Positions 1 to 64,000 of a stretch of DNA of 64,000 nucleotides are shown here, piece after piece (position 1 is the stretch's first letter; the number at the start of each line of letters is the position of its first letter). Location of the stretch: contig OY755045.1 of NCBI GenBank assembly GCA_963576565.1, positions 40,805,909-40,869,908 of the forward strand, given 5' to 3'. Made by a program: the position numbers and the translations under genes. This DNA is from Aspidapion aeneum. Its lineage: Eukaryota; Arthropoda; Insecta; Coleoptera; Brentidae. Below the pieces are notes generated by a model. That model ran no database searches, was not told the DNA's origin, and saw only the letters and a program-made list of their open reading frames with translations.

Positions 1-845
1 TTAGTCGTGAATTAGTCGTGGAAAAATTAATTTTGTCGCTCTTTTTTTTGACCGTTTTTTGAGTGCTTCGCTTAATTCATATAAAGTTAGAGAGGCACCC
101 AAAAAACACTCAAAACTAAACGCGACAAACTTAATTTTTCCACAACTCATTACCGACTAATTAGCGGCAAATTATCCACCATATTCGATTTCGATACGTC
201 ATGTCTGAAGCCATTTTTACGAAGGTTATTTATTAACTTTATATGAAGTTAGCGAAGCACCCTCAAAAACGGTCAAAAATAAGAGCGACAAAATTAATTT
301 TTCCACAACAAATTCACGACTAATTAGCGGCAAATTATCCACCATATTCGATTTTGATAGAAGCCATTTTTACGAGGGTGCTTCGCTAACTTCATATGAA
401 GTTAGCGAAGCACCCTCAAAAACGGTCAAAAATAAGAGCGACACAATTAATTTTTCCACAACTAATTCACGACTAATTAGCGGCAAATTATCCACCATAT
501 TCGATTTTGATAAAAGCTATTTTTACGAGGGTGCTTCGCTAACTTCATATGAAGTTAGCGAAGCACCCAAAAAAAGGGTCAAAAATAAGAGCGACAAAAT
601 TAATTTTTCCACAACTAATTCACGACTAATTAGCGGCAAATTATCCACCATATTCGATTTTGATAAAAGCCATTTTTACGAGGGTGCTTCGCTAACTTCA
701 TATGAAGTTAGCGAAGCACCCTCAAGAACGGTCAATAATAAGAGCGACAAAATTAATTTTTCCACAACTAATTCACGACTAATTAACGGCAAATTATCCA
801 CCTAGTCACGATTCAATCTGCGATGGGTGCTTCGCTAACTTCATG
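1..845. repeat. 153-bp tandem satellite with internal palindrome
   Basis: A tandem array runs from the window edge to about 845. A landmark string (ggtcaaaaataagagcg or a close variant) recurs at 271, 424, 577 and 730, giving an exact 153-bp period. A more diverged unit lies before 240. Monomers carry a 40-bp perfect palindrome centred on CATATG, at 376-415, 529-568 and 682-721. The rest of the monomer is AT-rich. The left end is cut by the window, so the array is probably longer. Confidence 0.9.
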
Positions 846-1265
846 CTCATAAATAAATAAGGTATAGAATAATAACAGAATTTTAATAATAATAAAAAGC
901 AAGTTGTTTTGATGAAAAATATTTATTTGTATTTTATTATAAAAATAAAAAGACCATGGATCTTTTTAAACCTGTGAAGTCTATGCATATTAACGTATAT
1001 AAAAATATAAAAAAATATACCCTTTTTGCAGCTTTTTCTTGAAATACCCTACAAATTTACTCTACTACAATACCCAATATACAAATATAAAAAAAATATA
1101 CCCTTTTTTGCAGCGTTTTTTTGAAATTCCCTACAAATTTACTCTACTACAATACCCAATATATAAATAAAAAAGAACTAGATATTTTTTTTATAAAATA
1201 AGGTTGTAGTCTCAGAGACATGAAGTCTGGTAAAGTATGACTGATCCGTCACATCGCAATTTTTT
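846..1265. other. AT-rich stretch without a gene
   Basis: Very AT-rich DNA. A segment near 1000-1065 (kaaatataaaaaa.. acccttttt gcag type) recurs at about 1075-1160, so it holds an imperfect tandem duplication of about 75 bp. I see no coding sequence or element boundary. Confidence 0.5.
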
Positions 1266-1497
1266 TTATGGTGGCTGGTAATCTTTGTTTTTTTGCAAAG
1301 CTTGGTTAATGAGATATACCCACGTTTGTTCCACGTGAGATGCACACAAAATGTTGTCAAAACTGACATAAACAGATTTTACCTCACTATAAGTTGGGGA
1401 CTCCACCATTACGAAAGGCAGCATGGGTAGCCCATGTATTTTTAAAATGTTTCTCCTTTGTTCAATTACTTCCTCCACCTCCAAGTCAGTGCTGACC
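1266..1497 (-). CDS. possible exon of an unrecognised gene
   Basis: On the minus strand an open frame runs from about 1497 to a stop at about 1266 and ends in residues KNKDYQPP. Just upstream in the sense direction is a good splice acceptor: a T/C-rich tract ending in CAG next to GTCAGCACTGAC. The peptide is charged and looks coding (stretches such as EVEEVIEQRRNILKIHGLP and EVKSVYVSFDNIL). It resembles, from memory only, short conserved arthropod hypothetical proteins found near transposons, so it may be host or mobile-element derived. No other exon was found nearby. The open frame extends past 1500 into the adjacent MITE, which I take to be fortuitous. Confidence 0.35.
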
Positions 1498-1543
1498 TGA
1501 AAAAGAAGATAAATTTTATATATTTGTAAATTTAATTCAGAAC

Positions 1544-1705
1544 CAGTGGCATATATAAAGGGGGGCCTGGGCCCCCCCCTCAAAGTTAAGGTTTTTTTAG
1601 ATATTTTGCACATGTTTTATGAATATAAACATAAAATAGCCTAAAATACGGCCTCATGAGGTCTCGGTCCCCCCCCCCCGAATTTTTTTTCTATATACGC
1701 CACTG
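1544..1705. mobile_element. hAT-like MITE
   Basis: A 162-bp element has terminal inverted repeats CAGTGGCATATATA and its complement TATATACGCCACTG. It is flanked by an 8-bp near-duplication, TTCAGAAC (1536-1543) and TACAGAAC (1706-1713), with one mismatch. CAGTGG-type ends and an 8-bp duplication are typical of the hAT superfamily. The inside has C- and G-runs and no coding capacity. Related copies lie near 60204-60365 and, in fragments, near 5875 and 63150. Confidence 0.7.
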
Positions 1706-1713
1706 TACAGAAC

Positions 1714-2468
1714 ATTAAAGGTTTGCTTTAAGTTAAAAGGTTTAAACTTCACACTTTCATACTAAAGGCTCTTTGCTTAAAAATCTTTAATAATTAATTC
1801 AAAGAATTGAAGCCATGATTCAAATGACATCAAATTTAAAATTATTAAAATCACAAAATACAAAGATAAAGCATTCTAAAAAAAATAATAAATAGGATAG
1901 TTTTTGTGATTTCTAATAGGATCTGTTATTGTGGAAGACCAATCTGCAAGATGCATGTTTTTAACCAACAAAGCCAGATTTGTTTCCATCTTTAAGCGGA
2001 AATCTGAAACAAAAAAAAATAGTATGAATTTTATATTAAAAACAAACAAAACCTACGCCTGTGGATACTTGTCGTCAATTAGCACATAAATCAGTTAATT
2101 AAAAATTAATCCTATTTACTGTTTGTTTATAAAGCAATCAGTTTCCACAGAACAAAAAGTTTATACAATGAATACGTTTTTTTTCTTGAAGCTATATTTC
2201 CACCTCTAAATATTTACCTTTAAAGCGTTATTCCTGATGACTTTTTATTCAGTTCGACTCTTGCCTTAAAAATACCCGCGTATTTAGGTCCGTATTAGTA
2301 CAAAATCACAAAAACTAAACCTTGTTTGGTCAATGTTTTTCCCAAAACATGGCGTCCCCTTGATTTTTGGGCACACTTTTGTTAGGTGATCCGTGCTTTC
2401 TGCGACGGTCTGTAATACAATGCTACGTAGGGCGTCGGGTCGGTTCGGTCTAGACCGCGGCAAACACG
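1714..2468. other. intergenic DNA
   Basis: AT-rich from 1714 to about 2280, then more mixed composition to 2468. Short open frames here lack any family signal. I see no repeat boundary other than the start of the pogo-like element at 2471. Confidence 0.4.
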
Positions 2469-2635
2469 TAGGGGAGAGCGGGGCTGGTTGGGCATAGGGG
2501 CACGTTGAGACACCCCTATTAACTCGACAATTAGACGTCAGATGCCAGCGCCACCCACGTGGCAAAGTTGCCTTTGCTCATGAATTAGTCCGCAGTGAGA
2601 ATCTGTGAGGAACAGATTTTGACCTATTTTTTTTT

Positions 2636-3678
2636 GGCTCTGTAACGAAATAGCGCGTATCAAAATAACGCATATCAAAACAGCGCGTGTTTAGAACAGC
2701 GCGTGTTCAAAATAGCGCGTATCAAAATAGCGCGTGTTCAAAATAGCGCGTATCAAAATAGCGCGTATCAAAATAGCGCGTATCAAAATAGCGCGTGATC
2801 AAAATAGCGCGTATCAAAATAGCGCGTATTAAAATAGCGCGTGTAAAAAATAGCGCGTATCAGGTCTGCTTAGGTATATTCACCTAAACAGTTTGAGCAA
2901 GTTCAGATAAGTTATACTTACTTAACCGTTAAATAAACCGATGGCTTGCTATACTTAACACAACTCATATAGTTCGACTGAGGAATTTCTTTCTAACATA
3001 TTTTTTTCAAAAAAAAAACTTCCCTGGCTTCTTTTCCGGGATCCTAGAGGGTGTGTAACCAAACCGAACCGAACCGGACGGAACCGAACCGAACCGATCC
3101 CAAACATTTTTTCCCTCCCTGACCTTTTTCCACCACAAAAAATGTCACCAAGTCACAGGTCAGAATAGAAACCTACCAAAATAAGGATCGAGAAGCTAAT
3201 TTAGGAAAATAATTTTTTGAAAAAATGTTTCGGTTTGGTTCGGTTTATTTCAGTTCGGTGCGGTTTGAATCGGTTCGGTTGAATTCGGTTTGGTTTGGTT
3301 ACACCCTATAGGATCCCGGGAAAAAAAACAGGAAAGTTTTTTTTTTGAAAAAATATTTTAGAAAGAGACCCCTTAACTCGAACTATTTTGTAACAGCGAC
3401 GTTTGTAATGGCGATCTTTCAAAGCGCGGTATTTTTAGACGCGCTATTTTAAGACGCGCTATTTTGAACACACGCTATATTAAACACGCGCTATTTTGAT
3501 ACGCGCTATTTTGAATACGTGCTATTTTGAACACTGGCCATTTTGGTACGCGCTGTTTTGATACGCGCTATTTTGATACGCGTTATTTTGAACACGCGTC
3601 ATTATGATACGCGCTATTTTGATCACGCGCCGTTATGATACGCGCTATTTTGATCACGCGCTATTTCATTACAGAGCC
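2636..3678. mobile_element. foldback element FB-1 (GGCTCTG ends, 9-bp-type duplication)
   Basis: The outer arms are tandem arrays of about 15 bp: atagcgcgtatcaaa at 2650-2860 and the inverted gcgctattttgatac at 3430-3670. The ends are GGCTCTGTAACGAAATAGCG and its near-complement ending CAGAGCC. An A plus T9 string flanks both sides (2626-2635 and 3679-3688), consistent with a 9-10-bp target duplication. Inner arms (about 2985-3105 and 3235-3375) carry CCGAACCGAACC-type strings and a shared segment with CCGGGATCCTAGAGGGTGTG. There is no coding region. It is inserted in the pogo-like element. FB-2 at 17634-18786 has the same ends. Confidence 0.8.
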
Positions 3679-4497
3679 ATTTTTTTTTGGACCTCGTAAG
3701 TAACTTTTTGTTATTTCGGAAAACATTTTACAGATTGTTTTGTTACACCTGCATGCCCCCATTCGGTTTTTTATAGTTAACTTTACATATTTAGACAGAG
3801 TTTAATGAAATTATAACGATGCTAATATTTACGCAAACATGGTTGCCGACTCTCTCAATTTTGTATGTAGGTGTGGGGCTAGTTGAGCCAAAAAGTTCGG
3901 GGCACGTTGGGCCACCGGCCCATCTAACCCCATACATTTTCTAAAAACATTTTTTTTTTATTTTAGGGTTAAAGTCAGCATGCGTACGTATAATGGACTA
4001 AAAATCACGTCATGTAATAATTCTCGCCCTAAACAAATGTTTTAGATTGTCCGCCTCTTGAAGACTGCGACCACTTGCGCCTGTAGTTTTTTATCAAAGT
4101 TACCTTTGGCAACGCTGAAACGCTTTCGACTGGAATCGGGCATATTGCGGTCTCTTATTAATATATGCTATATTCTATCTATTTTTTATCCTCTTATGGA
4201 AATTAGGCCCCCTAGATGTGGACTTGTTCACGTGGTATCTTCGTTAGTCTTGGAGATATAAAGTTAATTTCTTCACAATCTTGACTTGTGTTCTCTTGCA
4301 AACAAAAAACGATTAGTTTTTCTGTAAAACTAAGTTATTGGCAGAAGTTATAAGCCAAAGATTGTAAAAAAACAGTAAAAAAGCCGCCATTTATTTATTT
4401 ATGACATCACACAGACCCTTCAACTCAAATTTGAGGCAAACACCCGGTGACTTAAAATTGTGTGATCTATTATTACCAATCGATCTAGGGAAATTTT

Positions 4498-4611
4498 TAA
4501 AATTCGTGCTTTTCCGAAAGCTGGCGAAAGAAAGACCAAGATATCAACCGAAGAAAATGGTCAACAGCTATACTAACTGAAACTCCGGTTAAAGAAGAGG
4601 TGGAACGTGAA

Positions 4612-4642
<31 letters not shown>

Positions 4643-4884
4643 TCTGTTACCAAAAATGTCTTCAAGGAAAAGAAGCATAGAAAAACTACTCAGAAAAGGA
4701 CACTGAAAGATGACAGCGATTATGAAGAGGAAACATTTTGTCTAGTCTGCATGGAACCATTCTCAAACAGCAAACCAAAAGAAAAATGGGTACAATGTTT
4801 AACTTAGAAGTTTTGGGCCCATGAAACATGTGCTGATGCAGGGTTTACTTATGTTTGCCAAAACCGTAATTCCGATTCAGACTA
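4498..4884 (+). pseudogene. pogo-like transposase, C-terminal fragment
   Basis: The frame reads FPKAGERKK..., then TETPVKEEVERE, a lysine-rich stretch, and a cysteine-rich tail (CLVCMEPFSNS, WVQC, then WAHETCADAG). This order is typical of the C-terminus of pogo/jerky/Tigger-type transposases, which end in a PHD-like zinc-binding tail. The longest ATG-started piece is 4607-4807. A TAG at about 4805 interrupts the zinc-binding tail, after which the same frame continues to about 4884. The DNA-binding and DDE domains are not recognisable upstream, where foldback FB-1 and decayed sequence lie. It is non-functional. Confidence 0.6.
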
Positions 4885-5212
4885 GAGCAAGAATTAGGTT
4901 ACTTCATATTTTTTTTAAGAAAGTTTAAGTTTAGTATTTTATTATTATCAATAAAAATAATCTAAGAATTTCCTGTTATTTTTTCAACCATGCCCAACTT
5001 GCCCCATCGTATGGCCCAACTTACTCCGTGAGTGGGGTTAGTTGGGTCGCTTGCAAGGGTGCTAGAAAAAAGTGTTTTTTAAGTTTGAATGCATAGTTTT
5101 AAAAACCAATATTTGCCTTAAACATATTATAATTGTAAAACTGTAAGTAATATAGCAATGCTTTTATTTACATTTATGTAAAAAGTGGCTCAACTAGCCC
5201 CGCTCTCCCCTA

Positions 5213-5697
5213 CAAAATGTCAACCGAAACGTCACGATCTACGCGCGACAAGTTATATTGCTCGATAATTTCGGTTGTTAATACCAAATTTGTTGTGAAC
5301 TTTACGAGGTAATTAATAGAAACCAATTCAGACCGTTATAATAACAAAATCACGCCATAACATTATACAAAAAATGTTTGTTGTAATAAACACAAAGAAA
5401 TATTTGCCAATATTAAGAGTATATTTATATTTGGGAAATTTTAAGTATTAATAACAAAGACGTTCTGTTACCTTAAAAGAAAGAGTGTTTTGGTTATGGT
5501 TAATATAAGGCAATTAATATTTAAAAAAACATCAAATTATTAAAGAAACAAATGAAATATTATTTATAACTAAACACTTTAAAAAAGGTTTGTTACCAAT
5601 AATTAATGATAATTGCTTTTAATATTTTTTAATGAGCACAACAAAAATAAGGTTTACCAAATATTTGTTAATATTAAAGTCAGTTTTTTTTTCAGTG
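5213..5697. other. AT-rich intergenic DNA
   Basis: After the transposon end the sequence is strongly AT-rich with only short open frames. No gene or repeat boundary was recognised. Confidence 0.4.
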
Positions 5698-5835
5698 TAG
5701 AGTGTCCGAGTGTCCGGATATAGGAGTGAATTTTACATGTACAGAAATAGGGAAAAGCTTGGTTCCAACAAATTTGTCCGCCTAAAGGGAGTTTTCGCTT
5801 AATAGAGGTGTCCGCAAGGAGAGGTTTCACTGTAA
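5694..5835. mobile_element. small pogo-like MITE or terminal remnant
   Basis: A roughly 140-bp block begins CAGTGTAGAGTGTCC and ends GGAGAGGTTTCACTG. Its inside has gttttcgcttaatagaggtgtccgcaag, typical of short pogo/Tigger-derived repeats. The ends are only partly complementary, with TA following the right end. A possible hAT-like fragment ending GCCACTG follows near 5877-5910. Confidence 0.4.
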
Positions 5836-6349
5836 TTAAAGATTATAAGGTTTCCCTCAAGGAGGAGGAGCGGGCCCTACATTTAAGGGGGGTGCGGATT
5901 CGCCACTGCAAACCTACATAATATACTTAATTAGTCAAATTGGAAAACAAGGCAAATAATGTTTAACAAGATAATTTTGGTGATTATCTTTGCTTTGATA
6001 TTTTTTGGTATTTATTGATGATATTAAAATCATACATTTGCCTCAATAGTTATAAACAATACATTATTTTAACCGATTTTATATTTAATCCTGTGTGAGT
6101 TTGCAAATTTTAACCTGTTTGGTTTATTAATAGGCCGAAAAATACCAAAAAACATTTTGAGAAATAAAGCATTTTTTTGTACGCTTTTTTATGTACAGCT
6201 AGTAAAAAGGGGTGAGCATTTTTAGGCCTTTTAAAAATGGTGAATCTAAAATTTTTATGATAATTCGTGGTTTTTAGTAGTAAACGAAATATTTAAAATT
6301 GTTTACCTACATATAAATGGTGTCCCAGAAAGAGCGGAACACCTAAATA

Positions 6350-6845
6350 TCTCTCTATTCTGAGGGTTAATTTGAAGTCAACCTACTTTTTTTTAACAAA
6401 GTTTTTTGACAAGACATGCATGTACATTTTTGGAAAGAATATGTTGACGTCAGGTTTCTCCACGTACGTCTTAAATATATCAGTACTGCTACAGCCTATT
6501 AAAACCATTAATGGAAAATGACTGCTACAAGCGTTCCGCCATAATGGATTTAAATGAACCCAAACGTATCGCTTGGATTAAAAAGTAGACGATTTAATGA
6601 AAATTTGACAGGAATTGCTTTCAAATGACGTTGACAATTTGTCAATGCGATGATTTGACGTTGTTAAATTGGGGTTAAATTTTGTTATATTTAAATGTAA
6701 GAAAGATCTTTGGATTTTCGAACTTTTAGAAGACAAAGCCATTATCTTAAGTCGACGTAGCCGCTTACTTGGTATTCTTCGAAACAAATTAAATGTATTT
6801 ATCCTAAGGTAACTGATAATGTGTGTTTTTAAGCTTAGAAAGGTT
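6350..6845. repeat. left part of an interrupted inverted-repeat element
   Basis: The segment at about 6459-6575 (cgtacgtcttaaatatatcagta, then atgactgctacaagc, then atgaacccaaacgtat) is repeated in inverted orientation at about 17398-17515. The two lie on opposite sides of the BEL/Pao element, so that retrotransposon appears to have inserted into an older short inverted-repeat element. Open frames in 6578-6787 show no family signal. Confidence 0.5.
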
Positions 6846-7269
6846 TGCTGGAATGATATAAAAGTTTAGGAATAAACTATGTCGGACGCACAAGATTGCT
6901 GGCACTTACCCCTTAATCTCGTTCGAGCTGTTCTTGGTTGGCCAACCCTTCGATGTTCTTGTAGCCCTTTTTCCAGCTTGCACACACTAGTGAAAATATG
7001 TCGAAAGACAGTAATTAAATTTTAATTATAAATACAAGAAAATTGTTGGCAGCATGCCGGTATCGCAGATTTGACGGAAGTGTCATTTTTCCGTCGTCAC
7101 AGGTAAGGGGCGCGCAGGTGCCGGGGCAGACCTGTGCGTCATAATTTCGCGCGCTTATTTGAATTTTAAAACTAAGAATATTTTACGGTACTTTGAAAGC
7201 AGCCGAAAACGATTAATTAAAACTAAAATTTATAAATAAGAAAAAAATGCAGAACGTCAGTTTCCGACA
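6846..7269 (-). repeat. BEL/Pao 3' LTR, truncated
   Basis: It matches 16941-17372 over nearly its whole length: plus-strand start tgctggaatgat, end gtttccgaca. Relative to the 5' LTR it lacks the last roughly 65 bp, the part next to the primer-binding site. What lies outside is unrelated, which suggests a deletion or a replaced end. Confidence 0.85.
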
Positions 7270-7411
7270 TTCCACTCGCCAAAATCATAATAGGTTTTTC
7301 TAACCTAATTAAAAATACCGAAAACGAATAGACCGCTAAAATCCCGGGTCTAATTAAAAAGAAAAAAATAATAATAATAACTAATTCTAAACTAAGAGCA
7401 AGAGGTTCGAC

Positions 7412-7681
7412 CTATTGCTCAGGCAAAGGACATACTTTTACTACGGGACGCTGTAAGGTGCCAAATTGAGTTTTGACAGTTACAACGCGAACGATTCCAT
7501 CTTCATCCGGATGGACGCGCATTACACGACCGAGAACCCACTCTCGGGGTGGTTTTTGTTCATTTTTAATAACGACGAGTTTGTTTTCTGTAATGTTTGG
7601 TGTCGATTTGGTCCATTTGCATCGCGATTGAAGAGTACGCAAATATTCCTGACTCCAACGTGTCCAGAAATGAGACTGCAT
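7412..7681 (-). pseudogene. BEL/Pao pol C-terminal domain fragment
   Basis: The peptide reads WTKSTPNITENKLVVIKNEQ, then PPREWVLGRV, then DGIVRVVTVKT and a final PVVKVCPLPEQ before the stop. This is the conserved tail after the BEL/Pao integrase core (the DUF5641-type region). It is in a different frame from the preceding integrase fragment, so at least one frameshift lies between about 7522 and 7681. The stop at 7412 is the natural end of pol. Confidence 0.8.
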
Positions 7682-7950
7682 TTGCTGCAGAAGTTGCCAA
7701 CGATTGAGCCGATTTTGAGGGATCTCGGTAAGGTCAGGTTCAGGGAATGACGTAAGAGGTTCGTCAAGAAATGACCTGGGGTCAAAGGAGTGAGATCATT
7801 TAGATCCTCGCTAATGCTACACAGAGGTCTTGAGTTTAACAAGCTTTTAATACCTGTAAGTACGGTGTAGAACTCTTCGTAAGCCAAAAGCTGATCGCCA
7901 ATGACTCTATAAAGATGTGTTTTGACTGCCTTGACTCCGGCCTCACTCAA
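7522..7950 (-). pseudogene. BEL/Pao integrase, C-terminal part of the catalytic core
   Basis: It starts near the catalytic glutamate region (SEAGVKAVKTHLYRVIG) and continues through LLNSRPLCSISEDLNDLTPLTPGHFL, the signature following the integrase core in BEL/Pao elements. The fragment is separated from the upstream core (7987-8733) by a frameshift near 7950-7990. It runs on into the wrong frame after about residue 105. Confidence 0.85.
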
Positions 7951-7986
7951 TCCATTAAAATGAGGGGCGCCTGGAGGGTTGAAATG

Positions 7987-8733
7987 TCATTTTATAGACA
8001 ATTTCGTTGCAGCAGCTTCCGCAAGAGATAAAAGCTCAGTGAAAGCTCCTTTGTAGTTGGTTCCCTGATCAGAAAAAGCTTGAGAGACTCGGCCTCTACG
8101 CGCGATAAAGCGGCGAAAGCTTGCCAAGAAAGCTTCTGTTGAAAGATCAGAGGCGAGCTCTAAGTGTATGGCCTTTGTGGATACACAAACAAAGAGGGAG
8201 ATATAAGCCTTTGTACAGACTTGAGCACCTCGCTGTCTCTTTGCCGCCAAAATTTTGAAAGGGCCCGCATAGTCAAGAGCAACTTGAGAAAATACTTTCA
8301 ATTGAGAAATGCGGTATTTTGGTAAGTCGGTCATGACTGGTAGATACGAATGAGGTTTTAAACGGAAACATTTTGTGCAAGAGGACACGCATCGATAGAT
8401 CGCGCTTCTGGGAGATAGTATCCAAAAGGTTTGGACAATAAGGTTATGCAAGGTCTTAAGACCTGGATGAAAATGATCAATGTGATACTGCTCTATAGAA
8501 AGTTCAGTGAGTCTGTGCTTTTGAGGCAGCAGGATAGGATGCTTAGCATCAAAGCAGATATTGGTAGATTTTCTTAAACGCCCTCCCACTCTCAGGATTC
8601 CTGATTCATCTATGAAGGGAGCTAGTTTTCTGAAAGGTTTAGGGAGTGTGTCATTTTGTTGACATATTCGAAGTATCTCGGAAAATCTATCCTTCTGGGC
8701 CGTTTTCACAAAGATCATAAGTGTATGATGCAT
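7987..8733 (-). pseudogene. BEL/Pao integrase: zinc-binding domain and core
   Basis: An HHCC zinc-binding module is visible (HIDHFHPG, then CVSSCTKCF). The catalytic core follows, with the first aspartate in VALDYAGPF and the second in FSDQGTNY. HLELASDLSTEAFLASFRRF is diagnostic of BEL/Pao integrase. The enzyme would insert element cDNA into chromosomal DNA. The third acidic residue lies in the next fragment, across a frameshift, so this copy is inactive. Confidence 0.9.
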
Positions 8734-9335
8734 TTCAGAAGGAGAGATAACTTGCGACTCAAATGCTTTTCGTAGTAGAAATCTAAAAATCTGGAATAGT
8801 ATGCCAAAAAGCGTTGAATTTTTCTCAAAGATGAAAATCTTGTTAGAAGTGTTAAGACTAAGCTTGGAGCTTTAACAGCAATATGAAAGCATGAAGGCTT
8901 TTCTTCAGCCGCAGCTTCGGGAAGCTTATCCAAGATGATAGCTGGTTGGTCTGGCTAGCTGCTGTAGTCTTGAACTAGAAATTCGGGACCATGCCACCAC
9001 AGTGGATGTTCGAGTAGCTCTAAAGGAGATACTCCTCTAGAGGCACAATCAGCCGCATTTAAGGCTGTAGGTACATATTTCCAGGATTGGATAGGAACAA
9101 CCTCTTGGATGTGGGCGACCCTGTTGGCCACAAATGTCTTCCAGCGGTGGGGAGAGCTGGTTAGCCAAGCTAGTGCCACTTGCGAGTCTGACCAAGCGTA
9201 GACCGCGTCGAATGTAAGTAAGTTACTATAGGAATCTTTGACAAATTGCAAGAGATTGCTTAACAAATAAGCAGAACAAAGCTCTAAGCGTGCCACAGAT
9301 TGAGTCTTGAGTGGCACCACCTTAGATTTTGCCAT
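8715..9335 (-). pseudogene. BEL/Pao RNase H region
   Basis: The frame 8955-9335 holds PLKTQSVARLELCSA, then YAWSDSQVALAWL and WKTFVANRVAHIQ, followed by YVPTALNAADCASRGV, the RNase H and tether region of BEL/Pao pol. The stretch 8715-8933 continues toward integrase in another frame (DKLPEAAAEEKPS). Frame changes near 8940 and 8730, plus a gap of lost frame between 9335 and 9461, show decay. Confidence 0.85.
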
Positions 9336-9460
9336 GATAAGACAAGTTTCTATTTTTCCTATCCAAAGATTCTAGCGATTTGAGATAGGACATTTCTTTT
9401 AGTACAAATAGCTTCAATAGGGGTACAAGAGTAAGTAAAACAATCAAGTGTAGGATTCCA

Positions 9461-10183
9461 CTAAAGACCCAGGACTTTTATGTAGTCCGGACCCTCGGTA
9501 TCAAAACTTATTTTCCTGTGAGAGCTTGGTACGGAAGCAAGAAGAGCTGGGTGGTTACTAGCCCATTTCCGAAGTTCAAAGTTTCCCTTTTTTAATAAGG
9601 AAATAAGTTCTGCTTGTAAATGAAGTGCTGAGGCGACAGAATCGGCGCCGCTCAAACAATCATCCACATATACGGACTCTTGAAGTACTTGGGATGCAAG
9701 GGGGTGGTTCTCCTTTTCAAGGGTAGCTAACTCTTTAATAGTTCGTAAGGCTAAGTAGGGTGCAGAAGAAACACCAAAAGTGACTCGATCTAGAGTGTAC
9801 TCTTTAATTTCCTCAGCCTTAGAAAAACGCCAAAGGAATCTCTGATAGTTCCTATGTTCAGGAGTTATAATAATTTGATTATACATTAGACGAATGTCTG
9901 AAGTAAAACAAACTGGATATGTTCTAAATTTTAATAAAATTGCAGATAAATCTTGATGCAGTTTGGGACCAGGAAAGAGTGTTTCGTTAAGGCTGATGCC
10001 CTTAGATCCTTTTGCACTGGCGTCCTGACCCTGAACTGATAAGGTAGAACTGGTATCAGATTTTCGAACACAGTGGTGTGGCAAATAAAAGGCTGATTGA
10101 GAACAATAATCTGAGCGAGGCACTTCAGAAATGAAGTTCTGCTCGAGATATTCATTTATAAACTTAGAATATGCAAGGTGCAA
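9461..10183 (-). pseudogene. BEL/Pao reverse transcriptase
   Basis: It contains the fingers and palm of a BEL/Pao reverse transcriptase: YSKFINEYL, then LKFRTYPVCFTSDIRLMYNQI, DRVTFGVSSAPYLALRTI, and the catalytic ESVYVDDCLSG (YVDD). The usual RVVFDAS motif is degraded to a SVQGQDASAKG-like string, so the fragment is mutated as well as frameshifted. It joins the upstream protease fragment across a frame change near 10170. Confidence 0.9.
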
Positions 10184-10762
10184 ATCTGAATTTTTATAAG
10201 CCGGGACTCCAGATAGGTGAAACGCCGAAGGGCTTGTGAATGTGTGTCACCAAAGTCCGGTTGGGGATGTTTGAATGGAAGCGATACTACAAATCTTCCT
10301 GATGATTCCCTAGAAACAGTTTTCTTATATATATTTTCACATTTAATTTCATCAGGAGACAAAACATTGCATAACTTTGGTGGTTGTTCGAATTCCCAGA
10401 ATTTTTGCAAAACCACATCTACCTGAGGTTCTAGTGAAATATGATAGCTAAGAAGGGGATCACTAAAACTAGATGTAGAAACTTTGCCTTGTAAAATCCA
10501 GCCAAAGACGGTCTCTAGTGCAACAGGCTGGTTGTGACTACCGAAGATGCGTCCAGGACCTAGCATGTAGGCTACTAAATCTGCACCTAACAGGAGGTCG
10601 ATAGAACCAGGTCTGTGTAGTTTACTGTCAGCCATAGATAAGCCTTTGATATATGACAAACTGGAAATGTCAACAGAAGTTCTAGGTTGACATGCAATTA
10701 CAGAAGGCAATATGATAGCTTCAAATGTAAAGGTTGGCTCAGGTTTATCTTTTGGTCTGATG
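10156..10762 (-). pseudogene. BEL/Pao protease C-terminal half and linker to RT
   Basis: The fragment reads PSVIACQPRTSVDIS, then IDLLLGADLVAYMLGPGRIFG and VALETVFGWILQG, the conserved second half of the peptidase A17-type aspartic protease region. The linker RESSGRFVVSLPFK leads into reverse transcriptase. In-frame coding continues upstream of the first methionine (TFTFEAIIL) to the P-element end at 10763, where it is cut. The first half resumes at 14458. Confidence 0.85.
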
Positions 10763-10950
10763 CATCAAGGTAGAATAAAGAGGAGATGACATCACGAGTC
10801 TTACCTGTACCCCCTTCGGCCATATTGTTTAGACCCTTTTGTCTATAGTCTGTCATCGCGATCGATTTGATTGATCGAGCGTTATTTTCGTTTAAATTGT
10901 GTTTTTTTTAAGTTTCGGGCGACATTTTTGCTAACTTTTATTAGAACGAG

Positions 10951-11031
10951 TATGGTGTCTTGTGCTCTACATAGTTGTGGTAGCAGAAGCAGAGTAGATC
11001 AGAAGATATCAAATGGAATAACGTTTCATCG
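10951..11031 (+). CDS. THAP zinc-finger first exon (P-element-like)
   Basis: From ATG at 10951 the frame reads MVSCALHSCGSRSR, then ISNGITFHR, followed at once by a splice donor (GGTGAGTA). A C-x4-C pair near the N-terminus with an FHRF-type motif about 25 residues later is the start of a C2CH THAP domain, the DNA-binding module of P-element transposases and many host proteins. The lengths fit a first exon; the later Cys and His would be on exon 2, which I cannot identify. It sits 188 bp inside the left terminal repeat, where a P transposase would begin. Confidence 0.6.
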
Positions 11032-12599
11032 GTGAGTACAAACAAGAAACAGAACCGTACTTATTGTTTTTTATGCCACAGAAATTATAAAAAATAATTC
11101 GTAAACTCTTGCTAGCTTAAGCTTTCAGCCTCTACACGTTCTTCACTACTCTACAACCAAACTCTTTTCTTTGGCGGTGGCGTCCCCCTTTTGAATTAAT
11201 GAATTGATGAATGAATCCTTCCCCCAAATATAGAAACACAAACTGTATTTTTACTACAATACAATAAAACATATTTTATTTTAAAAAAAACAAATTATCA
11301 GGACTTATTCGCCCCCCCTCCCCCCAATATTGGGCGGCGTCCCACAATTTGGGAACCAAACTGCTCTAGTTGAAAGTACTTTTGCACACATGTCATCGAA
11401 AATAATACCTTCTCTAGCCATTGCTGCGCCGGCTTTTAATTTAACCAGCTCATAAAAATTAAGTTAGTTAGTTAAAAAATTTACAAATATATTACCTATT
11501 GCAAAAGTTATTTGACCACACTGTATCTCCTTATTTTATGGAATTCCCCACGCTTCAAACTTGACAAATGATAGAACTTGGAAACAAATTTTATATGAAC
11601 TTTTTATCTACTATTATTGACCTTCCCCAGTAAGTATCCCTTAAAGTTATACAGCTTGTATATCTGAAGGCACGGCAGTTCCCGGCCAAGTTCGCGCGAC
11701 TGCTCTACCATCTTTTCTTGAAACATTTTAGCCTATATTTTATCCCTGCTAAGTAAAAAGGTCGTATCTGACAATTTTGGCGAAAATTATTTTTTTTCCA
11801 GTTTAAGAATTTCTGCGTCATTTTACACCTATCGTACTAGAAATAAATGTCGTAAGATGAAAATTAGGTGTATACATGAGCTTATAAAATATGTCATATC
11901 TGCAAAATTGCCACTGGTCCCAATGAAATATGTTGTATGTATCATATGCTAAGAAAAAGTGTCGTATATGACAGATACGACTAATTCTTTTAATGTGATC
12001 ACTGAAAAAGTTGTGTCTGATTCCAATACAATTTGTCGTATCTCACTCACAAACCGAGCACGAAGTTGATTAGAATTAAGTGAATAACAAAATTTCAAGT
12101 TAAGTTTATTTTTACCTCACTTACTTTTTTTTACTTTAATTTGCATTATATTTTGAGAGTAAAATACATTACTTTGACAGATATGACGATTTTTATTAGC
12201 ATAAGAATAAATAAAACTAAACAGAAATGTCGTATCTACATTCGGCTAGCTCTGTGACCTTGAAAATACTCAAACACCTAAAAAAAAAAAGAATTTCAAA
12301 CTATTTTCGTCATGTAATACACACATGGTGCAAAGTGCAGTTTTGCAGAAAAAAACTCTTTTTTTTTTAAACCTGTTTTTCTTAGATAAACAAAATATGC
12401 AGATACGACCTTCTTGCTTAGCACGGCAGATTTGACCTATCTAAAACTCTACTTCGGAATGAGCTACGAAACTCAAACTTTGCACTGTAGATCTTTATAG
12501 AGTTAACAACCCCACCAAGTTTCATGGACTTCCATAAAGTAGTGAAGCAGTTACAAAATATCAAAAAACGTCGAAATCAAATAAAAAACGTCGAAATCA

Positions 12600-13270
12600 C
12601 TCACCGTATAGATCATCAAAATTCTATTGTACTTTAAGACATGCTACAAAGCTGAAATTTGGTAGACTGATAGAAATTATGACCAAACCCTTGGAAAAAA
12701 TCAAAAAACACTAAAATTCTAATTTACTCCCCTTCCCTATAACATGTAAAGTTATGTAAAAGTATTTGCCCACTTCCAGAAACGCTAGAGAGCTGAGCTT
12801 TGGCAAACTGATAGGAACTATGATAAAGTATAGGAAAAGTTTAAAAACCCCAATATTTTAATTTACTTCTCTTCCCTATAAACCTAAAGTTATGTAAAAG
12901 TAACATTGCCCACTTCCAGAAACCCTAAAGAGCTGAGCTTTGGAAGACCGATCGAAGCTATGATAAAACTATAGAAAAAAATTAAAAAACCCTATAATTT
13001 TAATTAAATTCCCTCCCCTATAAATGTAAAATTATGTAAAAATTAACATTGCCACTTTCAGAAACGCTAGAGAGCTGAGCCTTGGAAGACTGATACGAAC
13101 TATTATACAACCAAAGGAAAAAATTTGAAAACACTAACATTTTAATTTACTTTTCTCCCCTATTAATGTAAAGTTATGTAAAATTAACATTGCCCACTTC
13201 CAGAAACGCTAGAGAGCTGAGCTGTAGAATGCTGATAGGAACTATGATAAAACCAGAGGAAAAAAACCTC
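12600..13270. repeat. tandem repeat, about 141 bp period
   Basis: The landmark cccacttccagaaacgctagagagctgagc recurs with changes at about 12768, 12908, 13050 and 13192, a spacing of 140-142 bp. An earlier, more diverged unit starts near 12600. It lies inside the P-like element. Confidence 0.75.
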
Positions 13271-13377
13271 AAAATTTTTAATAAGGCATTGCAAAAGTTT
13301 TAAAGAATATTTTGCATATTTTACTACTTTAGAACTTAAAAATATTAACCAAACCCTTTAAAAAAGGAGTGAAATCA

Positions 13378-13700
13378 TAACAAAAACATTTTATGTAAAA
13401 AAAAGTCAAGCACGCGTAAATGTTATTTCGTAAAAACCTTTGAGATAAAAGTAAAGCCAAGTTCTCAAATACAAATTTTTAAATGAAAGGTTCTTACTAG
13501 TTTAGGAACAGTGGTAAATTAAACATAAAGAAGTTTGGCTGTAATAGCAAAGTTTAAAAAACATTTCTAAACTAGTAAGAGCCTTTCATTTTAAAATTTG
13601 TATTGCAGAACTTATCTTTACCTTGATCTTAATTGTTTTTACAGAATATCATTTTTGCATACTTGGCTTTTTTTACATGAAATGTTTTTGTTATGGTTAC
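13378..13700. repeat. long hairpin / short foldback repeat
   Basis: About 130-bp arms are inverted around a 50-bp centre. The left arm includes cattttatgtaaaaaaaagtc and ctcaaatacaaatttttaaatg; the right arm has the complements. The arms differ by several substitutions and small indels. Confidence 0.65.
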
Positions 13701-14457
13701 TATTTCCTCATCACACGATAAATATTAGAATAATTTATTTAAGTAAAAGTAATCCAAAAAAACAAATTAGTATAAGACATTTCAGTAACAAGATTGTACT
13801 TTTTAAAGGACAATAAATAAAAAGGTTTTATAAATTCAGTTTTTTTTATAACCCTCTTATATTGATTGCTGTCAAAAATTTTATGTTACCTGTATAATAA
13901 GAGTTTTATTCAACAACTATCGAAAATAGCAGTTTTACAGGTCTAGGCATTTTGATCTCATACAATCAAGAAAAAATTATTTTAACTGTGCTGCACCCTG
14001 CTCTTCAATAACCGCATCGATTTCATAATGATAGAAGCTGCTGTTACTTCTTAAAACGAAATATTACCGCGGTAAAATGAAATTTTATAAGGCACATTTT
14101 GTTTAGGAAAGTGACTGTATGAGTTTACGCTTAAACGTATAGTTATAAGAAAGCAACTTTCCTTTTTCTATGCTTTTTCAAAATATATTGGTATTTTTAT
14201 AGACATAATTTTTTATTAATTCATAATTTTCATCACTAAACCAATACAATTTTTCACAGACTTAAATATTACCATTCTCCATATCCCTTAAAGACAAGAA
14301 GCTGTCAACTTGTATTAAAAAGAAATATAAACAAATCTATTGAGTGCGGTCCTGTTAAGCAGCCATATTGGTGTGACTCTAAGCCCTGCCTAGGGGTGCC
14401 ACTTTCTGTTGCATTATACAAATGGTTGGAGCGACTCCCTTATATTCTACCTCGATG

Positions 14458-15610
14458 GTCTGGCTGATGAGACAATGAGTAATCCCTTTAGCATATGAAG
14501 TGACGCCATTGATTCCTTGGATAGGAACTGAATAATGCTGCCGTTTTAACCCTAAGCGATTTACACAGGGTTCAGAAATACTTCCGGAATCAAGAAGTAC
14601 TCGTACTGTACAAAAATTGCCATGACCATCCTGAATTTCAACCTCTGCTGTGGGTAACAGACAAGTAAACTTGGAGTTGGTCGATGAGCATGTATTCACT
14701 GAGTCCGCTTGGGTCGAGTAAGTGCTGCCTTTTGATTGTAGCTGAGTGGCTGGAAAATGTAGCTGAGTAGCTGACTGCGTATGACGCTGATTAGCATGTG
14801 TAGGTTGCTGCTGTATAGCCGGTTGCATACCTACAGATGATTGGGAAATGCCTGATATAGACTGTAGCTGAGTAGCTGGGAATTGTAGCTGAGTAGCTGA
14901 AAACTGATTGTTAGCAGGAAGCTGTTGTTGCCGATAGTTAGATGTAACTAAATAGCTCTGTGGTGATGAGGATAGCTGAGTAGCTGTGGATACTGGTTGT
15001 AGCTGAGAAGCTGTAGCTGAATAGCTAGGTGATGATTGATATGGCTGTGAAGCTGTTGTAATGTTTTGCTGATTAAAAACAGGAACATACTGTCGGTTTG
15101 ATATTAACTGACTGTTATTAGGATCTGTAGCTGAAGCTGTAGCTGACCTGATAACATGAACAGTTGAGTGATGAAACTGATTGCAGATTCTGCATCTCAT
15201 CGAATTAGGACAAGTTGTTTGACTAGGATGTAAACGTAAGCAATTCACACATAACTTATGCTGATTCACAAAGTTTAGCCGTTCTTGGGGTGACTTTGAC
15301 AGAAATAAATGACACCTGAATAACCCATGTGCCGATCGACACAAAGGGCACTTTTGTTTATCACTCTTTGAATAACCAAACTGTGCTGTGTCAGAAACCG
15401 AGTTGTGGTAGACACCTGGTGCACTCTTCCTACCGTACCCTGAAGAGGTGGAATTTTGTGAATAACCCCTGGGCTTGTCTTGAGGAAAAGATTGGGAATA
15501 CTTGGGTGCAGAAGGAGTGTCCTGTACTGTTTCAAAAGCTTTGCATTTATTTGTCAGAAAATTTTTAAGATGCTCATATGAAGGCATCTCAATTTTGACA
15601 TATTCTTGTT
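14458..15610 (-). pseudogene. BEL/Pao gag C-terminal part and protease N-terminal half
   Basis: The frame opens with MPSYEHLKNFLTNKCKAFE. It continues through a serine/glutamine-rich linker and a zinc-knuckle array (CPLCRSAHGLFRC, then CVNCLRLHPSQTTC and CRICNQFHHSTVH). The Ala-Thr-Gln-rich middle contains repeated ATQL units. The protease active-site motif LLDSGS follows, then CVNRLGL and VQGINGVTSYAKGITHC. The last codons before the stop at 14379 come from the inserted P element (14379-14457), not from BEL. An in-frame stop at about 15615 separates it from upstream gag. Confidence 0.85.
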
Positions 15611-15617
15611 CAAACTC

Positions 15618-16413
15618 TTATCGAGTTTTCAGATCAAGTTTTTTGTATAAAATATTAAATGTTAAAAAACTCCAATTCTCAATTTTAAATTTAAGAGCCT
15701 TGAGAGCTAAAAGATTTTCTGAGAAAGTGTCAACGAGATGACGCATGTCTTTAGGACTAGGGTTAGCTTTTAAACATGGAGCTTCATAAAATGAATTGAA
15801 ATAAAATGTTGCCAATTTTCTTTTGTTTTGATAACGAACGCTCCTGTAACATGTCATAACAAATATAATAGTTTTCCTCTGAGATAACGACATTTTTAAT
15901 GAGATTCAGAGGTTCACCTGTCAAACGAGTTAATAAATGCCTGAATTTTTCAATGTCTGGTATATCTGTATTATGACAGAGACTATTATATAACTGAAAA
16001 AATGTAGAAAATGTTTTCAAATCGCCATTCCACTGAGGGACAGAAATATCTAACTTTAGACATGGTCGGTTAACATTTGAAGAAGAATGTTCTTGACTTA
16101 CCAAAGGCGATGGCCCTGGGGTCAAGCCTAAACCTGATTTTTTAGAGCGGATTTCCCACAAGGAATTGTCACAAGAAGCCCTGACCTTATCATGTTCCTC
16201 AAATTCTGCCTCAGTAATGAGAGAAATAATTTCATTGTGTATTTCCTGAAACTGATCATATATGGAGTTCACAAATTCCATACGCGCTAACAGGTTTTGT
16301 TTATAAAATGTATCAGCTGTTTTATTGTTAGCATAATCACTGATTTCTTGCATCTGTGCAAGAGGTATTTTTCTTCGAAGCACTAGTTTCGCGATTTTAT
16401 CTTTATCTGACAT
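15618..16413 (-). pseudogene. BEL/Pao gag N-terminal part
   Basis: The start is ATG at 16413 with MSDKDKIAKLVLRRK. The DUF1759-type gag core follows: PCLKLDISVPQWNGDLKTFSTF, then DIPDIEKFRHLLTRLTGEPL. The frame shifts near 15830-15890, and the continuation (YQNKRKLATFYFNSFYEAP, ending LDLKTR) lies in another frame down to a stop at 15618. Gag proteins package the element RNA in cytoplasmic particles. The start lies about 460 bp after the 5' LTR in the sense direction, leaving a long leader. Confidence 0.85.
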
Positions 16414-16854
16414 TTTTATTTACTAAAGAAAATAGGTTTTTTAAATAAAAATGTACTTACCGCAAAAATATTTACAACAAACAGGTGGTGGACCGCGCTG
16501 CAAATGAACCTTTACTATTGTTTATTTAAACAACGTTTTACCGTACACGAAACATGAAATTTTCTTTATTTTTAAAAAATTTGAGATTAACCAGTTGTTT
16601 TTGTGTGGTTAGAATCACACGACGTCATACGTAGATTTGTTCAATGTTGAATGCAAATTCACGGGAGATTTGCTGAGTGGAACTCTGAACCTGCGTTAGA
16701 CAAGGATAGAATATGATCCGATCTTTTCGAATGACTTTAACGGAATCGAATTAATTTTGCACGTGTTAAGGATGAGTTGGGTGACCTTGTGCGAACCCCA
16801 AACGATCACACCTAATTATGAATTTAATTTATTTTTATGTGCTGGTTACCTATC
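16414..16854 (-). other. BEL/Pao leader region
   Basis: Untranslated leader between the primer-binding site and the gag start. No conserved coding frame is visible. It is AT-rich with one GC-richer patch around 16620-16800. Confidence 0.5.
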
Positions 16855-16874
16855 ACATCTGGTTCGATAGGCCA
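16855..16874 (-). promoter_or_regulatory. BEL/Pao primer-binding site
   Basis: On the minus strand, three bases after the LTR end (GCGAACA), the sequence TGGCCTATCGAACCAGA follows. It begins with TGG, complementary to tRNA CCA ends, and contains the complement of a T-loop GGTTCGA. I do not assign the tRNA. This site defines the full 5' LTR end at 16878. Confidence 0.6.
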
Positions 16875-16877
16875 AAA

Positions 16878-17372
16878 TGTTCGCTCTAGGCGTAATTCAA
16901 AGGAACGAAAATTATTTCCAATAGGATTTACCTATTGGTTTGCTGGAATGATATAAAAGTTTAGGAATAAACTATGTCGGACGCACAAGATTGCTGGCAC
17001 TTACCCCTTAATCTCGTTCGAGCTGTTCTTGGTTGGCCAACCCTTCGATGTTCTTGTAGCCCTTTTTCCAGCTTGCACACACTAGTGAAAATATGTCGAA
17101 AGACAGTAATTAAATTTTAACCGAACCGAACCGAACCGAAGAAAATTGTTGGCAGCATGCCGGTATCGCAGATTTGACGGAAGTGTCATTTTTCCGTCGT
17201 CACAGGTATGGGGCGCGCAGGTGCCGTGGCAGACCTGTGCTTCATGATTTCGCGCGCTTATTTGAATTTTAAAACTAAGAATATTTTACGGTACTTTGAA
17301 AGCAGCCGAAAACGATTAATTAAAACTAAAATTTATAAATAAGAAAAAAATGCAGAACGTCAGTTTCCGACA
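16878..17372 (-). repeat. BEL/Pao 5' LTR
   Basis: The minus-strand LTR runs from TGTCGGAAACTG to GCGAACA (TG...CA), 495 bp. The portion 16941-17372 matches the left LTR. At about 17120-17140 it contains ccgaaccgaaccgaaccgaag where the left LTR has ttataaatacaag: a private change resembling the CCGAA strings in the foldback elements. Confidence 0.85.
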
Positions 17373-17397
17373 CCCATTATAAGTAGCCCGAATTTAT

Positions 17398-17560
17398 CAA
17401 AGCCATACGTTTGGGTTCATTTGAAATCCAACATGTCGCCATGCTTGTAGCAGTCATTTTTCGAGGCCAGTACTGTACAGTACAGTATGTACTGATATAT
17501 TTAAGACGTACGTGTGTTTCTCTTTAACAAAAGTTGTTTGACCCCAAAAAAACCCCAAAA
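17398..17560. repeat. right part of the inverted-repeat element split by BEL/Pao
   Basis: Inverted match to about 6459-6575: acgtttgggttcat, then gcttgtagcagtcat, then tgtactgatatatttaagacgtacg. An extra palindromic tract, agtactgtacagtacagtatgtact, is private to this side. Confidence 0.5.
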
Positions 17561-17633
17561 AATGTATCAATGTCAAATTCAAGATGGCACTTAGCTAGAT
17601 AATTATAAGCTCTATAAAAGCTTTGCTTGTAAC

Positions 17634-18786
17634 GGCTCTGCTACAGAATAGCGCCTTACAAAATAGCGCTGCTTCAAAATGGCGCTGCCACAAAATAGCG
17701 CTGCTACAAAATAGCGCTGCTACAAAATAGCGTGCATCAAAATAGCGCCACCAAAATAGCGCTGCTACAAAATAGCGCGCATCAAAATAGCGCTGCTACA
17801 AAATAGCGCCTTACAAAATAGCGCTGCCACAAAATCGCGTGCATCAAAATGGCGCTGCCTCAAAATAGCGCTGCTACAAAATAGCGCGCATCAAAATTGC
17901 GCTGCTTCAAAATAGCGTCTTATAACTTACCACTCCCGGTAACCTCATTCTAACATATATTTAGAAAAAAAAACTTCCCTGACTTTTTCCCGAGATCCTA
18001 GAGGGTGTGAAACCAAACCGAACCGAACCGGCATCCTAGAGGTTGTGAAACCAAACCGAACTGAACCGATACTTAGAAAGAGATTCCTTAGTCAAACAGT
18101 TGCTGTTTTTAATGATGCTTTTTGAGCGCGTTTTTGATGCGCGCTATTCTCCCGGTAACCTCATTCTAACATATATTTTCAAAAAAAAAAACTTCCCTGA
18201 CTTTTTCCCGGGATCCTAGAGGGTGTGAAACCAAACCGAACCGAACCGGCATCCTAGAGGTTGTGAAACCAAACCGAACTGAACCGATACTTCGATTCGG
18301 TTCAGTTCGGTTCGGTTCAGTTTTGTTTCACACCCGCTAGGATCCCGCGAAAGAAGACCGGGAAGTTTTTTTTTTGGAAAAATATTTTAGAAAGAGATCC
18401 CTTGATCAAACAGTTGCTGTTTTTAATGATGCTTTTTGAGCGCGTTTTTTATGCGCGCTATTTTGTAGCAGCGCTATTTTGATGCGCGCTATTTTGTAGC
18501 AGCGCTATTTTGTAAGGCGCTATTTTGATGCGCGCTATTTTGTATCAGCGCTATTTTGTAGCAGTGCTATTTTGTGGCAGCGCCATTTTGTAGCAGCGCT
18601 ATTTTGTAAGGCGCTATTCTGTAGCAGCGCTATTTTGTAAGGCGCTATTTTGATGCACGCTATTTTGTAAGCGCCATTTTGTAGCAGCACTATTTTGTAG
18701 CAGCGCTATTTTGTAGCAGCGCTATTTTGTGGCAGCTCTATTTTGAAGCAGCGCTATTTTGTAGGGCGCTATTCTGTAGCAGAGCC
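17634..18786. mobile_element. foldback element FB-2 (GGCTCTG ends, 9-bp duplication)
   Basis: Ends are GGCTCTGCTACAGAATAGCG and its complement finishing CAGAGCC at 18786. The flanks are gcttgtaac (17625-17633) and gcttgaaac (18787-18795), a 9-bp duplication with one mismatch. Outer arms are tandem 14-15-bp units (caaaatagcgctgcta and complements) at about 17640-17920 and 18420-18780. Inner parts contain CCGAACCGAACC strings, CGGGATCCTAGAGGGTGTG segments and partial duplications of them. No coding region is present. Confidence 0.85.
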
Positions 18787-18795
18787 GCTTGAAAC

Positions 18796-19813
18796 ATGAT
18801 TTCACTCTAAAAAAAAGTACAAGTTTAAAAAAAAAACTGCTTCTGCTATCTCAAATTTCACCATACGCTAAACTTAAGTTATGAATATTTAAATTATTCA
18901 TTATTACCTTTAAAGGCAGTTCCTTACTTCTAAAATTAATTACTATTTACTAGTTATAGGTAGGTAGCCACCGTACTTTGCGCTTATAGTTAAGTTGCTA
19001 TTTACAAAGAGAATTTGCAATTAAGTCTATTCAGAATTCCGTTTTGCTAAAAGCGTATTTTCGAAAATAGACCCAAACCAATGATGTATGAACTGAAGTT
19101 AAGAAAACAACTAACTTTTCCAAACGAGGTATTATAAAAATTACTTAGGGCCGGTTTATCAATGGAGGGGTATCTCGTCGTGTTAGCTAGCCCAGGGCCA
19201 ACTCTAACCTTGGGGTAACCCTCGAGTTAAAGAAAAAAGTGTTTATCCACACCATTTTAACCCAGAGCTCCGATACTCGCAGGTTGGCAATGCTGATAAC
19301 AATCGACTTTCTAAGTTTTCCCTTCTTATTTAATAGTCTATGGTATTTTTGACATTTTTTGGTTATAATCATATGTTTTTGTGTTTGGTTTTGGGTGTTT
19401 TGTTAAAAAAAAATTGTTTGGAAAAACCTTATTCACCTTCTTCATTTATTGTACTCTAGCCAGTAAGTATTTACTACGTAGGTATATGAGAATAGTTTAG
19501 CTACATAAAAATCAGCATGCGTAGCTCCAAATTTGTAAATTGTTTCTGTGGTACTAGTACTAGTACCCACCTGTAATGTATAAATCTACCTATTAAAGCT
19601 AGATTTATACATTACATAATTTAAGAAATAAATTGAGTTAAAAGCAAATTGATTAATGTCCATATTGGATTATAATACTGCATTTTTTAAGTTTATTTTT
19701 ACAACAAACAAATTTCTCTAAACTTGGGCATTCTAATGAAGAAATATTAACAAGGTACATCAACAAGAAATAATGGTACTAGTTTCTGGCACATCAAACT
19801 GTTATCCCGGAAT
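18796..19813. other. intergenic DNA
   Basis: AT-rich with a mixed-composition patch at about 19140-19280. Open frames there have no family signal, and no element boundary was found. Confidence 0.4.
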
Positions 19814-19818
19814 GACTG

Positions 19819-20256
19819 TGATTAATTATAAAATTAAACAGATTTTCTTTTTTACCATTTTTCATAAATCTTCATTTTTAGTAAAATTTATTATTTAAAC
19901 ACAGGTGATCTTGAGAAATTAGGTTTTAATAACATAAACTAACCTTCTCAAGTTTACCTATTTAAATAATATAAATTATTTAGTTTATAAAACAACACAT
20001 TGTCTGGAATTTTATATTTTATAATTTATCACGAACTATAACAATTTGTTAATATAAAAAGAGAGGATTTATCTTAATAAAGCAGATTCAACATTTGATA
20101 GTTGTTCTCACTATACCTACTTAGTTTACTGTACCATAAGCCTTCTTGGTCATTGCAGGGAGTGAGGCTGCTCCCTGGCAGTAAACTTTTTACTTTAATC
20201 CCGCTGCTTAACCAAGCCGAGTTAAGCAAGTGTAATTGTCAAGCACAGCTTGCACA
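19819..20256 (+). repeat. solo LTR of the 31863-51556 retrotransposon family
   Basis: It runs from TGATTAATTATAAAATTAAACAG-type sequence to AGCACAGCTTGCACA (438 bp) and matches the LTRs at 31863-32287 and 51110-51556. It is flanked by perfect 5-bp duplications GACTG (19814-19818 and 20257-20261). No internal region is attached, so it is a solo LTR left by LTR-LTR recombination. A polyadenylation-like AATAAA lies at about 20076. Open frame 20102-20326 is incidental. Confidence 0.9.
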
Positions 20257-20261
20257 GACTG

Positions 20262-20894
20262 ATTTACAAACACTCTGTGCAGAGCAAGAGGTTTCCTGGC
20301 TGACCAAAAGTTCTTTCATCTTATAAGTTATTTATTCTGTAGCATTTTTTTTATTATAAAAGTGCGCTCTAGCATGTTTGAATGATTTCAGTATTTTATT
20401 TTGATGTTACTCTATAAGTTAATTGTTGATTATTTCTGATTCCTAAAATATTGTTGTATAATAAAAGAACTTGTTAGTCATTTTTCAGGGGCCGCCAAAT
20501 AAAAATTAAAAAATTCAATACTTGAAATACATTCACTTTTTATTTTGCATTTTTAAATAAATATAAAAAGTTTTAAAACTATATACATAAATTGGTATTA
20601 TAATACAACTGGTACACATATTGATGATCATTCATATGTGAATGGGCCTTGCAGCCCTCTGACTGCGACCACCAGAGGGTCTATATTGTGGCTCGGTACC
20701 TATAGCAGGTATAGCTCTGTTGGCGGGTGGGATATTTATTGGGTTATTCATGAAGTGTTTTTAAAAATTATCTTTCTCATAGAAAAAATATTTTAGGCTT
20801 GCTTGGTAGACTGCTCCCATTGCAAAAATCTCCATGTCTGTGGGGAATTCCATCTTCTCAGCCTCACACCATATAAAGTATCGCCGCTATGCCA
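20262..20894. other. intergenic DNA
   Basis: AT-rich with a GC-richer patch (about 20640-20720, including ctctgactgcgaccaccagagg, a short imperfect hairpin). No coding sequence was recognised. Confidence 0.4.
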
Positions 20895-21359
20895 CAGGGT
20901 GATTTTCACTTGAATGATTCTAACCACATGAAAATAGAAAGTTTCTAAAACCTAACTTAACGAAACCTAATCAAATCTAACCGAACCGAACCAAAGCAAA
21001 CTAAACCAATAATTTTTTTCGAAAAAAAAAACTTTCCTGACTTCCTACCCGGGATCCTAGAGGATGTGAATCCGAACCCAACCAAACCGAACCTAACTAA
21101 ACTGAACCAAACCTAACCTAACCAAACTAAACTACAACACTGCTAATTAGGTTTAGTTCGGTATGGTTAGGTTTGGATAGGTTCGGTTCGGTACGGTCCG
21201 GTTCGGATTCACATCCTCTAGGATCCCGGGTAGGAAGACAGGAAAGTTTTTGTTTTTTTAATTATTGGTTTAGTTTGCTTTGGTTCGATTCGGTTAGGTT
21301 AGGTTTTTGAAACTTTCTATTTTCATGTGGTTAGAATCATTCAAGTGAAAATCACCCTG
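20895..21359. mobile_element. foldback/MITE FB-3 (CAGGGTG ends)
   Basis: Long terminal inverted repeats of roughly 100 bp begin CAGGGTGATTTTCACTTGAA and end with the complement at 21359. The middle is rich in AACCTAAC/CCGAACC strings and shares the CGGGATCCTAGAGG segment with FB-1 and FB-2. Its ends differ from theirs, and I find no clear target duplication. Confidence 0.7.
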
Positions 21360-21394
21360 TTCATCTATTCTAATACATGACGTAAATAATATTA

Positions 21395-21672
21395 GGGACT
21401 TATTGGAATAAAACCTGACTTTATTTTAGAATCGACTTTATTTTGACACATTTACACAGAAAACGATCAGCTGACCTCTCAAAATTGACATTCCAAAGAA
21501 AAATTTAATAATAAAGACGCTAACTTTCATTTGATAAATACCGACACTACTAAATCCGGTTTTTAAATGCACAAAGGCCGAATTTTGAAGCAGAGCAGCT
21601 GCTTTTTATATGCAAATCTGTCACCATAGGGTCGATGTTTAAATAAGGTCAGGTTTTATTCCAATAAGTGTC
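21395..21672. mobile_element. mariner-like MITE
   Basis: Inverted ends are ACTTATTGGAATAAAACCTG and its complement, with the outermost bases less well matched. TA precedes (21393-21394) and follows (21673-21674) the element, as for Tc1/mariner insertions. The length is 278 bp and there is no coding region. Confidence 0.65.
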
Positions 21673-21674
21673 TA

Positions 21675-22410
<736 letters not shown>

Positions 22411-22433
22411 CGTGTCCAGGGATAGAATTCGGG

Positions 22434-22715
22434 TAAGGTATAAATGACAAAAAAATTTCGATTGAGATTCTGATTTTTTGGGAATTGCGCCTGCTTGTTC
22501 TCAAACTAAGATGTTAAAAAATGAGCCAAATCAATTAATATACAGGGTCGTTTAGTAGGCTGATTTGATGATGTAAGGTATAAATGACAAAAATTGTTCG
22601 ATTTAGATTCTGATTTTCTGGGAATTGCGCCTGCTTGGTCTGAAACTAAAATGTTAAAAAATGGATCAAATCAATTAATCTACAAGGTCGTTTAGTAGGC
22701 TGATTTGATAAAAAG
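22434..22715. repeat. 140-bp tandem duplication
   Basis: The segment starting taaggtataaatgacaaaaa at 22434 is repeated from 22574, including gggaattgcgcctgcttg and tcgtttagtaggctgatttga. The copies differ by a few substitutions. Confidence 0.8.
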
Positions 22716-22987
22716 TGTTAAGAGTAAAATACCCTTGTTTTAAAAGATATCGGAAAATGTTATTAAGAAGAGTTGTTTAGATGCAAAAGTGACGGCAGAT
22801 TTGCAATTTTCAGAAAAATCAGCCAACTCTGATTTTATAGGTCGATTTTGAATATTTTGTTTCGAAGATTTTAACCTGATTTTTATGAAAAATAAGAATC
22901 TGTCTTTACTTTTAAAAAAGTAATTAAAAAAATGGCCTAAAACTCAAAATGTAATCAACAAATATTAGTTGTTTTAAACTGTATCTA

Positions 22988-23508
22988 CAGTGTACTCCGT
23001 ACCCTCAAGGATCAGAAAATGTGTACTGTATAAGCGGACAAACGTTATAAAAAACAACACAATTAAAAAGTTATGTTAGAACGTACATTTTTTATTTGGA
23101 ATAAAATGGTTGTTTTTGACAAGTTCTTTTGCCCACCAACTTCCGCTTTAAACACATAAAATCGTACTAGACAATTTTTCCATTTAAGAATAAAGTCGAA
23201 ATTGACGGCCTGCCGCTTGCAACTCTCGTTCGAATGAGAAAACCGCGGAACCGATTATTGAAAAATTTCCGAATTTTTCGGGGAATCACCGGTAATATTC
23301 CGGTCTTAGCGTACACTCGTACGTTACAACCGGAATATTATAACGGAATTAGTAAAATATGGTACGTTATAACCGAAGTAGAAGATATAATAGGTACGTA
23401 CTCGTAATTGCCGGTAAAAAAAAGAGTATTTTGGTCGGACCAATGAAAGATGTATGTAATAACTGAAAGTACGTTATAACCCACGTACGTTATAACCGGA
23501 GTACACTG
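22988..23508. mobile_element. MITE-like element with CAGTGTACTCCG ends
   Basis: The left end is CAGTGTACTCCG and the right end CGGAGTACACTG, a 12-bp perfect inverted repeat. Internal repeats of ACGTTATAACC near both ends continue the symmetry. TA precedes the left end and TTA follows the right, suggesting a pogo/mariner-type insertion. No coding region. Confidence 0.6.
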
Positions 23509-24078
23509 TTACCTTAATTTTAGAAAAATTTTATAAGAGGTTTCTCAGAAAATATCAAGTTTGCTTAAGAATAAAGTACATAGAGGTTCTCTTACAAATA
23601 AAGCTATACTTTACTGTAGCGAAAAATTAATATTTTTTGGCAGACACCGTATATCCGAAAAAATACAAAATGTTATTTGATGTAAATACAGGGTTTTAAA
23701 CTATGGCGAGCTTCTTTGAAAAAAAAAAGTCAAATAGTAATAAAAAGTTTTCTATTTCGCTAAACCTTTAAAGTAGAGATACCGTCTATATAAAGGCTGT
23801 CTTATACATCAGGTGCGTCCCCAGCGGTAAGTACACACGCTCAGCATATTTAGGAAAAGAAAACAATGATACTCCTTCACCGGATTTGGATTGACATCCA
23901 CGAAAAGCACAGTGATATCCTTTTATTATCACTCTAATAAAGCACAAAGGTAACAAATACTAGCAGGTTTAAAACTGCCAAAATATGCGTTTAACAGACG
24001 TTAACGACTAGAACAACTCATGGACGTCGCGAAGTTTTAAGAACGTCAATATATGATAGTTTTGCACCTTAAAAAACA
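23509..24078. other. intergenic DNA
   Basis: AT-rich, with no gene or repeat boundary recognised. Confidence 0.35.
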
Positions 24079-24189
24079 TTATTTTCTTAATATATGCGTG
24101 CAAAAATTTACACTAGTACATCTATTTATTTGCCCATGTTCATTATTTAAATAAAAATGTAAAACACTTTTTCCCATATAAGCAGATTT

Positions 24190-24600
24190 ACGCTTTTTTT
24201 TAGTGTAATTAATACCTCGCACGCACTTTCTCTCAGTGTGATATGTTGTCCATCCCCACCACTCGATTTTGGAAGCAGGGTGCTTTGTCGCGTCTGTGGT
24301 GGCTCTTCTGTGGTAAAGGCTTCCGTTGGTTGACATGACAACGTCGCATGCTTTCGCTGGGCAAAGACTCAGGTGTTGCAGTTGCGTCCATTATTATAAC
24401 AATGCCCGGTCACAGTAAACAGCTCGGTTACGTCGCCTGGGTTTCTTGGTAATCTGGGCGTCTGGGAATTGTTTACATTCGATTTTTCTTTTAATTATTT
24501 TGCATAATGTCTCCTGTGTGCGATGCAGTGTGTGTTTTACTGAAACCGTTTTCCAGGTGGAACGACGATGACAAAAAGACTTTTTGAACTCTGAAAAGCC
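24190..24600 (-). other. GC-richer patch, possible host exon
   Basis: This stretch is clearly richer in GC and CpG than its surroundings and has overlapping minus-strand open frames. One frame (CQPTEAFTTEEPPQTRQSTL) reaches a possible splice donor (CGAG|GTATTAAT on the minus strand) at about 24215. I recognise no protein family. It could be a 5' exon or promoter-proximal region of a host gene, or merely old repeat sequence. Confidence 0.2.
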
Positions 24601-24694
24601 GTCCCTTATATTTAACGTAAATAAACCGGCTAAGGTTAAAGACAAAGCGTACATTATATTTTAAAGAAGGATAGATGCATTGCCTCACATACAA

Positions 24695-26187
24695 GCCGTA
24701 AAATTTAAATAAAATTGCAACTGCATCATCGTGAACCTACTACCTACCTGCTTTCGCTGATTTTACTGGATTTAGGTAAGTTCTTCATAGAGTAGGTATT
24801 TACATTATTAGCATATTAATGTTTTTTTATTTTATTTATTTAATTAATTCCATATTAAATATCAGTTTTCAGTTTTACCTAAGTTTTAAATCTGGGTGAA
24901 TATACTACCTATCAAAAAGAAGCTTTCGCCTATAAAAATATAAAATTCAAAAAAGTTGCTAAGTAAGGCAGTATAATATTCTATGATTCAACTTGAAAGT
25001 TGGGCAAACTCTCAAAACTGGTTTGCATAGAAAGTTGCATTAAGTATTTTTTCATAAAAAGTTAAATAAAATAATTAAGAATTATTCTAAAAACCGTTTA
25101 GTAATTAAAACTATTATAAGTTTAGTAAAGCTTTTTTATTACTTTCTATTATTAATTTTTCACTTGACTTTTTTTTTATTGTAAAAATATATGTCGCAGG
25201 CCTATTATAATAGTCCTATTATAATTATGTTTAATGTTTTTGTATTTTTATTTTTAAATAAACATATTTTTAAAGTATTGGCAGTTTGCTTGATTGACCC
25301 AAGAATCTCGGTTGGGTTGGTATGTCAGAGGGGGGGGCAAACATAATAAATATTGTATAAAACGATTTTACATAGTGACCAGGACGTATATTCTACGTGT
25401 CAGTTTGAGATTTGGGGGGGATTTCCCCTTTTTCTCCTCCCGTAGATCCGAGCCTAGGTAGGTGCAGATCCGTTTGTTATACCGACGTCACATAATTTGC
25501 GATTCTTTTCCACGTCACAAATGGACAGGAGGGTTAATCACTTTTTTACCCAACTGCAGCACTGCGAAAGGAAGGGTAATGTTTTTCGCTTAGGATGATG
25601 TATGATGTAAGAATGTATGTAAGTTTAAGTCGCGCTAAAGGCTAAAGGGCTGAACCGATTTTGACGAAAAAGGTGTCGTTGAACTGCTAGTGATCCCTAA
25701 GGTGCTATAGGCTATATTTTTCTAAACAGGAGTCAATATGGCGGTCGTCAGACGCCATTTTGTCACATGATGTCGGATTTAAGGCATACAAATTACCTAA
25801 ATTTCAGGCGATTTTAATGAAATGCCTTTTATAACCCAATGCAAATGTCCTCTAATTTGCTGTAATTACTTTGTAGTCCTCTCTGCTCCCACCCATCTCT
25901 CATCCTGTCATTCCCCCCATCCTCTTAAAAACCCATATTCGCATAATTTTATCAAATATAAGGCGATTTTAAAAATTATTTCTGCAAACGCTTTAAGACT
26001 TTTTTTCCAACACCATTTTACTAGTTCCCTTCTCCCTCTCTCCTTCCCCACCTTTACACAATGGAAGGTAAGGCTGTTTGCGTCCGTAGGAAATCTACAC
26101 GTACTTTTTGGGTAACGCTAAATGGATCGTAAATGCATATTTTTAAAAATAAGGCTGATATAAATTAAACCTAAAAGTTGGAAATAA
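24695..26187. other. AT-rich intergenic DNA
   Basis: Mostly AT-rich. Around 25560-25830 it holds a dispersed-repeat type sequence (gggctgaaccgattttgacg, then tgtcacatgatgtcgg). Open frame 25822-26115 has no family signal. Confidence 0.35.
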
Positions 26188-26316
26188 ACTAGTCGCGGTT
26201 GGGTACAAAATTAAATTGTTAATTTCTTAAGTGCGTTTTGGTCATCAAAACTAAAAGTTGAAGCATGTCGTACATTATAGATATACCTATCAATTTTGTA
26301 CCCAACTGCGACTAGT
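26188..26316. mobile_element. short MITE
   Basis: Inverted ends ACTAGTCGCGGTTGGGTAC and complement GTACCCAACTGCGACTAGT, about 24 bp with one mismatch, in a 129-bp element. No convincing target duplication and no coding region. Confidence 0.6.
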
Positions 26317-27056
26317 AGGTACAAGTAGATTTAGCAGTTAAACGTTTTTTTTTATAGGCCATTTGCTAAAATCTTGAAAAGATGCTCTTTTACGAAAAAA
26401 ATAGAAAGAGGGCAACATAACCTATTTACTATTATGTCTTGAATGTCAAAGCATATTTTGAAGATAATAAAATAATAAAACTATAACTCTATGTGTTATA
26501 ATGAGAACAGTTGCTGGAATTTCAATTTAATTTTTTTTTTACTTTACTTTTATAAAAAGTAGTTTTTGTTGAAGTTAAAAAGATTCGGTTTCACTTCTGG
26601 CCGACTACAAAAAAAACAGAATACAATTCACAAAGATAAACATCAGAAAAGTTTGAAATAGGCTGCTATAAGTACACATGCGGGCACGGCGCACAGTGGG
26701 GCCGGGACACATAAAAGTTACCGAAAATTCTATATGCATATAATGTTTATTGAAATTGTCTATAAACGCATTTTTATTCTTAAAATTAATAATTTAATGA
26801 AAAATTATTGTCGCACGAGCAGTTAGCCGAGGTGTGCAGTACGCTAAAGCAGTACTTACATATAGCAACAAAATTTTATATTAAAACTTAAAGTAATTAA
26901 AAAAAAAACAACAACCCTTATTGTAATTTCATTATCTAGGTAAAATAACCTTTAATTTGATAGCCCACAACCCATGTTAATAAAATGAATAAATTTAAAA
27001 ATGATCTATTTAAAAAAGTATATTTAAAGGAATAAAAAAAACAACAAAACAAAACT

Positions 27057-27134
27057 AAACTACGCTATAATTATCACAATCTGAAGTAGCGGGGTAAACT
27101 ACGCTATAATTATCACAATCTGAAGTAGCGGGGA
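27057..27134. repeat. 39-bp tandem duplication
   Basis: Two copies of aactacgctataattatcac followed by aatctgaagtagcgggg, 39 bp apart, inside the Transib-like element. Confidence 0.85.
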
Positions 27135-27229
27135 GACGATGGAGATGGATTTGGCCAAATAATGTTTGGGGGTCTTTTGATTGCGGATTCCCGACCACCA
27201 ATTTTAATGGAACCAGCCAAGTAACGAAA

Positions 27230-29646
27230 GCAAAGGAGGAGGCACTAAATACATTGTTTACCGGGACGCGTCAGATGAGCTGAATTTGAGATATGTTGAA
27301 GGACAAACCTTCCTGATATTTTTACCAAAAAAAATTAGGAAGGTCATAGGATTCGTTTTCGAGCTATACTTATTTAAATGTGCGCCACTGAAATATGGGA
27401 AAATATGACCATTTGTAGTTTTTTTGTAATAACTTATCGCCAAATAAAAATAAAAAACTGACATTAGCTTTACTTTATCGGTAAAAGAGTTCTTTTAAGA
27501 ATTTTATCAGTTTTTGACATATAGTTTCCGTCACATACCTACAGAGTGGCTCAAAATAATAAGAAAAAAATACAGGAAAAATACCTGAGATTTATTAAAT
27601 ATAAAGAAAGGAAACTAAAAATGCATGGTCAAAATTAACTTCACTTGCTTTCATGTGAGTCGCTTTAACTATTCTAGAGTGATGTTTGCATAATAGGTTA
27701 TGTGATAAGCTTACAGGGTATTTCAAAAAAAAAATAATTCTACGCATGACACGTTTCCTAATTGTCTACGGAATAGTGTGTTTACCGGGACGCGTTAAAT
27801 GAGGTGAATTTTTGATAGGTTTGAGCCCAAGCCGTCTAAATACTCGTCTCAGAGAAATTGGGGGTCATCGGTTTCGTTTTCGAGCTGTAATTATTTAAAT
27901 CCGCCACTGGAAGAAAGAAAAATGTGAATTTTTGTAGTGTTTTTGCTATAACTTCTCGTCAAATAGAAATAAAAAACCAATATTAATTTTATTTAGTTGA
28001 AAAAAAAACTCTTTTTAAGTATGTTTTCGATTTTTTTTAGTTTTCGTCACATATCTACAGAGTGGCTCAAAATATGAATAACAGAAATACAGGAATAATA
28101 ACTGGGATTTGTTAAATATACCTAATAGATGAAATTAAAAATACATAGTCAAAATAAATTCATTTGCTTCAACGTGAGTCGTTGTACTTATTGTAAAGTA
28201 ACATTTACATACATAATGGTTTATGTAGTAAACCTTAAGGGAAAATCAAAGATTTTTTAAATTAAACAAATAATAGGTGTACTAACTGTGTAGCGGAATA
28301 GTGCGCTTAACGGGATGCGTCAGGTCAGGTGAATTTGAGATATGTTAGAGCCCAAGCCATCCTGAAACTTGCTCAAAAATATTGGGGGGGGGGTCATCGG
28401 TTTCGTTTTTGAGCTATACTCATGAATTTTCGCTACAACTTCAATCTGTTTATAGGGATAAAAAGTTGATATTTAAACTTTTATCAATTAAGTTTGTTTA
28501 CAGGCTTTCTTTCTGAAAATTTTTGGCAGAACCCCCGGAAAGGGGTGAGTAGACCCCTTTTTGTCTTTTTGTCCCCACATTTCCTATATTCTAGCATTAA
28601 ATAAGTATAACTCGAAAACAAAACCGATCACCACCCACTTTTTCTTGAAACAAGTATTACGACGGTTTAGGCTCTAACATATCTCAAATTCAGTGCATCT
28701 GACGCATCCCAGTAAACATTTTCCACACACTATTCCATAGGCAATCAGTACACATGTTATGCGAATTTCAAAAATGTTTGAAATACCCATTAAGTCTATT
28801 ATTATTATTGTATTTCAATTATTCAGAGTTTGAGCCACTATGTAGATATATGATGAAAACTATGTGTCAAAAAATGAGAACATACTTAAAAAGACTCTTT
28901 TTTTTTCAACAAAATAAAATTCATATTGGTTTTTTATTTTTCTTTCACGAGAAGTTATAACAAAAACCTACAAAATCTTACATTTTACCATAATCCATTT
29001 AAATAATTATAGCTGGAAAACGAAACCGATGACCACCCAATTTTTTAGGCTCAAACATATCTTAAATTCACTTCATTTGACGCATCCCAGTAAACACACT
29101 ATTTCGTAGACAATTAGTAAATATGTCATGCGTTGAATTATTTTTTTTTTGAAATACTCTGTTAGCTTATAAAATAACCCATTATGCAAACATCACTCTA
29201 GAATAGTTAAAACGACTCACATGAAAGCAAGTGAAGTTAATTTTGACTATGCATTTTTAGCTCCCTTTCTTTATACGTAATAAATCTCAGGTAATTTTCC
29301 TGTATTTTCTTTTAATTATTTTGAGTCACTCTGTAGGTATGTGACGCAAACTATATGTTAAAAATTGATAAAATTCCTAAAAGGACCCTTTTTTCAATAA
29401 AATAAGACTAATATAATTTTTTTGTTTTTATTTGGCGATAAGTTATTACAAAAAAACGACAAAAGGTCATATTTTTCCATATTTCAGTGGCGCGCATTTA
29501 AATAAGTATAGCTCGAAAACGAATCCTATGACCCCCCCCCCCAATTTTTTTTGGTAAAAATATCAGGAAGGTTTGGCCTTCAACATATCTCAAATTCAGC
29601 TCATCTGACGCGTCCCGGTAAACAATGTATTTAGTGCCTCCTCCTT
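27230..29646. mobile_element. multi-unit foldback element
   Basis: The outer ends aaaggaggaggcactaaata and complement are perfectly inverted. Each arm is built of tandem units of about 525 bp. A boundary motif (gtttaccgggacgcgt, then tgaatttgagatatgtt) recurs at about 27255, 27779 and 28305, and inverted at about 28690, 29060 and 29600. Units also share cagagtggctcaaaataat and gttttcgagctatact. The centre is near 28440-28620. Open frames (27258-27464, 28754-28960) show no family signal. Confidence 0.75.
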
Positions 29647-31243
29647 TAAGTAAGGAAATTTACTTCTGTCTTTTTCTCGGATGAGATTGTACTGATTTCT
29701 TGAAAGCCAACTTCTACAAAAACCGAGAGCGCCTCAGTTTGTGACAATTGATTGTTATTCGTTTCTTTTACTACTTTTGTTTAAAAGCTTATGTATTCAG
29801 AAGCTCAATCGGGATTTAAAGATAATTATTTTAATAGTTTGGAAGCTTAAATTATAAACTCCATTTGGGCAGCATATAATATTTTCTCAATTGTGTTTTT
29901 TTTCGCAAATGTGCAGTTTTCTGATGTTTATTGTTTTCACTGCATTATGTAAACTCTGTTAGCAGACGATATACTTTATAATAGACAAATTTTGGAAGTT
30001 AAATTACTTTCCAACCAATTTCTGTTTGTTCAAATAAAAGTTGATTCATTTCTAGCAGCTTTTTTCCACTTCTTTTTAAACTATAACATACATTTTGACA
30101 CTTTTAGTCTGAATTTAAAGACGGACATTCTTTTACTTTTATTGAAATATTATGACGTCTGATTTCAAAGTAATCCAAATATTATTTTTTTATTTAAATA
30201 AACAATTTTCGACCCTAATATTTCTAAATTCTGTCTTTATTAAAATATAACAAACTTATTTTCTCCTGTCATTTTTAGCGCACAATATACCAAAAGCTAC
30301 AAGAAAATATATACAAAATTATATATCTTTGCTTTTGTGAAAAATAATTTGAAGCAATTTTGGATTTTGCCTTTTTGTCTGTATGTATGCCTATATGTTT
30401 ATATAACTGTAACCAAAAAATATTTATTCAATTTTTTTAGGAAATTAATAAATAGTTGCGGAGAAAATAAGTACTTATTTTTTATTCCAATTCTGATTTT
30501 AATCTTTTAAGCTTAAATGCCCAAGAATTGGCAGAATATGATTCTAAACTGTGTTAAGTCTCTTTTTTAACTAGGCAAAGTTGTTAATAAACAAAAACAG
30601 AGTGATATTTTTTTATTAAATTTAAATTATAGTGTATGGGACATTTAGACGGAAATGTGGCTTGTTAAAATGTCACACAATATGCAAATGTTTGAAACTC
30701 TGAAAATCGTTTTCTTGAGTTAAACCGCAAAATACTGCAAAAAATGCTTATACCCCATTAAAGATGAGGTTTTGTACAAAAGGAAGTAATAAAAGTGTGT
30801 GATGGATTCGAATGGATCCTTAACTTTTAAGCCAGCTGAAACTACAGTTTTAAAACAAAACTCAATTTCTGTTACGTTTTGATTAGAATTTAATTATCTA
30901 AATAACATTACAAAATAAAATAAATAAATTTATACTAAACAAATCTATACTTACCTTGGTTAGTGCTAGCCATTTACTTTTTAGTTCTAAGAAATTCTGT
31001 CACAGAGAAAATGACCTTTGAAAGTACCAAATATTTTACTTTAAAGAATGCATATGTAACACAATTAAAATAAAGTTACCTTTGACAAGCGCTATTAATT
31101 GTTTTGTTGTACGCACTTTTTCATGGTTGCCTTAAATAAGGAAAAAGATGCAAGGAGGATAATTTTGAAGCATTTTTTTCACTTAAATTTTATATCCTGA
31201 GTTTCATATTTTTGGTAACTTTAATGGGTCCCGGGCCACTGTG
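29647..31243. other. right part of the Transib-like element, no coding sequence seen
   Basis: Strongly AT-rich, with no long frame and no conserved DDE or zinc motifs. Confidence 0.4.
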
Positions 31244-31248
31244 CGGCG

Positions 31249-31857
31249 CGACAAATAAAAATGGGTTAACTTTAATTATTTGCAAAATAGTTGTAAATAT
31301 TCATTAAACATGGTAGGTCCTAATAGTCTGATAGAATTTGAGCTTGCAAAGTTGGTGTTTTCGAACATAATCAATTTTCTAATGTTGGTGTAGTCACGAT
31401 TTTGACATATATTAGAATTTGTTCAAAATGGAGTCCTTTTTTTTAAATTTTTTTGGTTCTTGTACATCTTAGAAAAAAAAGTTTTAAACAAAAGTTAAAG
31501 ACAATAAAATTTCCTACAAAAGCGCGTTCATACATTTTTTTGTCAGAGATAGTTTTCGAGTTATGAGGCTAAACATTACGCCGCCATTTTGGATTTTGAT
31601 ATGATTTCGGATGAATTAAGATTAATTAATAGCCTATAAAATGATATCTCATTGAGTTGTCTGGGTAGTACCCTTGCTGAGATAAGAACCCTGAAGTGTC
31701 ATCGCTACACCCGGTTCCTATTTATTTCCATAGTACCTATATGCAAAATAAACCGATATTATGAAGTTTTATGTAATTTTCTTAAAAGATAAGAACTTTA
31801 TGTTATGTTATGTCCTTTTTAAATGGTGTATATGGTGTATCACAAGTGGTGTTAAGG
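31249..31857. other. intergenic DNA
   Basis: AT-rich DNA between the Transib-like element and the LTR retrotransposon. Nothing recognised. Confidence 0.4.
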
Positions 31858-31862
31858 CTGAC

Positions 31863-32287
31863 TGTTTAATTACAAAATTAAATAGATTTTTTTCATAAAT
31901 CTTCATTTTTAGTTAAAATTATTATGTAAACACAGGTGATCTTGAGAAATTAGGTTTTAATAACATAAACTAACCTTCTCAAGTTTACCTATTTAAATTA
32001 TATAAATTATTTAATTTATAAAACAACACATTATATGGAATTTTATATTTTATAATTTATCACGAACCATAACAATTTTTAAGTATAAAAAGAGACGATT
32101 TATCTTAATAAAGCAGATTCAACATTTGATAGTTGTTCTCACTATAACTACTTAAGTTTACTGTACCATAACCTTCTTGGTCATTGCAGGGAGTGAGGCT
32201 GCTCCCTGGCAGTAAACTTTTTACTTTAATCCCGCTGCTTAACCAAGCCGAGTTAAGCAAGTGTAATTGTCAAGCACAGCTTGCACA
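31863..32287 (+). repeat. 5' LTR
   Basis: 425 bp, TG...CA. It differs from the 3' LTR by small deletions near its start (loss of a cttttttaccattttt-type stretch) and a few substitutions, so the insertion is not very recent. An AATAAA lies at about 32108. Confidence 0.9.
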
Positions 32288-32288
32288 T

Positions 32289-32306
32289 TGGTCCTTCGAA
32301 CCGGAT
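32289..32306 (+). promoter_or_regulatory. primer-binding site
   Basis: TGGTCCTTCGAACCGGAT begins one base after the LTR end. It starts with TGG and contains the complement of a T-loop GGTTCGAA. A second, partial copy (agcacattggtccttcg) lies at about 32309-32325, an apparent duplication of the LTR end plus the primer site. The tRNA is not assigned. Confidence 0.7.
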
Positions 32307-32390
32307 CAAGCACATTGGTCCTTCGACGAAAGAAACCACCGCCGACGCCCGTAAGAAGAACACCACTACAGCCCAACCGTCCACTAGAGC

Positions 32391-33060
32391 GACCTTCCAC
32401 CTACGAGAAAGTCCGTCCACCTGCCCGTACGACTGTCCGTACACTTGTCCTGTCCGAAGCCACTACGTAAGAGAGCCTCAACCAGAGCGACCTTCCACGA
32501 GAAAGTCCATCCATTCTACAAGCGTCGAAAAACCGTCCACCTAACCGTACGACTATCCGTACACTTGTCCTATCCGAAGCCACTACTCAAGAGAGCTTCA
32601 ACCAGAGCGACCTTCCACGAGAAAGTCCGTCCATTTTACAAGCTGCAAAAAGCCGTCCTCCTGACAGTACAACTAGCCGTACACTTGTCCGAAGCCACTA
32701 TTCAAGAGAGCTTTAACCAGAGCGACCTTCCACGAGAAAGCCCGTCCATTCTACAAGCTGCAAAAAGCCGTCCACCTGGCAGTACTACTATCCGTACACT
32801 TGTCCGAAGCCCCTATTCAAGAGAGGTTCAACCAGAGCGACCTTCCACGAGAAAGTCCGTCCATTGTACAAGCGTCAAAAAGCCGTCCACAGCCCGTACG
32901 ACTATTCGTACACTTGTCCTGTCCGAAGCTACTACGCAAGAGAGCTTCAACCAGAACGACCTTCCACGAGAAAGTCCATCCATTCTACAAGCGTTAAAAA
33001 GCCGTCCACCTGCCCGTACGACTGTCCGTACACTTGTCCTGTCCGAAGCCGCTACGCAAC
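32391..33060 (+). repeat. leader tandem repeats, 115-120 bp
   Basis: The landmark gaccttccac occurs at 32391, 32489, 32609, 32724, 32839 and 32958, giving units of 98-120 bp, with five nearly full repeats. Units carry cgtacacttgtcc and aagagagcttcaaccagag. They stay open in several frames on both strands, giving long spurious frames. The array lies between the primer-binding site and gag. Confidence 0.85.
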
Positions 33061-33139
33061 CTTCATAATTAACAGGCCAACAACAACATAAACAAAAAAA
33101 TCAATAAGAAGAAACCAGTACAAGAGCCAACGGACCACA

Positions 33140-33376
33140 ATGATAGGAAAAAATCTAGAAAGAATATTGCTAGAAAGGCAGCTAAGAAGATACAAAATGG
33201 GCTCACACCTTCTAGATTGCCTTCTAGACATACACATAATGGAGTATGCGTCAGCACAAGAACTAAAAAAGCTCCTACTGCATGCCGAAGATGTACTTGA
33301 ATTTTCACAAGCGATTAAAGTCAATTGGGAGCCAATAATCATAAACATAATTTACTAGAAATGGGATGTCGAGACG
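33140..33376 (+). pseudogene. gag-like N-terminal part, cut by the palindromic element
   Basis: The frame starts at ATG 33140 (MIGKNLERILLERQLRR), is basic and leucine-rich, and runs to a TAG at 33356-33358. After that stop the same frame continues a few codons to the 6-bp CACATT at 33377. On the far side, the frame 49886-50308 has the same codon phase, so the two were one gene before the insertion, interrupted by this single stop. The gag assignment rests on position after the leader and on the phrase LPTLKEVLQYLIERIEEL in the second part. Confidence 0.55.
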
Positions 33377-33382
33377 CACATT
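33377..33382. repeat. 6-bp target duplication, left copy
   Basis: CACATT here matches 49886-49891 exactly, directly outside both ends of the palindrome. Six base pairs is the duplication length of Polintons/Mavericks. Confidence 0.85.
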
Positions 33383-34280
33383 AGTAGATATACTATACGG
33401 GTTCTGGCTCACTTTTTCCATGTAAAGCCCCATAAGACGAAAACGTGGTCATTTTTTTGGATATGTCACACAATATTTAATTCGAGGCAGTAATTTCCCC
33501 ATAAGACGAAAACGTGGACATTTTTTCGATATGTCACAGAATATTGGAGGCAGTAATGTCTCCATGTCTTTTTTGTACTACCCAATCTAACCTTCAATAA
33601 ATGTTTGACCCTCAGTTGACTCTTTAGGTGTTGCAGTTCATCTTGTACCTTAGGCAGACCTGTAACTTGCTATATTTTGCTTGTTACAGGACTGTAGTAT
33701 TCACCTAATCAGTGAGTTACTTGAAAGCGATTTTATTGCTTTAACGAATGTCTATTGATTCTTTCAGTTTAAAGCCCTTTATTTTCTCCACTTAAAGATG
33801 TTAATTGTTTTAATAGATAGTTCGTTATTTTTTAAATTGTTAGTATTACTTACTTGGACTAGGTTCATAGTAAACACTTTAGAATATTTTTTACTTGTTT
33901 ATTTTTAAAAAGTTTTATATACAGATACAATTAATTATATAATCTTATTCATAGCATAGAGAAATATATTATGTCCTTCTATGATCATATATCTATAGCT
34001 AAGTAGACTTACAAGTTCTATTAATCATATTTAGACGGTATATTATAATAACATTACAGGTACTATGACTATCATTATATATATTCATTTTTACATGAAC
34101 ATATTAGGCGCTACTAAACTTTTGCTAATTCTAGAGGTTTTATAATATAATCTATAGGCAAAACCAAGATTAAATTTAGGTTATACTTATATATAGTTCA
34201 CTATTAAAAATATCTAACCAAACACAATAAAAACATAAACAAGACACCATTATTAAAATTACATTTAACCTAAGTTATCA
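33383..34280. other. outer non-coding end of the left arm
   Basis: AT-rich. A segment of about 70 bp (cccataagacgaaaacgtgg and following) occurs twice in tandem at about 33430-33560 but only once in the right arm. The remainder mirrors 49057-49885. No gene seen. Confidence 0.6.
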
Positions 34281-35993
34281 CTAAATCCTGTAGTGCCCCC
34301 ACGGTAACGTTTCATAACAGTCCTTTGAAATACATCTTTTATCATCCAGGGGACTTAGTCCAATTTTTGTTTGTTTAATGGAGTATAGTCTGTGCTTTTC
34401 GGATCTTATAAGATTTTGCGTAATCACCTTTTCTTGAAAGTTATTTAGGCAGTCGACATAGTCCTCAAATAATATTTTTGATTTTACAACGTTTTGTTTT
34501 ACACCCTTGGCCTTCTTAATCACTTTTGCAGCTTTACTCTTGCTGTCCACTACTTTTGTAGCATACATTTTAGCTCTAAGGCCAATAAAATGCGTCATTA
34601 TTTCGCCATTGTTTTCATCTTTCATCATGCCTAAAACTTTTTTATTCACCCTCGGAATGTTATATATGTTATCTTCAGCATAATCTGAGGTATCAAAGTA
34701 CTTGTCACAGTTGCTCTGTATTGATTCATAAATATCATGATTTTTTATGTTATAAACTAAACTATCAGTATCTGTGTATGCCACAGTACAATCCTTCCCA
34801 AAAGCTGGTACCATGTAGTTGTAGTGAAAATCATATATTGTTGTTTTGGCAATGTCCAAAATACACATTCCCACATATATCGGTTTATTAAAATATATTT
34901 CGGTTTTTTCAAGTTCTACGGCAACCAAGTTTTCATTGAATATTGTAATGCTTTTGAATTCAGGTCGAGAAATCAGTGCTTCTGCTCCGTATCGTCCATC
35001 CCATTTCTTGATTAATTTAACAACACTATGTTTTCTAATATTTTCCATGGTTTTACCAAACACGGCGTTGTTAATTAATTTAAAAAGGTTTTTCTCAAAA
35101 TCATTTTTAGCATTCTGTCTTAGTTGAGTATTCAAATCAATGTAGGATTTAAGCCATGCAGATTGCTTAAAGCATAAAATTTTATGAATTTTTTCAAGTT
35201 TTATACCAAGTTTTAGATTTCTATAATGAATTACGTATTCCGTTTTATTATATAGTGTGGCCATAAGTTTCTTATTTTTAGGGTTTTTCTCGTTAGGTGG
35301 GCAGCGATGTTCAGGACATAAGGGTAAGTCTGAGAAATAGTCATGTAATTCTACAGGAATGTACAAGTCGACTTCCAGGATGTATCCATTACTCGAGTCA
35401 TCTTCAATTTTATTAACATCAAAATTGAGCATTTCTTCACTTTCTAACCAATTAAATTTTTCATACGGCAGTTTCTGACTCATGCTATATCCATATTGGT
35501 TATTGATATCAAAATACATCAAAAAAGATGTTTCTTTGGTTAAATCATAGTTGGCCATATATTTATTATTGGCCTCCACATATCTTTTAGAGCATTGGCT
35601 TAACCCTCCTCTAATGCCGCGTTCTATAAAAGTCACCATAATATAGTCGGTCAAAAGCTCTAATTTTTGTTGCGTGCAATACAGCATGCAATCCCACGTA
35701 TAACCAGGAAGCGTGTAATAGTTAGCAGGATCCAGACCATACGTTTTATGACAGCTCTCTCTAAATCTCTGAAATACCTGCATTAAAAGTACTATGTCAA
35801 CTTTCATGTAGAGTTCCATGTAATCTTGTAGGGTTTTACAGCCAAAGCTTCTCCATACATTTTGGGCATGATCATAATCAGCAGGCAATGTTTCTCTACT
35901 TTCGAGTGTGTTAAAGAAATTAAGGTGCTCAGGCAAAGATGTGTCTCTTAATTTTTCCCAACTATTCATATAGTCATAGCAAAATACTCCTTT
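34281..35993 (-). pseudogene. protein-primed DNA polymerase B, C-terminal half (left arm)
   Basis: The longest ATG-started frame is 562 residues (35969 to 34281); the open frame extends back to the TAA at 35994. Palm motif A is MYFDINNQYG near residue 154, motif B LFKLINNAVFGKTMENIRKH, and motif C YTDTDSLVY near residue 400; LYMKVDIVLL fits exonuclease motif III. These define the DNA_pol_B_2 family of protein-primed polymerases. A 12-bp in-frame deletion has removed four residues after YRNLK that the right arm keeps. The frame is in phase with the N-terminal half, separated only by the TAA. Confidence 0.85.
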
Positions 35994-38003
35994 TTAAAAA
36001 ATAAGTTTGTATTGTTCGTCAGACAAGTTGGGAAATTCGTTTCTTACTAGTGGATACTCCTCAAGATATGAAGCTAGCTTGTCCAAGCTACTGGCCATGA
36101 AGCGGAACGAATCAATAAATCTAAATTCGATTAAATTTTCATTAATTTTTTTGGTAAATGCTATATATTTTTCTTTGTTAATTGGTAGCAAATTTATTGA
36201 TCCGTCCAAATTGGCGATGTTTTCAATTATCAAATGTCCATCATAGGAGCTAAGATTGTGGAATACTACAGGGACAGTATGACTATCCTGAAAGTTCAGA
36301 TTACAGCTTTCATGGGCTGGACCACGATACTCAGATGTAAGGTGACTATGATCGCGTATTTTCTTTTCACCAGCTAAAAAGTCCTGTTCACAAATATGAC
36401 ATTTTTTTGCATTGTTAAAGTCAGTTTTTTGCTTTTTACTTAAAGGCTCAAGGGGTAAGTCACAGAGAAATACAGTTTCCAAGTTTTCAGCGAAATCTAG
36501 TAACTGTTTACTGAACCATTCCATACAGTCAGGCCCCGTGTAAGATTTATAAAATGATAAAGAATCATCGTAGGCACATTTTACAAAATATCCTACCGAA
36601 CAAGGCACATGACTTTGATATTTTTGGGTTCTTTTTCCAATATTTTCTGCAACAGGAAGCAGTAAGCACTCAATATCCGAATAGATAATGAACGGTGCAA
36701 ATTGTTTATTTTTAAAGTTTTTAAATTCAACAACCTTTTTATCGCTACTTGGTAATTTCGGAACCACAAAACTGCCAATAACTTTGCAGTCTTTTATATG
36801 TTGAATAAGTCCAGCTTCAGAATAGAAGTAGTGCAGGCATCTATCACATACATAGGTTGCTTTTTTGGATTTGCTGATTTGACTACTTATTAGCCTTGAA
36901 AGATTTTTTACCCATACAAAGTGGTAAATTGGTGGCGAAAGGTCTTTAATCTGTTCATCATCCAAATAGTAATTATTTTGAATCATTAGCAAATTAACAT
37001 GTTTTTCGTTCCTTTCTTCAGAAATGTACGCAGGCAGTACTTTAAAACTGTTTTTATTAGGTTTTTGCAGGCGATACACATTTACGGATACATTATTTTG
37101 CTTTTCGAATCGGGCGACTTGGTTTAAAGTCATTGGAAATTTTATATTTTTTAAATTTAACACCTCTTGAGGACGCGGGTAGGATGAGATTCTATTTGAG
37201 TTTTTTTCAACAGGATATAATGCTGACACAATAGCCCAACCAAAACATAAATCGTCATTGTTTTCCACATTTACGCAAGCTTTACGCTTAAGTATTTCTT
37301 TGGGTAGCTCTAAATAAGATCCGGCTCTCATGCAGTTATATTTATTAACAGCAACAATAAGATTATTAATTTTTGTAAGAGACCATCCAGATTGATTTTG
37401 TTCAAATTCTTCCAAGTCAGTCAAAAGCAAAGTTTTTACATTTTTCTCAAACCAGTTTTTTAAATTTGTATTACGGTCAATAACCGCATTAGCGGTATTA
37501 AAGTGTTTTGTCTCACTTCCATGTTGTCCTTGTTTAATTATTTGAAAATCTCCACTTAAAATAGTGTTAACTTTTAACATATCCTCTTTTTTTAATGTAT
37601 TTTCTATTCTTCGTTTAAATAAACTAAAACAATCCTCTAAAAACTTTTTGGGATCCTTATGACGTAAATTTGTAATGACAGCACTTCTTACTCGGCTTTC
37701 AAAGGCTGATTTTATGTCTTCCCATTGTACACGATGTTTGGCTGTTTCCTTGGTGCCAATCGCACCACCAAACTTGAGGCTTTTTTGTTTTAAAATGTGC
37801 TTGCACTGTTTAACTTGTCCAAGGCACGCCGTCAAATGAGATTTTTCAGCAACTGAGGAAGCTTTTTTTAAAGCAATGCTTATTTGTCTACTGGCCAAAG
37901 CACAATCTTTTAGAATTTTTAAAATTGAAACATTTTTATCCATATCTTCTACCATACCAAGCTGACACATAATTTTATAAACCAATTTCGTTGCAAAACT
38001 CAT
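35994..38003 (-). pseudogene. protein-primed DNA polymerase B, N-terminal half (left arm)
   Basis: A 669-residue frame from ATG 38003. A basic, lysine-rich N-terminus is followed by a segment with NDDLCFGWAIVSALYP (Cys near 253) and KHVNLLMIQ (His near 335). A C2H2-like zinc finger (CDRCLHYFYSEAGLIQHIKDC minus last residue, 386-406) comes next, then exonuclease motif I IIYSDIECLL (Asp443, Glu445). A zinc/HNH-like module (CHICEQDF, DHSHLTSEYRGPAHESCNLN, about 535-570) and FHNLSSYDGHLI (exonuclease motif II) follow. The frame ends at TAA 35994-35996 and continues in phase as KGVFCYDYMNSW, so this is the first part of one polymerase of about 1,230 codons, inactivated by one stop unless read through. 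Confidence 0.85.
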
Positions 38004-38340
38004 TTTATTTTTTTGAATAGCACCAACTTCACTAAAACACTGTGTTGATAGAACTCAATAATGCACTTTCCTTGAAAAGTTATACCTAACTGACTGCAGT
38101 TCAACACGCTCCGCCCTTTTATAAGTGCTTTTCAGATTTACGTTAAGACTTGTCGAAAACAGGTTTATACTTGTTAGAAATGGGTTGCAGCTGTTTTAGC
38201 CCAATACATTTACCGCAAAGTTTTTAGTAAATCATGCAAACTTTAGTACCAACAATCATAAAATATATGTTTTTTTGTTAATTAGCAGGCATAGTACAAG
38301 TTTCCGTCAATTTTTATTTGTTTTGTTTGCTTCCTTTAGA
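38004..38340 (-). other. upstream region of the left polymerase gene
   Basis: Non-coding upstream of the polymerase start; mirrors 45061-45363. A TATAAA-like box (CTTATAAAAGGGCGG on the minus strand) lies about 115 bp upstream of the ATG, with a TCAGTT initiator-like string about 30 bp after it, so a polymerase II type promoter is plausible. The box is present in both arms. Confidence 0.5.
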
Positions 38341-39425
38341 TATTTTCTACAGCCCACCTTGAGTAGTAATACTTTTACCTTCGGGTACATACTTTTAGCC
38401 CTTTGAGTACCATCTTTCCCCCTTTGAGTCTCAACTTTCCACCCATCGAGTATCAACTTTATTCTCTTTGAGTACCAACCAATCGAACCGAACCCCCTTC
38501 GAGACTCTACTTTGCCCCCTTCGGATACCAACTTTTTCCCCTTTGAGTAGCAACGTTTATTCCTTCGAGTACCCACTTTACCCCCTTTGAGTACCAACTT
38601 CGTCTTCTTCGGATACCAACTTTCCCCCCTTCGCGTCTCAACTTTCCCCCCTTCGAGTCTCAACTTTTCACCAATCGTGTGTCAAGTTTCTTCTCTTCGA
38701 GGCACAACTTTTCCTTCTTCGAGAATCGACTTTCCCTTTTTTAGTACAAACTTCATCTTCTTCGGATATCAACTTTTTCCCCTTTGAGTAGCAACGTTTA
38801 TTCCTTCGAGTACCCACTTTACCCCCTTTGAGTACCAACTTCGTCTTCTTCGGATACCAACTTTCCCCCCTTCGCGTCTCAACTTTCCCCCCTTCGAGTC
38901 TCAACTTTTCACCAATCGTGTGTCAAGTTTCTTCTCTTCGAGGCACAACTTTTCCTTCTTCGAGAATCGACTTTCCCTTTTTTAGTACAAACTTCATCTT
39001 CTTCGGATATCAACTTTCCTCCCTTCGCGTCTCAACTTTCGCCCCTTCGAGTCTCAACTTTTCACCAATCGTGTGTCTAGTTTCTTCTCTTCGAGGCACA
39101 ACTTTCCCCCTTTTGAGTATCAACTTTCCCTTTTTTAGTACCAACTTCATCTTCTTCGGGTATCAACTTTCCCCCCTTCCAGTCTCAACTTTTCACCAAT
39201 CGTGTGTCAAGTTTCTCCTCTTCGAGGCACAACTTTTCCTTCTTCGAGAATCGGCTTTTCATTTTTTTGAGTACCCAACAACTTTCTTGCCTTCAAGTAT
39301 TAACTTCCCACTTCGAGTCTTAAGTTTCGCCCTTCGTGTCTTAACTTTCCCCCTTTGAGTTCCAACTTTTCTTCTTCGAGTATCAACTTTCCCCCCTTCG
39401 AGTCATAACTTTCATGCCTTCGAGT
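38341..39425. repeat. 22-bp minisatellite, left arm
   Basis: Degenerate tandem units of about 22 bp of the type ctttccccccttcgagtctcaa. Variants include gagtaccaac, ggataccaac and gtgtgtcaag. Roughly 45-50 units by length. A higher-order block of about 240 bp is repeated (38580-38790 and 38820-39030 share long identical stretches). Twenty-two is not a multiple of three, so the long frames here shift phase every unit and are unlikely genes. Confidence 0.85.
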
Positions 39426-41851
39426 GCTAACTCTCTCTGTTTCTTTCTATCATATATATTTTTTATTTTTCGCATGTAAACATCTTTTACTAATGTTTAT
39501 TATATTTACTATTGGGGTCTTGGCAAGGACAATCATACAATTTTGAGAATATATTTTGTTAGCCAAACTTTACTTGATTATATTATTTACTATTAAGTCC
39601 TCTAACTTAAACTGCTTACGCAATTTTCTATTTTAAAATTTAGAGGAATAAAACTTGTACTAGGCAAAAGATTAAAATTATTCTTGTGACCTATTTTTAT
39701 TTAATTTTTGCATATCTTTTAAGCACATCATAAAGAATGTGCTGATTTTTCTTTACGCATAGCTATCAATTTTGTGTATTACTTTACAGTTTGTTTAACT
39801 TTTGAGGATTTTAAACCGTACTAGGCGAATAAATCGGTAGGTGGTGTAATAATAAATAATCAATGGCTAAGATCAATCGACGAGTGACATAATGAGCAGC
39901 GACCAGTGTCGTTTTAACAATTTTGTGTTATTATTATTTAGGTTTAATCATTCTACTTTAAAATTTTTTGCGATTTTTGAATGTTTTTTAGTAACAGACG
40001 ATAGATTAGTACTCAACCAGTAACAGATGACGAAACAACCAGTGATTTTTAAGTTAAAACACCCTGATTAATTTTTTCACTAGTTTTGAAACATTTTTAG
40101 TAACTAACAAGTAATAACGTCATACGAGGAGGCCTTGGAGAAGTGACATATTTGTTAGATGTTTCTATTCTTTTAAAAATCTTTATTATAATGCGTTTTA
40201 CGATTGATTTAATTTTTAGTATTTTGTCGATAATTTAATACTTTTTTCATTATACATTTTTTTTTTAAGAGATATAACTTTTAAAATTTTTTTGCTTTGC
40301 GTACTATATTTTAATAATTGACTAAGCAATAGTTGCCTTTTTACGGTATTTTGACAGGTATATAAGATACCAAACTTGGTACTGCAACTTATTCAATATT
40401 AATTTAGAATTTATCCATTAGTGTAAAAAACTTAAAAAGATTAAAACATTTTTTAGTTAACAGCTTCATAGTCCTTAGCGTAGCCTTCTAATTTTTCTTT
40501 ATCAAATCACCTAAAACTTAAAAACTAAAATATTTTTGTTTTATATTTCATTAAGTTATTTAATATCTTTGGTAGTATGTAAGTACGTTATGGTCTATCT
40601 AACCAGTAATATATTATGGTTTTGCCTGCGCCTGCGCACTCACTAGTATTTTTTTAAGTCACGATCGTTATAAGTATTTTTTGTATGTATTTTTCGTGGA
40701 TTCCCAAGTATATAAAATATACATACAATCATGATGATTACTGATAGAAACGAGAGCGAGAATGATCAATGAGTTGCATGTTTGATGTTTCCGCGATCTA
40801 GAATTTTTTTTATCCTGAACGTTATCTTTGACACGTGTTTTTGCGTTTTATCAAAGTAACTGCCAATTCTACAAAAAGTTCACAAGATACAAAAGATATG
40901 TAATAACAAGTTGAGCATCCATCTATATATAGATCGATCACAGTTTTACCACAAGTTGTATGATATTTACAAGAAAGTAGAGGTAGCACATTCGGTAACG
41001 CAATTTTGCCATGACAAAGGAATGCTGGCACAAGTTGGAGGAGTGATAGTTTTGGCACCATAATAATTTAAACTGGTCCTTTTTGTCAGTCCATTCATTA
41101 AAGAAATCGGATTTAAATAACATGGATATTTATTAATACCATTATAATTAGCATTTATGTCACAAAAAAATATTTAATACCTACTTAGCATAACTATGTA
41201 ATGTATGTTTATAAATGATGAGACACAAACTAATTACTATTTCCAAAAGATAGTGTTTGTGAAGGATTAGTTTACTTTTTTAAATAAGTCTTACACCTAA
41301 TTTTAATTAGTTTTTAGATAGTTTTATGAGGGGTTTCTGCACCTAAACCCGAAATAATTAGACAGATCGACCGACAGAATGACCAAGACAACAACTACAA
41401 CAAAGGCGAGGAAGCGATTCAGACAAGTTTCAACAAGTCGTCAGCCTTCAACATCTGTAAAGTTTACAGTTAAAAATAATATATGTTTGTTAAAAGTATG
41501 CACAATAAAGCATAAAAGCTTTTTTATTTTTTTAACATGCACTAGTTTAATCTGTAAACGTATTTTTATGAATTTCGTGGATTTGAGGATTAGAGAAGCC
41601 TTAAATTAAATTGCCTTAAGTAACCTTAGCTGAACCATATACGTGAACAGGCAAACGCATTTTTCATTAATTCAATTTGATGTCACAGAAAAGCCCTATG
41701 TATCTTAAAGTAACCTTATACAGGTAATTAGTAAGTATCTACATACTTTTAGAGGGGGCTTTTTTTGCCAAATGTGCTTCAACTACTAAAATTTAATTAT
41801 TTCTACACCAATAATAATCAATTTCAATAACTATGGAACAAGGTTTGACTC
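39426..41851. other. inner part of the left arm, no clear gene
   Basis: AT-rich 2.4 kb mirrored by 42038-44450. Two short frames are kept in both arms: 40822-41061 (minus, mirrored 42815-43066) and 41379-41609 (plus, mirrored 42286-42510). The second begins MTKTTTTTKARKRFRQVSTS, a short basic N-terminus, but then becomes low-complexity. Integrase, ATPase and capsid motifs were looked for by eye and not found. Confidence 0.5.
41379..41609 (+). CDS. small basic ORF near the palindrome centre (left arm), doubtful
   Basis: 76 codons from ATG 41379, oriented opposite to the left polymerase. The first 24 residues are Thr/Lys/Arg-rich, like small basic nucleoproteins, but a possible splice donor (CT|GTAAAG) follows immediately. 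The remainder (FFIFLTCTSLICKRIF) does not look like a known family. Kept with one substitution in the right arm. Conservation is weak evidence because the whole arm is duplicated. Confidence 0.2.
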   Translation: MTKTTTTTKARKRFRQVSTSRQPSTSVKFTVKNNICLLKVCTIKHKSFFIFLTCTSLICKRIFMNFVDLRIREALN

Positions 41852-42037
41852 TAACAGTTGGAAGCATATTAAAACGCCTAGGAAGGGCATTATTTATAGG
41901 ATACCAAATTGCGTATTGAGCTTTTATTAAATCATTGTTATTTTTGTAAGTTTGTTATATAAGTTTTGAATAACAACGATAGTGTAAAAGCATATAGAGA
42001 TTATTTTGCGCTAATCACTTTTATTTTCTTGGCTGAG
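41852..42037. other. 186-bp centre between palindrome arms
   Basis: AT-rich, unique to the element, and not self-complementary as a whole. No coding sequence. Confidence 0.75.
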
Positions 42038-42285
42038 GAGTCAAACCTTGTTCCATAGTTATTGAAATTGATTATTATTGGTGTAGAAATAATTAAATTT
42101 TAGTAGTTGAAGCACATTTGGCAAAAAAAGCCCTCTCTAAAAGTATGTAGATACTTACTAATTACCTGTATAAGGTTACTTTAAGATACATAGGGCTTTT
42201 CTTTGACATCAAATTGAATTAATGAAAAATGCGTTTGCCTGTTCACGTATATGGTTCAGCTAAGGTTACTTAAGGCAATTTAATT

Positions 42286-42510
42286 TCAGGCTTCTCTAAT
42301 CCTCAAGTCCACGAAATTCATAAAAATACGTTTACAGATTAAGCTAGTGCATGTTAAAAAAATAAAAAAGCTTTTATGCTTTATTGTGCGTACTTTTAAC
42401 AAACATATATTATTTTTAACTGTAAACTTTACAGATGTTGAAGGCTGACGACTTGTTGAAACTTGTCTGAATCGCTTCCTCGCCTTTGTTGTAGTTGTTG
42501 TCTTGGTCAT
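42286..42510 (-). CDS. small basic ORF near the palindrome centre (right arm), doubtful
   Basis: Mirror copy of 41379-41609: 74 codons on the minus strand, with a Cys-to-Arg change and a slightly different end. Same caveats as for the left copy. Confidence 0.2.
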   Translation of the reverse strand: MTKTTTTTKARKRFRQVSTSRQPSTSVKFTVKNNICLLKVRTIKHKSFFIFLTCTSLICKRIFMNFVDLRIREA

Positions 42511-44454
42511 TCTGTCGGTCGATCTGTCTAATTATTTCGGGTTTAGGTGCAGAAACCCCTCATAAACTATCTAAAAACTAATTAAAATTAGGTGTAAGAC
42601 TTATTTAAGAAAGTAAACTAATCCTTCACAAACACTATCTTTTGGAAATAGTAATTAGTTTGTGTCTCATCATTTATAAACATACATTACATAGTTATGC
42701 TAAGTAGGTATTAAATATTTTTTTGTGATATAAATGCTAATTATAATGGTATTAATAAATATCCATGTTATTTAAATCCGATTTCTTTAATGAATGGACT
42801 GACAAAAAGGACCAGTGAAAATTATTATGGTGCCAAAACTATCACTCCTCCAACTTGTGCCAGCATTCCTTTGTCATGGCAAAATTGCGTTACCGAATGT
42901 GCTACCTCTACTTTCTTGTAAATATCATACAACTTGTGGTAAAACTGTGATCGATCTATATATAGATGGATGCTCAACTTGTTATTACATATCTTTTGTA
43001 TCTTGTGAACTTTTTGTAGAATTGGCAGTTACTTTGATAAAACGCAAAAACACGTGTCAAAGATAACGTTCAGGATAAAAAAAATTCTAGATCACGGAAA
43101 CATCAAACATGCAACTCATTGATCATTCTCGCTCTCGTTTCTATCAGTAATCATCATGATTGTATGTATATTTTATATACTTGGGAATCCACGAAAAATA
43201 CATACAAAAAATACTTATAACGATCGTGACTTAAAAAAATACTAGTGAGTGCGCAGGCGCAGGCAAAACCATAATATATTACTGGTTAGATAGACCATAA
43301 CGTACTTACATACTACCAAAGATATTAAATAACTTAATGAAATATAAAACAAAAATATTTTAGTTTTTAAGTTTTAGGTGATTTGATAAAGAAAAATTAG
43401 AAGGTTACGCTAAGGACTATGAAGCTGTTAACTAAAAAATGTTTTAATCTTTTTAAGTTTTTTACACTAATGGATAAATTCTAAATTAATATTGAATAAG
43501 TTGCAGTACCAAGTTTGGTATCTTATATACCTGTCAAAATACCGTAAAAAGGCAACTATTGCTTAGTCAATTATTAAAATATAGTACGCAAAGCAAAAAA
43601 ATCTTAAAAGTTATATCTCTTAAAAAAAAAATGTATAATGAAAAAAGTATTAAATTATCGACAAAATACTAAAAATTAAATCAATCGTAAAACGCATTAT
43701 AATAAAGATTTTTAAAAGAATAGAAACATCTAACAAATATGTCACTTCTCCAAGGCCTCCTCGTATGACGTTATTACTTGTTAGTTACTAAAAATGTTTC
43801 AAAACTAATGAAAAAATTAATCAGGGTGTTTTAACTTAAAAATCACTGGTTGTTTCGTCATCTGTTACTGGTTGAGTACTAATCTATCGTCTGTTACTAA
43901 AAAACATTCAAAAATCGCAAAAATTTTTAAAGTAGAATGATTAAACCTAAATAATAATAACACAAAATTGTTAAAAACGACACTGGTCGCTGCTCATTAT
44001 GTCACTCGTCGATTGATCTTAGCCATTGATTATTTATTATTACACCACCTACCGATTTATTCGCCTAGTACGGTTTAAAATCCTCAAAAGTTAAACAAAC
44101 TGTAAAGTAATACACAAAATTGATAGCTATGCGTAAAGAAAAATCAGCACATTCTTTATGATGTGCTTAAAAGATATGCAAAAATTAAATAAAAATAGGT
44201 CACAAGAATAATTTTAATCTTTTGCCTAGTACAAGTTTTATTCCTCTAAATTTTAAAAATAGAAAATTGCGTAAGCAGTTTAAGTTAGAGGACTTAATAG
44301 TAAATAATATAATCAAGTAAAGTTTGGCTAACAAAATATATTCTCAAAATTGTATGATTGTCCTTGCCAAGACCCCAATAGTAAATATAATAAACATTAG
44401 TAAAAGATGTTTACATGCGAAAAATAAAAAATATATATGATAGAAAGAAACAGA
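42511..44454. other. inner part of the right arm, no clear gene
   Basis: Mirror of about 39426-41380. Differences from the left arm are isolated substitutions and one-base indels, for example near 42720-42830. Confidence 0.5.
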
Positions 44455-45010
44455 AAGAGTTAGCACTCGAAGGCATGAAAGTTATGACTCGAAGGGGGGA
44501 AAGTTGATACTCGAAGAAGAAAAAGTTGGAACTCAAAGGGGGGAAAGTTAAGACACGAAGGGCGAAACTTAAGACTCGAAGTGGGAAGTTAATACTTGAA
44601 GGCAAGAAAGTTGTTGGGTACTCAAAAAAATGAAAAGCCGATTCTCGAAGAAGGAAAAGTTGTGCCTCGAAGAGAAGAAACTTGACACACGATTGGTGAA
44701 AAGTTGAGACTCGAAGGGGGGAAAGTTGAGACGCGAAGGGGGGAAAGTTGGTATCCGAAGAAGACGAAGTTGGTACTCAAAGGGGGTAAAGTGGGTACTC
44801 GAAGGAATAAACGTTGCTACTCAAAGGGGAAAAAGTTGGTATCCGAAGGGGGCAAAGTAGAGTCTCGAAGGGGGTTCGGTTCGATTGGTTGGTACTCAAA
44901 GAGAATAAAGTTGATACTCGATGGGTGGAAAGTTGAGACTCAAAGGGGGAAAGATGGTACTCAAAGGGCTAAAAGTATGTACCCGAAGGTAAAAGTATTA
45001 CTACTCAAGG
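44455..45010. repeat. 22-bp minisatellite, right arm
   Basis: The same repeat as 38341-39425 in inverted orientation (gaaagttgagactcgaaggg type), about 25 units. It is roughly half the left array; this accounts for most of the 620-bp length difference between the arms. Confidence 0.85.
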
Positions 45011-45363
45011 TGGGCTGTAGAAAATATCTAAAAGAAGCAAACAAAACAAATAAAAATTGACGGAAACTTGTACTATGCCTGCTAATTAACAAAAAAACAT
45101 ATATTTTATGATTGTTGGTACTAAAGTTTGCATGATTTACTAAAAACTTTGCGGTAAATGTATTGGGCTAAAACAGCTGCAACCCATTTCTAACAAGTAT
45201 AAACCTGTTTTCGACAAGTCTTAACGTAAATCTGAAAAGCACTTATAAAAGGGCGGAGCGTGTTGAACTGCAGTCAGTTAGGTATAACTTTTCAAGGAAA
45301 GTGCATTATTGAGTTCTATCAACACAGTGTTTTAGTGAAGTTGGTGCTATTCAAAAAAATAAA

Positions 45364-48300
45364 ATGAGTTTTGCAACGAAATTGGTTTATAAAATTATGT
45401 GTCAGCTTGGTATGGTAGAAGATATGGATAAAAATGTTTCAATTTTAAAAATTCTAAAAGATTGTGCTTTGGCCAGTAGACAAATAAGCATTGCTTTAAA
45501 AAAAGCTTCTTCAGTTGCTGAAAAATCTCATTTGACGGCGTGCCTTGGACAAGTTAAACAGTGCAAGCACATTTTAAAACAAAAAAGCCTCAAGTTTGGT
45601 GGTGCGATTGGCACCAAGGAAACAGCCAAACATCGTGTACAATGGGAAGACATAAAATCAGCCTTTGAAAGCCGAGTAAGAAGTGCTGTCATTACAAATT
45701 TACGTCATAAGGATCCCAAAAAGTTTTTAGAGGATTGTTTTATTTTATTTAAACGAAGAATAGAAAATACATTAAAAAAGAGGATATGTTAAAAGTTAAC
45801 ACTATTTTAAGTGGAGATTTTCAAATAATTAAACAAGGACAACATGGAAGTGAGACAAAACACTTTAATACCGCTAATGCGGTTATTGACCGTAATACAA
45901 ATTTAAAAAACTGGTTTGAGAAAAATGTAAAAACTTTGCTTTTGACTGACTTGGAAGAATTTGAACAAAATCAATCTGGATGGTCTCTTACAAAAATTAA
46001 TAATCTTATTGTTGCTGTTAATAAATATAACTGCATGAGAGCCCAAAGAAATTCTTAAGCGTAAAGCTTGTGTAAATGTGGAAAACAATGACGATTTATG
46101 TTTTGGTTGGACTATTGTGTCAGCATTATATCCTGTTGAAAAAAACTCAAATAGAATCTCATCCTACCCGCGTCCTCAAGAGGTGTTAAATTTAAAAAAT
46201 ATAAAATTTCCAATGACTTTAAACCAAGTCGCCCGATTCGAGAAGCAAAATAATGTATCCGTAAATGTGTATCGCCTGCAAAAACCTAATAAAAACAGTT
46301 TTAAAGTACTGCCTGCGTACATTTCTGAAGAAAGGAAGGAAAAACATGTTAATTTGCTAATGATTCAAAATAATTACTATTTGGATGATGAACAGATTAA
46401 ATACCTTTCGCCACCAATTTACCACTTTGTATCGGTAAAAAATCTTTCAAGGCTAATAAGTAGTCAAATCAGCAAATCCAAAAAAGCAACCTATGTATGT
46501 GATAGATGCCTGCACTACTTCTATTCTGAAGCTGGACTTATTCAACATATAAAAGACTGCAAAGTTATTGGCAGTTTTGTGGTTCCGAAATTACCAAGTA
46601 GCGATAAAAAAGTTGTTGAATTTAAAAACTTTAAAAATAAACAATTTGCACCGTTCATTATCTATTCGGATATTGAGTGCTTACTGCTTCCTGTTGCAGA
46701 AAATATTGGAAAAAGAACCCAAAAATATATATAAGTCATGTGCCTTGTTCGGTAGGATATTATGTAAAATGTGCCTACGATGATTCTTTATCATTTTATA
46801 AATCTTACACGGGGCCTGACTGTATGGAATGGTTCAGTAAATAGTTACTAGATTTCGCTGAAAACTTGGAAACTGTATTTCTCTGTGACTTACCCCTTGA
46901 GCCTTTAAGTAAAAAGCAAAAAACTGACTTTAACAATGCAAAAAAATGTCATATTTGTGAACAGGACTTTTTAGCTGGTGAAAAGAAAATACGCGATCAT
47001 AGTCACCTTACATCTGAGTATCGTGGTCCAGCCCATGAAAGCTGTAATCTGAACTTTCAGGATAGTCATACTGTCCCTGTAGTATTCCACAATCTTAGCT
47101 CCTATGATGGACATTTGATAATTGAAAACATCGCCAATTTGGACGGATCAATAAATTTGCTACCAATTAACAAAGAAAAATATATAGCATTTACCAAAAA
47201 AATTAATGAAAATTTAATCGAATTTGCTTCATGGCCAGTAGCTTGGACAAGCTAGCTTCATATCTTGAGGAGTATCCACTAGTAAGAAACGAATTTCCCA
47301 ACTTGTCTGACGAACAATACAAACTTATTTTTTAAAAAGGAGTATTTTGCTATGACTATATGAATAGTTGGGAAAAATTAAGAGACACATCTTTGCCTGA
47401 GCACCTTAATTTCTTTAACACACTCGAAAGTAGAGAAACATTGCCTGCTGATTATGATCATGCCCAAAATGTATGGAGAAGCTTTGGTTGTAAAACCCTA
47501 CAAGATTACATGGAACTCTACATGAAAGTTGACATAGTACTTTTAATGCAGGTATTTCAGAGATTTAGAGAGAGCTGTCATAAAACGTATGGTCTGGATC
47601 CTGCTAACTATTATACGCTTCCTGGTTATACGTGGGATTGCATGCTGTATTGCACGCAACAAAAATTAGAGCTTTTGACCGACTATAATATGGTGACTTT
47701 TATAGAACGCGGTATTAGAGGAGGGTTAAGCCAATGCTCTAAAAGATATGTGGAGGCCAATAATAAATATATGGCCAACTATGATTTAACCAAAGAAACA
47801 TCTTTTTTGATGTATTTTGATATCAATAACCAATATGGATATAGCATGAGTCAGAAACTGCCGTATGAAAAATTTAATTGGTTAGAAAGTGAAGAAATGC
47901 TCAATTTTGATGTTAATAAAATTGAAGATGACTCGAGTAATGGATACATCCTGGAAGTCGACTTGTACATTCCTGTAGAATTACATGACTATTTCTCAGA
48001 CTTACCCTTATGTCCTGAACATCGCTGCCCACCTAACGAGAAAAACCCTAAAAATAAGAAACTTATGGCCACACTATATAATAAAACGGAATACGTAATT
48101 CATTATAGAAATCTAAAGCAAGCGTTAAAACTTGGTATAAAACTTGAAAAAATTCATAAAATTTTATGCTTTAAGCAATCTGCATGGCTTAAATCCTACA
48201 TTGATTTGAATACTCAACTAAGACAGAATGCTAAAAATGATTTTGAGAAAAACCTTTTTAAATTAATGAACAACGCCGTGTTTGGTAAAACCATGGAAAA

Positions 48301-49056
48301 TATTAGAAAACATAGTGTTGTTAAATTAATCAAGAAATGGGATGGACGATACGGAGCAGAAGCACTGATTTCTCGACCTGAATTCAAAAGCATTACAATA
48401 TTCAATGAAAACTTGGTTGCCGTAGAACTTGAAAAAACCGAAATATATTTTAATAAACCGATATATGTGGGAATGTGTATTTTGGACATTGCCAAAACAA
48501 CAATATATGATTTTCACTACAACTACATGGTACCAGCTTTTGGGAAGGATTGTACTGTGGCATACACAGATACTGATAGTTTAGTTTATAACATAAAAAT
48601 CATGATATTTATGAATCAATACAGAGCAACTGTGACAAGTACTTTGATACCTCAGATTATGCTGAAGATAACATATATAACATTCCGAGGGTGAATAAAA
48701 AAGTTTTAGGCATGATGAAAGATGAAAACAATGGCGAAATAATGACGCATTTTATTGGCCTTAGAGCTAAAATGTATGCTACAAAAGTAGTGGACAGCAA
48801 GAGTAAAGCTGCAAAAGTGATTAAGAAGGCCAAGGGTGTAAGACAAAACGTTGTAAAATCAAAAATATTATTTGAGGACTATGTCGACTGCCTAAATAAC
48901 TTTCAAGAAAAGGTGATTACGCAAAATCTTATAAGATCCGAAAAGCACAGACTATACTCCATTAAACAAACAAAAATTGGAAGTCCCCTGGATGATAAAA
49001 GATGTATTTCAAAGGACTGTTATGAAACGTTACCGTGGGGGCACTACAGGATTTAG
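45364..49056 (+). pseudogene. protein-primed DNA polymerase B (right arm), multiply broken
   Basis: It mirrors the left-arm polymerase: start ATG 45364, stop 49056. Breaks not shared with the left arm are a frame change near 45780, another near 46035 (loss around AGSYLELP), one near 46725, an in-frame TAG near 46840, a lost segment and frame change near 47225 (around the IDSFRFM region), and a frame change near 48595 after TDTDSLVYNIK. The TAA before KGVFCYDYMNSW (about 47332) is shared with the left arm. Palm motifs are intact in 47360-48694, and the four residues after YRNLK (deleted on the left) are present. It cannot yield a full polymerase. Confidence 0.85.
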
Positions 49057-49885
49057 TGATAACTTAGGTTAAATGTAATTTTAATAATGGTGTCTTGTTT
49101 ATGTTTTTATTGTGTTTGGTTAGATATTTTTAATAGTGAACTATATATAAGTATAACCTAAATTTAATCTTGGTTTTGCCTATAGATTATATTATAAAAC
49201 CTCTAGAATTAGCAAAAGTTTAGTAGCGCCTAATATGTTCATGTAAAAATGAATATATATAATGATAGTCATAGTACCTGTAATGTTATTATAATATACC
49301 GTCTAAATATGATTAATAGAACTTGTAAGTCTACTTAGCTATAGATATATGATCATAGAAGGACATAATATATTTCTCTATGCTATGAATAAGAATATAT
49401 AATTAATTGTATCTGTATATAAAACTTTTTTAAAATAAACAAGTAAAAAATATTCTAAAGTGTTTACTATGAACCTAGTCCAAGTAAGTAATACTAACAA
49501 TTTAAAAAATAACGAACTATCTATTAAAACAATTAACATCTTTAAGTGGAGAAAATAAAGGGCTTTAAACTGAAAGAATCAATAGCCATTCGTTAAAGCA
49601 ATAAAATCGCTTTCAAGTAACTCACTGTTTAGGTGAATACTACAGTCCTGTAACAAGCAAAAGATAGCAAGTTACAGGTCTGCCTAAGGTACAAGATGAA
49701 CTGCAACACCTAAAGAGTCAACTGAGGGTCAAGCATTTATTGAAGGTTAGATTGGGTAGTACAAAAAAGACATGGAGACATTACTGCCTCCAATATTCTG
49801 TGACATATCGAAAAAATGACCACGTTTTCTTCTTATGGGGCTTTACATGGAAAAAGTGAGCCAGAACCCGTATAGTATATCTACT
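49057..49885. other. outer non-coding end of the right arm
   Basis: Mirror of 33383-34280, with one rather than two copies of the roughly 70-bp terminal duplication. It ends GTATAGTATATCTACT at 49885. The first 17 codons of the frame starting at 49835 are element sequence, not gag. Confidence 0.6.
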
Positions 49886-49891
49886 CACATT
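49886..49891. repeat. 6-bp target duplication, right copy
   Basis: CACATT, identical to 33377-33382, in codon phase with the gag-like frame on both sides. Confidence 0.85.
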
Positions 49892-50308
49892 TTACACCAT
49901 GAATGGGTAAACTACGAACTAGGCAGATTGCCCACATTGAAAGAAGTTCTTCAGTACTTAATTGAAAGAATTGAAGAGTTGAACAAGAGCCCATCAACTG
50001 ATTTTAAGTACGATGAAATTTTTCACATTCCAAACGTCATTATGGATCATTTAGATGATATCCGAGACATCCCAAGTATGGATGAAGAAACAGTTAAAGA
50101 ATTACAACAGGTTTATGAGATGAGCCGTCAGTGCCTTAGAGACATTCAAACCTCTGGGCAAAATACAGAAACTTGGGACCTACCATTGATGAAATTATTG
50201 TCAAAGAAATTGACATCTGAACTAGAAAATTCGCACGATATTTGGTTCCAAGGGTTTCAAAATAAAATTCCCACAATCGAAGATTTTTTTCAGTATTTAA
50301 GAAAATAA
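49886..50308 (+). pseudogene. gag-like gene, second part
   Basis: From the target duplication the frame reads HILHHEWVNYELGRLPTLKE, then VLQYLIERIEEL, and remains open for about 140 codons to a stop at 50308. The LPT-x-x-x-VLQYL phrase resembles the capsid-region segment of insect LTR-retrotransposon gag proteins (LPT...LVEFLE). It is acidic and helical-looking, with no zinc knuckle. The ATG at 49835 lies in the palindromic element, so the annotated start must be in the left part (33140). Confidence 0.55.
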
Positions 50309-50470
50309 ATATATACACTCAAAGAGAAAGAAGTAAGCAAAGAAACAAAGACAAACCATAAAATAAGCAACTTTATTCAAACAGAACAAACTGAAAAAGA
50401 ACAGAACTTAGAATGTTACCAAGATCATGTATATCAGAACAAAAAATATGCTCAGATAACTCCAGTCATC

Positions 50471-51112
50471 TTGGTTATACAAGACGAAACCTTTGTAACA
50501 GACACGAAAATTCAGCATGTCAAATTAAATAGCAAAGTAAAAAAAGTCCTCAATTTAAAGCCAAAAAGAAAATTGGTTCATTTCAGAATAAAAAGCAAGT
50601 CCAAACATAACCAAAAGTCGAGAAGACATATTGAAGAGAAGAAAACTTTTAAACAAGAAGCAACAATCCTTATTCGAAAGAAATCCCAAAAGAAGAAATA
50701 TTCCAACTCAAAATTTACGGAAGAGGCAGAAGGACAATGGCAAATAAGTCATAAACATTTTGCCATTGTAAATATGCAACAAAACATTTTTAAATTCTTG
50801 CCTCCCAATTTACAATTTCTTTATGGCACCTACAATAGTAAGGGAATAACAACAATAACAAAAATAGATCATAATATTTTGCAAAAGAAACAATTTGTTG
50901 CCACAGCAAAAAGTTCGACGACGTACGATGACCGCAAAAACCAAAACACAATCGATGCGATGCCTAGATTCACTGTCAGCAGTTTTAAGAAACTGACTCA
51001 CGTTATAAATGAAGCAGAAGTACCTATTTCGATACCTTCCTACCACATCAACAGCATTATTCAACCTGAGATCCATACAGTCCATACCCTTTCTGGAGAG
51101 AGGGGAAAATGT
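50471..51112 (+). CDS. unrecognised Lys-rich ORF upstream of the 3' LTR
   Basis: The open frame from 50471 runs past the polypurine tract into the 3' LTR (stop at 51182). The first 85 residues are strongly basic (Lys/Arg/Gln-rich, for example NLKPKRKLVHFRIKSKSKH). The later part (HFAIVNMQQNIFKFLPP, then SYHINSIIQPEIHTVHTL) has mixed composition. No zinc knuckle, protease, RT, integrase or membrane segment is seen. It might be the nucleocapsid-like end of gag in another frame or a remnant next to a pol deletion; its function is unknown. Confidence 0.35.
51095..51109 (+). promoter_or_regulatory. polypurine tract
   Basis: GGAGAGAGGGGAAAA lies directly before the 3' LTR start at 51110, the expected place for plus-strand priming. 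Confidence 0.85.
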
Positions 51113-51556
51113 TTAATTACAAAATTAAACAGATTTTCTTTTTTTACCATTTTTCATAAATCTTATTTAATCATTTTTAGTTAAATTTATTATTTAAACA
51201 CAGGTGATCTTGAGAAATTAGGTTTTAATAACATAAACTAACCTTCTCAAGTTTACCTATTTAAATTATATAAATTATTTAGTTTATAAAACAACACATT
51301 ATATGGCATTTTATATTTTATAATTTATCACGAACCATAACAATTTTTAAGTATAATAAGAGAGGATTTATCTTAATAAAGCAGATTCAACATTTGATAG
51401 TTGTTCTCACTATAACTACTTAAGTTTACTGTACCATAAGCCTTCTTGGTCATTGCAGGGAGTGAGGCTGCTCCCTGGCAGTAAACTTTTTACTTTAATC
51501 CCGCTGCTTAACCAAGCCGAGTTAAGCAAGTGTAATTGTCAAGCACAGCATGCACA
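51110..51556 (+). repeat. 3' LTR
   Basis: 447 bp, TGTTTAATTAC to AGCATGCACA, followed by the CTGAC duplication. It is closer to the solo LTR (19819-20256) than the 5' LTR is at the start region, since it keeps the ttaccatttttcat stretch. Confidence 0.9.
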
Positions 51557-51561
51557 CTGAC

Positions 51562-52832
51562 ACTCCAGGGGCATCCTCAACTTTTGTTTAAAACTCTACA
51601 AATTTTTAAAATGTGCAGAAACAATTACTTTTCTATTTAATTTTTTTTTAAGTTGATTATCTTAAAGCCTTAAGCCCAGTAATTAAATAAAAATATAAAA
51701 TAAACATAAAAAACATACAACGAATATAAAGAATTAAAGGAGCCGTTCCATAAACAAATAAGGATTTTATGCAGTATCTAAAAAATTAAAAGATAAAATT
51801 CAATTTGATTCTCTATAAAAAAACGATGAAAAAATTTTCATAAACAAAAGGCCACCTCCATAAATGCAGACTATTAAATCCCCTCGTAACTAAAATTTGA
51901 AGGTGTCTCGAAAATAATATACCTAAATCAAAAAATGTGGATGCAAAAAAAATTCCACAAAGGTAATTTTTTTTATTTAATAAAAAAATAAGGAAGTACT
52001 AAAACTATAATCACAAGCAAAATAAGTTTCCAAAAGCTTCTGAAGTTTCATCTTTAAAGTTAAAAGCCTTCAAAAAATGGTAAAACATCATTTTAGTATT
52101 CCACTTACCACTTAAAAGTAAATGTCTTTGCTTAGTTTAATCAGTCCAACTTTAAGCAGATAAATTTCAAAATCCAAAAAGTTCCATGGTAAAAAAAACT
52201 TTACACTTTACACATAGTTTCAGTAAATTCTAATAATATAAGTACCTAAGTTTTAAGCACAAATCTAAAAAAGTTACCTACCAAACCGCCGAAGTGAAAT
52301 GTTTTACTTTTACGGATGTGGAGAGCTTACCTAGTTACTTTGACACTCCAGGGTAATTTCCACCATTATTATGTTTTTCGTTGATCCCTTTTTTCCTAGT
52401 TATTTTCTTTTTATTTTTTGGGAGGATTTCGTTTTGTTAAAGGTGTTAACCGATAAATTAGAATTATAAAAGAAAACGTCAAAATACGTCATGTGTTTTT
52501 AAAAATGGCGTTTCCAAAAAACAAGCATTGAAATTTTTAGTATAGAATCTTGTTATTGGAAAAAAATATAATACAATATAACAACAAATATAATATAACA
52601 CATACAATATAAAATAGATTTAGGAGATTTTGAGATATGACAATTAAATCAAAAATCCTCTGTAGACCAAATGATCGCTAAATTTAAAAATATTTATTTA
52701 ATTTTAAACCGATTTTTATAAGTTAAACAATTTTCTTTATATTTTAACATTTAAAATGACTATGTACTATAAAAAAATCTTTATATAAACAATAAAACAT
52801 TAGTTATTAAAATTGGGATTAAAAAGACCATT
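51562..52832. repeat. tandem 1.0-1.4-kb repeat, first unit
   Basis: Landmarks here recur after the LINE: aagtttccaaaag at 52025, 57429 and 58852; ccacttaccacttaaaag at 52101 and 58937; ccattattatgtttttcgttgatcc at 52360 and 58146. Subtracting the LINE, spacings are about 970-1420 bp. AT-rich and non-coding. Confidence 0.65.
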
Positions 52833-53061
52833 TGCTAATTTTTTTTTTTTTTTTTTTTTTTTTTATTTGTCAAACACACTGTGTTTTTTTTTTATTACAA
52901 TCTAGTCAGTAAGACTAATTAGCAATTTTGTTTTAACTTAATTTACTAGAAAAGTCAGATTTAAACTTAGGGTTCACTCAACAGTTCTCCCCGCTTTGTT
53001 TAGTCTGTAACTCACAATTGTGTTGTGTTTATAGCATTATTTTGTTTTATGTGTAATTCAC

Positions 53062-55733
53062 TTAGTTTACTAGCTCAAACGGCTTCACTCTTTTTAGTCG
53101 TCGAACTAGCATAGTATTGTCTAGAAGCTGAATTGCTTCCACATTCACATGCCGATGGAGTCTATCTTCATGGCTTTTTGCGTACTTTTTTATAGTCTCT
53201 GCTACAGTTTCGATTTTTAGATCTCGATGAAGGTCACTATTTCGAACGTACCAAGGTGCATTCACAATGTTTCTTAATACTTTATTTTGAAATCTCTGTA
53301 CAACTAGAATGTTACTCTCTTTAGCACAACCCCATAGTTGAATACCATATGTCCATACTGGTTTCAGTATTTGTCTATAAAGCAGTAACTTATTATGAAT
53401 TGTTAAATTGGACTTCCTTCCAATTAGCCAGTTCATTTTTCTATACCTTATCTCAAGTTCTTCTTTTTTTTTCTTAACATGTGCTTTCCAGCGCAATTTG
53501 GTATCAAGTGTCATACCTAGATATTTTGCCTGATTCGAATATGGTACTGGAATGTTGTTAATTGTTATTTGTATGTGATTTATATTTTTGTTTGTAAAAT
53601 CAACATGAATTGATTTGGTTCCATTTAATTTTATTCGCCACTTTGTGGTCCAACTGTGAATTTGGGTGACTGCATCCTGAAGTTTCTCTATGCATTTTTC
53701 AATAGATTTTTCTACCGTCAATAAACCAGTATCATCGGCAAATGTTGCTAAGTGACAATTTTCTGGCTTTGGGATATCACAAGTGAATAATAAGTATAGA
53801 TAAGGGCCTAGTACGCTACCCTGGGGCACGCCTGCTTGAATTTCTCTTAAATTTGAGTATGAGTCTTCCTGTTTTACTCTAAAATGTCTATCAGATATGT
53901 ATGATTCCAAAATATCCGAATACTGTTTTGGCAGAAACCTTTTTAGTTTAAAATTAAGGCCTTCATGCCACACTTTGTCAAATGCTTGTGCTACATCTAG
54001 AAAAACTGCAGAACAAACGTTTCCCTCTTCTAGTGCTTCTAGTGCTTTTTCTATTATATTAGTAATTCTGTGTGTACTTGATCTATCGTGGAATGCTTGT
54101 CTCGAAAACCAAATTGATGAGATGGAATAATTTCTTGTCTTTCTATGATGGGTTTTATTCTTTTAAGCAATAATTTTTCATAGAGCTTGGATATAATTGG
54201 CAGCAAAGATATTGGCCTGTAAGATGACACGTCATGGAGTGGTTTTCCCGGTTTTGGAATCATGATAACTTCTGCAACTTTCCACAGTTTAGGTACGTAC
54301 CTAAGCCTAAAAGACGCATTAATTAGGTTGCATAGTTTTACGATAGCTTTTCTGGGGAGTTGTTTTATGACTACCCCGTTAATAAGATCATACCCTGGGG
54401 CTTTTTTCGAATTAATATTTTTGATTTCTGTTAATATTTCTTTTGGTGATGTAAGCTTAATATGGTCCTCGATTTGATGGGGTTCATTTAAATGAAAGTG
54501 TTCATCTGGTGCTTCGTGGGGCTGAAATGTTTTTTCTAAATGACTTGCAAAAATATCTGCTTTTTCTTCGTTACTCCTTGCCCACTGGTTGTTAGGTTTT
54601 CGTATGGGTGGAATTTGGATAATTGGTCTTTTAAAATCTTTGGTTGCTTTCCAAAGGGAATAGTCGGTATTTTTATCATCTGTAAGCTCATTAAGAAAAT
54701 GGTTTATAGATTCATTTTTTATTACTAGAATTTCTCGCCTAATGCGCTGCGTCATGTTGTTGAGATTTGTTTTGTCCCGAGGATCACGGCTTTGTTGCCA
54801 CTTTCTTCTTAGTTTCCTTTTTTCCAATATAAGGTCTCTAATTTCCTTTGGATAGTTTTTTCCCTTAAAAATTCTCTTTGGTTTTGGACTGTTTTCCCAA
54901 GCTGCTTGTTGAATATTTGTAACAAAATAATCAACTTCTTTATCGATTTGTTCTGGCGTTTGCAATGGTACTGATAGGTTTATTTTTTCTGACAGACTTT
55001 GTTTAAAACTAATCCAGTCAGTCAGTTTATTAACTAGTGAGATATTTGCTTCTTTCTTTATTATGTTTTTGCTAAGAGTTAGAATAATAGGTGAATGATC
55101 TGAGTGTAAATCAAAACTTTCTTCTATATCTACAAAACTTAAAGATATATTTTTTACTATAAAAAAATCAATTAGATCTGGAATTTTTCCTGGATCTGTT
55201 GGATAGTATGTGGGCTTACCAGTTGATATCGGCTCACATTGATATTCACTAATAGCTTGCAAAAGTTCTTTTCCTTTAGAGTTCGTCAGTCTAGATCCCC
55301 AGTAGGTATTTTTTGCATTAAAGTCACCTCCAATTATAAAACGGTTTCCTAATTTTCTGAGAAAATTAAGATATTGATTTTTCTTTAGTAAGTGCCTTGG
55401 TGGTATATAGACAGCACTTATGACTAATGTATATGTTTTGGTTTTTACACTTACTAATGTAGCTTGAATCTCTATGGTTTTATATCCCATCTCCTCACAG
55501 TGTGATATATTTTCTTTAATTATTACAGCACTTCCCCCATGTGCAGTATTGCTAGGGTGAGTTGTATGATACACTTTATAACCTTTAAATTTAATGTGAG
55601 ACTGGTTAGTGAAATGCGTTTCTGACACAAGACAGACGTCAATTTTTTCTATGTCTAGAATAACTTGCAAGTCTTGCTGATGTTGCAAGAGACCATTGGC
55701 ATTCCAAGCTAGGATTCTAAGATTACTGACCAT
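53062..55733 (-). pseudogene. Jockey-like ORF2: endonuclease and reverse transcriptase
   Basis: It starts MVSNLRILAWNANGL (55733) and is open to about 54054. The rest, to the stop at 53062, is in another frame. The N-terminal half is an APE-type endonuclease: WNANGL, LVSETHF, GGDFNAKNTYWGS, and SDHSPI near residue 210. The reverse transcriptase follows, with KAPGYDLINGVVIKQLP, YRPISLLPIISKLYE, then after the frameshift QAGVPQGSVLGPYLY and the catalytic FADDTGL. The frame change sits between HQFGFRDKHST and the DKVWHEGL motif, inside the palm domain. The enzyme nicks DNA and copies its own RNA at the nick. Its start overlaps the end of ORF1 by about 10 bp. Confidence 0.9.
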
Positions 55734-57108
55734 TTTGAGGCATATTGGTAGCTCCGTTATTGCTACTTTCTAGTTTAGTTAATCGCTCATCAAGTTTGTT
55801 CAATTTCTCCAAAATTAATTGTAGTGTTTGTTCCATAGTATTTTGACTACTGATATTAATATCAGGTATAGTAGCTGTTGCTGCTACTTGGCTGTATGTC
55901 CTTGTCACAGAGTTTTGTGTGACTGTGTTTCTTGTCTGTTGGTTTTGTCTATTTGTACTCACGTTTGGTATGAGATTCGGTTTCTTAGGTTTATTTTTCA
56001 ATTTTTGTATTTCCTTAGCAACAAGGCATCCTCTGTAGTTAGCAGGATGCTTGCCTCCACAGTGGATGCATTTTGGCTCAGATTCTTTTGGTTTGGGGCA
56101 TTCTACAGTAAGATGTTTCCCCGTGCATTTTACGCAACGTGGTTCTTTAGCGCAATATTTTTGCGTGTGTCCATAAGATTGGCATCTTTTGCATTGAGGG
56201 ACTAACTTTGAGGTTTTTAGTGCTTTTATTTCCACTTCAATCCCAAGGATACTGGAAATTTCAAAAATTTTGTTGATATCTTCATCGTGGCTGAATGTGA
56301 GCATAAACATGTTAAGAGGTTGTCTTGTTCTCCATTTAAGTTTGTTGCTGGCCTCCAGTGCCTTAAAACCTTTTTTTTGTAGATCAGCTACAATTTTTTG
56401 TGGGTCACATGAGAAGTGTAGCCTATTCGCTATTACTCTAATTGGCCTTATTTGTTTGTTTTCGTATGAGTGCCATTGATGCTTTATTTCATTAAGCATT
56501 TTAGTAACCAGCCGATAGCTGTCTGCGTCTTGTACATTTATTTTAATATTTTCGTTATTTAAAACTTTTATTTTAACTCCTTGTATGATATTTAACTTTT
56601 CATAAATATCATTAAAATTATTTACGCCATTTACCATAATCGGTGGAGGTAATGGAGCTTTTTTAACCTTAGTTGGGGGTTCTTCATTTTGTGTTTTATT
56701 GGAGGGCTCTCCAGTGCCCGAGCTTTGTTGTGGTGGTGAGAGTGAAGTATCCATTCGACGTTTTTTCCAACCTTTTCCTTTTTGTCTGATCCACTCAGTT
56801 TCTCTTGCCAGATCGTCCTCATCAGTAATGTAGTCCATGTCAGACTCTTCTTTTTTAGTGACTTTTGTCTCTAAATCTGCAAATTTTCTTTGCATACTTT
56901 CCAGTTGACTTCGGAGATAATCCACTTGTACACTAAGTGAATTTTTTTCGTTTTGGGATTTTTTCCATTCGCTATATAAAACTTCTTCATTTTGTGTTCT
57001 AGCATGGCTATCCTGAAATAATTCGGCATTATCCATTTTTTCTTGATTTTGTTTGGGCTTTTCGCTAATTTTTAAAACAAGTTTCACACTTTTTTTGCTT
57101 TTAAACAT
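55723..57108 (-). CDS. Jockey-like ORF1: RNA-binding gag-like protein
   Basis: An intact 461-residue frame from ATG 57108 (MFKSKKSVKLVLK). It has a coiled-coil-like charged N-terminus (about 45-90), an RRM/PRE-type region (IIQGVKIKVLNNENIKINV..., about 170-290) and three CCHC zinc knuckles: CKRCQSYGHTQKYC, CVKCTGKHLTVEC and CIHCGGKHPANYRGC (about 310-365). A Gln/Asn/Thr-rich stretch and a final leucine-heptad segment (TLQLILEKLNKLDERLTKLE) follow. ORF1 proteins coat the element RNA. It has the usual ORF1 length, and its end overlaps the ORF2 start. Confidence 0.9.
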   Translation of the reverse strand: MFKSKKSVKLVLKISEKPKQNQEKMDNAELFQDSHARTQNEEVLYSEWKKSQNEKNSLSVQVDYLRSQLESMQRKFADLETKVTKKEESDMDYITDEDDLARETEWIRQKGKGWKKRRMDTSLSPPQQSSGTGEPSNKTQNEEPPTKVKKAPLPPPIMVNGVNNFNDIYEKLNIIQGVKIKVLNNENIKINVQDADSYRLVTKMLNEIKHQWHSYENKQIRPIRVIANRLHFSCDPQKIVADLQKKGFKALEASNKLKWRTRQPLNMFMLTFSHDEDINKIFEISSILGIEVEIKALKTSKLVPQCKRCQSYGHTQKYCAKEPRCVKCTGKHLTVECPKPKESEPKCIHCGGKHPANYRGCLVAKEIQKLKNKPKKPNLIPNVSTNRQNQQTRNTVTQNSVTRTYSQVAATATIPDINISSQNTMEQTLQLILEKLNKLDERLTKLESSNNGATNMPQNGQ

Positions 57109-57276
57109 GATATATTATTTATAATACACATTGTATATAGATTCTCAACACAGGTATCTCGCGCGCGATGTTTTTTGTAAACAAAACAAACTCCGACTTT
57201 GACCTCGTTAGCACTATCATGCAGGTACGATGCAATATAACCGTACGGAACTGCGATCGATTGAATACTGCTAATT

Positions 57277-59130
57277 AAAAAAATATTTACGTTACTATAA
57301 TTTTTTTAATCTGGTTTTTAAATAAAAATCTGGAAACCATTAAAAAAGCACAGAAGTATTTTTTATAAGAAAATAAGGAATTGTTAAAAAATTTATCACT
57401 AAAATATTTTTTACAAGAGCAAAATATCACAAGTTTCCAAAAGATTCTGAGCTTTCATGTTTAAAGTTGTAAAAGCATTAAGAAAATGTCCAACTTTAAA
57501 TACATAAGTTTTAATCAGAAATCTAAATAAATGGATCTGTGACAAATCTGATACCTTCCTAGCTAGCTTATTAGCACCCTTTAAGTAAAGCTATGAAAAT
57601 CAGCCTTGAAAACAGTTTCCTTTTAATATCTCAGAAACTAAAGCTCCTAAGAAGTTTTTGGTTATGACACAAATTATTGAGCCTAGTGTGGTCTACTATA
57701 TTCCGAAAACCACATATTCATACGATGCTCCGTTAAAAAGTTAGCATCTTTGAAATTTTTTAATTGTCAAACACCTGTCATTAGCATTAATGAATTTTGA
57801 CCAAAATTTAATCAGCTCGTTAGAGTGTCAAACACAATTTTTCCTAAAAATTTTATGAAAATTGGTTCAGCGGTTTAGGAGCTATCATGTTACGGACAGA
57901 AAAAAAATACACACACACACAGACAGACGTCACGTCAATATTGCTAGGATAGGTCAAAATACACTCAAATTATACATTTTCGGCGTTATCTCAAAAAAGC
58001 ATTTTCGTCGAAAACAATACCTTCTCTAGCCATTGCTGTGCGGGCTAGGAAGGTAACAAGTTACCAACCGCCAAAGTGAAATGTTTTACTTCTGCGGACG
58101 TGGAGAGCTTACCTAGCTACACCTCTGGATAACTATGACACCTCACCATTATTATGTTTTTCGTTGATCCTTTCTTTCCTAGTTATTTTCTTTTTATATT
58201 TTTGGAAGGTTTTTGTTTTCTTAAAGGTGCTAACTGATTAATTAGAATTATAAAAGAAAACATCAAAATGCGTCACGTGTTTTCAAAAATGGCGTTTTCA
58301 AAAAATAAGCGTTGAAATGTTTAGTACTTATAGAATCTTGTTATTGGAAAAAAAATAATTTTTTAAAACATCGACCAAATAAATATATATACAATAAATA
58401 TAAAGTACGTTTAGGAGTTTTTGAGATATGACGATTAAATCAAAAACCCTCTTTAGCCCAAATGATCGCTAAATTTTAAAATATTTCTGTATTTTCAAAC
58501 CGATTTTTTATAAATTAAAAGCACTCTTTGTCTACAAAACTGCGGTTTTTAGGACAATTTTCTTTATATTTTAACATTTAAAATAACTATGTACTAAAAA
58601 AATTCTTTAAATAAACAATAAGACATTAGTTATTAAAAGTGGTATTAAAAAGACCAGTTAAAACAGATTTTAACCATTTGCTAATTAAAAAAATATTAAC
58701 GTTACTATAATTGTTTAATATGGTTTTTTAAAACTTGCCGATAATAAAATTTCGGAAAAATCCACAGAAGTATTTTTTTTAAGACAAAAAAATAATGAAT
58801 TATTAAAAAATTTATCACTAAAATATTTTTGACAAGAACAAAATATCACAAGTTTCCAAAAGTTTCTGAGGTTTCATTTTAAAGTTGTAAAAGTATTAAA
58901 AAATATTTAAACATCATTTTAGTACATATTCCACTTACCACTTAAAAGCAAATGTGTTTGCTTAGTTTGATGGGTTCCACTTGAAGCAGATTAATTTCAA
59001 AATCCAAAAAGTTCCATGGTAAAAAAAAACTTTACACTTTTCACATATTTTCACTAAATCCTAATAATATAAGTTTTAATCACAAATCTAAAAAAGTTTT
59101 CAACGGCCGAAGAAATGTTTTACTTTTACA
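57277..59130. repeat. tandem 1.0-1.4-kb repeat, further units, with LINE-tail-like insert
   Basis: It continues the repeat interrupted by the Jockey-like LINE (landmarks as at 51562-52832). The segment of about 57840-58050 reads attggttcagcggtttaggag, then acacacacagacagacgtca, and resembles the 3' tail of RTE-type LINEs. Its end (ataccttctctagccattgctg) recurs at about 11400. Non-coding. Confidence 0.6.
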
Positions 59131-59248
59131 GCCGTGGAGGGAAGTTGCCAAAACTCACACGAGACTCAACTTCAAGAGTTTAAAGAGCGGCTATATTCGC
59201 GGGTTAAAACACGTATCATCAGGCGCCGAGACGCGACTGAATACAGCG

Positions 59249-59470
59249 ATGGAAAACAACGACGCGGCTCCACGGCGCTTCAGAATTCCTCTTAAAACAA
59301 TACCGAATCTTTCAAGTGCCATTTTCGCCACGAAGGTTTGTAATCATCATGGCGATTCTATACTTGATGTCTCCGAAAAGACGAGTCGCAAAACAGCGAC
59401 TTGTTTTGAGCAACCTACGGTGATATCTAAAAGAGCAACTTACACAGAAAAAAAGAAGTTCTTCAGTTAA
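59249..59470 (+). CDS. small hypothetical gene or first exon
   Basis: 73 codons from ATG 59249, MENNDAAPRRFRIPLKTIPN, ending KKKFFS. Upstream (59150-59248) the DNA is GC- and CpG-richer than its surroundings. A splice donor-like AAG|GTTTGT occurs at about 59335, so the true coding part may be the first 29 codons only. No family recognised. It could be a host first exon or part of an old element. Confidence 0.35.
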   Translation: MENNDAAPRRFRIPLKTIPNLSSAIFATKVCNHHGDSILDVSEKTSRKTATCFEQPTVISKRATYTEKKKFFS

Positions 59471-60203
59471 GAAAAGTAGTTTTCTTGAAAAAATTATCTT
59501 AACCCAAAACGAACAAAATGTTTTTTTTTCATCTAAGCAACCCGCTTGTTTTGGGAAAAAAAATAATTGTCTTGGTAAACTGTTTTGGTTTAAAAGAAAC
59601 TGCCTTTAGCGAAGAAAAAGTGGTTTTATAGCAAGATATAAAATGTCTTACTAATATCTTCTTAACACAAATAAAGCTTTACTTTCCCTTTCATTTTTTA
59701 ACTCAAAATATCCGGCATCACAAAACGAAAATGGCGATTTATTCCAATGGAACTAGGTACTTCGTATTTTGAGCTTGCGGCGAACGCGTGTCAATGTCGG
59801 CTATTTTTTTACGTACTTTTCCTAAAGATAATTTCTTTAACAAGGCGGTGTCGTCATGACATATTTACATTCCCTACGTTATGGGAACATAAATATGTCA
59901 AAATATCTTGACTTCATCGCCTTGCTAAAAAAAATTAGTGCATGTTAAAAAAAAATTGTGTTTACATAATGGAAAATATTGTTGACTTATTACATTTAGT
60001 TAGAAAAATAAATTTTCTTGACTGAATTATAGTTTTTTTTTGCTTGGAATAATCTTTTTTTTAAAGAAAATAATTAAATGCATCGAGTCAAAAGGATTTT
60101 AATGTCTCAAGTCAAGACGAAATTAAAGAAAGAATCTTTTGATTCAAAAAAACTTTTAGATACTTTTAATTTCAAATTAATTATATATAAAAAAATGTAT
60201 AAA
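59471..60203. other. intergenic DNA with a short hairpin
   Basis: AT-rich. An imperfect inverted repeat at about 59840-59930 (caaggcggtg, catgacatattta and complements) could be a small MITE. Nothing else recognised. Confidence 0.4.
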
Positions 60204-60365
60204 CAGTGGCGCACCCAGAAATATGTTTTGGGAGGGGCCCGAGACCCCATGATAACGTATTTCAGGGTATTTTTTGTCTCAATTCATGAAATATGTGGAA
60301 AATATTAACAAAAATTTTAGGGTTAGGCGGGGCCGGGCCCCGAGGCCCCCCTGGGTGCGACCATG
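60204..60365. mobile_element. hAT-like MITE
   Basis: Starts CAGTGGCGCACCCAG and ends CTGGGTGCGACCATG; the inverted match is about 14 bp. Flanks tgtataaa and gtataaat suggest a 7-8-bp duplication. It has the same G- and C-run interior and gaccccatga-type string as the MITE at 1544-1705. Confidence 0.55.
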
Positions 60366-60579
60366 GTATAAATGCAGAAGTTGTAGAGTTTATCCAAACC
60401 GGACAGAAAATATTATCTAACAAAACAAATAAATGTCGCAAAGTTAAAAAAGTCCCATTTGAAGAGCGATCTCTCCCAAAAATTACAGCGATAATTGCAC
60501 AGGCAGAGTAGAAAAAATTATAGCGATAATCGCGCTACAGGTTTTTTAAATTGTTAGGTATTTGTTTCTTAAAATAAAA

Positions 60580-61915
60580 TGTGGCTACTACAAAATTATT
60601 TGCCTGTTGTTTATCTTAGAGAAACTACTCAAAAATCTCACATATATTATCAATCAGTGCATAAACGGACACCCAGTAACTAATGATTGGAAAATTGGAT
60701 TCATATCCTCAATACATAAAAAAGGAAACAAGCTGGATTGCAACAATTACAGAGGAATTTCAGTAACCAGTACTCTAAGTAGATTGTACGGTAGGATTCT
60801 TAGAGATCTAATAGAGAATGATTTTCATGAACAAGAAGATAAGCAAAGTGGGTTTCGGGAAGGCAGATCTTGTAGTGATAATGTTTTTTGTCTCAAACAA
60901 GTAATTGAGAAAAGGAGCGCCAGAAATATAGAGACTCATGTTACCTGTGTGGACCTACAAAAAGCATATGATACCGTTCCAGTAGAAAAATTATGGACAG
61001 TGTTAGAGCAAACTAATATCAATTATACATACATAAAAGCGATAAAAGAACTATACAAAGAATTCCTGGTAACAAAAAACTTACGACAGGGATGTTGTAT
61101 TTCTCCAACTCTTTTTAAAATATATATCGCAGTGGCCCTAAAAAACTGGAAACGAAAAGTGCACGGCATGGGAATACAACTTAATGACCGATTTACCATA
61201 TACACACTGCAGTTTGCTGACGACCAAGTAATTGTAGCTAATGAATACCAAAAGTGGGGATTAACAGTGAACGTGGACAAGACACTGTACTTATGTATTG
61301 GAAACGAATCCAGTGAGTTAGAACTAGACAATGGACAAACAATATCTCCATGCAATAAGTATGTATACTTGGGTGTCACATTTGATAAGACAGGAACATA
61401 CTGTAAAGAACTGGAAAAAAGAATAGTAAAAGCAAAAAAAATTATTGGATGTCTTAACAGTATTTTATGGAGCAGAGAGATAAAAAAGAGTGTAAAATTT
61501 AACATATATGAAACAATGGTGAAAAGCACGCTGTTGTATGAAATACAGACCTGTCGCGTAACAGAAAAATACAAAACAAAAAGGAAAGTGTCGAAATTGA
61601 TGCAATATGAAGATCATTGAGAATATCTAGAATAGATCACATAAGAAATGAGATCATAAAAGAAAGAATGGGAATCGAGGGAAGCATAACGGATGACATC
61701 CCTAAAAGGCAACTGATTTGGTACGGACATGTACAACGGATGAACGACGAAAGATTACCAAAGCAGGTCCTGGAATGGCAACCAATGGGGCGCAGAAACT
61801 AGAATGGCAACAGTCAATCCAAAGATCAATGAGTCAAAAAAATCTGACAGAAGACGATTGTCAGGATCGAAGCAGGTGGAGAATGGGCGTCGGACAACGT
61901 AGAAAAACGTTCTAA
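60580..61915 (+). pseudogene. RTE-like LINE reverse transcriptase, 5'-truncated
   Basis: The frame from about 60562 holds QCINGHPVTNDWKIGFISSI, then KKGNKLDCNNYRGISVTST (RT motif 1), CVDLQKAYDTVP (first catalytic Asp), LRQGCCISPTLFKIYI and LQFADDQVIVANE (FADD). The thumb region (YLGVTFDKTG) and a tail with WYGHVQRMNDERLPKQVLEW are in frames that change near 61615 and 61790. The endonuclease half is absent, which is usual for 5' truncation of LINEs. The motif set resembles RTE-clade or related insect LINEs. Inactive. Confidence 0.75.
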
Positions 61916-62372
61916 ACCGACATAGTAGTAGTGTTTTTCTTATTATTCGGAACATATTCTAATAAATTAAATTTAAATCAACCAGGTAATTTGCGAACTC
62001 AACGTATTTTTCTACAAATTGCAATTGTTTGTTTTCACATTTTACGAAAACACCCTACTCCTGCAGAGCTGGACTTTTTCGCAAAAATATATAAACAAGC
62101 TCCTGCAATTATAAAAAAAACACGTTGCATTTAATAAAAAATGTGTCATTAAATGAATCAATTTTTATTTCACAAAACTTATGCATCTAGCCACATCTAA
62201 CAGGGTCTGTACGCCCCCATATAGTAATGACACGTGGGACAAAAATTGTACGTATCTTGACAGGTTTTCAAGCAGTACGGCAACAGGCAACAGAGCCAAC
62301 AGAAGCATACACACAGAAATGCTGTAAGGACGTGGGATAGGTGGTCGTACAGCCTTGGCCTTTCTGGGGATG
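61916..62372. other. intergenic DNA with a repeat shared with the window end
   Basis: The segment of about 62144-62235 (ttatgcatctagccacatct, then aacagggtctgtacgccccc and atatagtaatga) is repeated directly at about 63912-64000, running off the window. The repeats flank the foldback element, so they may be longer terminal direct repeats or a tandem satellite. Confidence 0.55.
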
Positions 62373-63828
62373 GGACAATTCGCCGCGGCCGATTCGCCGC
62401 AGCCGATTTGCCGCAACCAATTCGCCGCAGCCGATTCGCCGCGGCCAATTCGCCGCGGGAAAATTCGCCGCGAGATTTTTTATTTTATGATATTACCATT
62501 GGCAATTGTTTAAACAGTTTTATTTAGCTTGACTTCATATAATATATTTGTTTGATCATAACTTTTTCAAACTCTTCGAACTAGTTATTTGGTGGTTAGT
62601 ATAATACAATTCAACATTTTTTTTTATTAGAAAAATAAATAATATGGCGGATTTTCCTATTTATGAACCGATTTGCCTCAAACTTGAAACATCGCGGCGC
62701 TTAGGGTAACTTAATACAATTATTGACTTAAATTTAAAAGAATTAAAATGGCTGATCAAAAATGGCGGATTTTCCCATTTATGAAAAGATTTGCATCAAA
62801 CTCGGAACTTTGAGATCTTTCAGGTCGCTGATTATTATTTTAAACTTAATTTTTAAAAAATCAAAATGGCGGTTCCGCAATTTTTTATTAATAAATCGAT
62901 TTGTCTCAAACTTGAAACATTACGGCGCTTGGGGTAACTTAATACAATTTTTGACTTAAATTTAAAAAAATGAAAATGGCGGATCAAAAATAGCGGATTT
63001 TCCCATTTATGAACCGATTTGCATCAAACTCGGAACTTTGAGATCTTTCAGGTCGCTGATTATTATACTAAAATTTTTAAAAATCAAAATGGCAGTTCCA
63101 CAATGGCGCACTTTCTTGTTCATAAACCGATTTGCCGCAAAATTGGGAAGGGCTGATTTCTCTGGGGGGGGGGGGGGGGGGGGCGAAGCCTCATGATGGC
63201 GAATTTTATACTCTTTAATCTTTTTATTCATGAAATATGTGAAAAATATCTAAAAAAATCTTAGGCTTGGGGGGTAGGCCCCGAGGAATCCGCCATTTTC
63301 AGGTTTTAAAATTTAAATCAAAAATTGTATTGAGTTACCTTAGGCGCCGCGATGCTTCAAGTTTGAGGCAAATCGGTTTATAAATAAGAAAGTGCGCCAT
63401 TGTGGAACCGCCATTTTGATTTTTTAAAATTGAGTAAAAAATAATAATCAGCGACCTAAAAGATCTGAAAGTTCCGAGTTTGATGCAAATCGGTTCATAA
63501 ATGGGAAAATCCGCCATTTTGGATCCGCCATTTTTATTTATTTTTCTAATAGAAAAAATTGTTGAATTGTATACTAACCCCAAATACCTAGTTGGAAAAG
63601 TTTCAAAAAAGTTATGATGAAACAAATAAACAAATATATTTATATGAAGTCAAGCTAAATAAAACTGTTTAAACAATTGCCAATGGTAACATCATAAAAT
63701 AAAAAATCTCGCGGCGAATTGTGCCTGCGGCGAATTGGCCGGCGGCGAATTGTACCGCGGCGAATTGTACCGCGGCGAATCGGCCGTAGCGAATCGGCTG
63801 CGGCGAATCGGCCGCGGCGAATTGTCCC
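62373..63828. mobile_element. foldback element with CCGCGGCGAATT arms
   Basis: Outer arms begin GGGACAATTCGCCGCGG and end with the complement. Each has 6-8 units of about 14-16 bp (cgccgcggccgatt and variants). Next come inverted single-copy segments (caattgtttaaacagtttta and agcttgacttcatata with complements). The interior has about 240-bp units (gaaccgatttgcatcaaact, then ggaactttgagatctttcag) twice in one orientation (62640-63120) and once inverted (63290-63545), around a G-run (about 63159-63182) that marks a hAT-MITE-like fragment. No gene. Confidence 0.8.
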
Positions 63829-63911
63829 CTACCCGGCTTTTCTAGTTATTTTTTATATACTAATTAGTTGGTCGAAAATTGACACTAATTTAAAAATATC
63901 GAATAAAAAGA

Positions 63912-64000
63912 GTGTAATTCAATGAAACAATTTTTATTTCATAACACTTATGCATCTAGCCACACCTAACAGGGTCTGTACACCCCCATATAGTAATGAA
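63912..64000. repeat. direct repeat copy at the window end
   Basis: Matches about 62144-62235 with few differences and continues past the window edge. Confidence 0.75.

Follow-up and report, generated by a model that had tools for sequence, protein, structure and literature searches.

Does the long palindrome in this stretch of Aspidapion aeneum DNA (the window, 64,000 nucleotides in all) record a single accident of replication, or is it the regular form of a mobile element? The earlier note on the window had left room for both readings, an inverted dimer produced by protein-primed replication, and a separate kind of mobile element with the polymerase as its only gene and with inverted repeats that extend over that gene. 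The features of the window copy are collected in Table 1. Block and gapped alignments both confirm that the two arms are inverted copies of each other: nearly all ungapped inverted blocks, of 75-1,413 nt, are 98-100% identical, and the gapped alignment gives 97.5% over 5.4 kb and 97.7% over 2.8 kb. The left arm (8,469 bp) exceeds the right arm (7,848 bp) mainly because its 22-bp minisatellite block is longer. The element reads AGTAGATATACTATACGGGT...ACCCGTATAGTATATCTACT with CACATT outside each end, and the AG...CT ends and the duplication were thus described correctly. The polymerase B that had been assigned once to each arm is present as one region per arm, but neither region is intact in this copy; the left one is split by an in-frame stop into ORFs 34281-35993 and 35994-38054.

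Table 1. Features of the palindromic element in the window (positions in the window; C8 coordinates in brackets).
Feature	Position	Strand	Basis or remark
Left target-site duplication CACATT	33377..33382	.	
Right target-site duplication CACATT	49886..49891	.	
Palindrome, left arm	33383..41851	+	inverted blocks, gapped arm alignment
Palindrome, right arm (inverted copy)	42038..49885	-	inverted blocks, gapped arm alignment
Unpaired 186-bp stretch	41852..42037	.	right-arm sequence; left-arm partner and true axis deleted in the window copy
Left terminal 20-mer AGTAGATATACTATACGGGT	33383..33402	+	57 exact genome copies
Right-end terminal 20-mer	49866..49885	-	
Left-arm polymerase gene, one in-frame TAA	34284..38054 (C8:40840192-40843962)	-	ORFs, fold, motifs
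Right-arm polymerase gene, several open pieces	45313..49056	+	
22-bp minisatellite block, inner left arm	38396..39437	.	
22-bp minisatellite block, inner right arm	44433..44900	.	

The 186 bp between the arms had been taken for the centre of the palindrome, but they are not the true centre of the family. Searched against the whole assembly, this piece was found in other copies as inverted pairs on both sides of the axis (at least 15 pairs among the 40 matches listed), mostly 1.4-1.5 kb apart. A locus that shares the inner arms of the window copy retains the axis, and the copy nearest to that of the window, at C3:54.80 Mb, has 3,257 bp between the inner markers versus 1,987 bp in the window, i.e. 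~1,270 bp more between the same markers. The window copy, which was assigned to subfamily C, has lost its axis through an internal deletion of ~1.3 kb, with the 186 bp as a remnant.

The terminus was also searched against the whole assembly. The terminal 20-mer has 57 exact matches in the 1.29-Gb genome, its reversed control none, and 27 of 30 forward tips have a reverse tip partner 4-27 kb away, the signature of a multi-copy family. At least two dozen palindromic elements, mostly ~18 kb long, are present in the genome; as the searches scored only the best candidates, these numbers are minimum values. All 11 full-size copies read (the window copy and ten others) are palindromic with AG...CT ends and begin with a (AGT)2-like tip sequence, AGTAGATATA...; an exact 6-bp duplication flanks ten of them, while the exception (L021/L022) matches at 4 of 6 positions. 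From tip to axis, each arm (~7.4-9.4 kb) consists of the tip, the polymerase gene with its C-terminal end outward, and a non-coding, mostly minisatellite-bearing region. The unpaired axis measures 199-471 bp in eight copies, 1,173 bp in L015 and 186 bp in the window (that of L019 is undelimited). The arms cover everything but the axis, unlike the terminal inverted repeats of Polintons, which range from tens of bp to about 1,500 bp and flank unique genes. A 4-kb copy with a partial polymerase, L036, also has the 6-bp duplication, and no full-length non-palindromic relative was seen. When three mismatches were allowed, the tip pattern gave 176 matches versus 19 for the reversed control; among the matches listed, further tip variants, e.g. 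AGTAGATGTAC..., pair in the same manner.

Palindromes are the usual form in this multi-copy family, and the one in the window is no isolated dimer. The second of the two earlier readings, a distinct polymerase-only element, is upheld by palindromes of the same build at all 11 full-size loci read, and insertion of the palindrome as a unit by a 6-bp duplication proper to each locus (exact in 10 of 11) and by unlike flanks. The inverted-dimer reading fits the origin of the family, given that subfamilies B and C have a Polinton-type end at the axis (see below), but it does not fit the window copy as a single accident.

The sole recognised gene is a protein-primed family-B polymerase, one per arm. 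It is uninterrupted in many copies and broken in that of the window; overall, 31 of the 37 polymerase matches scored (the best 37 of 3,680 candidates) have no internal stop. The AF2 model (pLDDT 90) has phi29 polymerase as its top PDB match (E 1.5e-19), with RNA-primed family-B enzymes ranking behind; Pfam DNA_pol_B_2 gave no match to the polymerase at E up to 1, and sequence and profile searches of the PDB retrieved no polymerase. In an alignment of 20 sequences (the query, 17 named insect proteins and two of unnamed source) the exonuclease and polymerase motifs are invariant or nearly so; annotated relatives, roughly 40-62% identical, come from Sitophilus, Anoplophora, Diabrotica, Photinus, ants and wasps. 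Cys270 (helix 270-279) and His378 (strand 377-382) in the N-terminal part are invariant in the same 20 sequences, at positions like those described for the vOTU domain in polinton polymerases. The N-terminal part matches in fold a protein of Drosophila-associated adintovirus 2 and the polymerase B of a MELD virus; against the PDB its model gave no fold match at E<1e-3. Searches of bacterial genome contigs and viral contigs did not find the palindrome polymerase. Values of dN/dS, computed on the ORFs as they stand and aligned from the C-terminal end, are 0.20-0.27 between subfamilies A and B and 0.21-0.23 to L019; one pair inside subfamily A gives 0.59, with few changes and a misaligned N-terminus.

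No integrase, packaging ATPase, protease or capsid gene was recognised in the palindromic elements, and weak zinc-finger/endonuclease VII matches fall inside the polymerase. Nothing meaningful was found in ten scanned of the 26 inner ORFs (at least 80 aa, four arms) and in three from L017/L025. The PHROGs scan at E 0.01 covered seven of the ten, six of these outside minisatellite frames; the remaining inner ORFs are mostly alternative minisatellite frames, and the six of L019 were outside the scan. None of the 126 capsid and 71 ATPase matches listed lies inside the 27 paired intervals.

How the arms have stayed alike was studied by counting private substitutions, i.e. those absent from the other arms in the alignment of a given segment. 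The counts were drawn from the segments tip, polC, polN, up and innerB, leaving out minisatellite blocks and gapped columns. Arms matching less than 80% of the reference segment were dropped, which left 22 (tip), 19 (polC), 20 (polN) and 10 (up) of the 22 arms; innerB comprises eight subfamily-B arms. Across 11 elements, 34 private substitutions occur in both arms and 92 in one arm. Since fewer than 0.02 would be expected in both if the arms were independent (a rough bound), the arms appear, on these substitution patterns, to have been copied from each other during multiplication of the element. Of 24 permutations of the arm partners in subfamily B, the actual pairing ranks first; in subfamily A, where the permutation test was confined to the segments tip and up, it is one of the top 2 of 120. 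An identical 1-bp deletion occurs in both arms of L025/L026, and is absent from three other subfamily-B arms compared. Some elements have little or no mirroring (both arms:one arm, L009 0:9, L011 0:22, L015 1:8, L019 0:1, L021 1:11, window 2:23). In the tip segment, which is short and little diverged, the closest arm was that of a different element in 8 of 11 comparisons and the own partner in 2, with one tie, an observation that counts against arm-to-arm templating.

In subfamilies B and C the axis contains a Polinton-type terminal repeat; the Polinton end has no match to the subfamily-A centre or to the 186 bp of the window. Of the best axis match, L042, 2.2 kb was read, a stretch that shows neither tips nor polymerase. 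Resident Polintons of this genome encode an ATPase, a DJR capsid, an rve+chromo integrase and their own polB, and their ends, AGTAGTTTA, are AGTAG-type as in the palindromic elements. Because the resident Polinton with the axis-like end has a polymerase of a different clade (sole match a 32-aa vOTU Cys motif, E 0.004), the end at the axis may have been captured rather than inherited. The PF04665 profile also matched 2 of 14 prokaryote controls, and the ATPase calls therefore rest on neighbouring genes where these were examined (L030, L031, L037). The PF00770 profile had no matches in the genome and none in the controls either; a 132-aa ORF is protease-like only at E 0.068. A two-part system, in which capsid-bearing Polintons devoid of polB are complemented by the palindromes, was suggested by L037 and L038. 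It was dropped in view of PF03175 polymerases near capsid and ATPase genes (capsid at C9:49447367 near the polymerase at C9:49452714; ATPase at C2:7082336 near the polymerase at C2:7089697) and of L040, with a 1,277-aa polymerase. A putative resident-Polinton border at L038:4396 was likewise rejected, as the L038 copy seems interrupted.

The explanation that we favor, with a probability of roughly 60%, is that the palindromic elements form a Polinton-type mobile family with recent activity, in which a snap-back palindrome is replicated by its own polymerase and integrated in trans; within it, hairpin replication and integration in trans are what we infer. Replication of the linear element by its own polymerase would start at the identical tips and proceed by strand displacement. 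The displaced strand, self-complementary throughout, would snap back to form a hairpin, and synthesis continued around the loop would restore the whole palindrome from one arm, such that any change is mirrored in both. The integrase of resident capsid-bearing Polintons would then act in trans, giving insertion with a 6-bp duplication. The first palindrome may have formed when a strand with a Polinton terminal repeat at its end folded onto itself and served as the primer for a copy of the polymerase segment; the terminal repeat would thereby have remained as the loop.

Part of this evidence could also be read in other ways. Mirrored private changes might stem from gene conversion between the chromosomal arms after insertion, rather than from hairpin replication: the arms of sex-chromosome palindromes are kept alike in this way, and long inverted repeats are able to convert each other. 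We consider this improbable, because the copies with polymerases broken differently in each arm (L009, L011, L015 and the window) total 3 mirrored versus 62 one-arm changes, whereas those with both frames open (L013, L017, L021, L023 and L027) total 23 versus 24, as expected if mirroring predates insertion; moreover, neither the large indels nor the breaks in the window polymerase genes are mirrored. L021 (1:11) fits this split poorly. Somewhat less doubtful, although still unlikely, is a passenger akin to a defective-interfering genome, palindromic for a replication advantage, fully dependent on resident Polintons and with the polymerase as dead cargo. The lack of a recognised integrase or capsid gene of its own, the frameshifted copy propagated to both arms (L025/L026) and partial derivatives such as L036 agree with it, but dead cargo is hard to reconcile with the 31 of 37 scored matches (best 37 of 3,680 candidates) free of internal stops and with the dN/dS of 0.20-0.27 between subfamilies.

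The palindromes might instead have arisen one by one, each as an inverted dimer or a snap-back accident, from ordinary, complete Polintons with the same polymerase. Parvoviral replication yields snap-back genomes, as described for AAV (PMC8235507), and subfamilies B and C do have a Polinton-type end at their axes. However, the order of the arms is identical in all 11 full-size copies and the axis is common to copies of one subfamily, which implies that copies descend from palindromes; the only shorter relative noted is the 4-kb L036 with its partial polymerase, full-length non-palindromic ones not being seen. Furthermore, the 27 paired elements have none of the 126 capsid and 71 ATPase matches listed within 30 kb, and none of the 37 polymerase matches listed has a capsid or ATPase within 25 kb, a weak absence in that just 1 of the 126 capsid matches has a listed ATPase within 15 kb. 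Overall we give recurrent accidents a lower chance than gene conversion. An assembly artefact is hardly credible: fold-back read chimaeras do give palindromes, but they would mirror the flanks as well, and here the flanks are unlike each other. In addition, the 6-bp duplication is exact in 10 of 11 copies, arm divergence reaches 2-3% in the most diverged copies, and loops within one subfamily are found in either orientation.

Among known systems, adintoviruses and MELD viruses, related through the fold of the polymerase N-terminal part, are capsid-encoding viruses, while the palindromic element is without a capsid gene. The foldback transposons FB and Galileo also have inverted repeats of great length that contain many short tandem repeats, but are without polymerase B and have another duplication length. 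Snap-back subgenomes, self-complementary with a terminal repeat, occur in incomplete particles of adenovirus. Those of AAV are described as self-complementary with a terminal repeat, and symmetric or with an unpaired loop (PMC8235507). Such subgenomes arise in virus replication, whereas the palindrome family is inherited, transposing and multi-copy in the genome. The pGKL-type cytoplasmic linear plasmids, unlike this family, are extrachromosomal, fungal and not palindromic. According to PMC11071308 they derive from Polinton-like elements via capsid-gene loss, with the polymerase layout TP-vOTU-Exo-Palm. Polintons/Mavericks share the AG...CT ends, the 6-bp duplication, the protein-primed polymerase B and a similar total length; the vertebrate Mavericks of PMC8097293 are 12.7-24.6 kb long with (AGT)2 or (AG)3 ends, and have inverted repeats of 46-1,447 bp (mean 402). 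The palindromes differ from them in their repeats of ~7.4-9.4 kb, in having the gene twice, in arms apparently copied from each other, and in lacking a recognised integrase, ATPase, protease or capsid gene.

A palindromic, polymerase-only build is not known for such elements, and no description of one was found in the literature searched (Repbase, bioRxiv as such and most subscription papers being outside its scope). The chances are about even that these copies represent a class of obligately palindromic, self-templating transposons: a Polinton-type replicon without virion and integrase genes, with a polymerase in each arm, regenerated through a hairpin from a single arm and inserted by a borrowed Polinton integrase, i.e. 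a snap-back defective genome turned into a successful inherited element. To our knowledge, protein-primed replication of Polintons has been inferred, not shown; the arms of these elements record template use and make it testable from sequence, mirrored changes being the mark of replication cycles and one-arm changes that of time since insertion. Long palindromes in animal genomes are expected to be unstable, and the family provides a natural set of many ~18-kb palindromes retained in one. It also illustrates how a virus-like element might become a polymerase-only parasite.

The structure that the earlier note had proposed for the window, with inverted arms, matching ends and a CACATT duplication, is borne out: the arms are inverted copies of each other and the 20-base ends are identical and in inverted orientation (see the table). 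Each arm also carries, as claimed there, one family-B DNA polymerase region, whose C-terminal end faces the element end, but both regions are broken in this copy. The 186 bp taken for the centre of the palindrome do not hold that place; they are arm sequence left unpaired through a deletion of about 1.27 kb.

Features in the window, or on contigs of the source genome where a G000 name is given
Feature	Position	Description
Window locus	G000:C8:40805909-40869908	within the 1.286-Gb genome
Window palindrome	33383-49885	16,503 bp
Left arm	33383-41851	inverted copy of right arm
Right arm	42038-49885	inverted copy of left arm
CACATT duplication		both sides of palindrome
Direct repeats	31903-32290; 51171-51559	about 388 bp, 98% alike, on either side of the element
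ORF	49820-50308	crosses right end of the element
Tandem repeats	32388-33060	about 115-120 bp each; array adjoining the palindrome on the left
Long ORFs	7412-10764; 14379-16419	by eye, resembling Pao/BEL retrotransposon pol and gag
ORFs	53062-57114; 60550-61620	by eye, resembling non-LTR retrotransposons (endonuclease plus reverse transcriptase, gag-like)
4-kb copy (L036)	G000:C1:83397778-83402446	see text
Variant tips	G000:C6:37063426-37064229	inverted pair, 804 bp; perhaps a miniature derivative
Repeated end	G000:C4:34425185-34445819	terminal 518 bp repeated about 1.3 kb inside the element, orientation unchanged
Array of element ends	G000:C3:82920595-82937302	variant tip AGTAGATAGGCTATACGGGT seven times on one strand in a 17-kb stretch, several at a spacing of about 605 bp

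Searching the terminus genome-wide, the check put forward in the earlier note, did return further copies. The exact 20-base tip occurs 57 times (a reversed-word control, 0 times), and in 27 of 30 cases a reverse tip follows a forward one; the elements so defined span 4.07-26.97 kb, most of them (23 of 27) 16.0-22.1 kb. All ten further full-size elements fetched (handles between L009 and L027) share the palindromic build of the window copy. Arms measure 7.4-9.4 kb in the 10 of 11 full-size elements that could be delimited, with an arm-to-arm identity of 97.5-99.9% in the main aligned blocks; in L019/L020 a stretch of about 1.57 kb is missing from the polymerase gene of one arm and the axis lies outside the aligned stretch. 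At 10 of 11 elements the 6-bp duplication is exact; in L021/L022 it agrees at 4 of 6 bases. In a copy whose tips lie 4.07 kb apart (L036, duplication ATTAAC) the palindrome is incomplete: repeats of about 450 bp at its ends, 94% identical, enclose part of a polymerase, which is broken and about 89% identical to that of the family. This copy is most simply regarded as an internal-deletion derivative.

The full-size elements form subfamilies A (L009, L011, L013, L015, L027), B (L017, L021, L023, L025, with L019 as a relative) and C (the window copy). Tip and polymerase (the outer 4.8 kb) are common to the subfamilies at about 98% identity, while the inner 4 kb of A and B do not align, each inner version being found in both arms. 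The axis loops, which occur in either orientation, measure about 470 bp in B; in A they are 429-431 bp long in three copies, 199 bp in L011 and 1,173 bp in L015. The B loop of L017, edged by AGTAGTCCTATACT and its complement, is similar to the terminal repeat of a resident capsid-bearing Polinton (78% over 174 bp, E = 4e-34, for L039; 68% over 407 bp for L037); the observed score is 147 bits, and 0 of 200 block shuffles reached 100. Searched against the genome, the B loop found 13 loops nearly identical to it (93-100%) and a further 30 matches that are weaker. The matches include inverted pairs 16-19 kb apart that enclose six Polinton ATPase genes, a single match at the midpoint of a subfamily-C palindrome (C3:54.80 Mb), and single matches at C1:32.70 and C3:57.54 Mb between inverted copies of the 186-bp piece from the window. 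In the 2.2 kb read at C1:32.70 Mb (L042; no tip or polymerase seen in it), arms of 810 bp at 99.4% identity surround a loop of 555 bp; the axis is 91% identical to the same resident Polinton end over 488 columns, starting at the second base of that end. About 30 bp resembling the Polinton end stand on both sides, and the flanks beyond are inverted, not direct, repeats. No such end was found when the subfamily A axis was compared with the Polinton end.

The polymerase matches lack internal stops in 31 of the 37 scored (the best 37 of 3,680 candidates in the genome), and the nearest named polymerases come from beetles, for which reason the genome is taken to be that of an insect. Across 20 aligned sequences (the query, 17 named insect proteins and two of unnamed source) the exonuclease and polymerase motifs DINNQYG, KLMNNAVFGKTMEN and YTDTDS, in their query form, are invariant or nearly so. 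The C-terminal 837 residues give a structure model with pLDDT 90, whose best solved-structure match is phi29 DNA polymerase, a protein-primed enzyme (E = 1.5e-19, TM 0.69 to target); RNA-primed family-B enzymes rank behind it (best 2.6e-8). The N-terminal 440 residues are like adintovirus and MELD-virus proteins, and a PDB fold search with the N-terminal part gave no match at E<1e-3. Its invariant Cys270, at the start of a helix, and His378, within a strand, have the placement described for the vOTU domain of polinton polymerases (PMC11071308). With dN/dS at 0.20-0.27 between A and B and at 0.21-0.23 to the L019 lineage, selection seems to have acted on the gene as the subfamilies diverged; the value within A is 0.59, from few changes. 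Beyond the polymerase no gene was recognised: thirteen inner ORFs scanned against Pfam (part of them also against PHROG) gave no meaningful match.

Private substitutions, that is those absent from the other arms in a segment's alignment, were counted in 11 elements and five segments: 34 stand in each of an element's two arms and 92 in just one, with fewer than 0.02 shared ones expected under independent mutation (a rough bound). The ratio of both to one arm is 6:1 in L027, 8:3 in L023, 8:5 in L025, 5:5 in L017, 3:4 in L013, 1:11 in L021, 1:8 in L015, 2:23 in the window copy, 0:9 in L009, 0:22 in L011 and 0:1 in L019. In permutation tests on subfamily B the arms as truly paired rank first of 24 (27 differences vs a mean of 69); in A they rank among the top 2 of 120 (24 vs 34.8). 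The inner 2.5 kb of B differs by 1-5 substitutions between arms within an element and by 7-15 between elements, and the same 1-bp polymerase deletion is present in L025 and L026, the two arms of one element, and absent from the three other subfamily-B arms compared. For the little-diverged tip, the nearest arm belongs to another element in 8 of 11 cases, which is in part an effect of the one-arm changes on the comparison. On this sequence evidence the arms are copied from each other. The main rival explanation of the mirroring is chromosomal gene conversion. The copying seems to have taken place mainly before insertion, since mirrored and one-armed substitutions stand at 3:62 in copies with differently broken polymerases vs 23:24 in those with both frames open.

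We infer a mechanism, for replication and origin alike, in which strand-displacement replication from the identical tips would yield a self-complementary strand; once this has snapped back, its single duplex end would prime anew, and copying round the loop would restore the palindrome from one arm. Such hairpin copying would account for the mirrored substitutions, deletion and inner segments. The palindrome may have originated when a self-folded strand with a terminal Polinton repeat put its 3' end opposite the 5' end of the repeat, extension of the folded end then copying the adjoining polymerase segment in inverted form. A fold-back origin predicts inverted flanks at Polinton-type ends, as found in B and C.

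The genome is rich in Polintons, with 71 ATPase matches (PF04665 profile, 120 of 120 candidates scored), at least 126 capsid matches (PF21738 profile, best of 1,082 candidates) and, in a PF03175 profile search, polymerases of another clade near Polinton ATPase and capsid genes. L037-L041 represent a resident family of canonical type, equipped with genes for ATPase, integrase and capsid and with a polymerase of its own (1,277 aa). One resident copy, starting with AGTAGTTTA, encodes a DJR capsid protein and an rve+chromo integrase, another ORF of the DJR-bearing copy being weakly similar to adenain; the 1,277-aa polymerase of a second copy shows significant similarity to the palindrome polymerase only in the vOTU motif (E = 0.004). 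Since most capsid and ATPase ORFs among the matches listed are uninterrupted, recent activity of these Polintons is suggested. Among the matches listed, none for a capsid or an ATPase comes closer than 30 kb to any of the 27 paired elements; only 1 of the 126 capsid matches has a listed ATPase within 15 kb, so the matches listed are incomplete and the absence near palindromes rests mainly on the elements read. An integrase that might act in trans on AGTAG ends is thus available in the genome, and the palindromes may make use of it.

In its ends, duplication and enzyme the palindromic element is like Polintons; it works like that kind and probably descends from it. It differs in two defining features, gene content and repeat length (46-1,447 bp in vertebrate Mavericks, according to PMC8097293), and is for this reason not called a Polinton. 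Its nearest structural parallel is in the snap-back subgenomes of AAV (PMC8235507), and no description of a palindromic polymerase-only element was found in the literature searched, including PMC6431247 and PMC6035795.

The window element probably interrupted a retroelement, because the ORF across its right end carries a DUF1759 domain in the part outside the element. Together with the direct repeats on either side, this ORF suggests that the insertion struck an element that we take to be BEL/Pao-like. If so, the interrupted retroelement would set an upper limit on the age of the insertion.
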